In this document: one piece after another, positions 1-35,360 of the stretch
How the letters are laid out: each line of letters begins with the position of its first letter
Position numbering within the stretch: position 1 is the first letter of the stretch
Virus record (IMG/VR): IMGVR_UViG_3300020472_002183
Location: 1 to 35,360 of that record
Source: a virus
DNA: 35,360 nucleotides
Direction: 5' to 3' (one strand)
The notes under the pieces: model-generated
What the model saw: only the letters and a program-made list of their open reading frames with translations
Told to the model about the DNA's origin: nothing
Database searches by the model: none
Position numbers and translations under genes: made by a program

Positions 1-3000
1 TCACTAAAGCATATGCACCAATCACTTATGTTGAAAAAGTATCTACAGGAACTGCTGGTGTTGCTAAAACTTTTTATAAACTTGCTGTAGATTCTGGTTA
101 TGATAGAAGTGGTATTACTGCTGGTGCAATTTATGGTAAGTTTTCAGTTCATGCTAAAAGTAGAGTAATAGGTCATGTTGGTATAGGAACATCAGTTTTA
201 GATGTAGATTCTACTGTAGGGTTTCCAAAATCTGGAGAATTATCAGTACAATATAAGAATTTGAGTGTTGGAATTATATCATACACATCAAAATCATTAA
301 CACAGTTCTATGGTTGCACAAATATAAATGGTGTAATTCTTGATAGGACTGATGTTGGTATAAACACGTATGCATATGGATATTCTTCAGTAGAACCAGA
401 TAAAGTAATTAAAATAAAAATAAATTCTGTTATTAATAGTTTAAAATATGATTCAGACTCTTATGGATATAAAAAAGGAGATAAAGTCAAGATTAATACA
501 TTAGGGATTGGTGCAACTGGATTTAAATGTGATAATTGGTTCTATAATGGGTGTCCTGTTTATACTATTGATTCTTTTGAGTTAGTTGATGCTTCTGACC
601 AAACTTGGCAGATTACATTAAAGACTGATCATTTCTTTAGAAAAGGAGATGCTGCAGTAATTAGTGGTAGAGATAGTTCTCCTAAAAATTGCGAAATTGT
701 TGCGATTTCTTCTTCTAAATCCTTTGTTGTAAGTGGACAAGGAGCACTTTCTAATACAGATGTTTATAATATTAGAAGAACTATATCAAAAGCAGTGCCA
801 AGTGGTACTCATACAATAGGAGCAGGAATATCTGTATTTTCTACTGATATTCAGAATCTTTATGTAGATAATGATAAATTATTAGTTGCATCTGCATCAA
901 TACCTTCTTATGGTACACAACCATTAGATGCTTATGATCATTCAGTAACTTTTAGTGGAACCTTTAGTGGAACTGATTGGGAAATATCAACTCAAGATCA
1001 TTCATTATATACAGGTGATTCAATATACTATTCTCCAAATAAAATAACTCAAAACTTTATTAATTCAGCAGGTCAACCTACAAGTAGAATAGTAGATGGT
1101 CCTGGTCTTGTAGAAGAAGGAATATATTTTGTTGATAGAGTTGATCTTAATACTATAAGACTTTCGAAAACAAAGTCAGACCTTTTAAATAATAGATTTT
1201 TAAGTGTAGATGCAAAAACTCCGATAACTGTAACTGATAATAAAATACAGAAAACTGATTATAATAATAAAATTTTAGATACTCAAAAGATTGTAAGAGA
1301 GATATCTAATCCTAATAATGAAGGAGTAGAAACTAAAACTAAATCTGGATTTACAGGAATTCTTATAAATGGTGTAGAAATTCTTAATTATAAGTCAAGA
1401 GATTTTATATATCATGGAGAAGTTAAAAGTATTGATCTTTTATCTGGAGGATCTGAGTATGATGTAATTAATCCACCTGATTTAAAGATAGAAGATAGTG
1501 TTGGTATTGGTGCAACTGGTCATGTATCTGTATTAGGATCATTACAAGAAGTCAGAGTCATAGATCCTGGTTTTGATTATTATGAAACTCCTATTATTAC
1601 CGTTAGTGGGGGTAATGGTTTTGGGGCACTTGTAAGCCCAAATATGAAGACAATTGCACATGAAGTTAAATTTAATGCTACTCAAAAAGGTGAAAGAGTC
1701 ATAACAGGTGCTAATTCACTTATTAATTTTACTCAAAAACATAGATTTGGAACTGGTGAGAGGATAATTTATAAAACTGATGGTGAAAGAGCACTTGGTG
1801 GAATATCCACATCTTCAGAATATTATGTTGATGTAATTAATGATTATAAGATTAGACTTCATAACAAGTCATGGGAAGCTATTGCTGGTATTAATACAAT
1901 TACTTTTACTTCTCATGGTACTGGTAATCAAATAATTAAATCTTACTATAATAAGAAAGTAGTAGAATCTATTAATGTTATAAATTCAGGTTCTAATTAT
2001 GAGAATAAAAAGAGAGTAACTGGAACTACTGGAATAAGTACATCACTCAATATTATCAATATTTTAGATCATGGTTATGAATCAGGCGAGAGTGTCATGT
2101 ATACCGCCCAGGAGACCCCTGTAGGCGGTCTAATAAGTGGAAATGAGTATTACGTCACAAAGGTCAATAAAGATAGTTTTAAGTTATCTGAGGCAGGTGT
2201 AGGTGTAACATATCACAATTACTACTATAATACTAATCAATACCTAGATTTTACATCTGCTGGAGTAGGAACCCATTTATTTAACTATCCAGAAATCAAA
2301 TTAAATATCTCAACTTCTGGATTCTCTACTACAACAGACCAAGCTCAATTACAACCAATATTCAGAGGAACTTTGACCTCTGTTAGGTTAAGTGATAATG
2401 GAGTTGGATACGGATCTTCCGATATTATTAATTTACAGAATGAACCATTAATTACTCTAGTTCGTGGTACAAATGCTCAAATAGAAGCAATTGTAGATAA
2501 TGGAACTATTGTTGATGTTTTAATTAAGAATACTGGTAAAGATTATTCATCAGTTGATTTGCAAATTATAGGAAATGGTGTAGGAGCTGTTTTAACACCT
2601 ATTATTACTAATGGGCAAATAACTGATATTAAAATAATAGAGGGTGGTGCAAATTATGTTAAAGGTGGAACATTTATTAATGTAGTTCCTTCAGGATCTT
2701 TAGCTAAGTTTAAACCTAACTTACAGTCATGGAACCTTAATTTAGTTAGTAGAAATATTAATAAGTTTACTGTGGATGATGGATATCTTATTGATGGTAT
2801 AAATTCGACTGATACACTTCAGTATTCTCATTTATATGCTCCAAGACAGTTAAGAGAAAGAATCTTTTCTGTTGATCAGGTTGGTAGAAAGATGTATGGT
2901 AGTTATGATTTATCAAAAGATCTTGGTGGTAATGAAAATACTTCTACTCAACATTCTCCTATTATTGGATGGGCATATGACGGTAATCCAATCTATGGTC

Positions 3001-6000
3001 CATATGGTTATATAACAAAAGCTGGTGGTATTATTTCTCAGATGAAATCTGGGTATAATAGTAGAGATGCAATTACATTAGCAAACAGACCTCCAGGATA
3101 TCCTGAAGGATTCTTTATAGAAGATTATAATTATCAAAAAGTATCAGATGAGACTGTTCTTGATCAAAATAATGGTAGATTTTGTGTAACACCTGAATAT
3201 CCAGATGGTGTTTATGCATATTTTGCAACTGTTGAAGAGGATATTGCAACTTCTGGGCAATTTGTTGGTTATAAGCAACCACAATTCCCATATTTGATAG
3301 GTGATAAGTTTAAATCAACTCCCAATCTTTTTAATTTCCATAAAGAATCAAACCAAGATGATTATTTACTAGAAAATACTGAATGGGTTAGAAATACTAC
3401 TCCTTATAATTTACATGAACAAGGTATTGATTATGGATATATTTCACTACCAAATGAACTTAAACAAACTGCTGATATTACAGGAGTTGCTCCAGGAACA
3501 ATTGATTCTGTCGGTATTGAGACTGGGGGAATTGGATATCAAGTAGGAGATATAGTCGTATTTGATAATACTGATAGTAATGGATCTGGAGCTTCTGTTA
3601 GAGTTACATCTATTGAGGGTAAGGAATTTGATACTATTAGTGTAGCTTCTTCTATTATTACTGGTGCTGAAATTTATCCATCAAATTCTTATGAAATACG
3701 TACAACAAGTCCTCATAATTTTGTAAATGGTGATATAGTTACTGTTAGTGGATTATCTACAACATCATCTGATATAGATGGGACTTATCCTATAACTGTA
3801 GAACAATCCTCATTTACTCTTGTAGGTCTTGGTACAACAGTTGCTGGTGCAGGAGAAATAGAAGTTACAGGAATAGTAACTTATTTTAATGTTTCAGGAG
3901 ACTTTAGTTTTGTTAAAATTAATGATCAGTTTGATGTTGGTGAACCTGTTGGTGCATTAGAAAAACCAGAAAAGATTCAGGTATTAAACATAGATGAAAG
4001 ATCTTCTAGAATAAGAGTTTTAAGAAATGCTGCATTTGATTTTGGACTTACTGGAAATTCAATTCTTTCTGGTGAAAATATTGCAGAAGAATCTAAAAGA
4101 TTTACTATACCTGCAGGTTTAAGTACTTCATTTGCTGGTAGAGAAAATACTCAATATTATTTTGACCCTAAAGAAGTTGTTGGATTTGGTCTTACTGTTG
4201 GAATTTCTCATACTGCTTATATTAATAATCCAGGTGCAGGGGCATCAATAATCAATATTGCATCAGGAGCATTATACATACAAAATCACAATTTACATAC
4301 TGGAGATGAATTGGTATATAATTCATCTATTCCTATGTTTGAGGGAGATGAACCTATAGGTATTGCTACAGTAGGTATTATAACCGCAGGATATTATAAT
4401 GTATCAACTCCTGGTCCTTTAGCAGATGGTACAAAGTTATATGTTGCTAAAATAAATGCTAATTTAATTGGTTTATCTACTGTTAGGGTTGGTGTAGGTA
4501 GTACAGGTACTTTTGTAGGTGTTACAAGCGAATTTAGGGACTCTACAACGTTATTATTCTCTAGTCCTGGTACAGGCGTTCTTCATAATTTTAAAACAAA
4601 TTTTGATCCAATTACCGCAACTGTTACTAGACATCAAGTTACATCATTAGTAAAAGAAGATCATGGTTTACAAAATGGAGATATTGTAGATCTAAGTGTT
4701 AATCCAGGTGTTGCTTCGACCTTTATTGTCAAGTATAATGATTATAATAGAAAACTTATAATAGGTGAAAAATCATTTGCTGATACTGATGTTAACGTAG
4801 CAGATGACTCAATTACAATAGAAGGTCATGGATTAGTTACTGGACAAAAAATTGTTTATACTGCTATATCCCCTTCTTCTGGATTAGATAATAATAGAAT
4901 TTATTATGTTTATGTTTCTGACCATAATACTATCAAATTATGTCATACAATTTGGGAAACACAACAGTTTACTCCAAACTTTGTTAATATTAATTCTGCT
5001 TCAGCAGGTAATATTGGTCCAATAAATCCACCAATCAATGCATATAAGGATTCTACAGTTGTATTTAATGTTGGGGATTCTAGTTTAGCATTCATAAGGG
5101 ATTCTCAACCATATTCTGCATTTGAGCTTGATTTTTATACTGATACTAGCTTTACTAAACTTTGGAATAATAGGGTTAGTGATGTTGTTAGGGATGGAGT
5201 AGCTGGTATTAATTCTAGTGCTACTGTTAGTATAACAATTGACAGGCATTCTCCTGATTCTCTTCATTACAATTTAACACCATTATACGAAACAGATTTA
5301 CCTCCAGTTAAAGAAGAAATTGATTTTGATAAAGAAGTATTTTCTAATAACACAATATTTGTTAAAGATAGTAATTTTGCAGGTAAGAGAACAGTTTCTG
5401 TTGCTTCTACAAATGAATTTACGTTTACTGTTGGCGATTTACCTGAAACTGTTTCCTATAAAAATAATAATCCAAAGATATCATATAAAACTACTTCTAC
5501 AAATGCTACTGGACCAATTGCAGAAATTAAGATTGTAAATGGTGGAGCAAACTATTATTCTTTACCAGGAATTACCTCAGTTGCATCATTTACAGGTAGT
5601 GGAGCAATACTTAAACCATATACAACAAGTATTGGTAAAATTAAAAATAGTAAGATTAAAGATATTGGATTTGATTTCCCATCAGATACTACTTTAAGAC
5701 CAACTACAAATTTACCTCAAGTATTATTTTTAGATAGTCTATCAAGAGTATTTTCTGTTGGTATTACATCTGCAGGTAAAGGATATATTAAACCTCCAAC
5801 ATTACTTGTTTTTGATGGAAGAACTAAAAAGAGAGTTGATGATATTGAGATAAAATATAAATTAGGTGATGATCAAGCACAAATAATCAAAAATAAGGCT
5901 AATCTAAATCCAGTTCCACCAATACTTTTACCAATTAATAATACTAATGGTATTGGTATTGCTACAATTGGGTTTACTACAGCAACTAAAGAAGTTGTAA

Positions 6001-9000
6001 TTGGATTTAATACTGGATTTAGTGAAGTATTCCCATTTGATGTTGGGGATAAATTCTTAGTCGAAAATATTAGTGTTGGTATTGGATCTACTGGATTTGG
6101 ATTTAATTCATCAGAGTATGAATATAAGATGTTTGTTGTTAGTAAAACAACTCCTAATCTTGGTGGTATTGGATCTATATTCTACAATCTTGAGGGTTAT
6201 TTACCAGATGGACAACAACCTGGTGATTTTGATGTAGTTAATTCTGTTGGTAGGGTTATTCCTGAAAGAGATTTCCCAATATTTGATGTCCGTTTAGAAA
6301 ACAATTCATTCTTTGCGAATGAAATTGTAAAATCCAACTCTACTGGTGTAGTTGAAAGTTGGGAACCTACTACTGGAGTATTAAAAGTTATTTCTAATGA
6401 AATATTTGATCCAAATACTCTTATAGTTGGACAATCTTCAGGAGCATCTGGAATTATTTCTTCTACAAGAAATTTTGATTCTTATATGGATTTGGGAGTA
6501 TCATCAAAAGTATCTAGTGGATGGGAAACTAATTCTGGATTCTTAGACGATAATCAACAAAGAGTTCAGGATAATATGTATTATCAGAACTTCTCATACT
6601 CACTTAAGTCTAGAATTGCCTATGATACTTGGCAGGATGTTGTATCTACTTTAAATCATACATTAGGATTTAAAAAGTATTCAGATTATGAAGTAGTTTC
6701 TGATTCTTCACTACCTGAAGGTGGATCTGGATATTATATTAAAGGTGGTGGTACAGGTGTAGAAAATCATGTACCTGCGTCTATGGTAATAGGTGTTACT
6801 ACTTCATTAACATTCTCTGAAGTTGTATCTGAATGTATTGGTGTAGGTAATTTAAATTGCGTTGCTGACTTTGATATGGTTAGCGAAAATGCATTACAAA
6901 TTGGCAATAGCACAATATCTAATGAAATAAGATTTACAAGTAAGACACTTACTGATTACTTTGAGTCTATTGGTAATAGAGTACTTTCTATTGATGATAT
7001 AAGTCCTACATTTAATAGTAATCCTAGACCTACTCCATTCAGTGTAGTAAGTAACTTTACATTATCAGATGTAAGAGCACAGAAGTATATTACTTACGTT
7101 AGAGATAAGAGATATCTTGGTGAAAGACAGATTATGGTTGTTGATATTATTAATGACAACTACAATGCTTATATCAGTCAATATGCAAGAGTAGAAACTG
7201 AATATGATCTTGGATCATTTGATTTCACAGTACAAGGAACTGATGGGCAGTTATTATTCTATCCAACAAGAAGTACTGTAAATGATTTTGATATTACATG
7301 CTTATCTTACAATATCGATGATAATTTAGCAGGAATTGGTACAACAACTATCGGTAGTACTACTGTTGATACTGGTAGTTTTGATATTTCTGGTGGAACT
7401 ACTACTATTGCTGAGTTTGATTATGATCATACTCTTGGTGGAAAAGTTCTTGTAGAGATTACAGGATCAAGTAATGAATATGAAATGGATGAACTTAATT
7501 TTATAGTTGATGCATTTGGTGGGATTGATATAGTCGAATATCCTCAAATAACCACTGATGTTGGGGAAGTTGCTAGTGCTGGTATGGGAACGTATTGGGC
7601 ATATACCGATGGTGTTAAGTGTAAGATTGACTTTATTCCACATCCTGCAACTAATAGATTATTTACAGTAGAACCTTCTGAAGTTAATGATACTGATGAC
7701 ACAATCACTATGGTAAATCATAGATTGTCAACAGGATCTGGATTAAAGTATACGGAAGGTGCATTATCAATAGGTGGTCTTATTGATGGTACAACATATT
7801 ATGTTATTAACGTAAGTGAAGATGTTATCCAGTTAGCAACAACTGAAGAAAATGCAAAAGAAAATATACCAATAGATCTCACAACTTCAGGAACAGGACA
7901 GCAGTTCTTTAGAGTTCTTACAGTAATTAACTGCATCTATAAGGAACTTGATGAAAGTCTTGTTGGTTTTGGAACACAAGTTAATATGAAACATGCTCGT
8001 TTAGAGAGTGATTTAGTTGCTATATCTGCATCAGGTACACCAACTCCACAAGTGATTATGAAGTATCCAACTCAATTGGATGCAAATACTGATGGATATG
8101 ATGGTGCATACTTCATGGCATTTGTTGAAACTGGTACTTCAGGTACTGCTAGTGCCATAAGATACTTCAGTGAACATATGATTATTGATGATTATAATGA
8201 AGGAATGCAAACTGGTGAAGTATACGAAGCAGAATGGGGAGTTCTAAGTCATAATAATGTTGCTGGATTGGGTACATTTGGTTATAGACTTGATAAGAAT
8301 CCAGGCGGAACTTCATTTGTAGAAGTAACATTTACTGCTCCTGCCAATCAAGCATCGAGAGTAACATATTTCATGAATGCCCTTAAGGTTCAGGATGATT
8401 TACAAGATCAAATTCTATTTGATAATGCACTAATACAATCTGAATCTGGTACTTATGAAGGTACTCATAGTGATATTAAGAGAGCATTTAACTTAACACA
8501 CAACAACTATCCTATTTTCGAGAGAGAATTTGATGGAAGTGATACTGAAATTATTAGTATTTTAGATAATACAATTAAGTTACCAAACCATTACTTTGTT
8601 ACTGGTGAAAAACTTACATACGAACCAATAGGATTAGGAAGTAGCACCAATATTGGTATTGTTACTACAACTATTTCGGGTATTGGTCAAACCGACAAAC
8701 TTCCTCGTACAGTTTACGCTGTTAAAGTTGATGAGGAGAAGATTAAACTTGCAGGATCTGCAGAAAACGCATTATTAGGAACACCTGAAATATTAGATAT
8801 TTCTAGTGTTGGTATTGGTACAACAATGAAGTTTGTTGCTGATAGACAGAATACAAAGGTTATTGTTGCTCTTGATAATATTATTCAGTCTCCAGTTGTA
8901 TCTACAGCACTAACAACACATTTAGATCAGCAATTATTCACTACAGACAATCTAGTACAAGTTGGAAGTATTACTTCCATATTTGGGGGAGATTTGATTA

Positions 9001-12000
9001 AGATTGGTGATGAGATAATGAAGGTAGAAGGTGTAGGTATTGGAACTGCTAATGGAATAAGAGTACGTAGACCTTGGTTGGGTACTAAAGTTGGTTATGC
9101 TGCAACTAGTGCATTAGTAACTAAGGTACAGGGTAATTATAATATTGTTGATAACGTACTTAACTTTGTAGAAGCACCTTATGGTAATGTACCATTTAGT
9201 TCCACAACTAACGAACCCGATGAAAGAGATTGGGTAGGTATTGAAACTGGATCAAGTTTCCAAGGAAGATCCTTTATGCGTTCAGGTATTCCTGATACAT
9301 CATCAGAAGCATATAGTAACAACTACATCTTTGATGACGTTTCTGCTGAATTTGATGCTATTAACAGTACATTTACATTAAAAACAGAAGGTGGTAATTT
9401 TACTGGTGTTGAGCAAGATAATGCAGTTGTTTTAATCAACGATATTTTCCAAGAACCAGGATTAGTTGGTGATTATTTCTTAGAGCAGAGTGCAGGTATT
9501 ACATCTGTTACTTTTGTTGGTACTGCAAGAACAATTACTAATGATGTTGGTATTTCTTCCTTCCCAAGAGGTGGTGTAATAGTCTCAGTTGGATCTAAAT
9601 CTGGTTTAGGATATCAACCATTAGTTGTTGCTGGTGGTAAAGCAAATGTTTCTATTGCAGGAACAATTAGTTCAGTTAGTGTTGGTAATAGTGGATCTGG
9701 ATATAGATCTGGGATTCAGACAGTAGTTAATGTTGGAGTTGTAACAACACCTAACATTCCAAATAAGATTATTGGTATTGGTACAGCAGCAATTTCTAAT
9801 GGACATGTTTCAGGAATTACAGTTACCAATCCTCAAATTTTCCATGCTCCAAGCGAAATTCAGAATGTTACTTACACAAGAACTAATGGTGTAACTACAG
9901 TAACTACAATTAATCCTCATGGATTATCAGAATCTGAAATGGTTGTGTTATCTGGAATAGCATTTACTTGTGATTATGCTCCATCAGTTAACATATATGG
10001 TGCAGAATATGATAATACTACTGGAATAATGACAGTTACTACTACCACTTCTCATGGAATTGGTAGTGATAAGCAAGTTATATTTACTGGATTAGGAATG
10101 ACTTGTGGTATTGATAATGGTGCTACAACTCATATCTATCCAAGAGGAAAAGATATTGCTTATAATAGACCAATTAATATTTTAGATGATGGAGCACATC
10201 ATACAGTAACTGCTGCTGATTATAATCCAACTACAGGTAAGATGGTAGTTGCACTTAGTAATGCTCATGGAATGATTAATGGGGATTTTGTTAAATTTAT
10301 TGATAACTCAATATCATTTACTTGTGATAAAGATAATCATGAAACAGTTCATTCTTATCCAAGAAAAGGAGATCATCCTACTAATAATTGGTTAAAGATT
10401 TTTGATGTAACTGCTAATGGTTTTAGTGTTTATGTTTTAGACTTTACTCAAAGACCATCATCTAATACTTCTAACCATACGTTCCATTCAGCAATTGATA
10501 ATGGATTAGTTCATAATAATGGTAAGATAACGGTTGATGTTGGTGCAGCAGGTGCTAGTGATCAATATGCTCATACTTGGGTAGGTGGAAATGCTGCTAA
10601 TGCTGTTACAACTGGTGGTGATCATACACATAGATTCCATAGTGCTACAACTGGTGCTTTAATTAGTGGTGGTGATTATAATCATAGATTTGCAAGTGCT
10701 CTTGATGGTGGAGTTTTTGTTACTGGAATAGGAACTACAACTCCAGTTGATGCAACTTATAATGCAGAAAAAGGTGAATTAGTACTTACTATTCCCAATC
10801 ATCCTTATACAATTGATGATACTGTACAAGTATATCCAGATGCTATAACATTTACTTGTGAAATGGATGGAAATACAACAAATCATTCATATCCAAGAAT
10901 AACTGATCCGATAGTAGGTATAGCAACTGATATTGCTGGAGCAAGTAAGGATACAATTACACTTCTTGTCGGTAAATCACCGTTGGTTAAGTATGATGTT
11001 TCAGATGCAACTTATACAGGATCTACTGGTAAGTTAGTCTTAAATATCGGAAATCATTCTTTACGTGGATCTTCCACCTTTACTATCACTAATGCAGAAT
11101 ATGATCCAGTCTCTGGAATCATGACTATGACATCTAATTCTCATGGTTTATCTGTTGGGGATAGAGTTAAGATTGCAGATAACTCAATAACATTCCGTTG
11201 CGATCAAGATGGATTTAACTCAGATCATTCATATCCAAGGGCAGCCGTTCATAAAGGTAACGGTGTTGTAGAACCAGATCCTTCTCATAATACTTGGTTA
11301 CCAATCTCTAAAGTAACAACAAATACTTTCACTGCTAGAGTGATAGATGAAACACCTTCGACTAATACAACTACTCATGCATTCCAAAGTGCAGATCCTA
11401 ATGGAATAACCAAAGCAGGTGAATCTGTTAGAATTGCTAAGGATAGTTTGACATTTACTTGTTCAATGGATGATTATGTAAGTCCTCATAGTTATCCAAG
11501 AGGAACAGATCCAATATACGAAACATCAGTATCTGTTGGTGCAACAACTAATAATACAATTACTCTTGATGTTGGAGTTAGTACTTCTGTAAATTATACA
11601 GTAACTAATGCAGACTACACTGCATCTACTGGTATTATGACAATGACTCTCAGTGAGCCTCATAGATTATATGCTGGTGTTAATGTCAATATTGCTACTG
11701 AATCTCTAACATTTACATGTACTAAGGATGGAAATGCTACTCAACATAAGTATCCAAGAAAACCAGATCCTACTTATAATGGAGTAGATGTTATTGGTAT
11801 TGGTAATTTAGTTCAGAAGAATGTTACTAATGCAACTTACATACCATCTAATGGTAATTTAGTTCTAACAATTGGTACTAATCATGGATTGAAGATTGGT
11901 GATGCTGTTAAGATTAAGACTGATTCATTAGTCTTTACTTGTGCTATGGATAGTGATGCTAGTAATCATTCTTATCCAAGAGTAACTGATCCTATACATG

Positions 12001-14681
12001 ATAAGTTTGTTAATGTTTCTAGTGCTAATCAGTCTGCTGGTACGATTACATTAAATGTTGGAACAACTCCAGAAGTAAGTCATAATGTTTCAGATGCAAC
12101 TTATAATCCAGATTCTGGTGAAATGGAGTTAACAATTGGTCTCCATACTTTAACTGCAGGTACAAGTATTAGACTTGTTGCTAATTCATTAAACTTCTCA
12201 TGTAATAATGCTGGAGTACAAAATAGAACATATCCTCGTGCAACTGGTGCTAATACAAATAGTGGTTCTGATTATGCGTATAATACTTCTATAGAAATTT
12301 TAGCGGTTACAACAACCACTATTCTAATCAACGTTAATGATCCAGTAAATCCTGGTCCTATTAGTCACAACTATCCACACACATTCATCAGTGCAACTGC
12401 TGGTGCTGTTAAGAGTGGTGGTAACTATAACCACACATATGTTGGTGGAACTGTAGCAAATGCAGTTAGTGTTGGATCAACTGTATTGTCAGTTAATATT
12501 GGTGTTTCTACAGTACCAACATTCTACAAGTCTGGTGGTAAAGTTCAGCAAGCAATTGTTGCACCTAGAGCAAAGAATCTTTCCCCTAGTGCTGCTGATC
12601 CTGCTGTTGACGGTAGTGTAGTTCTTAAGGTACTTGATAGTACATCATTTGAGGTTAATAGTGGATTATCAACACGTCATCACATTTATGCAAGAGGTGG
12701 TAAAGTTGATCCATTCTTAGATGTTGTAATTGATAAACCTCTTTCATATAATAATGTTCCATTAGTTTACAGTGGATCTGCTCCTGCAGGTGTTGGAACA
12801 TACGCTACTGCTGATATTATTGTTGGTCAAGGTTCTAGTGTTATTAATTTCTCTATTAATAATAGTGGATATCGTTATGGTGTTGGTGAGAAATTAACAG
12901 TTTCTTCTGGTGGTACTTTAGGTATTCCAACAACATCAGATTTTGATGAATTCCAACTTACTGTCCAAGACATATTCACTGATGAATTTAATGGTTGGTC
13001 AATGGGTATGTTGCAAACATTAGATAATGTTGATCATTTATTTGATTCTACAAGAAAAACTTTCCCAATAAAAGTTGGCGGTAATATTATTGCTATTAAA
13101 TCTGCAGAGGGATCTAATATTAATGTTGAGGATACTCTATTAGTATTCATTAATGATATATTACAGGTTCCTGGTAAAGGATTTATCTTTAATGGTGGTA
13201 GCGTAATTACCTTTGGTGAAGCACCTAAGAAAGGTGATACTTCTAAGATTTTATTCTATAAGGGAAGTGGAGATGTTGATGTTGTCTTTAGAAATATAAT
13301 CGACACTGTAAAGCGTGGAGATACATTAAAACTTGATAATGATGTTGAGATGGGTCAGCATTGGAGTCTAGAAGAAGATGAAAGAGTTGCTACCAACATT
13401 ATATCAATTGATACTGCTGAAACTAACCCATATACTGGTCCAGGAAATGTTAGTGATTCTAGTTTAATGAGACCAGTTACTTGGTGTCGTCAAACTTCTG
13501 ATATGATTATTGATGAAACCGAAGTTGGTAAGGGAAGAGAATTGTATGAACCAGTTATTTCTCCTTCTGCTTATATAACTAGACCAATTTCTGCTGGATC
13601 TACTGAGGTATATGTTGATAACTTAAGACCATTGTTTGATGGTAAGAATGAGAATAATGTTGATCCATACTTATTATTCCAGAAGAAAGTTACTTTCGTT
13701 GATATGGAAACTCAAGTTGGAGCAAGTGCTACAGCAACAGTTTCTGGTGATGGAGTAATTTCTATTACTGTAACCGATGGTGGTGTAGGATATAGTACTG
13801 CACCTACAGTTTCTATACAGAATCCAATTGGAATTGGATCTACTGCTCTTGCTACTGCAACTGTAAACAATACAGGATCTATTTCTGCTGTTACTGTTTC
13901 TTATAGTGGTACTGGTTATACATCTATACCACAGGTTCTTATTTCTCCACCAACATTATCTGAAGAAACAAAACCAATTAATTGGTTTGCAGGTGATTCT
14001 GGAACAATTGTTGGATTTGGTACTACAACCATTGCTAATAGTGATAGTTTACTATTTGACTTCCATATTCCGTTAGGTTCTGATTTACGTGATGATTCTT
14101 TAGTGGGATCTGCGATTACATTAAGTCAGATACAACTAGGTGATTACTTTGTTGTTACTAATTCTACAGTTGGTATAGCACAGACAATGATAAGATCATA
14201 TGATTTAGGTGATACTGTTGTTGCAATAGGAACAGAATTTATTAATAATGTTTACTGTGTTAATCATGTAGAAAATAAGCATGTTAATCTTCCTGGTATC
14301 GGAGTAACAATGGTAAGAAGAGTACGTTCTAGAATTACTGGAATGTCCACAATTACCTTCGATTCTTCATATATCACGATGGATAATGAGATATATACTA
14401 TGGATAATGCTGTAACTGGATCTGGTAGCACCTATGATGGTACTGTTAACACTCCTGTAGGGATTGGAAACTTTAGTTGGGGTAAGCTACAAACTAAGTC
14501 TAAATTACAAAATAATTATAAATTCTATGGTGGAAATGGTATTGGTGTAGGAGAATATTCTACAGTAGGTGAGGATGCTGATGATGAAACTATAATTATA
14601 GAACATTCTGCTACAGGTATTCATACTTCTTCGATTGTAAGAAGATTTGAACCTTTGAGATCAATCAACTACTTAGTCTAA
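1..14681 (+). CDS. Giant YHYH-domain virion structural protein, 5' end outside the window
   Basis: The reading frame is open from base 3 to the TAA at 14679-14681, so the gene enters from the left and at least 4,893 codons are visible. A YHYH domain is readable at about 2955-3233 (GWAYDGNPIYGPYGY, then NGRFCVTPEYPDGVYAYFAT). The rest is Gly/Thr/Ser/Val/Asn-rich beta-type sequence built from recurring modules. One has the form H-G-L-x-T-G-D...YYV...I.L (about 1740, 2070, 4290, 4830, 7710, 8590). Another is a GxGYxxxP type (about 1440, 2370, 3500, 5510, 9670, 13720). A third is INDI(F/L)QxPG (about 9430 and 13150), and a fourth is an FTC...HSYPR array. No signal peptide, transmembrane segment or enzyme motif is visible. 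Such giants are known as virion proteins of marine T4-like phages. A baseplate-peripheral or fibre role is inferred from its place upstream of gp8, roughly where T4 carries gene 7. Confidence 0.85.
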   Translation, partial: TKAYAPITYVEKVSTGTAGVAKTFYKLAVDSGYDRSGITAGAIYGKFSVHAKSRVIGHVGIGTSVLDVDSTVGFPKSGELSVQYKNLSVGIISYTSKSLTQFYGCTNINGVILDRTDVGINTYAYGYSSVEPDKVIKIKINSVINSLKYDSDSYGYKKGDKVKINTLGIGATGFKCDNWFYNGCPVYTIDSFELVDASDQTWQITLKTDHFFRKGDAAVISGRDSSPKNCEIVAISSSKSFVVSGQGALSNTDVYNIRRTISKAVPSGTHTIGAGISVFSTDIQNLYVDNDKLLVASASIPSYGTQPLDAYDHSVTFSGTFSGTDWEISTQDHSLYTGDSIYYSPNKITQNFINSAGQPTSRIVDGPGLVEEGIYFVDRVDLNTIRLSKTKSDLLNNRFLSVDAKTPITVTDNKIQKTDYNNKILDTQKIVREISNPNNEGVETKTKSGFTGILINGVEILNYKSRDFIYHGEVKSIDLLSGGSEYDVINPPDLKIEDSVGIGATGHVSVLGSLQEVRVIDPGFDYYETPIITVSGGNGFGALVSPNMKTIAHEVKFNATQKGERVITGANSLINFTQKHRFGTGERIIYKTDGERALGGISTSSEYYVDVINDYKIRLHNKSWEAIAGINTITFTSHGTGNQIIKSYYNKKVVESINVINSGSNYENKKRVTGTTGISTSLNIINILDHGYESGESVMYTAQETPVGGLISGNEYYVTKVNKDSFKLSEAGVGVTYHNYYYNTNQYLDFTSAGVGTHLFNYPEIKLNISTSGFSTTTDQAQLQPIFRGTLTSVRLSDNGVGYGSSDIINLQNEPLITLVRGTNAQIEAIVDNGTIVDVLIKNTGKDYSSVDLQIIGNGVGAVLTPIITNGQITDIKIIEGGANYVKGGTFINVVPSGSLAKFKPNLQSWNLNLVSRNINKFTVDDGYLIDGINSTDTLQYSHLYAPRQLRERIFSVDQVGRKMYGSYDLSKDLGGNENTSTQHSPIIGWAYDGNPIYGPYGYITKAGGIISQMKSGYNSRDAITLANRPPGYPEGFFIEDYNYQKVSDETVLDQNNGRFCVTPEYPDGVYAYFATVEEDIATSGQFVGYKQPQFPYLIGDKFKSTPNLFNFHKESNQDDYLLENTEWVRNTTPYNLHEQGIDYGYISLPNELKQTADITGVAPGTIDSVGIETGGIGYQVGDIVVFDNTDSNGSGASVRVTSIEGKEFDTISVASSIITGAEIYPSNSYEIRTTSPHNFVNGDIVTVSGLSTTSSDIDGTYPITVEQSSFTLVGLGTTVAGAGEIEVTGIVTYFNVSGDFSFVKINDQFDVGEPVGALEKPEKIQVLNIDERSSRIRVLRNAAFDFGLTGNSILSGENIAEESKRFTIPAGLSTSFAGRENTQYYFDPKEVVGFGLTVGISHTAYINNPGAGASIINIASGALYIQNHNLHTGDELVYNSSIPMFEGDEPIGIATVGIITAGYYNVSTPGPLADGTKLYVAKINANLIGLSTVRVGVGSTGTFVGVTSEFRDSTTLLFSSPGTGVLHNFKTNFDPITATVTRHQVTSLVKEDHGLQNGDIVDLSVNPGVASTFIVKYNDYNRKLIIGEKSFADTDVNVADDSITIEGHGLVTGQKIVYTAISPSSGLDNNRIYYVYVSDHNTIKLCHTIWETQQFTPNFVNINSASAGNIGPINPPINAYKDSTVVFNVGDSSLAFIRDSQPYSAFELDFYTDTSFTKLWNNRVSDVVRDGVAGINSSATVSITIDRHSPDSLHYNLTPLYETDLPPVKEEIDFDKEVFSNNTIFVKDSNFAGKRTVSVASTNEFTFTVGDLPETVSYKNNNPKISYKTTSTNATGPIAEIKIVNGGANYYSLPGITSVASFTGSGAILKPYTTSIGKIKNSKIKDIGFDFPSDTTLRPTTNLPQVLFLDSLSRVFSVGITSAGKGYIKPPTLLVFDGRTKKRVDDIEIKYKLGDDQAQIIKNKANLNPVPPILLPINNTNGIGIATIGFTTATKEVVIGFNTGFSEVFPFDVGDKFLVENISVGIGSTGFGFNSSEYEYKMFVVSKTTPNLGGIGSIFYNLEGYLPDGQQPGDFDVVNSVGRVIPERDFPIFDVRLENNSFFANEIVKSNSTGVVESWEPTTGVLKVISNEIFDPNTLIVGQSSGASGIISSTRNFDSYMDLGVSSKVSSGWETNSGFLDDNQQRVQDNMYYQNFSYSLKSRIAYDTWQDVVSTLNHTLGFKKYSDYEVVSDSSLPEGGSGYYIKGGGTGVENHVPASMVIGVTTSLTFSEVVSECIGVGNLNCVADFDMVSENALQIGNSTISNEIRFTSKTLTDYFESIGNRVLSIDDISPTFNSNPRPTPFSVVSNFTLSDVRAQKYITYVRDKRYLGERQIMVVDIINDNYNAYISQYARVETEYDLGSFDFTVQGTDGQLLFYPTRSTVNDFDITCLSYNIDDNLAGIGTTTIGSTTVDTGSFDISGGTTTIAEFDYDHTLGGKVLVEITGSSNEYEMDELNFIVDAFGGIDIVEYPQITTDVGEVASAGMGTYWAYTDGVKCKIDFIPHPATNRLFTVEPSEVNDTDDTITMVNHRLSTGSGLKYTEGALSIGGLIDGTTYYVINVSEDVIQLATTEENAKENIPIDLTTSGTGQQFFRVLTVINCIYKELDESLVGFGTQVNMKHARLESDLVAISASGTPTPQVIMKYPTQLDANTDGYDGAYFMAFVETGTSGTASAIRYFSEHMIIDDYNEGMQTGEVYEAEWGVLSHNNVAGLGTFGYRLDKNPGGTSFVEVTFTAPANQASRVTYFMNALKVQDDLQDQILFDNALIQSESGTYEGTHSDIKRAFNLTHNNYPIFEREFDGSDTEIISILDNTIKLPNHYFVTGEKLTYEPIGLGSSTNIGIVTTTISGIGQTDKLPRTVYAVKVDEEKIKLAGSAENALLGTPEILDISSVGIGTTMKFVADRQNTKVIVALDNIIQSPVVSTALTTHLDQQLFTTDNLVQVGSITSIFGGDLIKIGDEIMKVEGVGIGTANGIRVRRPWLGTKVGYAATSALVTKVQGNYNIVDNVLNFVEAPYGNVPFSSTTNEPDERDWVGIETGSSFQGRSFMRSGIPDTSSEAYSNNYIFDDVSAEFDAINSTFTLKTEGGNFTGVEQDNAVVLINDIFQEPGLVGDYFLEQSAGITSVTFVGTARTITNDVGISSFPRGGVIVSVGSKSGLGYQPLVVAGGKANVSIAGTISSVSVGNSGSGYRSGIQTVVNVGVVTTPNIPNKIIGIGTAAISNGHVSGITVTNPQIFHAPSEIQNVTYTRTNGVTTVTTINPHGLSESEMVVLSGIAFTCDYAPSVNIYGAEYDNTTGIMTVTTTTSHGIGSDKQVIFTGLGMTCGIDNGATTHIYPRGKDIAYNRPINILDDGAHHTVTAADYNPTTGKMVVALSNAHGMINGDFVKFIDNSISFTCDKDNHETVHSYPRKGDHPTNNWLKIFDVTANGFSVYVLDFTQRPSSNTSNHTFHSAIDNGLVHNNGKITVDVGAAGASDQYAHTWVGGNAANAVTTGGDHTHRFHSATTGALISGGDYNHRFASALDGGVFVTGIGTTTPVDATYNAEKGELVLTIPNHPYTIDDTVQVYPDAITFTCEMDGNTTNHSYPRITDPIVGIATDIAGASKDTITLLVGKSPLVKYDVSDATYTGSTGKLVLNIGNHSLRGSSTFTITNAEYDPVSGIMTMTSNSHGLSVGDRVKIADNSITFRCDQDGFNSDHSYPRAAVHKGNGVVEPDPSHNTWLPISKVTTNTFTARVIDETPSTNTTTHAFQSADPNGITKAGESVRIAKDSLTFTCSMDDYVSPHSYPRGTDPIYETSVSVGATTNNTITLDVGVSTSVNYTVTNADYTASTGIMTMTLSEPHRLYAGVNVNIATESLTFTCTKDGNATQHKYPRKPDPTYNGVDVIGIGNLVQKNVTNATYIPSNGNLVLTIGTNHGLKIGDAVKIKTDSLVFTCAMDSDASNHSYPRVTDPIHDKFVNVSSANQSAGTITLNVGTTPEVSHNVSDATYNPDSGEMELTIGLHTLTAGTSIRLVANSLNFSCNNAGVQNRTYPRATGANTNSGSDYAYNTSIEILAVTTTTILINVNDPVNPGPISHNYPHTFISATAGAVKSGGNYNHTYVGGTVANAVSVGSTVLSVNIGVSTVPTFYKSGGKVQQAIVAPRAKNLSPSAADPAVDGSVVLKVLDSTSFEVNSGLSTRHHIYARGGKVDPFLDVVIDKPLSYNNVPLVYSGSAPAGVGTYATADIIVGQGSSVINFSINNSGYRYGVGEKLTVSSGGTLGIPTTSDFDEFQLTVQDIFTDEFNGWSMGMLQTLDNVDHLFDSTRKTFPIKVGGNIIAIKSAEGSNINVEDTLLVFINDILQVPGKGFIFNGGSVITFGEAPKKGDTSKILFYKGSGDVDVVFRNIIDTVKRGDTLKLDNDVEMGQHWSLEEDERVATNIISIDTAETNPYTGPGNVSDSSLMRPVTWCRQTSDMIIDETEVGKGRELYEPVISPSAYITRPISAGSTEVYVDNLRPLFDGKNENNVDPYLLFQKKVTFVDMETQVGASATATVSGDGVISITVTDGGVGYSTAPTVSIQNPIGIGSTALATATVNNTGSISAVTVSYSGTGYTSIPQVLISPPTLSEETKPINWFAGDSGTIVGFGTTTIANSDSLLFDFHIPLGSDLRDDSLVGSAITLSQIQLGDYFVVTNSTVGIAQTMIRSYDLGDTVVAIGTEFINNVYCVNHVENKHVNLPGIGVTMVRRVRSRITGMSTITFDSSYITMDNEIYTMDNAVTGSGSTYDGTVNTPVGIGNFSWGKLQTKSKLQNNYKFYGGNGIGVGEYSTVGEDADDETIIIEHSATGIHTSSIVRRFEPLRSINYLV
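2955..3233 (+). other. YHYH domain within the giant protein
   Basis: The translated segment contains the family signature SPIIGWAYDGNPIYGPYGY. About 45 residues later it has the second hallmark, NGRFCVTPEYP followed by YAYFAT. Both halves are intact. The domain is widespread in marine bacteria and in cyanophage structural proteins. Its biochemical role is not established. Confidence 0.8.
9868..12245 (+). repeat. Tandem protein repeat array (FTC...HSYPR units) in the giant gene
   Basis: About nine degenerate units occur, spaced irregularly at roughly 130-540 bases. A full unit starts with a strand like (A/D)(T/D)Y...TGxMxLT, continues with HGLxxGDxVxI, and ends with SLTFTC..DG....HSYPR.TDP. 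FTC-type motifs begin near 9962, 10096, 10317, 10848, 11190, 11450, 11709, 11932 and 12192. Some units are incomplete; for example the one near 11007 lacks the FTC half and the one near 11405 lacks the first strand. His-rich spacers with GGDYNH-like motifs interrupt the array (about 10480-10720, and again around 12360-12470). The DNA copies have diverged and only the protein pattern is strong. Confidence 0.85.
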
Positions 14682-14685
14682 ATAC
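14677..14685 (+). promoter_or_regulatory. T4-type late promoter-like motif before the fibre gene
   Basis: TCTAAATAC overlaps the TAA stop of the giant gene and lies 23 bases before the fibre ATG. It resembles the single-element late promoter of T4 (TATAAATA) and variants used by T4-like cyanophages. In AT-rich DNA such a short motif can occur by chance. The support is its recurrence at other gene boundaries in this window. Confidence 0.5.
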
Positions 14686-14707
14686 TTTTATAAACTAGGG
14701 AATAAGA

Positions 14708-16063
14708 ATGGCCAAACTAGGTATATCAACAGGAACAAGTGCGAATGATGGTACTGGTGATACCCTGAATCAAGCTGGTACTAAATCAAATTCTAACTTT
14801 GATGAGGTCTATACCTATCTTGGTGATGGAACTAACTTAGGTTCTACAGGAACTAGTCAGTTAGTTGCTGGTAAATTGCAGGTTGGTGCTGGAGAAAGTA
14901 CGGGTGATGCTAACGTTGCGACATTTAATGGATCGGTTAACTTAAACGGTGGAGATATAAGAGTTGGTGGTGGTGCGTCTATAACAGGAATTACAACAAT
15001 TAAGGGAGATACTGTTGTTCATGGAGATGTTTATATTCATGCTGGTATTGTAACTGCAGGTACTGGTGTTGTTACTTACTTTGGTGATGGTGGAAATCTT
15101 ACTGGTCTAGGTGGTGCTGGTAGATGGACAGGTGATGCTACTGGTATTAGTACAACAAAAATAGTTGGTATCAATACTATTGCTTCTGCTGCTGGTATTG
15201 CATTAACAGTTAATGGTCCTACTTATTTGGGTGGGATAACAACGGTTGCTGGTCAGATCCATACAGATTCAGCAGTAAAAGTACAAGGTGCTTTTTTACT
15301 GACTGATAGACTAGCATTACAACATAATCCTCTAAATCCATATACAACTTGGGGTGATTTTTTAGCAACTGGTGAAGGACTTAATATTATTGGTTCTCCA
15401 GATGGCAGTGGAAAATCACTTCCAATTCATATTAGAGGAAGAGAATCTGGAGGAGGTGGTCTTACCGCAAATTATGTTACAAGTTTCTATACATCTGGTG
15501 GTGCTAAAGGTGGTGCAAATTTTACTGGTATAGTTACTGCACAACAATTTAGTGGTGATATTGCTGGTGTAGGTGCTACATTTACTACTGTTTCTGCTGG
15601 TGGTTCTATAACTGGTGCTTCTTTCTATGGTGATGGATCAAATCTAGAAGGTGTTGCAAGTTCTGGTATTGGATTATCAACAAGAGCAACAATAACCAAA
15701 CTAGTAAGTGGTGTTGGTGTTGGTGCAACAACAAACAGTGCATTTACTGATGGTAGAAAATCTTGGATGTTACAAAAAGTAGGTATTTCGAGTGCTGCAT
15801 GGGTAGTTTTCTATACTGATCAAAATGCATTAGCAGCAGATTCTGATAGATCTTTTACCACTGACCCAACACCTGGATCTGGTGTTATTGCTGAAGTTAG
15901 ATCAACTACTGCAGGTGTTAGTACGTTTATAATGAGTCCAGGTATAATGGGATGGAATAATGATGCTACTCCATCAAATAATATATGGTTTAAAATAACA
16001 AATAACGAAACCTCACAAGCAAACATTACAGTATCTTTAGATATTGTTCAGTTGGAGGCTTGA
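14708..16063 (+). CDS. Tail fibre-like virion protein
   Basis: This 451-residue protein is Gly/Thr/Ala/Val-rich with almost no charged clusters. Its N-terminus (GISTGTSANDGTGDTL, then SNFDEVYTYLGDGTNL) is the start seen in many cyanophage fibre and baseplate-appended proteins, where it probably attaches the protein to the tail. The middle carries fibre-like repeats of the form GI(T/V)TxxxFxGDGxNLxG, near residues 114-137 and 277-317, consistent with a trimeric beta-structured shaft. The last 120 residues, with WMLQKVGISSAAWVVFYTD, form a different, probably globular domain. The start is ATG with only a weak Shine-Dalgarno (AGGG). It lies 26 bases after the giant gene and 3 bases before the protease gene, so the two may be co-expressed. 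The receptor is unknown and no collagen-like or chaperone domain is seen. Confidence 0.72.
   Translation: MAKLGISTGTSANDGTGDTLNQAGTKSNSNFDEVYTYLGDGTNLGSTGTSQLVAGKLQVGAGESTGDANVATFNGSVNLNGGDIRVGGGASITGITTIKGDTVVHGDVYIHAGIVTAGTGVVTYFGDGGNLTGLGGAGRWTGDATGISTTKIVGINTIASAAGIALTVNGPTYLGGITTVAGQIHTDSAVKVQGAFLLTDRLALQHNPLNPYTTWGDFLATGEGLNIIGSPDGSGKSLPIHIRGRESGGGGLTANYVTSFYTSGGAKGGANFTGIVTAQQFSGDIAGVGATFTTVSAGGSITGASFYGDGSNLEGVASSGIGLSTRATITKLVSGVGVGATTNSAFTDGRKSWMLQKVGISSAAWVVFYTDQNALAADSDRSFTTDPTPGSGVIAEVRSTTAGVSTFIMSPGIMGWNNDATPSNNIWFKITNNETSQANITVSLDIVQLEA
16054..16058 (+). promoter_or_regulatory. Ribosome binding site of the protease gene
   Basis: GGAGG lies inside the last codons of the fibre gene, 8 bases before the ATG at 16067. 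It is one of the strongest Shine-Dalgarno sites in the window and fixes this start. Confidence 0.75.
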
Positions 16064-16066
16064 TAA

Positions 16067-18970
16067 ATGCCATTAAGTGATATAAAAAGGGAGTACGTAG
16101 TTACTGTTAGGGAGCATGGTGATTTAGAAAATTTTTATGATGAGATGGAGACTTCTGGAAGTGCTGGATGTTGTCCAGAAAGGGAAGTTGAATTAATTGC
16201 AAGAAGAACTATTAGTAGAAATACACATTATAAATTAAGTGAACTAGATGTAGATAAATTAAAAAATCATCCAAATGTAATCAATGTAGAATTAGCACCT
16301 CATGAATTAGGTATTGAAGCAACTCCTCTTTGGGGTCCACAAACTGGTGATTTCCAAAAGAACACAACTTTTTCTAGTGGTGATCTTAATTGGGGGTTAA
16401 AGAGAGTTGTTGATGGTGCTCAAACTCCTAATTGGGGTGTTGATGGGCAAATGGTTATAAATGATACAATTACTACAGGTGCTTCAGGAAAAAATGTTGA
16501 TCTTGTAATTGTAGATAGTCATGTTAATCATGAACATCCAGAGTTTTGGAGAAGTCCTGACATTAATAATGGATCCAGAATGAACCAAATTGATTGGTTT
16601 GCTGAATATGCAGCTGCTATAGGTGATCCTTATGGTACTGGAAAAAATTATACTTATAGTAGTTCTGGATACGGAACACCTGGACAAAGTAATCATGGAA
16701 CTCATGTTGCTGGTACTGCTGGAGGTAATACTCAGGGGTGGGCAAGAGATGCTAATATGTTCAATATAGCATTTAGTACCACTTTAGTTAATGATGCATC
16801 TGGTACGTCATATCCTGATTTTCCTACCTATCTTTTTGATTATCTAAGAGAATTTCATAGAAAGAAAGCAATTAATAGTAAGACTGGAAGAAAAAATCCA
16901 ACGATTGTAAATCATAGTTGGGGATATAGTCAAGGATCTCCAGATCTTAATAGTATTACAAGTGTTGATTATAGAGGAAATACTACACAAGTAGTAGGAA
17001 CAGATCCTGAAAGAAAAATTATATTAGAAGCAAATGGAGTTCCTGTTCCATTTAATACTACTTTGTATAGAGTTCCATTTAGGTATTCCGTAATAGCAGC
17101 TGATATTTATGATGCTGCTTTAGAGGGTATCATTAATATATCTTCTGCTGGTAATTCTTATTGGTTATGTGAGGGAGATGTAAGTGCAGATGATTATAAT
17201 AACAGATATTATGTTGGATCCAGTGTATTTGCTCATTCTAGAGGATCAAGTCCAGGAGCCGATCATACGATGATTTGTGTTGGATCTGTTGGTGATGTAA
17301 AAGATGAATTTAAATCAACTTTTAGTAATACTGGTTCTAGAATTGATGTTTGGGCACCTGGATCAAATATAATTTCTTCTGTATTTGATACTACTGCATC
17401 TACAGAAAACTATGGAACTCTAGTAAATGATCCAAGAGATTCTAATTTTAAACTTGCAGATATTGATGGAACTAGTATGTCTAGTCCTCAAGTTGCTGGA
17501 TATATTGCATGTCTTGCAGAACAAGAACCAAATTTGACATGGGAAGATGTATTAGAGCATATAAAAGATAACTCAAAGTATGATCAAGTTTCAAATAGTG
17601 CATTAGATGGTTATGGGGAAGCATTATTCTCAACAGCAGGAAATTTTGGATGGACTGTTCCTGTTGGAATAACTACTATCTCTGTCGTATGCATTGGTGC
17701 TGGTGGTGGTGCTGGTGGTGCTTCTCCACAAGATGGTGATGGAGGTGGAGGTGGTGGATTAGCATATAGAAATAATTTTCCAGTAACACCAGGACTAACG
17801 GTGAATGTTTTTGTTGGAGGTGGTGGTGCTGGTGGTTTACAAGGTGCTGCTGGAGGAGCTGGTGGTGCTTCATTTGCACAGTATGAAGGGTCGATGATTG
17901 CACATGCTGGTGGTGGATATGGTGGATCAGGATCTGGTGGATCTGGTGGTGCTGGTGGTGGTCATTATGCCCCTTCTGATGGTGGTGGTAATGGTGGTGC
18001 TGGAGGTGGTTTTAACTCTGCTCAAGGTGGTGGAGGAGGTGCTGCTGGATATTCTGGTGATGGTGGACAAGGAGCAAGTTCATATCCAAACGGTTCAGGT
18101 ACTGCTGGACAAGGTGGTGGAGGTGGAGGTGGATTCCAAGCTCCTGGAGGTGGTGTAGGAATATATGGAGAAGGTGCTAGTGGACAATCATCAAATCTTG
18201 CTAATAGTAATCGCATAGGTTATCCTGGATCTGGCGGTAAAGGTGGATATAGTGCTGGTTTTGGTCCTAATGGTGCTGCTGATGATGGTTCAGGAATATA
18301 TGGTGGAGGTGGATTTGGTAATTATACGGGTGGTACTGGTGGTGTTCGTATTGTTTATTGGGGTCCTAATAGTCCTCAGAGAGCATTCCCATCAACTAAC
18401 GTATCACAAACAACGATATGGTCACAAGATTATAAGAATCTAGGACCAGGTACTAATAATAGGTATCTTTATTATAAGAGAAAGAGACTAGATACTGGTT
18501 TAGTATATCCTCATGATACTTGGAAAAACCGTATACCATTAGATGCTGGTACTAAATATCCAAGACAAAAGAATGTAACTACTAAGACAGAACAATTCGC
18601 TGAAATATATCAATGGTCTTTTGATGTTACTGCTCCAGGAACTGGATTTTATTTCTTTGCTGATTCCTATGATAGATTAGGAACAGTACGTGATGCCACC
18701 TATACAACTATTACATGTAAGAGAGGTGATAGTTTGCAATTTACTATAAATGCTTCTGGTCATCCATTCTTTATTAGTAATAGGAAAGGTAATGGTATGC
18801 CATCTCCATCTGAAACTCCAAGTGGAATTACTAATAATGGTAGTGATTTTGGTGCTGTTGTTTGGGATACTACAAATGTTACTCCAGGAGTCTATTGGTA
18901 TAACTGCCAATATCACTCAAATATGTATGGAATGATAGTAGTAACTGAATCTGCATTTATTCCTGCATAA
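16067..18970 (+). CDS. Subtilisin-like (S8) serine protease fused to glycine-rich and cupredoxin-like domains
   Basis: The protein has 967 residues. Residues 1-80 look like an inhibitor-I9 propeptide (YVVTVRE at the start; YKLSELDVDKLKNHPNVINVEL at the end). Residues about 140-520 are a complete S8 domain: Asp150 in DLVIVDSHV, His210 in SNHGTHVAG, oxyanion Asn363 in SSAGN, and Ser470 in DGTSMSSPQVAG. Residues 529-765 are a glycine-rich domain introduced by WTVPVGITTISVVCIGAGGG, as in phage adhesins. Residues about 850-960 look like a cupredoxin with all four type-1 copper ligands: His899, Cys947, His950 and Met953 (Cys-x2-His-x2-Met, the amicyanin spacing). There is no signal peptide or membrane segment. 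It sits between a fibre gene and gp8, so a tail-attached protease acting at the host surface or on virion proteins is inferred. An accessory lysis or processing enzyme is the alternative. Domain calls are firm; the role is not. Confidence 0.88.
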   Translation: MPLSDIKREYVVTVREHGDLENFYDEMETSGSAGCCPEREVELIARRTISRNTHYKLSELDVDKLKNHPNVINVELAPHELGIEATPLWGPQTGDFQKNTTFSSGDLNWGLKRVVDGAQTPNWGVDGQMVINDTITTGASGKNVDLVIVDSHVNHEHPEFWRSPDINNGSRMNQIDWFAEYAAAIGDPYGTGKNYTYSSSGYGTPGQSNHGTHVAGTAGGNTQGWARDANMFNIAFSTTLVNDASGTSYPDFPTYLFDYLREFHRKKAINSKTGRKNPTIVNHSWGYSQGSPDLNSITSVDYRGNTTQVVGTDPERKIILEANGVPVPFNTTLYRVPFRYSVIAADIYDAALEGIINISSAGNSYWLCEGDVSADDYNNRYYVGSSVFAHSRGSSPGADHTMICVGSVGDVKDEFKSTFSNTGSRIDVWAPGSNIISSVFDTTASTENYGTLVNDPRDSNFKLADIDGTSMSSPQVAGYIACLAEQEPNLTWEDVLEHIKDNSKYDQVSNSALDGYGEALFSTAGNFGWTVPVGITTISVVCIGAGGGAGGASPQDGDGGGGGGLAYRNNFPVTPGLTVNVFVGGGGAGGLQGAAGGAGGASFAQYEGSMIAHAGGGYGGSGSGGSGGAGGGHYAPSDGGGNGGAGGGFNSAQGGGGGAAGYSGDGGQGASSYPNGSGTAGQGGGGGGGFQAPGGGVGIYGEGASGQSSNLANSNRIGYPGSGGKGGYSAGFGPNGAADDGSGIYGGGGFGNYTGGTGGVRIVYWGPNSPQRAFPSTNVSQTTIWSQDYKNLGPGTNNRYLYYKRKRLDTGLVYPHDTWKNRIPLDAGTKYPRQKNVTTKTEQFAEIYQWSFDVTAPGTGFYFFADSYDRLGTVRDATYTTITCKRGDSLQFTINASGHPFFISNRKGNGMPSPSETPSGITNNGSDFGAVVWDTTNVTPGVYWYNCQYHSNMYGMIVVTESAFIPA
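17696..18355 (+). repeat. Glycine-rich low-complexity region of the protease fusion
   Basis: About 220 residues are dominated by GG, GAGG and GGGGG runs encoded mostly by GGT and GGA codons, interrupted by short polar or aromatic inserts such as NNFPVTP and GYSGDGGQG. The pattern of glycine runs with short variable loops resembles polyglycine-helix adhesins such as gp38 of some T-even phages. Open frames on other strands here come from the repeated GGT codons. Confidence 0.85.
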
Positions 18971-18977
18971 CATCCTT

Positions 18978-18989
18978 GATAAATAAATA
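18978..18989 (+). promoter_or_regulatory. Late promoter-like motif before gp8
   Basis: GATAAATAAATA contains two overlapping copies of the ATAAATA core in the 33-base gap between the protease stop and the gp8 ATG. The distance to the ATG (about 15-20 bases) leaves a short leader, as expected for T4-type late promoters. This is the best match to the T4 consensus in the window. Confidence 0.55.
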
Positions 18990-19003
18990 AAAACTCGGTA
19001 AAA

Positions 19004-20551
19004 ATGTCTGCAATTATAACCGATCAGATTAGAATATTAAACGCAAAGAATTTTGTTGCTGGTGTTGCTAACACTGACAATTCTTATTATTCTTTTATTG
19101 GTCTTCCTAACCCGTCTGATGTTCAGACTAATTGGGATACTGATCCACCTACTCCAAAAGATTCTTTTGATCAAGAGAATTCCTATTGGGATACTATGAT
19201 TGCAATGAAGAAAATTAATAATGGGGATATTCGACAGGTTGTTACTAAGAGAATTTGGAAGTCTGGTACGAAATATGACATGTATCGTCATGACTATAGC
19301 AGATCAAATACATCATCAATATCTAAAGCGACTAATTTATATAATGCATCTTTTTATGTTATAAACGAAGATTATAGAGTTTATATTTGTCTGCAAAATG
19401 GTACAAGTCCAGATTATCCAAATGGACAAATCTCATTAGATCAACCAACATTTACTGATTTAGAACCAAGAGCAGCAGGAACTAGTAATGATGGTTATGT
19501 TTGGAAGTATCTTTATACTATTAAACCAAACGAAATTGTAAAATTTGAGACTTCTGATTTTATCCCAGTTCCTCAAGATTGGGATAATTCAACTGAGAAT
19601 GCACCAGTAAGAGAGAATGCCATAGAAGGTTCTATTAAAATAGTTACTGTTACTAATGCAGGTGTTAATGTTGGTGCAATATCAACTGCATATACAAGAG
19701 TCCCTATTAATGGTGACGGATATGGTGGAGAAGCAACAGTAGTAGTTAACAATGATTTAAAAATAGATTCTGTAACTGTCTCTAGTCAAGGATCTGGTTA
19801 TACTTACGGAACTTTAGATTTATCAGCAGGTGGCGTTCCTGTTGCAGGTACTGAACCTGAATTTAATGTTATTATACCACCTAGTGGTGGTCATGGTTTT
19901 GACATATACCGAGAACTTGGTGCTTATAATGTTTTACTATATTCTCGATTAGAGAATGATACTGAGAATCCAGATTTCATAACAGGTAATCAATTTTCTA
20001 GAATTGGGGTTGTAGAAAATCCACTTGCACCAAATAGTATAATTCCACTTACTTTAGATAAAGCAAGTGCGGTAAATGCTATCAGGTTAACTGGTATTGG
20101 ATATAGTTCTGCTACCTTTGATCCAGATTCTCAATTTACCCAGACAATCGGTATTGCTCTTACTGCTGCTGGTAGAGTTATTAATTATGATCAAACAACA
20201 GGTGTTTTAAAGTATTGGCAAGATAGAGTTGGATTTAATACTGTAGGTGCTGCTTTAACAAATGCAACTTATGGATATGAGTTAATTGATTTTACCAGTT
20301 CTCCTTCTACTGGGGGTGATTTAGTTATTACACCAACAACAGGGTCTAATTTACAAATTTATAGTGGATTTAGCGGTTTTAGCACTACTATAAATAATAA
20401 GACATATAATCTTGGTCAAGATTTTACTGATGGTATCTCTTCACCCGAAGTTAAAAGATACTCAGGAAATATAATTTACGTTGATAATAGACCATCGGTT
20501 AACAGATCTGTAAACCAAAAAGAAGATATTAAAGTCATCTTGCAATTCTAA
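19004..20551 (+). CDS. 8: Baseplate wedge subunit gp8
   Basis: This 515-residue protein is a structural component of the contractile-tail baseplate wedge. Two blocks align by eye with T4 gp8. One is GYVWKYLYTIKP...FIPVPQDW near residues 164-194 (T4 has GYVWEYLFEIPP...YIVVPWP). The other is the C-terminus YSGNIIYVDNRPSVNRSVNQ ending in KVILQF (T4 has HSGEMIYMENRPPI ending in NILFTF). T4 gp8 has 334 residues. The extra length here lies largely in the middle, including residues about 205-300, which read as the GxGYxxG beta-repeat type (VTVSSQGSGYTYG) also found in the giant protein. The N-terminus MSAIITDQIRILNAKNFV is the form I associate with marine T4-like phages. The start is ATG with only a poor Shine-Dalgarno. 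The next gene follows after 16 bases. Confidence 0.85.
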   Translation: MSAIITDQIRILNAKNFVAGVANTDNSYYSFIGLPNPSDVQTNWDTDPPTPKDSFDQENSYWDTMIAMKKINNGDIRQVVTKRIWKSGTKYDMYRHDYSRSNTSSISKATNLYNASFYVINEDYRVYICLQNGTSPDYPNGQISLDQPTFTDLEPRAAGTSNDGYVWKYLYTIKPNEIVKFETSDFIPVPQDWDNSTENAPVRENAIEGSIKIVTVTNAGVNVGAISTAYTRVPINGDGYGGEATVVVNNDLKIDSVTVSSQGSGYTYGTLDLSAGGVPVAGTEPEFNVIIPPSGGHGFDIYRELGAYNVLLYSRLENDTENPDFITGNQFSRIGVVENPLAPNSIIPLTLDKASAVNAIRLTGIGYSSATFDPDSQFTQTIGIALTAAGRVINYDQTTGVLKYWQDRVGFNTVGAALTNATYGYELIDFTSSPSTGGDLVITPTTGSNLQIYSGFSGFSTTINNKTYNLGQDFTDGISSPEVKRYSGNIIYVDNRPSVNRSVNQKEDIKVILQF

Positions 20552-20555
20552 AGGA
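20550..20555 (+). promoter_or_regulatory. Ribosome binding site of the DUF4815 gene
   Basis: AAAGGA overlaps the stop of gp8 and lies 12 bases before the ATG at 20568. The spacing is slightly long, but it is the only purine-rich element present. Confidence 0.5.
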
Positions 20556-20567
20556 TTATAAAGTATT

Positions 20568-23500
20568 ATGCCACAGCAAACTAATCTAAATGTAGCACCA
20601 TATTTTGATGACTTTGACGCATCTAGTGATTACCATAAGGTTTTATTTAAACCTGGTTATCCAGTACAGGCGAGAGAGTTAACAACGCTACAATCTATAC
20701 TTCAGAATCAAATTGAGAAATTTGGTAACCATTTCTTTAAAGAGGGTCAAAGAGTAATACCTGGAAATGTTTCTTATAATCAATTTTATTATGCAGTAAA
20801 GTTAAATAATAATTTTCAAGGAATACCTGTTGCTGCATTTGCTGAACAGTTAGTTGGAAAAACTATATCGGGTGTTATATCTGGAGTTTCTGCTGTTGTA
20901 GATCGAGTATTGCTTCCTTCAGAATCTGAAGAAAATACACTTACTTTATATGTAAATTATGTTGGTAGTAATACAACCAATAATTCTACTCAACAATTTA
21001 ATGATGGCGAGGAATTAACATGTGCTAGTACACTTGCGTCAGGATTACTTGGAAATACTACAATAACTCCAGGTACTTCATTTGGACTAACTCTTTCTAA
21101 TAACAATGCAGCAACTGGATCTGCATTTATGATCAATAATGGAGTTTATTTTATTCGTGGTCAATTTGTTGGTGTAGATACAGAAACTTTAATTTTAGAT
21201 CAATATAATAATACTCCTAATTATAGGGTTGGTTTAAATATTGTAGAAGAAATTATAAATTCAGATTTAGATGAAGATTTAAATGATAATTCACAAGGAT
21301 TTAATAACTATGGTGCTCCTGGTGCGGATAGATTAAAAGTAACTGCTAGTTTATTTAAAAAATCATTAGATGATTTTGATGATAATAGTTTTATAGAATT
21401 GGGCACTGTAAAAAATGGAGTATTAAGATCTAATAAAAAAACTGGTAGTCTTGATGCTACTCCATTTGATGATGAAATAGCAACTAAACTATATGATACT
21501 GAAGGAGATTTTACAGTTACAGAATTTGATAGTGTTATTACTGAAGCTTTAGATGATGGATTAGGTAATAAGGGTTTATTTAAAGAGGGAGAATATACTT
21601 ACGGTGGGCAAGTTGTCAGTAATGATAATATGGTTTATAAGATGTCTCCAGGTAAGGCATATGTTCGTGGTTATGATGTTGAGATTCCAGAAGCTGTATT
21701 CTTAGATGCTCCTAAATCACGCACAACAAAGCAAATAAAGGATGAAGCAATTAGTTATAATACAGGAACAACTCTTCGTTTGAATGGTACGATGGGTTCT
21801 CCTGTTATTGGTATAGGTGGAACTTATACAGTTAGTTTGAGAGACAAGAGGATGCATAACACATCTTCTGATACACAAGAAAATTATGGTAAAGAAATTG
21901 GTGTTGCTAGAGTTTATGATTATAAATTAGAAAGAGGAACTGCAGATTATGATTTTGCTGGAAAAAGTATTCCTACTAACCAATTTAATTTAAGTCTTTA
22001 TGATGTACAAACAGTAACTGAACTTTTTCTAAACCAACCTATTACTTTAAATACTCCGACTTACGTTAAAGGAAAGCAGAGTGGTGCAACTGCATTTTTA
22101 AAAGAATCTACTACTGATAAAAATATAGTACTTTATGAACAAGAAGGGGAATTTATTCCAAGTGAATCTTTAATTTTTAATGGTGTTGATGATGGAAGAA
22201 TTGCTGTAGCAATTACAGAGTATGGGATATCTGATGTAAGAGCTGTTTTTAGTCAGGGTTATACTGGATTTTCTACATTTAGTGGTGATGTAGTACAAAA
22301 AGATGTAAAAAATATCGGTATTGCTAGTATCACAGCTGCACATTATTGGGGTACTTATCCATCAGTAACAATAGGTAATGAAAAAGTTCATACTGGAATT
22401 TCTACAGTATCTCTTAGTTTCGACAATCCAGTTGATGAATTGTTTAAAAAAGGAGATTTAGTTAGATTTACTAATCCATTAGACACTAGAGAAAAAGTTA
22501 TTGGTGTCGTTAGTACTACAAAGTATAGAGGTCCAAACAGACCTACAGTTCAATATAATGATATGGAAATCACTAACGTAGCTGTTAGTGTGGGTATTGC
22601 TCAATCATTACCATCAGAACATATAACTGCAACTGATTTTACCAAGATTAATACAGGATTACAGTCATCTGAAGATAATACTCTTTATACTCCTCTTCCA
22701 AAATCAAATGTATCAGAAGTTGATCTTTCAGAGGCTTTTATTACTGTACGCAGAAAGTTTTCTGTAAATATCGATAATGGTGAATTTAATTCATCTACAA
22801 TACCTACTGCTGGTGAAGATGAATTCTTCTTACCATTTGATGAGGAAAGATATAGTTTATTTACTACTACTGGAAATCCAATGATATTGGATTCCAATAA
22901 AGTTACAGTTTTTACAGATGCGAACGGTAGAAGTGCATTAAAAATGCAAGGTTTTGATTCAACTGTTATTTCTGGAGATTGTGATGTTATTACTACTATA
23001 CAGAAGAAGAAACCAAAAGCAAAACTAAAAATTAGAAATGCTGTAAAAAGTATTATAATCGATAAATCAAACAATCCTCAATCTGGTATAGGTGCTACTA
23101 CAGCAAATGATGGATTAGTTTATGGTGCTTATCCTTACGGTACTAGGGTTCAGGATGATATAATATCCCTTAATCATCCAGATATTATTGAGTTATATGG
23201 AATATATGAGTCACAAGACACTGAAGATCCAACTGCTCCTAGACTAGTATTAACTAATATAGCAAGTCCTTCGACTACAACATCGGATTTCTTAGTTGGT
23301 GATATTATAAAGGGTGAATCAAGTGAAGCAATTGCTATAATTGCTGAAATAATTGATGCAGAAACAATCACATTCCTTTATAAGAATGATGAATTATTTA
23401 AAGAAGGTGAGAGAATAAAAACAACCGAAACAAATTTATATTCTACTATTCAGACAGTATCAAATCCTAGTTATAATATTTCAGAAAACTTTACTTATGA

Positions 23501-26500
23501 TGATGGACAGCAATCTAGTTTTTACGATTATGGATACATAACACGTAATAAGGGTGATGAAGCACCTTCTAAAAAAATTAAAGCATATTTCTGTACAGCA
23601 TCATATAATCCAACAGATACTGGTGATATTACAACAGTTGAGTCTTATAAGAATTTTGATTTCTCAAATGAAATTAGAGAAGTTGATGGATATAGAAATA
23701 CAGATATTATCGATATCAGACCAAGAGTTGATGATTATACAGTAAATGATGGTGCTACTAGATCTCCACTTGAGTTTTATGGTAGAACATTCGATCAAGC
23801 AGGAAATTCTGCTACAAATATACTTGCATCTGATGAAAGTATAGTAGCAACTTTTTCTTACTATCTTGGAAGAATTGATAGAATTTTCTTAAACAAAGAT
23901 GGAACATTCCAAATAAATTATGGACAACCTTCCGATAATCCAGAATTTCCTAATCCAGTTGATGATGCATTGGAGGTATGTCAAGCAACTCTTCCACCAT
24001 ATGTTTATGATGTATCCGAAGTTTCTATTAATTTCTTAAGTCATAAAGGATATAAGAATATTGATATTAAGAAATTAGAAGATAGGATTCAGAATTTAGA
24101 ATACTATACAGCACTTTCATTATTGGAAACTAATACCAATAATATGTTTGTTGCTGATAGAGATGGGTCTAATAGGTTTAAGGCAGGTTTCTTTGTTGAC
24201 AATTTTGCAACATTTAGTACTCAAGAAGAACAAGTTCCTATTAAGAATAGTATTGACCAACAAACAAAACAATTAAGACCAAAACATTATACCACTTCAG
24301 TTGATCTTATATTTGGTCCAGTTGTTGATAGTGATCCTACAGAAGATCTTGATTTTGCTGATATTGAGGGAGTAAATGTTAAGAAGTTAGGGGATGCGAT
24401 TACTTTAGATTATTCTGAAGTAGAATGGCTTAAGCAATCATTTGGAACAAGAACAGAAAGTGTTACTCCTTTCATGATTCCTTTCTGGCAAGGTAGTATT
24501 GAGTTAACTCCTGCAGGTGATACTTGGGTTGATACTGTAAGAATTGGTGCAAAGATTATTAATCAAGAAGGTAATTTTGCCCAAACTATGGCAACTGCAT
24601 CTAGGTTGTTTAATGTAAATCCACAATCTGGATTTGCACCTACTGTTTGGAATTCATGGGCAACTACATGGACTGGTATGGATGCCAATACATGGAGTAG
24701 GCAGAGTAGCACAGTAATTTCTAATCAACGTGGATTACGACAAGGAAGAAGAGAATTTGAGAGAACAAGAACAAGAGTTACAAGACAAACTTTAAGACAA
24801 GATATTCAGGTAAGAAGACAGTCTAGAACTGGAACTAGAACGCTTGTTGTTGAAGACATTCAGAATACTTCACAGGGTACTAGAATTGTAAGTAGAGATC
24901 TTTCACCTTCTATAAGGTCTAGGAATATTACTTTCGATGGTCAAAGATTTAAGCCAAATAAGAGATTATATGCCTTCTTTGATGGTAAGGATGTTACCAA
25001 ATACTGTGTACCTAAACTATTAGAAATTAGTATGACAACTGGTGTATTCCAGGTTGGAGAAACAGTTATTGGAGAATCATCTAGATCTGGGCAACAAGGT
25101 AGTTGGCCTAATCAAAATATACCATCAATTGCCTTTAGGGTTGCTACAGCAAATCATAAGAAGGGTATATATTCCAGTCCTACAAGTACATACCAAGAGA
25201 ATCCTTATACTACTACAGTTTTATCTTCAGCATATTCTGGATCATCAACTGTTCTGAATATTGATCTATATTCTTTATCTAATCATCCACAAGGTCAGTT
25301 TTCTGGATGGGTTGAGGAGGATATGATTCTCCGTGGACAGAGTAGTGGAGCACAAGCTAGGGTTACTAATGTAAGATTGATTCCTGGTCTTATGGGAATA
25401 ATGCAAGGATCATTGTTTATTCCTAATCCAAATAACACAAATCATCCAAGATTTGAGACAGGAACTAAAGTGTTCACTTTAATTGATAATAAAAATAATA
25501 TAGTTAAAGGTGCAGATACAAGGGGAGAAGAAGAATATGTTGCTAGAGGATTTGTAAATACTATACAAGAAACTATTCTTTCTGTTAGAAATGCAAGGAT
25601 AGAACATAGAGCTACCAATGACAATAGAACAACACGTACTATGGTTGGGTCTGCTCAAGTAGTTAATACAACATCTAATATTAGAACAACTGAGCGTACA
25701 ATTAGATGGCATGATCCTCTTGCTCAATCTATTTTAGTTGATGATGAAAGTGGAATTTATTTAACTAGATGTGATGTCTTCTTTAAATCAAAGGATGATA
25801 TGCATATTCCTGTTACTATGCAAATTAGATCAACTGAAAAAGGATATCCATTACAAAAAATTGTTCCTTTCTCAGAGATATCTTTACAACCTGAAGAAGT
25901 TGTTTTATCTAGTGATGGATCTGTTGCAACTTCATTCCAGTTTAAAGCACCAGTTTATCTTGAGGGTGGAAAAGAATATGCATTAGCTCTATTATCTAAT
26001 TCTACAAAATATAGTGTATTTATTTCTAGGGTTGGTGAAGAAGATCTTCTTACAAGATCATATGTTTCACAACAACCATATCTAGGATCTTTATTTAAGT
26101 CACAGAATGCTTCTACATGGGAACCAAGTCAGTGGGAAGATCTTAAATTTACTCTTTATAGAGCAGATTTTGTAAATTCTGGTACTGTAGAACTTTACAA
26201 TCCAGAACTTACTAAAGGAAATGGACAGGAAGCAAGACTTATTCCTGATTCTTTAAGTCTAGTATCTAATCAAGTAAAAGTTGGTCTTGGAACAACAGTT
26301 GCAGATGATACTATTGAGTTTGGAAATACCATAACTCAAGTAGGAACACAAGCATCAGGTGATTATGTTGGTACTGCAGGTTCTATTACTGGTTTATTCT
26401 CAACTCGTATAGGTGTTGGTTATACTCCTCAAAGTGGAGGAAGTCAGAATTATACTAATGTATCATTAGTTACTCTTAGTGGTGAAGGTAAAGGTGCTGT

Positions 26501-28214
26501 TATTAATCTTACAGTTCTTTCAGGTTCTCCAACTAACCCAGTCGTTGTTGATGGTGGTAAAGGATATAAGATAGGTGATGTTGTTACTCTTGCCCCATTT
26601 GGTAATGAAAAGGCTGGTGAAGGTAATCAAATGACAATTACTACAGTTGGTGCTTCTAATCAAATAGTACTTGATAATGTACAAGGTACATTTGAGACTG
26701 CTGGAGTTGGTAAGACTGTTATGGTGACACGTAGTAATGGTATTACTACTGGATTTAACGACTTTAATGGTGGAGATGTTCAGATATCAAGTATTGATAC
26801 TGTTACTGATGGATTGCATATTAAAGTTAACCATGAAAATCATGGAATGAATTTCCAAAATAATATTGTTAGCATATCTGGTGCTCAATCAGATCTTAAA
26901 CCAACTAGATTATCTGCACCTTATTCTGTTGATTCTACTGAGGGTATCTCTGTTAATGACTCAACAATCTTTAAGACTTTCGAAGGAGTTGGTGTTGGAA
27001 CTACTAATAGGGGATATCTATCTATAGGTGATGAAGTTATTGAGTACAGTAATGTTACTGGTAATGTGATAGGTGGATTTATTGCTAGAGGAACTAATGC
27101 AGTTAAGCAAGATTATCCTGTAGGAACTGAAGTATTTAAATATGAACTTGGAGGAGTTAACTTAAAGAGAGTTAATAAGTCACATAGTCTTCAAGATTCA
27201 GATGCTGGTTCGGATGGTATTACTTTTGATTCTTATAAATTAAAAATTGATATGTCTGAGAAGTTTAATGTTGAGAATGCTAATCGTAGTAATGATGATG
27301 CATATCCTGCTCTTCACTTCAATAGAACGCAATCTGCTGGTGGTGATTTTACTTATGCAACTCAGAACATACCATTTGAGATTATTACTCCAATGATCCA
27401 GAACTTTACTCCAAAAGGAACTACATTGTCTGCAACAATGAAGACAGTTACTGGACAAAGTATGAGTGGTGTTGAGACACCTTGGGTAAATTATGGTACT
27501 GAGATTTTATCATTAAATACATCAAATTATGTAGATACTCCAAGATTAATAGCATCTAAAGAAAATGAACAGGTTAAATTGGAGAATGTTACTGAAGGTA
27601 ATAAATCACTTAATATGAGATTAAGTCTTAATACTACCGATAGTAGAGTTAGTCCAATTATTGATACTCAAAGAGTAAGTGCTGTATTGACTTCTAATAG
27701 AATTAATAATGTTATTGCTGATTTTGCATCTGATTCTAGAGTTAATAGTATAGATAATGATCCATCTGCATGTCAGTATATTTCTAAAGAAATAGGTTTA
27801 ACTAATGCTGCCACATCCATCAAAGTTATCGTTGATGGATATTTAACAACGTTTAGTGATATTAGAGCATTCTATGCAACAAGTGATAAGGATGGGTTTA
27901 AACCAGTCTTTACACCTTTCCCAGGATATAAAAACCTTGATTCAGCAGGAAGGATAAAGAGAAGTGCATATTATGATAATAGTACAGGTCTTGCTGCACC
28001 TGATATTGGATCAAATGATGGTAGGTCTGATAGTTTAATCACTCCTAATAATGAATTTACTCAGAACCCTGACCAAAGTGAATTTAGCTCTTATACATTT
28101 AGTATTGACAATCTATCATCATTTAGAGCATATAGAATTAAATTTGTATTAACATCAACAAGTCAGGTACATGTACCAAGATTACGTAATCTAAGGGTAC
28201 TTGCATTAGCATAA
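20568..28214 (+). CDS. DUF4815-family giant baseplate/tail structural protein
   Basis: The protein has 2,548 residues. Its N-terminus is typical of DUF4815 phage proteins: YFDDFDASSDYHKVLFKPGYPVQARELTTLQ, then NQIEKFGNHFFKEG. A second conserved part lies near residues 1160-1200, with LEDRIQNLEYYTALSLLE, which can form a short helix. Residues 1388-1430 contain 13 arginines and no lysine. They are followed by FDGKDVTKYCVP near 1470 and IRWHDPLAQSILVDD near 1710, then a beta-sandwich-like stretch. Residues about 1945-2010 include GxGY-type repeats (VVVDGGKGYKIGDVV). Residues about 2110-2190 carry the IGDEVIEY...ARGTNA module also seen in the giant protein and gp15. There is no signal peptide. 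Position between gp8 and gp13 matches where T4 has genes 9-12 and wac, so a baseplate-periphery or fibre-anchoring role is inferred. The family has no assigned biochemical function. Confidence 0.82.
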   Translation: MPQQTNLNVAPYFDDFDASSDYHKVLFKPGYPVQARELTTLQSILQNQIEKFGNHFFKEGQRVIPGNVSYNQFYYAVKLNNNFQGIPVAAFAEQLVGKTISGVISGVSAVVDRVLLPSESEENTLTLYVNYVGSNTTNNSTQQFNDGEELTCASTLASGLLGNTTITPGTSFGLTLSNNNAATGSAFMINNGVYFIRGQFVGVDTETLILDQYNNTPNYRVGLNIVEEIINSDLDEDLNDNSQGFNNYGAPGADRLKVTASLFKKSLDDFDDNSFIELGTVKNGVLRSNKKTGSLDATPFDDEIATKLYDTEGDFTVTEFDSVITEALDDGLGNKGLFKEGEYTYGGQVVSNDNMVYKMSPGKAYVRGYDVEIPEAVFLDAPKSRTTKQIKDEAISYNTGTTLRLNGTMGSPVIGIGGTYTVSLRDKRMHNTSSDTQENYGKEIGVARVYDYKLERGTADYDFAGKSIPTNQFNLSLYDVQTVTELFLNQPITLNTPTYVKGKQSGATAFLKESTTDKNIVLYEQEGEFIPSESLIFNGVDDGRIAVAITEYGISDVRAVFSQGYTGFSTFSGDVVQKDVKNIGIASITAAHYWGTYPSVTIGNEKVHTGISTVSLSFDNPVDELFKKGDLVRFTNPLDTREKVIGVVSTTKYRGPNRPTVQYNDMEITNVAVSVGIAQSLPSEHITATDFTKINTGLQSSEDNTLYTPLPKSNVSEVDLSEAFITVRRKFSVNIDNGEFNSSTIPTAGEDEFFLPFDEERYSLFTTTGNPMILDSNKVTVFTDANGRSALKMQGFDSTVISGDCDVITTIQKKKPKAKLKIRNAVKSIIIDKSNNPQSGIGATTANDGLVYGAYPYGTRVQDDIISLNHPDIIELYGIYESQDTEDPTAPRLVLTNIASPSTTTSDFLVGDIIKGESSEAIAIIAEIIDAETITFLYKNDELFKEGERIKTTETNLYSTIQTVSNPSYNISENFTYDDGQQSSFYDYGYITRNKGDEAPSKKIKAYFCTASYNPTDTGDITTVESYKNFDFSNEIREVDGYRNTDIIDIRPRVDDYTVNDGATRSPLEFYGRTFDQAGNSATNILASDESIVATFSYYLGRIDRIFLNKDGTFQINYGQPSDNPEFPNPVDDALEVCQATLPPYVYDVSEVSINFLSHKGYKNIDIKKLEDRIQNLEYYTALSLLETNTNNMFVADRDGSNRFKAGFFVDNFATFSTQEEQVPIKNSIDQQTKQLRPKHYTTSVDLIFGPVVDSDPTEDLDFADIEGVNVKKLGDAITLDYSEVEWLKQSFGTRTESVTPFMIPFWQGSIELTPAGDTWVDTVRIGAKIINQEGNFAQTMATASRLFNVNPQSGFAPTVWNSWATTWTGMDANTWSRQSSTVISNQRGLRQGRREFERTRTRVTRQTLRQDIQVRRQSRTGTRTLVVEDIQNTSQGTRIVSRDLSPSIRSRNITFDGQRFKPNKRLYAFFDGKDVTKYCVPKLLEISMTTGVFQVGETVIGESSRSGQQGSWPNQNIPSIAFRVATANHKKGIYSSPTSTYQENPYTTTVLSSAYSGSSTVLNIDLYSLSNHPQGQFSGWVEEDMILRGQSSGAQARVTNVRLIPGLMGIMQGSLFIPNPNNTNHPRFETGTKVFTLIDNKNNIVKGADTRGEEEYVARGFVNTIQETILSVRNARIEHRATNDNRTTRTMVGSAQVVNTTSNIRTTERTIRWHDPLAQSILVDDESGIYLTRCDVFFKSKDDMHIPVTMQIRSTEKGYPLQKIVPFSEISLQPEEVVLSSDGSVATSFQFKAPVYLEGGKEYALALLSNSTKYSVFISRVGEEDLLTRSYVSQQPYLGSLFKSQNASTWEPSQWEDLKFTLYRADFVNSGTVELYNPELTKGNGQEARLIPDSLSLVSNQVKVGLGTTVADDTIEFGNTITQVGTQASGDYVGTAGSITGLFSTRIGVGYTPQSGGSQNYTNVSLVTLSGEGKGAVINLTVLSGSPTNPVVVDGGKGYKIGDVVTLAPFGNEKAGEGNQMTITTVGASNQIVLDNVQGTFETAGVGKTVMVTRSNGITTGFNDFNGGDVQISSIDTVTDGLHIKVNHENHGMNFQNNIVSISGAQSDLKPTRLSAPYSVDSTEGISVNDSTIFKTFEGVGVGTTNRGYLSIGDEVIEYSNVTGNVIGGFIARGTNAVKQDYPVGTEVFKYELGGVNLKRVNKSHSLQDSDAGSDGITFDSYKLKIDMSEKFNVENANRSNDDAYPALHFNRTQSAGGDFTYATQNIPFEIITPMIQNFTPKGTTLSATMKTVTGQSMSGVETPWVNYGTEILSLNTSNYVDTPRLIASKENEQVKLENVTEGNKSLNMRLSLNTTDSRVSPIIDTQRVSAVLTSNRINNVIADFASDSRVNSIDNDPSACQYISKEIGLTNAATSIKVIVDGYLTTFSDIRAFYATSDKDGFKPVFTPFPGYKNLDSAGRIKRSAYYDNSTGLAAPDIGSNDGRSDSLITPNNEFTQNPDQSEFSSYTFSIDNLSSFRAYRIKFVLTSTSQVHVPRLRNLRVLALA

Positions 28215-28435
28215 TGTTAAAAGTAGAAGGTCATTCTGATCTTATTAGAGATCCTAAAACCAATTCTATAGTGAATACAAATTCATTAGAATATGAAAAG
28301 TATGTTGCTAGACGCAAAGCTTCCACTCAAAATTCTGATAGAGTGGAATCTATTGAGCAGGATTTATCTAATCTAAAAAATGAAATTAATGAAATCAAAT
28401 CACTATTAAAGGAGATAGTTATCAATGTCAAATAA
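28214..28435 (+). CDS. Small coiled-coil protein, unknown function
   Basis: The 73-residue product is charged and apparently soluble. Its ATG shares one base with the TAA of the DUF4815 gene, and its end overlaps the next gene by 11 bases, so all three are probably translationally coupled. The C-terminal 35 residues (SIEQDLSNLKNEINEIKSLLKEI) have leucine/isoleucine heptad spacing, indicating a short parallel coiled coil. The N-terminal half contains SDLIRDPKTNSIVN. I recognise no family with certainty. Small proteins of this form do occur before gp13 in marine T4-like phages, which suggests a virion or assembly role. It is unlikely to be a spurious frame given the tight overlaps and the clear coiled coil. 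Confidence 0.7.
   Translation: MLKVEGHSDLIRDPKTNSIVNTNSLEYEKYVARRKASTQNSDRVESIEQDLSNLKNEINEIKSLLKEIVINVK
28408..28414 (+). promoter_or_regulatory. Ribosome binding site of the BppU-N-like gene
   Basis: AAAGGAG lies inside the preceding small gene, 10 bases before the ATG at 28425. It supports that overlapping start. Confidence 0.65.
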
Positions 28436-28811
28436 AAATATAACCTTTAATACTGATGCTGGTGTTCCTGCAGCTGCAAATCTAGTTATTACTACTGGAT
28501 CAGATTTTTCTACAACATTTACTGTTGTAGATACTAGTAATGCTGCTTTTGATTTTACTGGATATACTGCAGCATCTCAAATGTCAAAAAGTGTTGCTGT
28601 TGGGGCAACATTAGGTGCTGTTGGAACGTTCACTGTTGGTATTACTAGTGCATTGGGTGGCAAAATAAATATCTCAATGACTGAACAGAGTACACGTAAT
28701 CTTTCAGAAGGTCGATATGTATATGATGTAAATGTAAAAACTGGGACTACTGTTAGTAAATTGGTTAATGGAAATATTCTAGTTTATGCTGGAATTTCTA
28801 CTACACCCTAA
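28425..28811 (+). CDS. BppU N-terminal-like beta-sandwich virion protein
   Basis: This 128-residue protein has the pattern of the immunoglobulin-like N-terminal domain found in phage baseplate upper proteins (BppU-N) and related fibre anchors. A disordered start is followed by GSDFSTTFTVVDTSNAAFDFTGYTA, a strand with SKS, then GKINISMTEQSTRNLSEGRYVYDVNV and a final strand ending NGNILVYAG. The motif 'L-x-E-G-R-Y-V-Y-D' followed by 'G-x-(I/V)-x-V' is the most diagnostic part. No second domain is present, so it may be a small adaptor on the baseplate or neck. It overlaps the coiled-coil gene by 11 bases and ends 26 bases before gp13. The fold is inferred from pattern only, and the specific role is unknown. 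Confidence 0.65.
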   Translation: MSNKNITFNTDAGVPAAANLVITTGSDFSTTFTVVDTSNAAFDFTGYTAASQMSKSVAVGATLGAVGTFTVGITSALGGKINISMTEQSTRNLSEGRYVYDVNVKTGTTVSKLVNGNILVYAGISTTP

Positions 28812-28814
28812 ATA
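28808..28814 (+). promoter_or_regulatory. Late promoter-like motif before gp13
   Basis: CTAAATA overlaps the TAA stop (28809-28811) of the preceding gene and lies 23 bases before the gp13 ATG. This is the same sequence and spacing as before the fibre gene. Confidence 0.5.
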
Positions 28815-28820
28815 TTATAT

Positions 28821-28826
28821 AAGGAG
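28821..28826 (+). promoter_or_regulatory. Ribosome binding site of gp13
   Basis: AAGGAG lies 11 bases upstream of the ATG at 28838, directly after the late promoter-like motif. It supports the chosen start. Confidence 0.65.
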
Positions 28827-28837
28827 CATCTGTGTAA

Positions 28838-29689
28838 ATGGCACAACCAGCAAGTAGACAACAACTAATAGATTATTGCAAGAGGCAACTTGGTGCTCCT
28901 GTATTGGAGATTAACGTTGCTGATGAACAAGTCAATGACTTGGTTGATGATGCTGTTCAGTATTTTCAGGAAAGGCATTTTGATGGTGTATCGCAAGCAT
29001 TCTTAAAGTATAAGATAACCCAGAATGATATTGATAGGGGAAGAGCGAGGGGAGGAAATAATGATCCAACAGCAGGTATAGAAACCACTACAGCAACAGC
29101 AATTATTGACGGTGGCACTAAAAGTTTTAGTTGGGAAGAGAATAGTAATTACTTACAAGTTCCACCAGAAGTTATTGGTGTTACTAAGATATTCCATTAT
29201 GATGGTACAAATGCCATGTCAAGTGGTATGTTTAGTATTAAGTATCAGATGTTTTTAAATGATATTTACTATTGGGGTGCTACAGAATTATTAACTTATG
29301 CAATGACAAAGACCTATTTGTCAGACATTGATTTCTTATTAACAACACAGAAACAGATAAGATTCAATCAAAGAATGGATAGATTGTATATGGATGTTGA
29401 TTGGAGTAATGTTAATGTGGGTGATTATATTGTTATGGATTGTTATAGGGCAGCAAATCCAAATGATTATGTAAGAGTCTGGAATGATTCATTCCTAAAA
29501 AGATACTTGACTCAATTAGTGAAACGTCAATGGGGTCAAAATTTACTTAAGTTCCAAGGAGTTAAATTACCTGGTGGGGTAGAGTTGAATGGACGGCAAA
29601 TCTACGATGATGCTCAGAAAGAGCTTGATAACATCAAAGAGGTTATGTCCAATACTTATGAATTGCCACCACTAGACATGGTAGGTTAG
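28838..29689 (+). CDS. 13: Neck protein gp13
   Basis: The 283-residue protein corresponds to T4 gp13 (309 residues), which with gp14 closes the packaged head and forms the collar that the tail joins. The N-terminus RQQLIDYCKRQLGAPVLEINV...QVNDLVDDAVQYFQERHFDG is the recognisable gp13 signature of marine T4-like phages. The later portion, with FLNDIYYWGATELLTYAMTKTYLSDIDFLL, DWSNVNVGDYIVMDCYRA and FLKRYLTQLVKRQWGQNLLKFQG, agrees with it. There is no insertion like those in gp8 and gp14. It has a good Shine-Dalgarno and sits immediately before gp14 in the canonical 13-14-15 order. Identification is by family pattern and synteny. Confidence 0.88.
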   Translation: MAQPASRQQLIDYCKRQLGAPVLEINVADEQVNDLVDDAVQYFQERHFDGVSQAFLKYKITQNDIDRGRARGGNNDPTAGIETTTATAIIDGGTKSFSWEENSNYLQVPPEVIGVTKIFHYDGTNAMSSGMFSIKYQMFLNDIYYWGATELLTYAMTKTYLSDIDFLLTTQKQIRFNQRMDRLYMDVDWSNVNVGDYIVMDCYRAANPNDYVRVWNDSFLKRYLTQLVKRQWGQNLLKFQGVKLPGGVELNGRQIYDDAQKELDNIKEVMSNTYELPPLDMVG

Positions 29690-29693
29690 TATA

Positions 29694-32279
29694 GTGCTTA
29701 ATCCATACTTCCAACAAGGTGCTAGATCAGAACAAAATCTGATACAGGATATAATCAACGAACAGTTGAGGATGTATGGTGTTGAGATACATTATTTACC
29801 AAGAAAATACGTAAGTGAAAAAAGTGTTATTAAAGAAGTAGTAGCTTCCAAGTTTGATGATGCATATCCAATAGAAGCATATATTGATAACTTTGATGGA
29901 TATGGGGATAATCCAATTTTATTATCTAAGTTTGGTATCCAACAGACTAATGAAGTAACTCTTATAATATCAAAGGAAAGATTTGAGACATATATTTCTC
30001 CATTGATGAAAGGGGAGGAGAATGTAAAACTTACAACTAGACCCAAGGAAGGAGATTTAGTTTACTTTCCATTAGGAGATAGATTGTTTGAGATTAAGTT
30101 TGTAGAGCATGAGAAACCATTCTATCAGTTACAGAATACTTATGTTTATGAATTACGTTGCGAACTCTTCCGTTACGAGGATGAGGTTATTGCTACTGGA
30201 GTTGAAGAGATTGATGACGAATTAGTTGGAGATGATTTATCTGATGCTCAGACAGAAGATGGTATTTCTACAATACTTGGCGTAACACAAACATTAAAGT
30301 TAGTTGGTAGTGGAATTAATGCATCTGCAGAAACTAATTTAGTTCTTAATGGTGGAATAAGATATATTAACGTATTTAATAGGGGTGGTGGTTATATAAC
30401 AACACCACATATTGGATTATCGTCTTCTCCATCAGGTGGAATTACTGGTATAGCCACGGCATTAATGATTGGTGGAATAGATGTATGTAATCTAAATGTT
30501 AATGCAGCTGCAAGATCTGTACAAGAAATACAATTAGTAAATCCAGGTTCTGGTTATACTGTTACTCCTGGAGTAGCAATTACCAATACTACAGGAACTG
30601 GTGCTGGAGCAACTGCTCATCTTACCAATCGTGGTGTTGGTATAGTTACTATTACTGGTGGTGGTAGTGGATTTACTACTGATCCTACAGTTACATTCTC
30701 TACACCGATTCATGTTGGTGCTGCTGCAACAGCAGTTATAGATACCCCAATGGTAGGTGGTGGTGTTAGTGTAACTCGTGCTGTTATTAGTGATGGACCT
30801 GCTGCCTTTATGTTCCCAGGAGGAACTACAGGTGGTAGATTCTATAAGCCAGGTACAATTCCAACTGTAACATTTGATCTACCTGGAGGTAGTAGTCATG
30901 CTGCAACAGCAGATGCAACATTAGATGACATTGCTCTTACTGGTGGTACAGTTTTATCAACAAACATTACATTTGGTGGTAGATTCTATAAAACTGCTCC
31001 TATTTTAACATTCTCTGCTCCAGTTAATTCTGGTGCGTCTGGATCTATTGGTATTGCAGTATCATCAATCAATCCATCAACTTTAGGGTTTACAACCACT
31101 GGTAGGGCATATAAGGTTGCTCCAGCAGTGATAATTGGCACTGGTAGTGGTACAGATACACTAATAGAATCTGCAGTTGGTATTGCAACTATTCATCCAA
31201 TTACTGGTATAGTTACTGCTGTTTCATTTGATGTTGCTGATCCTTGGGCAGTTGGAACTGGAGCAACAGTTGGTTATGGTTATACTGTTACTCCAACGAT
31301 TTCATTCTCTGGAGCAACGGCACAAGAAAGAGCAACAGCAACAACAACAATTGATGCGGATGGACAGGTAGATAGTATTTCTATTGGAAATAGTGGATAT
31401 GGATACTATAGTACTCCATCTATTACAATCAATCCACCAACTTCTGCAATGGAGGAATTCAGAGCATTAGGTGTTGCAACTATGAGATTTGATTCTGTTA
31501 TAGCAAATGGTACGATTGGTATAGGAACAACCAATGCTATTACAGGAATCGATACAACAGGTATTCTGATGGGAGATAGAGTAAGATTAGAGAATGGTTA
31601 TGATGATATCTATTCTAACTTTATTGCAACTGATACCTATGTAACAAGTATTGGTATAGGAACGATTTATATACAAGATGAGACATTCAATGCAGGTGCT
31701 GCAACTTCATCCTTTGAGTTTGGTATTGATAAGTGTGGTATTATTACAGGAATTGCTGTTACCTACGGTGGTGGTGGATATTTAGAACCACCAGGTGTTA
31801 CTATACAAAATGATGTAAGTGTTAAGAATTATCATGAAATTGTAGCAGGTGTTATTACCGCAACTGGTGCTGCACATATTAATGATGCAGGAAATGTTAC
31901 TGATATATGGATAACTGATTCTGGTGCTAAGTATGTTGAAGGGGAAGGTAGTCCAACTCCTTGGGTAACTATTTCTGCTCCATCTATGGATTCTACAGGA
32001 GATTATAGATTTAATGAGATAGTTACAGGAGCAACTAGTGGAGCCAGTGGAAGAGTAAGATCTTGGAGTTCTGTATCCAATGAATTAGAAATTGCATCAG
32101 TTAGTGGAACATTCCTTAATGGAGAGAAAGTTGTAGGATCAAGTTCAGGTGCTTCACATGCATTGAGAAAGACTGATACTATGCCAGATAGTGATGAATT
32201 TGCGGATAATTTTGATATAGAAACGGAAGCAGATAAGATTTTAGACTTCTCAGAAACCAATCCATTCGGTATTCCCTAA
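29694..32279 (+). CDS. 14: Neck protein gp14 with a large beta-repeat insertion
   Basis: Residues 1-180 are gp14-like: LNPYFQQGARSEQNLIQDIINEQLRMYG, YLPRKYV, then KFVEHEKPFYQLQNTYVYELRCELFRYEDE. The last 30 residues, ending ETEADKILDFSETNPFGIP, are the conserved gp14 C-terminus. Between them lie about 600 residues of Gly/Thr/Val-rich repeats with the core GSGYxxTPxVxI, so the protein has 861 residues against 256 in T4 gp14. The segment before the C-terminus (FNEIVTGATSGASGRVRSW...GTFLNGEKVVGSSSGA) is another small repeat. The start is GTG, 4 bases after the gp13 stop, with no clear Shine-Dalgarno, which suggests coupling to gp13. The expected role is head completion with gp13. The insertion probably projects outward from the neck, possibly as whisker- or fibre-like decoration; that is inference. 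Confidence 0.86.
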   Translation: MLNPYFQQGARSEQNLIQDIINEQLRMYGVEIHYLPRKYVSEKSVIKEVVASKFDDAYPIEAYIDNFDGYGDNPILLSKFGIQQTNEVTLIISKERFETYISPLMKGEENVKLTTRPKEGDLVYFPLGDRLFEIKFVEHEKPFYQLQNTYVYELRCELFRYEDEVIATGVEEIDDELVGDDLSDAQTEDGISTILGVTQTLKLVGSGINASAETNLVLNGGIRYINVFNRGGGYITTPHIGLSSSPSGGITGIATALMIGGIDVCNLNVNAAARSVQEIQLVNPGSGYTVTPGVAITNTTGTGAGATAHLTNRGVGIVTITGGGSGFTTDPTVTFSTPIHVGAAATAVIDTPMVGGGVSVTRAVISDGPAAFMFPGGTTGGRFYKPGTIPTVTFDLPGGSSHAATADATLDDIALTGGTVLSTNITFGGRFYKTAPILTFSAPVNSGASGSIGIAVSSINPSTLGFTTTGRAYKVAPAVIIGTGSGTDTLIESAVGIATIHPITGIVTAVSFDVADPWAVGTGATVGYGYTVTPTISFSGATAQERATATTTIDADGQVDSISIGNSGYGYYSTPSITINPPTSAMEEFRALGVATMRFDSVIANGTIGIGTTNAITGIDTTGILMGDRVRLENGYDDIYSNFIATDTYVTSIGIGTIYIQDETFNAGAATSSFEFGIDKCGIITGIAVTYGGGGYLEPPGVTIQNDVSVKNYHEIVAGVITATGAAHINDAGNVTDIWITDSGAKYVEGEGSPTPWVTISAPSMDSTGDYRFNEIVTGATSGASGRVRSWSSVSNELEIASVSGTFLNGEKVVGSSSGASHALRKTDTMPDSDEFADNFDIETEADKILDFSETNPFGIP
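30340..31985 (+). repeat. GxGYxxTPxVxI beta-repeat insertion in gp14
   Basis: At least eight degenerate units can be read, with cores such as RGGGYITTPHI, PGSGYTVTPGV, GGSGFTTDPTV, RFYKPGTIPTV, RFYKTAPILTF, YGYTVTPTISF, SGYGYYSTPSI, GGGGYLEPPGV and SGAKYVEG. Units are about 35-70 residues apart and are joined by GTGAGATA-like turns. They resemble units in the giant protein, gp8 and the DUF4815 protein. Confidence 0.85.
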
Positions 32280-32282
32280 ATA
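32276..32282 (+). promoter_or_regulatory. Late promoter-like motif before gp15
   Basis: CTAAATA overlaps the TAA stop of gp14 (32277-32279) and lies 19 bases before the gp15 ATG. It is the third CTAAATA in this window that overlaps a stop codon. Confidence 0.5.
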
Positions 32283-32289
32283 ATATACC

Positions 32290-32293
32290 AGGA
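32290..32293 (+). promoter_or_regulatory. Ribosome binding site of gp15
   Basis: AGGA lies 8 bases before the ATG at 32302. It is a short but well-spaced Shine-Dalgarno. Confidence 0.5.
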
Positions 32294-32301
32294 CTATAAC
32301 A

Positions 32302-33303
32302 ATGTTTGAGTATTTTTATAACGAAATTCTGAGGAGGACAATCATTTCCTTTGGTACTCTGTTTAATGGGATAACCGTTAAGCAGGAAAATTCTACTATC
32401 AAAGTACCATTGGCATATGGTCCTACCCAAAAGTTCTTGGCAAGATTAGAACAATCACCTGATCTTAATAAGTCAACTGCGATGACATTACCTAGAATGT
32501 CATTTGAGTTTACTGGTCTTACATACGATCCATCAAGAAAGGTTACAACAACACAAAGATATACAGTAACAGATCCAGTTGATGGTAAAGAAACTAATAA
32601 AGTTTTCATGCCTGTGCCATATAATATGCAATTTGAGCTTGCTATTATGTGTAAGTTAAATGATGATGCATTACAGATTACAGAACAAATATTACCTTAT
32701 TTCCAACCAGCATATAATGTATCAGTAAATTTGGTTGGTGCTATTAACGAAAAAAGAGATGTTCCGATAATATTAGAAAATATTACAATGCAGGATGATT
32801 ATGAAGGAGACTTTACTGCAAGAAGAGTACTTCTTTATACTTTAAGATTTACTGCTAAGACTTACATGTTTGGTCCTGTTACATCTGCTACCAAGGATAT
32901 CATCAAGAAGTCTACTGTTACATATCTATCTGGATCAGACAGATCTACTGCACATAGAGATGTTACTTACTCTGTTAAACCAAGAGCAGTTAAGAACTAC
33001 ACTGGTAATGTTGCTATCATAGCAAATCTTGCTAATGATATTTCATTAACGGATACGAAGATTGCTGTCGAGGATTCATCTCAAATTACTATTCCATCAA
33101 GTGGTAAGTTATTTGTAGATCTTGGTGGAGAAGAGTTGTGGGTTAAGTCTAAGGATGGAAATGAATTAGTGGTAGAAAGAGGACAAGATAATACAACTGC
33201 AGTTGGTCACTTGAGAGGGGATGCTATTAAGTCTATTACTGAGGCAGATGCAGTTCTTATCGAAGAAGGTGACGACTTCGGATTTGATGGGACTACATTC
33301 TAA
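32302..33303 (+). CDS. 15: Tail completion and sheath stabiliser protein gp15
   Basis: The product corresponds to T4 gp15, the hexameric tail terminator that caps the sheath and tube and connects them to the neck. The N-terminal region FEYFYNEILRRTIISFGTLFNGI, then VPLAYGPTQKFLARLE and LPRMSFEFTGLTYDPSRK, is the family signature. NMQFELAIMCKLNDDALQITEQILPYFQPAYN follows near residues 107-138. At 333 residues it is longer than T4 gp15 (272). The extra C-terminal part (residues about 245-325: GKLFVDLGGEELWVKSK...LVVERGQDN...HLRGDAI) resembles a small module also found in the giant and DUF4815 proteins. Its TAA shares one base with the gp16 ATG, so translation is probably coupled. Confidence 0.9.
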   Translation: MFEYFYNEILRRTIISFGTLFNGITVKQENSTIKVPLAYGPTQKFLARLEQSPDLNKSTAMTLPRMSFEFTGLTYDPSRKVTTTQRYTVTDPVDGKETNKVFMPVPYNMQFELAIMCKLNDDALQITEQILPYFQPAYNVSVNLVGAINEKRDVPIILENITMQDDYEGDFTARRVLLYTLRFTAKTYMFGPVTSATKDIIKKSTVTYLSGSDRSTAHRDVTYSVKPRAVKNYTGNVAIIANLANDISLTDTKIAVEDSSQITIPSSGKLFVDLGGEELWVKSKDGNELVVERGQDNTTAVGHLRGDAIKSITEADAVLIEEGDDFGFDGTTF

Positions 33304-33701
33304 TGAAACAACTAGATAAAGCATTTAACATCACTCCTGAAGTGGTTCCTGAAGAACCCAAACCTGTGGTTAAAGAAAAACCAGATAGGTTAACTAAGAA
33401 TGATGTTGAAAAAGATTATGACTATACAAGAGGTAATCTTTATAGTATTATCGAAAAAGGTCAAGAAGCAATTGATGGTATACTCGAACTTGCTCAAGAA
33501 ACTGAGCAACCAAGAGCATATGAAGTTGCTGGTCAGTTGATTAAGAGTGTATCTGATGCAACTGATAAATTGATGGATCTTCAGAAAAAACTGAAAGATG
33601 TTGAGGAAGAAAAAACCAAAACAACCAATGTAACTAATAATGCATTGTTTGTTGGTTCTACTTCCGATTTGGCTAAGTTGATTAAACAACAGAATCAATG
33701 A
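33303..33701 (+). CDS. 16: Terminase small subunit gp16
   Basis: This 132-residue protein is the regulatory subunit of the packaging motor that works with gp17. Two blocks align by eye with T4 gp16: DVEKDYDYTRGNLYSII...QPRAYEVAGQLIKSVSDATDKLMDLQKKLKDV (T4: DLEDDYGVVRRNMHFQQ...[32 protein letters not shown]) and NNALFVGSTSDLAKLI (T4: QNATVFMGSPTELMDEI). The central helices (about 65-105) form the coiled-coil oligomerisation core in T4-like small terminases. It is shorter than T4 gp16 (164) mainly at the C-terminus. The start shares one base with the gp15 stop, and the stop overlaps the next gene by four bases (ATGA). Confidence 0.9.
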   Translation: MKQLDKAFNITPEVVPEEPKPVVKEKPDRLTKNDVEKDYDYTRGNLYSIIEKGQEAIDGILELAQETEQPRAYEVAGQLIKSVSDATDKLMDLQKKLKDVEEEKTKTTNVTNNALFVGSTSDLAKLIKQQNQ

Positions 33702-34210
33702 AGAATTTTAAGAAATTTATTAAAGAACAACCCACTAATGTTACTGGTGGTGTTGCTAAATTTGATAAGTATCTTTTTCCCATTGATGACGATACATTAA
33801 CTCAGGATTATCAAACACCTTATGGATTAAATTATAGATTGTCTAATATTTTTCCAGTAGAGAAACTAACTCTTCAGGATATAGATACTATGACAAGTGC
33901 TTCTAAAAAGTATGTCAACATGCAGGATGACAATGCAAGACAAAGAACTATGAAGAATTATTCCCAATTTATGGAGGAAACTAAATCTAAAGATTGTCCT
34001 CCTGGTAAATATTATTGTTTCACAGATAAAAAATGCAAATCTATTCCTAAAGGATATTATGTTGGTGCGAGAGGAAGGTTAGCACAAGAACCAGAGGACG
34101 GAGACAATGACAACGGAAATGGGAGTAATAATGGTGTGGACAGTGGTAATGGCAATGGCCATAGTAATGGTGGTGGGAACGGTCATGGGTCTAATGGAGG
34201 AGGATCATGA
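33698..34210 (+). CDS. Conserved marine-phage protein with CPPG Cys motif and Gly/Asn-rich tail, unknown function
   Basis: The 170-residue protein begins MKNFKKFIKEQPTNVTGGVAKFDKYLFP, a basic helix followed by a structured region up to about residue 95. Residues 100-113 are CPPGKYYCFTDKKC, three cysteines (100, 107, 113) in a compact motif, followed by SIPKGYYVGARGRLAQ. Residues 131-170 are an acidic stretch and then a low-complexity tail of G, N, S and H. I recall similar CPPG...PKGY endings in other marine T4-like phage proteins but cannot assign a function. It lies between gp16 and gp17 with 4-base overlaps on both sides, so expression is tied to packaging genes. A minor virion or assembly protein is possible. 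Metal binding by the cysteines is only a possibility. Confidence 0.65.
   Translation: MKNFKKFIKEQPTNVTGGVAKFDKYLFPIDDDTLTQDYQTPYGLNYRLSNIFPVEKLTLQDIDTMTSASKKYVNMQDDNARQRTMKNYSQFMEETKSKDCPPGKYYCFTDKKCKSIPKGYYVGARGRLAQEPEDGDNDNGNGSNNGVDSGNGNGHSNGGGNGHGSNGGGS
34196..34203 (+). promoter_or_regulatory. Ribosome binding site of the DUF192 gene, embedded in glycine codons
   Basis: GGAGGAGG, the last glycine codons of the preceding gene, forms a near-perfect Shine-Dalgarno 3-6 bases before the ATG at 34207. The low-complexity Gly tail therefore also serves as the initiation signal of the next gene. Confidence 0.65.
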
Positions 34211-34851
34211 AGATTAACTTACCACTTAAAATAGAAATTCCAAATACACAGGCAGAATTTGAGTTAGGTCTGATGTTTAGAGAAAGTCTAGAAGAAGATA
34301 CTGGAATGCTTTTTGCATTTGCAGAAAATGGTGAACACTCTTTTCATATGAGACATACTACTATTCCTCTTGATATTGCATTTATTACTGAAGAAGGAGT
34401 TATAGAAAGTATTAAAGAATTAGAACCCTTAAGATCTTCTCCTGTTTATCCTGACAGTAACATTCGTTATGCGTTGGAAGTGAATCGGGGATGGTTTGCT
34501 GAGAATAATGTTAATGTAGGAGATAATGTTTTTGTAGATGATTGGAGAACTGATTATAGACCAACTGAAATAGAATCAATTGATATAATTAAACCAGAAC
34601 CATTAAAACCCTCACCAAGTATTCTTGATGAATCAACAAGAATACCAACTGAAATAGGTAATCTTATAGATGTTTATTTGGCATGGAGAGGAAGAAACTA
34701 CATGATTAAGATGTTCTTCCCTCAAGTATCAAAACCATCTAAAAAAGAAGTAATAACACAAGTAAGTAAGGTTTATCCTGGTTGTAAGGTTTGGAACTAT
34801 GAACGTACAGATTACGTTCCTGGTCAACCATTCTTGCGAATAGGATCTTAA
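34207..34851 (+). CDS. DUF192-domain protein with C-terminal extension
   Basis: Residues about 12-108 match the DUF192 pattern: FELGLMFRESLEEDTGMLFAF, HSFHMRHTTIPLDIAFITEEGVIESI, then RYALEVNRGWFAENNVNVGD. The usual FWM(K/R)NT motif reads SFHMRHT here. DUF192 proteins are small beta proteins of unknown biochemical function. They occur in bacteria, often exported, and in marine T4-like phages. No signal peptide is seen. The remaining 100 residues, ending AWRGRNYMIKMFFPQ...VYPGCKVWNYERTDYVPGQPFLRIGS, form a separate domain I do not recognise from characterised families. At 214 residues it is about twice the length of the DUF192 core. It overlaps the preceding gene by four bases and is 15 bases before gp17. 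Confidence 0.78.
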   Translation: MKINLPLKIEIPNTQAEFELGLMFRESLEEDTGMLFAFAENGEHSFHMRHTTIPLDIAFITEEGVIESIKELEPLRSSPVYPDSNIRYALEVNRGWFAENNVNVGDNVFVDDWRTDYRPTEIESIDIIKPEPLKPSPSILDESTRIPTEIGNLIDVYLAWRGRNYMIKMFFPQVSKPSKKEVITQVSKVYPGCKVWNYERTDYVPGQPFLRIGS

Positions 34852-34866
34852 TTATTATTTTTTATT

Positions 34867-35360
34867 ATGAAAAGAGACGAAATATACTTAGGTAATCCCA
34901 ATCTAAAACGGGCAAATACTACCATAGAGTTTACTCAAGAACAGATTCTTGAGTTTATGGCATGTAGGGAAGATCCTGTTTACTTTGCACAGAAGCACGT
35001 TAAGATTGTTACTCTTGATAAAGGTTTGATGCCATTCGAACCTTATGATTTCCAGCAAAAGTTAATTGAGAACTTTCATGATAATAGATTCAATATCTGT
35101 AAGATGCCTCGGCAGACAGGTAAATCTACAACTGTTATATCATATTTGTTGCATTATCTGCTATTTAATGATAGTGTAAATATTGGTATTCTTGCTAATA
35201 AGGCAGCAACCGCAAGGGAACTTCTTGGTAGACTACAAACTGCATATGAGAATGTTCCCAAGTGGATGCAACAAGGTGTATTAGCATGGAATAGAGGTTC
35301 ATTAGAGTTAGAAAATGGTTCCAAAATCTTGGCTGCTTCGACATCTGCCAGTGCTGTTCG
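34867..35360 (+). CDS. 17: Terminase large subunit gp17, 3' part outside the window
   Basis: The gene starts at ATG 34867 and runs off the right edge; 164 complete codons are visible. It encodes the packaging ATPase/nuclease. Residues 57-70 (FEPYDFQQKLIENF) form the adenine-binding Q region. Residues 82-88 (RQTGKST) are Walker A, corresponding to SRQLGKTT of T4. SVNIGILANKAATARELLGRL and QGVLAWNRGSLELENGSKILAASTSASAV match T4 gp17 (GILAHKGSMSAEVLDR; QPGIVEWNKGSIELDNGS) closely. Walker B and the nuclease domain lie beyond the window. There is no Shine-Dalgarno; the upstream bases are T-rich (ATTATTATTTTTTATT). The start is supported by the KRDEIYLGNPNLKRAN sequence and the 15-base gap after the DUF192 gene. 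Because only the beginning is present, an intron or split gene cannot be excluded. Confidence 0.93.
   Translation, partial: MKRDEIYLGNPNLKRANTTIEFTQEQILEFMACREDPVYFAQKHVKIVTLDKGLMPFEPYDFQQKLIENFHDNRFNICKMPRQTGKSTTVISYLLHYLLFNDSVNIGILANKAATARELLGRLQTAYENVPKWMQQGVLAWNRGSLELENGSKILAASTSASAV

Follow-up and report, generated by a model that had tools for sequence, protein, structure and literature searches.

A predicted subtilisin-like protease fused to glycine-rich and cupredoxin-like domains and paired with a fibre gene in a T4-type phage tail locus

The fusion gene and its neighbours

The stretch of DNA analysed here (the window), a virus record from IMG/VR with 35,360 bases, holds a T4-type tail and neck region. 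Its reading frames encode, in order, a giant gp7-type protein, a fibre, the fusion protein under study, gp8, a VrlC-type giant protein, gp13, gp14, gp15 and the terminase small subunit. The genes of the cassette and its boundaries, together with the C-terminal domain of the fibre, are as follows.

3..14681, plus strand: gp7-type wedge protein of giant size (4892 aa), its reading frame open at the 5' end; bounds the cassette on the upstream side
14708..16063, plus strand: short fibre or tail-pin protein, 451 aa, with a gp9/gp10-type N-terminus (aa 6-42); PF07880, phrog_677/9627/15343
15638..16060, plus strand: UPC domain of the fibre (aa 311-451), a conserved jelly-roll at the C-terminus that directly precedes S8 genes; proposed as a docking tip
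16067..18970, plus strand: protease-adhesin-cupredoxin fusion, 967 aa, ATG start, identified by its reading frame and domain matches and recurring in relatives
19004..20551, plus strand: gp8 baseplate wedge protein, 515 aa (PF09215 3.4e-15; phrog_438 1.4e-158); downstream boundary of the cassette

Segments of the window's gp7 aligned with gp7 of S-SM2 and Bellamy at 44-51% identity, and the nearest relatives of its gp8 were those of marine cyanophages, among them Bellamy and S-SM2 (66-71%). Since gp8 is closest to marine cyanophages, the phage is probably a marine T4-like one with a marine picocyanobacterium as its host. In S-SM2 and Bellamy, gp8 lies directly after gp7 and neither genome contains S8 or UPC, which suggested that the cassette is accessory.

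Several further features of the neck region were observed. The gp14 neck protein (29694-32279) has 861 aa, far more than the 264-291 aa of the S-SZBM1 neck proteins; its T4_neck-protein match is confined to residues 1-168, and the remainder matches fibre and wedge PHROGs. A small LtfC-like or L-shaped tail fibre assembly protein (28425-28811) lies between the VrlC-type giant and gp13. Two overlapping reading frames (33698-34210 and 34207-34851) each match a different part of phrog_30733; they are either one gene that has been split or a pair of related pieces.

Domain architecture of the fusion protein

The fusion consists of a prodomain, a linker, the protease domain, a glycine-rich domain, a conserved tail and a cupredoxin-like domain, in that order.

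16067..16321, plus strand: I9-like prodomain (aa 1-85) with a conserved R..SRNTHY motif; weak Pfam matches in relatives, predicted fold, Foldseek
16487..17614, plus strand: Peptidase S8 domain (aa 141-516), proteinase K-like; PF00082, Foldseek match 2b6n, catalytic tetrad
16514-16516, plus strand: Asp150 of the tetrad
16694-16696, plus strand: His210 of the tetrad (HGTHVAG)
17153-17155, plus strand: Asn363 of the tetrad, the oxyanion Asn (SAGN)
17474-17476, plus strand: Ser470 of the tetrad (GTSMSSP)
17627..18376, plus strand: glycine-rich domain (aa 521-770), 39% Gly, borderline PF21722 match, inserted after the S8 domain and ahead of the tail
18401..18583, plus strand: conserved tail NNRYL..YPR (~aa 779-839), found in the window by the tail profile (E=1.5e-15) and proposed to dock to UPC
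18599..18946, plus strand: cupredoxin-like domain (aa 845-960) with ligands H899, C947, H950 and M953 (C-x2-H-x2-M); profile, ligands, AF2

An earlier note on this DNA had described one reading frame joining S8, glycine-rich and cupredoxin domains between a fibre gene and gp8. The single frame was confirmed, and Pfam matches placed a fibre with a gp9/10-type N-terminus upstream and gp8 downstream, as the note had stated. Its three domains were all recovered, with the catalytic residues exactly where it had put them, and the domain check of the cupredoxin was also positive; the I9-like prodomain and the conserved tail had been missed.

The S8 domain scored well above the curated cut-off of PF00082 (3.6e-23, 82.7 bits vs 21.8), was modelled by AF2 with a pLDDT mostly of about 90, and had the subtilisin/proteinase K fold according to Foldseek (2b6n, TMt 0.80). 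The tetrad is conserved across the aligned relatives, and a degenerate protease was ruled out since none of the relatives aligned over this region has lost a tetrad residue; the fusion is predicted to carry an apparently intact S8 protease. Inhibitor_I9 (PF05922) gave weak matches to the prodomain in 11 of 27 relatives (best 0.0086) and none in the window protein itself. The predicted order of elements in this region (b-a-b-b-a-b, AF2) fits I9, and its Foldseek matches include the pro-subtilisins 3afg and 3whi. The PADLOC 'subtilase' profile also matched the fusion; a defence role was not accepted on this ground, as generic S8 similarity is expected for any subtilase.

The glycine-rich domain scored 24.2 bits against the gathering cut-off of 24.3 for Gly_rich_2 (PF21722), is the most diverged domain within its clade, and matched no PDB chain by sequence at E<=1. 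A polyglycine II lattice was looked for over aa 620-743, where the AF2 model is poorly predicted (pLDDT mostly <50).

The cupredoxin-like domain was weak in a single-sequence Pfam search (Cupredoxin_1, E=0.19), and a profile of 29 copies (A5) found blue copper proteins, namely plastocyanin (3.8e-6), amicyanin (9e-5) and rusticyanin (1e-4). All four type-1 ligands are present in the fusion, and the AF2 pLDDT is about 90 over aa 881-960. Among 44 cupredoxin copies, which come from many tail proteins, H899 is kept in 41 and C947, H950 and M953 in 42, which would be hard to explain unless metal binding were selected; the copy in contig L053 has lost all four. The residues suggest that the cupredoxin in the fusion may be copper-loaded. 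The same ligand set is conserved in many cyanophage tail proteins that are not proteases (in L031, L065, L072, L090, L110, L114 and others). A cupredoxin domain is also carried by protein 206 of S-SZBM1, which was detected in virions by mass spectrometry with 9 peptides and 25% coverage (PMC9146016). No earlier description of cupredoxins in phage tails was found in the literature searched.

Recurrence and origin of the triple fusion

Eight or more further IMG/VR contigs also carry the triple fusion (L006-L011, L018/L022 and L023), and an assembly artefact or a frameshift was ruled out as its source because of this recurrence. The triple-fusion rows that were complete enough for the tree formed a single clade (SH-aLRT 100). 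Stand-alone S8 relatives are about 550 aa long, lack the glycine-rich domain and end in the same NNRYL..YPR tail; in the clade of the window, an inserted glycine-rich domain separates the protease from the tail, and the cupredoxin is placed after the tail. A second cupredoxin lies inside the tail region in L018 and L010. Cupredoxins are scattered across the S8 tree, requiring about 10 label changes when gains and losses are pooled on a tree that includes long branches. In two other proteins (L091:3124-5127 and L094:4499-6502), a cupredoxin is inserted between the S8 prodomain and the catalytic domain.

A recent acquisition of the fusion from a host was rejected, as one scan of genome contigs returned only two contigs, both of the MAG MED656. 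These contigs (L128 and L129), assigned to a gammaproteobacterial MAG, carry relatives of the fusion and are probably phage DNA misbinned with it.

Pairing of the S8 gene with UPC fibres

The fibre gene ends 3 nt before the S8 reading frame in the window. Its PF07880 match (1.2e-6, 29.2 bits vs 25) is confined to the first 40 positions of the 175 in the model, at its N-terminal end. Among S8 genes with an upstream reading frame within 20 nt, that frame ended in the UPC domain (~125 aa) in 98 of 106 cases, mostly at a gap of +1 or -1 nt, and many of these UPC-ending frames start with a gp9/10-type segment. When both profiles were searched in whole or large records with a UPC-partnered S8 gene, all eight had one UPC copy, located beside S8, a result to be read with the UPC profile having been built from S8-selected loci, a selection that whole-record searches offset only partly. 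UPC was modelled as a confident jelly-roll or beta-sandwich (AF2 pLDDT 92). It had no match to solved structures by sequence and no significant PDB match by fold; the fold search gave weak generic jelly-roll matches, including the C-terminal regions of two subtilases.

The presence of the tail followed that of the partner, with 92 of 94 UPC-partnered S8 proteins having it vs none of 7 without UPC (Fisher p ~2e-9, overstated since the rows are related and not phylogenetically independent). No other reading frame of the S8 loci matched the tail profile. Two loci (L016:4622-9133 and L017:5878-10389) encode two consecutive S8 proteases of 674 and 827 aa; only the first lies behind a UPC fibre and carries the tail, and both features are missing from the second.

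UPC fibres are not always followed by a protease. In S-BM3, Sf-CH1b and S-H9-1, an unrelated non-protease protein begins 1 nt after the UPC fibre, with a cupredoxin in two of the three. Because UPC also precedes such a partner, we read it as a docking tip and not as a protease substrate; for the same reason it could be an assembly feature. An uncharacterised family was seen in the place of S8 directly behind UPC fibres (L124:4308-6605, L027:1581-3884, L123:4302-6128 and L038:32709-34679). Some members of the non-S8 family carry a cupredoxin, and S-SCSM1 gp140 is flagged 'virion protein'.

Exchange of the distal fibre and the S8 gene as one block

To a sister-phage contig, L006, the window is 98.8% identical in gp7, 99.2% in gp8 and 98.2% in VrlC, and only 79% and 80% identical in the fibre and the S8 protein.

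15200..18970, plus strand: exchanged block of distal fibre and S8 gene, diverged from L006 between flanks that are 94-100% identical; alignment and dS

The divergence starts inside the fibre gene at about 15200, beyond the end that attaches, and extends as far as the stop codon of the S8 gene. The genes on either side had a dS of 0.04-0.05, compared with 0.71 for the middle of the fibre and 0.29 for the S8 gene. This pattern, from one strain pair, suggests that the distal fibre and its tip form an exchanged receptor-facing module.

Such exchange bears on two other explanations. One is that S8 is mainly a binding module on the fibre, a receptor-binding scaffold whose proteolysis is incidental or lost. 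Fast exchange together with the distal fibre would fit this, as would the glycine-rich domain and the same-slot partners of other UPC fibres that lack a recognisable enzyme domain. The tetrad, however, is intact in every aligned relative, which is not expected were activity dispensable, and we consider this explanation improbable.

The other is an assembly or maturation protease that cuts its co-translated fibre partner, or the giant gp7- or VrlC-type proteins, inside the cell and may stay attached afterwards. The protease has a closely coupled cis partner gene whose product has a strongly conserved C-terminus, the distal fibre and the S8 gene change together, and other phage fibres are known to be matured by proteases such as S74 domains. 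Against this, S-SM2, Bellamy and S-SZBM1 have giant tail proteins yet no S8, the occurrence of UPC with a non-protease partner indicates that it is not simply a protease substrate, and adhesin-like and cupredoxin additions would be of little gain to a maturation enzyme. Maturation was judged unlikely, if less so than a scaffold.

Virion evidence from relatives

In CsCl-purified virions of S-SCSM1, 45 proteins were found by mass spectrometry (PMC9602691). In the GenBank record of this phage, about 47 products bear the flag 'virion protein', among them its S8 protein gp144 and the upstream partner gp145; the terminases are left unflagged. The record does not state what the flag means; from the similar numbers and the unflagged terminases, it apparently marks detection by mass spectrometry. 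The S-SCSM1 gp144 is about 29% identical to the fusion over the S8 region and lacks the tail, and gp145 ends in a non-UPC domain. From the flags of this distant homologue and its partner, the fusion of the window may also be located in the virion. For S-CREM1, 14 virion proteins have been reported, and no statement was found that its S8 protein is among them. The published proteome of S-SZBM1 is uninformative on the protease, since its genome has neither S8 nor UPC.

No obvious signal peptide was seen by eye at the N-terminus of the fusion (MPLSDIKREY), which sets it apart from an ordinary secreted host-type subtilase. An intracellular effector that degrades host proteins after infection, for example defence or photosynthetic ones, with the tail locus merely giving late expression, would be in keeping with this, with the breadth of subtilases as enzymes and with the PADLOC match, though the last is expected for any subtilase. 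Pairing with a C-terminal fibre domain, the virion flags of the homologue and the adhesin-type additions do not fit such an effector, which we regard as very improbable.

A proposed protease tip acting at adsorption

The model that we favour, with confidence only slightly better than even, is that a zymogen protease sits docked at the tip of the fibre and cuts a host surface protein at adsorption. Its observed basis comprises the domains, the intact catalytic and copper residues, the gene pairing, the co-occurrence of UPC and tail, the co-exchange of fibre and S8 gene, and the virion flags of the homologue; from these we infer physical docking, zymogen control, activity, a substrate and copper loading. 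The gp9/10-type N-terminus of the fibre would plug into the baseplate, and its C-terminal UPC jelly-roll would hold the S8 protein through the NNRYL..YPR tail. The I9-like prodomain would aid folding and keep the enzyme quiet until processing. The glycine-rich domain, with adhesin-like loops, and the cupredoxin, which the lineage of the window gained before and after the tail, respectively, may grip the host surface. At adsorption the protease would cut an outer-membrane or surface-layer protein and so provide grip or access, much as the polysaccharide depolymerase spikes act on glycans. The earlier note had offered a virion-borne enzyme as a possible role, acting on the host surface or on the phage's own fibres. 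Its virion-borne, host-facing version is the best-supported reading, through the virion flags of homologue and partner, the near-obligatory fibre pairing and the recombination of the pair as one module.

A more general proposal, possible and yet doubtful, is that T4-like cyanophages share a system of UPC fibres with docked, exchangeable tips, which would be mostly zymogen subtilisins mounted through a conserved peptide on a common jelly-roll, with a copper-loaded type-1 centre in the tip in the lineage of the window. If true, this would be a proteolytic, copper-bearing adsorption device that does to proteins what depolymerase tailspikes do to glycans. Glycan-cutting tail enzymes are well known, and we know of no established fibre-mounted protease that acts on a host surface protein. 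The receptors of marine cyanomyoviruses are, to our knowledge, largely unknown; a host-facing protease whose docking partner can be predicted would offer a concrete, testable route to them, and the UPC domain and S8 tail allow such cassettes to be recognised from sequence alone.

Comparison with known systems

In the literature searched, which covered few subscription journals, no description was found of the triple architecture, of the pairing between UPC and tail, of the exchanged block or of the conserved copper sites in tail proteins. The S8-UPC gene pairing, the co-occurrence of UPC and tail, the exchanged fibre and S8 block and the triple fusion, all read from sequence, thus appear to be new. 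S8 peptidases of T4-like cyanophages were already noted by Sullivan et al. 2010 (PMC3037559). The family is large in these phages, with at least 590 relatives in IMG/VR, usually as stand-alone genes, and is annotated in several isolates. The earlier remark that no characterised T4-type baseplate protein has such an architecture therefore holds for the triple fusion and not for its S8 part, which belongs to a widespread, annotated cyanophage family. Nor is the joining of S8 to a cupredoxin novel, as it already occurs in the isolates S-CAM4, ACG-2014e and S-H9-1, although the S8+cupredoxin proteins of isolates are mostly called hypothetical.

The closest annotated family is PHROG_9158, 'subtilisin-like serine protease' (S-H38, S-CREM1, S-WAM2, S-RSM4 and Sf-FR1), which is the same S8 family with the I9-like N-terminus, the tetrad and the tail. 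In S-H38 and S-CREM1 the gene order resembles that of the window, with gp7, UPC fibre, S8, one more gene and gp8. Unlike the fusion, PHROG_9158 proteins are stand-alone, about 550-570 aa long and without glycine-rich or cupredoxin domains, and in several phages the pair is located elsewhere in the genome. In S-CAM4, ACG-2014e/i/j, S-H9-1 (668-682 aa) and AG-345-P14, a protein encoded behind a UPC fibre likewise has S8 and then the same cupredoxin; these proteins differ in having no glycine-rich domain, are 33-35% identical to the fusion and hold a separate place in the tree, and in S-CAM4 and S-H9-1 the genes are not between gp7 and gp8. The T4-GC 518/519 S8 peptidases (P-HM1/P-HM2 and S-BM3; PMC3037559) also combine S8 and a cupredoxin in a large tail-region protein, but are 1831 to 2648 aa long, with another domain order and without UPC partner or tail.

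The gp38 of T2, S16 and PP01, mounted on gp37 (PMC12892980), is a separate, fibre-borne tip with a glycine-rich receptor-binding part, a position that is only proposed for the fusion. Protease and cupredoxin domains are absent from gp38, whose attachment is through the N-terminus; the glycine-rich domain of the fusion matched no solved adhesin in the PDB by sequence (E<=1) and was not classed as gp38. Secreted subtilases of the proteinase K and aqualysin type share the fold, tetrad and prodomain with the fusion, which differs from them in being encoded in a phage tail locus, in having no obvious signal peptide and in being fused to virion-type domains.

Follow-up and report, generated by a model that had tools for sequence, protein, structure and literature searches.

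Why should a head-closure protein of the T4 type be more than three times as long as that of T4 itself? The question is raised by an open reading frame in a viral record of 35,360 bases (hereafter the window), which is treated as a fragment and belongs to an S-SM2-like marine cyanophage (Kyanoviridae). This reading frame encodes a T4-type gp14 head-closure protein and is a member of that family. Its N-terminal part matches the Pfam family PF11649 (T4_neck-protein) over residues 1–168 (E = 2.7e-29, 102.8 bits, cut-off 25), its core matches the PHROG head-closure Hc2 families 460 and 679, and residues 1–167 are aligned by phmmer to residues 26–182 of T4 gp14 among the chains of solved structures (E = 1.6e-24). 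The AlphaFold2 (AF2) model of the core matches T4 gp14 (9lu4_M) with a Z score of 9.8 and an rmsd of 3.5 over 102 aligned residues with 42% identity, and the gene order gp13–gp14–gp15–gp16 is as in T4 and cyanophage S-SM2. Among annotated isolates with a full genome, Synechococcus phage S-SM2 (Kyanoviridae, Nilusvirus) is the closest; its gp14 has 481 residues and that of T4 has 256, so that the window protein is 1.8 and 3.4 times as long, respectively. At the other end, the peptide ADNFDIETEADKILDFSETNPFGIP, terminating in DFSETNPFG, is common to the window and cyanophage gp14s, and NPFG occurs near the gp14 end in 236 of 250 complete relatives. An earlier note on this DNA had claimed that both conserved ends of gp14 are intact and that the protein is enlarged more than threefold. 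Both claims hold, the former by the PF11649 match and the C-terminal peptide shared with marine relatives, and the latter by the length relative to T4 gp14 and by forms of 868–869 residues on three other contigs. The features are listed in Table 1.

Table 1. Features of gp14 and its neighbouring genes in the window (residue numbers refer to the window gp14).
Feature	Position	Strand	Details and evidence
gp13 neck protein, 283 aa	28838..29689	+	PHROG head-tail adaptor Ad2, E 3.9e-48
gp14 open reading frame	29694-32279	+	GTG start, 861 aa, single open frame
gp14 core, residues 1-168	29694..30197	+	N-terminal helix and beta-barrel; Pfam, phmmer, fold match
Acidic linker, residues 169-193	30198..30272	+	5' edge of the exchanged insert near the linker end (about 30,240-30,290)
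Insert 5' repeat block, residues 194-352	30273..30749	+	Repeats, all-beta AF2 model; kind common to short and long forms
Long-form cassette, residues 352-722 (371 aa)	30747..31859	+	Missing from 470-490 aa forms (alignment)
Beta domain without repeats, within the cassette, residues ~596-682	31479..31739	+	AF2 strands
Insert 3' part, residues 722-829	31857..32180	+	Last repeat and F..GE..G..SGA module; alignments
Conserved C-terminal peptide, residues 838-861	32205..32276	+	Near-invariant in relatives
gp15 tail sheath stabiliser/terminator, 333 aa (T4 272)	32302..33303	+	PF16724, E 5.3e-85
gp16 (small terminase)	33303-33701		

About 640 residues (190–830) are inserted between the core and the C-terminal peptide. 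They had been described in the earlier note as some 600 residues of GSGYxxTPxVxI repeats. The insert and its repeats are indeed present, gp14 containing ten copies of GxG[YF]..P.V as against 0.37 on average and four at most in 2000 shuffles, but the insert is not made of repeats throughout, residues 596–682 or thereabouts forming a separate beta domain. In Syn19 the F..GE..G..SGA module alone constitutes the entire insert. The AF2 model of the window gp14, a single chain of modest confidence (mean pLDDT 70.8, pTM 0.42), predicts the insert to be nearly all-beta, with pLDDT values mostly of 70–90 in its blocks. Sequence searches gave no solved-structure relative of the insert, Foldseek gave no significant match to its repeats, and Pfam gave no match to the window's own insert, hence no recognisable carbohydrate-binding domain. 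The model of residues 194–352 has T4 gp18 (3foa_B, residues 99–186) as its best match, with a Z score of 5.3, an rmsd of 2.9 and 73 aligned residues, the next match having a Z score of 2.3. A Z score of 5.3 falls in the range of common arrangements, and a gp18-like fold of the repeats is treated as a weak lead. The beta domain at about residues 596–682 has no copy outside gp14 by phmmer among all open reading frames of the fetched loci. A fold identity for residues 600–680 was considered and rejected, the matches, with Z scores of at most 7.7, being weak and scattered over beta domains of phage and other origin, which likely reflects a common arrangement. A tblastn search of 50,697 phage records gave no match to the long-form cassette (residues 352–722), although the repeat units of the cassette do turn up in other cyanophage proteins by profile and per-genome searches. 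Within the window, a few GxGYxxxPxV repeats are found near the C terminus (about residues 4507–4560) of a 4806-residue reading frame at 261–14681, probably gp7 from its position relative to S-SM2, and the repeat is therefore a building block common to several virion proteins. No RNA family was found in the window.

The position of the insert can be read against the T4 neck, where gp14 forms a hexamer that closes the head and docks on gp15. When T4 neck complexes are put together in vitro, the 80 C-terminal residues of gp14 are disordered, and in the mature virion its residues 178–256 contact gp15 residues 203–245 extensively (PMC12270204). The window insert falls in the segment equivalent to T4 residues 178–256, the C-terminal peptide being the end of that segment and probably the gp15-docking tail. 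By analogy with T4, six inserts would project outward around the neck–tail joint, because the DNA channel has no room for six copies of about 70 kDa each. A large projecting structure on the neck, as proposed earlier, is thus the best reading of an insert that lies at the gp15-contact segment and is too big for the channel, and it is from this argument that we infer the outward position itself.

The earlier note had proposed a survey of gp14 lengths in marine T4-like phages. Such a survey indicates that the enlargement is not a one-off: 250 complete gp14s, sampled by similarity so that class frequencies carry no meaning, fall into discrete size classes (T4-sized, ~306, 470–490, 560, 655, ~760, 838–873 and 952 residues). 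Counted after the core, where T4 has 70 residues, the classes are 48–94, 117–136, 177–254, 282–319, ~390, 474, 578–594, 665–697 and 781. Among named phages gp14 has 306 residues in Syn19, 390 in S-RIM12, 470 in P-SSM2, 481 in S-SM2, 483 in Bellamy, 657 in S-CAM9 and 762 in S-SSM7. Close relatives of the window virus with a 95% identical core have a gp14 of 478 residues. Relatives with shorter gp14s, which had been named as grounds for abandoning the idea, do therefore occur in the same lineage; yet they do not dissolve the case, since the modules are discrete and swappable. Some forms of about 760 residues, those of S-SSM7 and a relative (L110), carry LamG, a lectin-like domain, the Laminin_G_3 match in L110 (E = 5e-8) lying above the Pfam cut-off. 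In another gp14 (L199, 2072–3322), the insert resembles by eye a cupredoxin-type domain, not repeats, and is not recognised by Pfam. No description of an enlarged gp14 was found in the literature searched on the neck proteins of cyanophages and on neck decorations; the enlarged modular gp14 is regarded as a new form of a known protein, single gp14 records of up to 762 residues being already in GenBank as neck proteins.

Comparison of the window with its relatives indicates how the size classes are distributed among genomes. DNA identity between the window and a short-form contig (L009) is about 0.9 across gp13 and the gp14 core, drops to 0.6–0.7 near 30,280 (0.61 at 30,281), is interrupted by a gap of about 1.2 kb in the insert and is back to 0.93 by 32,171, whereas identity to a long form (L003) is 0.89–1.00 over the whole insert. 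Synonymous divergence (dS), chosen because it is hardly affected by selection at the protein level, is mosaic in the same region. Between the window and another long form (L001) dS is 0.86 in gp13, 0.53 in the gp14 core and 0.07 in the cassette, and the bootstrap interval of the core is separate from those of the cassette and the 5' insert. Between the window and a short form (L006) it is 0.20 in gp13, 0.45 in the core, 0.90 in the insert (5' block) and 0.28 in gp15; here the intervals of gp13 and insert are separate and those of core and insert just touch. A tree of the core requires 14 changes between the long form and the rest, no fewer than five of them forced by starred branches. The AU test on the core rejects a single clade of long forms (p = 4e-89), and with it the idea that all long forms descend from one origin; the tree used was a rapid one, built from about 175 columns, and is itself open to recombination. 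From the identity breaks, the mosaic dS, the core tree and the AU test it follows that insert alleles move between backgrounds, and these comparisons show whole insert alleles being exchanged by recombination via the conserved core and tail. The ratio dN/dS is about 0.1–0.4 for insert alleles and 0.03–0.11 for the core, so that selection on the insert is looser yet purifying. The identity of gp14, the position of its insert, the discrete size classes, the exchange of alleles and the purifying selection are established in this analysis. Ordinary cyanophage genes recombine too, and exchange alone therefore does not prove an adhesin. Positive selection on gp14 has been reported in a wild cyanophage lineage, although according to the authors the number of signals was indistinguishable from the false-positive rate (PMC5112629).

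On balance we lean towards the insert being a display module of the neck, fused to gp14 and exchangeable, that behaves like an adhesin or contacts fibres. The conserved core would close the head and the conserved C-terminal peptide would dock on gp15, with a long beta-rich display module held between these fixed ends; a hexameric gp14 like that of T4 would give each virion six such modules. They would loop out at the neck–tail joint and form a fused collar decoration, and insert alleles of several fixed sizes (repeats and a beta domain here, LamG elsewhere) would be swapped as units via the conserved flanks. The insert would contact something variable. This is most likely a glycan of the cell surface, the insert then serving as a secondary adhesin; the alternative is the tail fibres of the phage itself. 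A broader version, which we put forward more tentatively and with somewhat less than even confidence, is that gp14 doubles as a host-contact display scaffold, a fixed slot for beta-repeat, lectin-like and other modules that are traded by co-infecting phages. If this is true, the neck gains a variable, selectable surface while its assembly is unchanged. In marine T4-like phages of SAR11, a host-recognition cluster lies between VrlC and gp14 (PMC7029224).

The insert might instead replace T4 fibritin, the whisker protein encoded by wac, and hold the long tail fibres or help to attach them at the neck, as the earlier note suggested; we consider this unlikely. In T4, wac adjoins gene 13 on its upstream side. 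Its absence from a 35-kb fragment proves little alone, but complete relatives are also without it. The fibritin family PF07921 was not found, with a positive T4 control, in 13 marine genomes or large contigs of any gp14 length, namely S-SM2, S-SSM7, S-CAM9, P-SSM2, Syn19, S-RIM12, S-MbCM6, Bellamy and five large marine contigs that may be incomplete, nor did Pfam find a fibritin domain in the window gp14. In the window and in cyanophages, gp13 has about 40 residues fewer around the fibritin-binding domain III of T4 according to a multiple alignment, the gap placement being unstable in pairwise alignments. The missing wac, the apparent loss of much of the docking region in gp13 and the match to gp18, the only one to stand out for the repeat model, speak for this explanation, domain I of T4 gp18 (residues 98–188) protruding from the sheath and binding retracted long tail fibres (PMC3004832). 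However, the score of that match is within the common range, and the set without wac spans Syn19 and a contig of 156 kb whose gp14 is T4-sized. Syn19 with its 306 residues and L248 with a T4-sized gp14 show that a phage can do without whiskers even if its gp14 is small. Because the absence of wac holds for small and large gp14 alike, whisker loss is, judging by these genomes, a lineage trait that does not track gp14 growth. Replacement of whiskers as the specific explanation is thus unsupported, and the insert may have a role in holding tail fibres. In Syn19 (L102, 1–2117), a structural protein with a YadA domain is encoded directly upstream of gp13, in the slot of wac in T4; a structural protein with a YadA domain was mutated during host adaptation in cyanophage S-TIM4 (PMC6224464).

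We likewise regard it as improbable that the insert is a structural brace, which would wrap the gp14–gp15 joint and strengthen head–tail attachment or neck sealing, with repeats gained and lost almost neutrally and alleles hitch-hiking. Its location at the gp14–gp15 interface, the extra sequence that gp15 has by alignment near the region contacting gp14 in T4, the purifying selection and the occurrence of the same repeat type in other virion proteins are all consistent with a brace. On the other hand, coupled growth of the two proteins was considered and rejected, their lengths varying independently among cyanophage isolates. The sizes of gp14 form discrete classes, with a LamG domain among the modules, and insert alleles are passed between cores that are almost identical, an exchange that a co-adapted brace would resist. 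That the reading frame is an assembly artefact, a frameshift fusion or not expressed, as its unusual length alone might suggest, is refuted to the point of negligible probability by the same form on independent contigs, the three of 868–869 residues at 96–97% identity to the window and dozens more at 49–66%, and by dN/dS well below 1.

Some other genes of the window also deserve mention. Just upstream of gp13, a gene for a 128-residue protein (28425–28811) matches the PHROG family of L-shaped tail fiber protein assembly (E = 6.3e-21), and genes of similar size occupy the same place in S-SM2 and Bellamy; the protein may serve as the chaperone of a fibre or of a display module. In the baseplate cluster, a reading frame of 967 residues (16067–18970) carries a Peptidase_S8 (subtilisin-type) domain (E = 3.6e-23) and, after it, a region very rich in glycine. 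Its relatives are found in 47 phage records, mostly of cyanophages, some of them annotated as a subtilisin-like protease beside baseplate genes; in S-SM2, gp7 and gp8 are adjacent with no Peptidase_S8 reading frame between them. A DUF192 (COG1430) protein of 214 residues (34207–34851, E = 6.9e-29) is encoded two genes past the small terminase gene, and the equivalent region of S-SM2 has a tail-fibre-like gene after gp16.

Known neck appendages are separate proteins with debated roles, whereas the appendage considered here seems to be part of the head-closure protein itself and to differ between genomes as discrete, exchangeable alleles, in a virus group that is among the most abundant in the ocean. 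Core structural marker genes can carry swapped segments. Display at the neck is directly testable, because there are natural pairs of long and short forms with nearly identical cores.

Among known systems, T4 gp14 and the Hc2 family resemble the window protein in core sequence, predicted fold, gene order and conserved ends, but T4 gp14 has only a few dozen residues and no repeats between core and tail, where the window protein has about 640. The gp14s of S-SM2, Bellamy, P-SSM2, S-CAM9 and S-SSM7 share the insertion site, the GxGYxxxPxV repeats and the F..GE..G module; by tblastn they are without the 371-residue cassette and the beta domain of the window, S-SSM7 having LamG instead. T4 fibritin whiskers are likewise a neck decoration, as the insert presumably is, but fibritin is a protein of its own, a trimeric coiled coil that docks on gp13, and its domain is not present in the window gp14. 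Decorations on the necks of contractile-tailed phages are also known from the neck fibres of A-1(L) (PMC10966104), the collar D domain of Milano and the collar spikes of XM1 (PMC10491603), one of these phages infecting a cyanobacterium; all of them are separate proteins, not insertions in a head-closure protein. The neck fibres of A-1(L) end in a carbohydrate-binding module that was negative for host binding (PMC10966104), which counts as a caution against the adhesin reading of the gp14 insert. The 936 lactococcal phages offer a precedent for binding modules at the neck. Their neck passage structure carries variable carbohydrate-binding modules in modular combination, as is proposed for gp14; it differs in being a separate neck protein of siphophages, in which the carbohydrate-binding modules are recognised as such and host binding has been demonstrated for one of them (PMC6669499).
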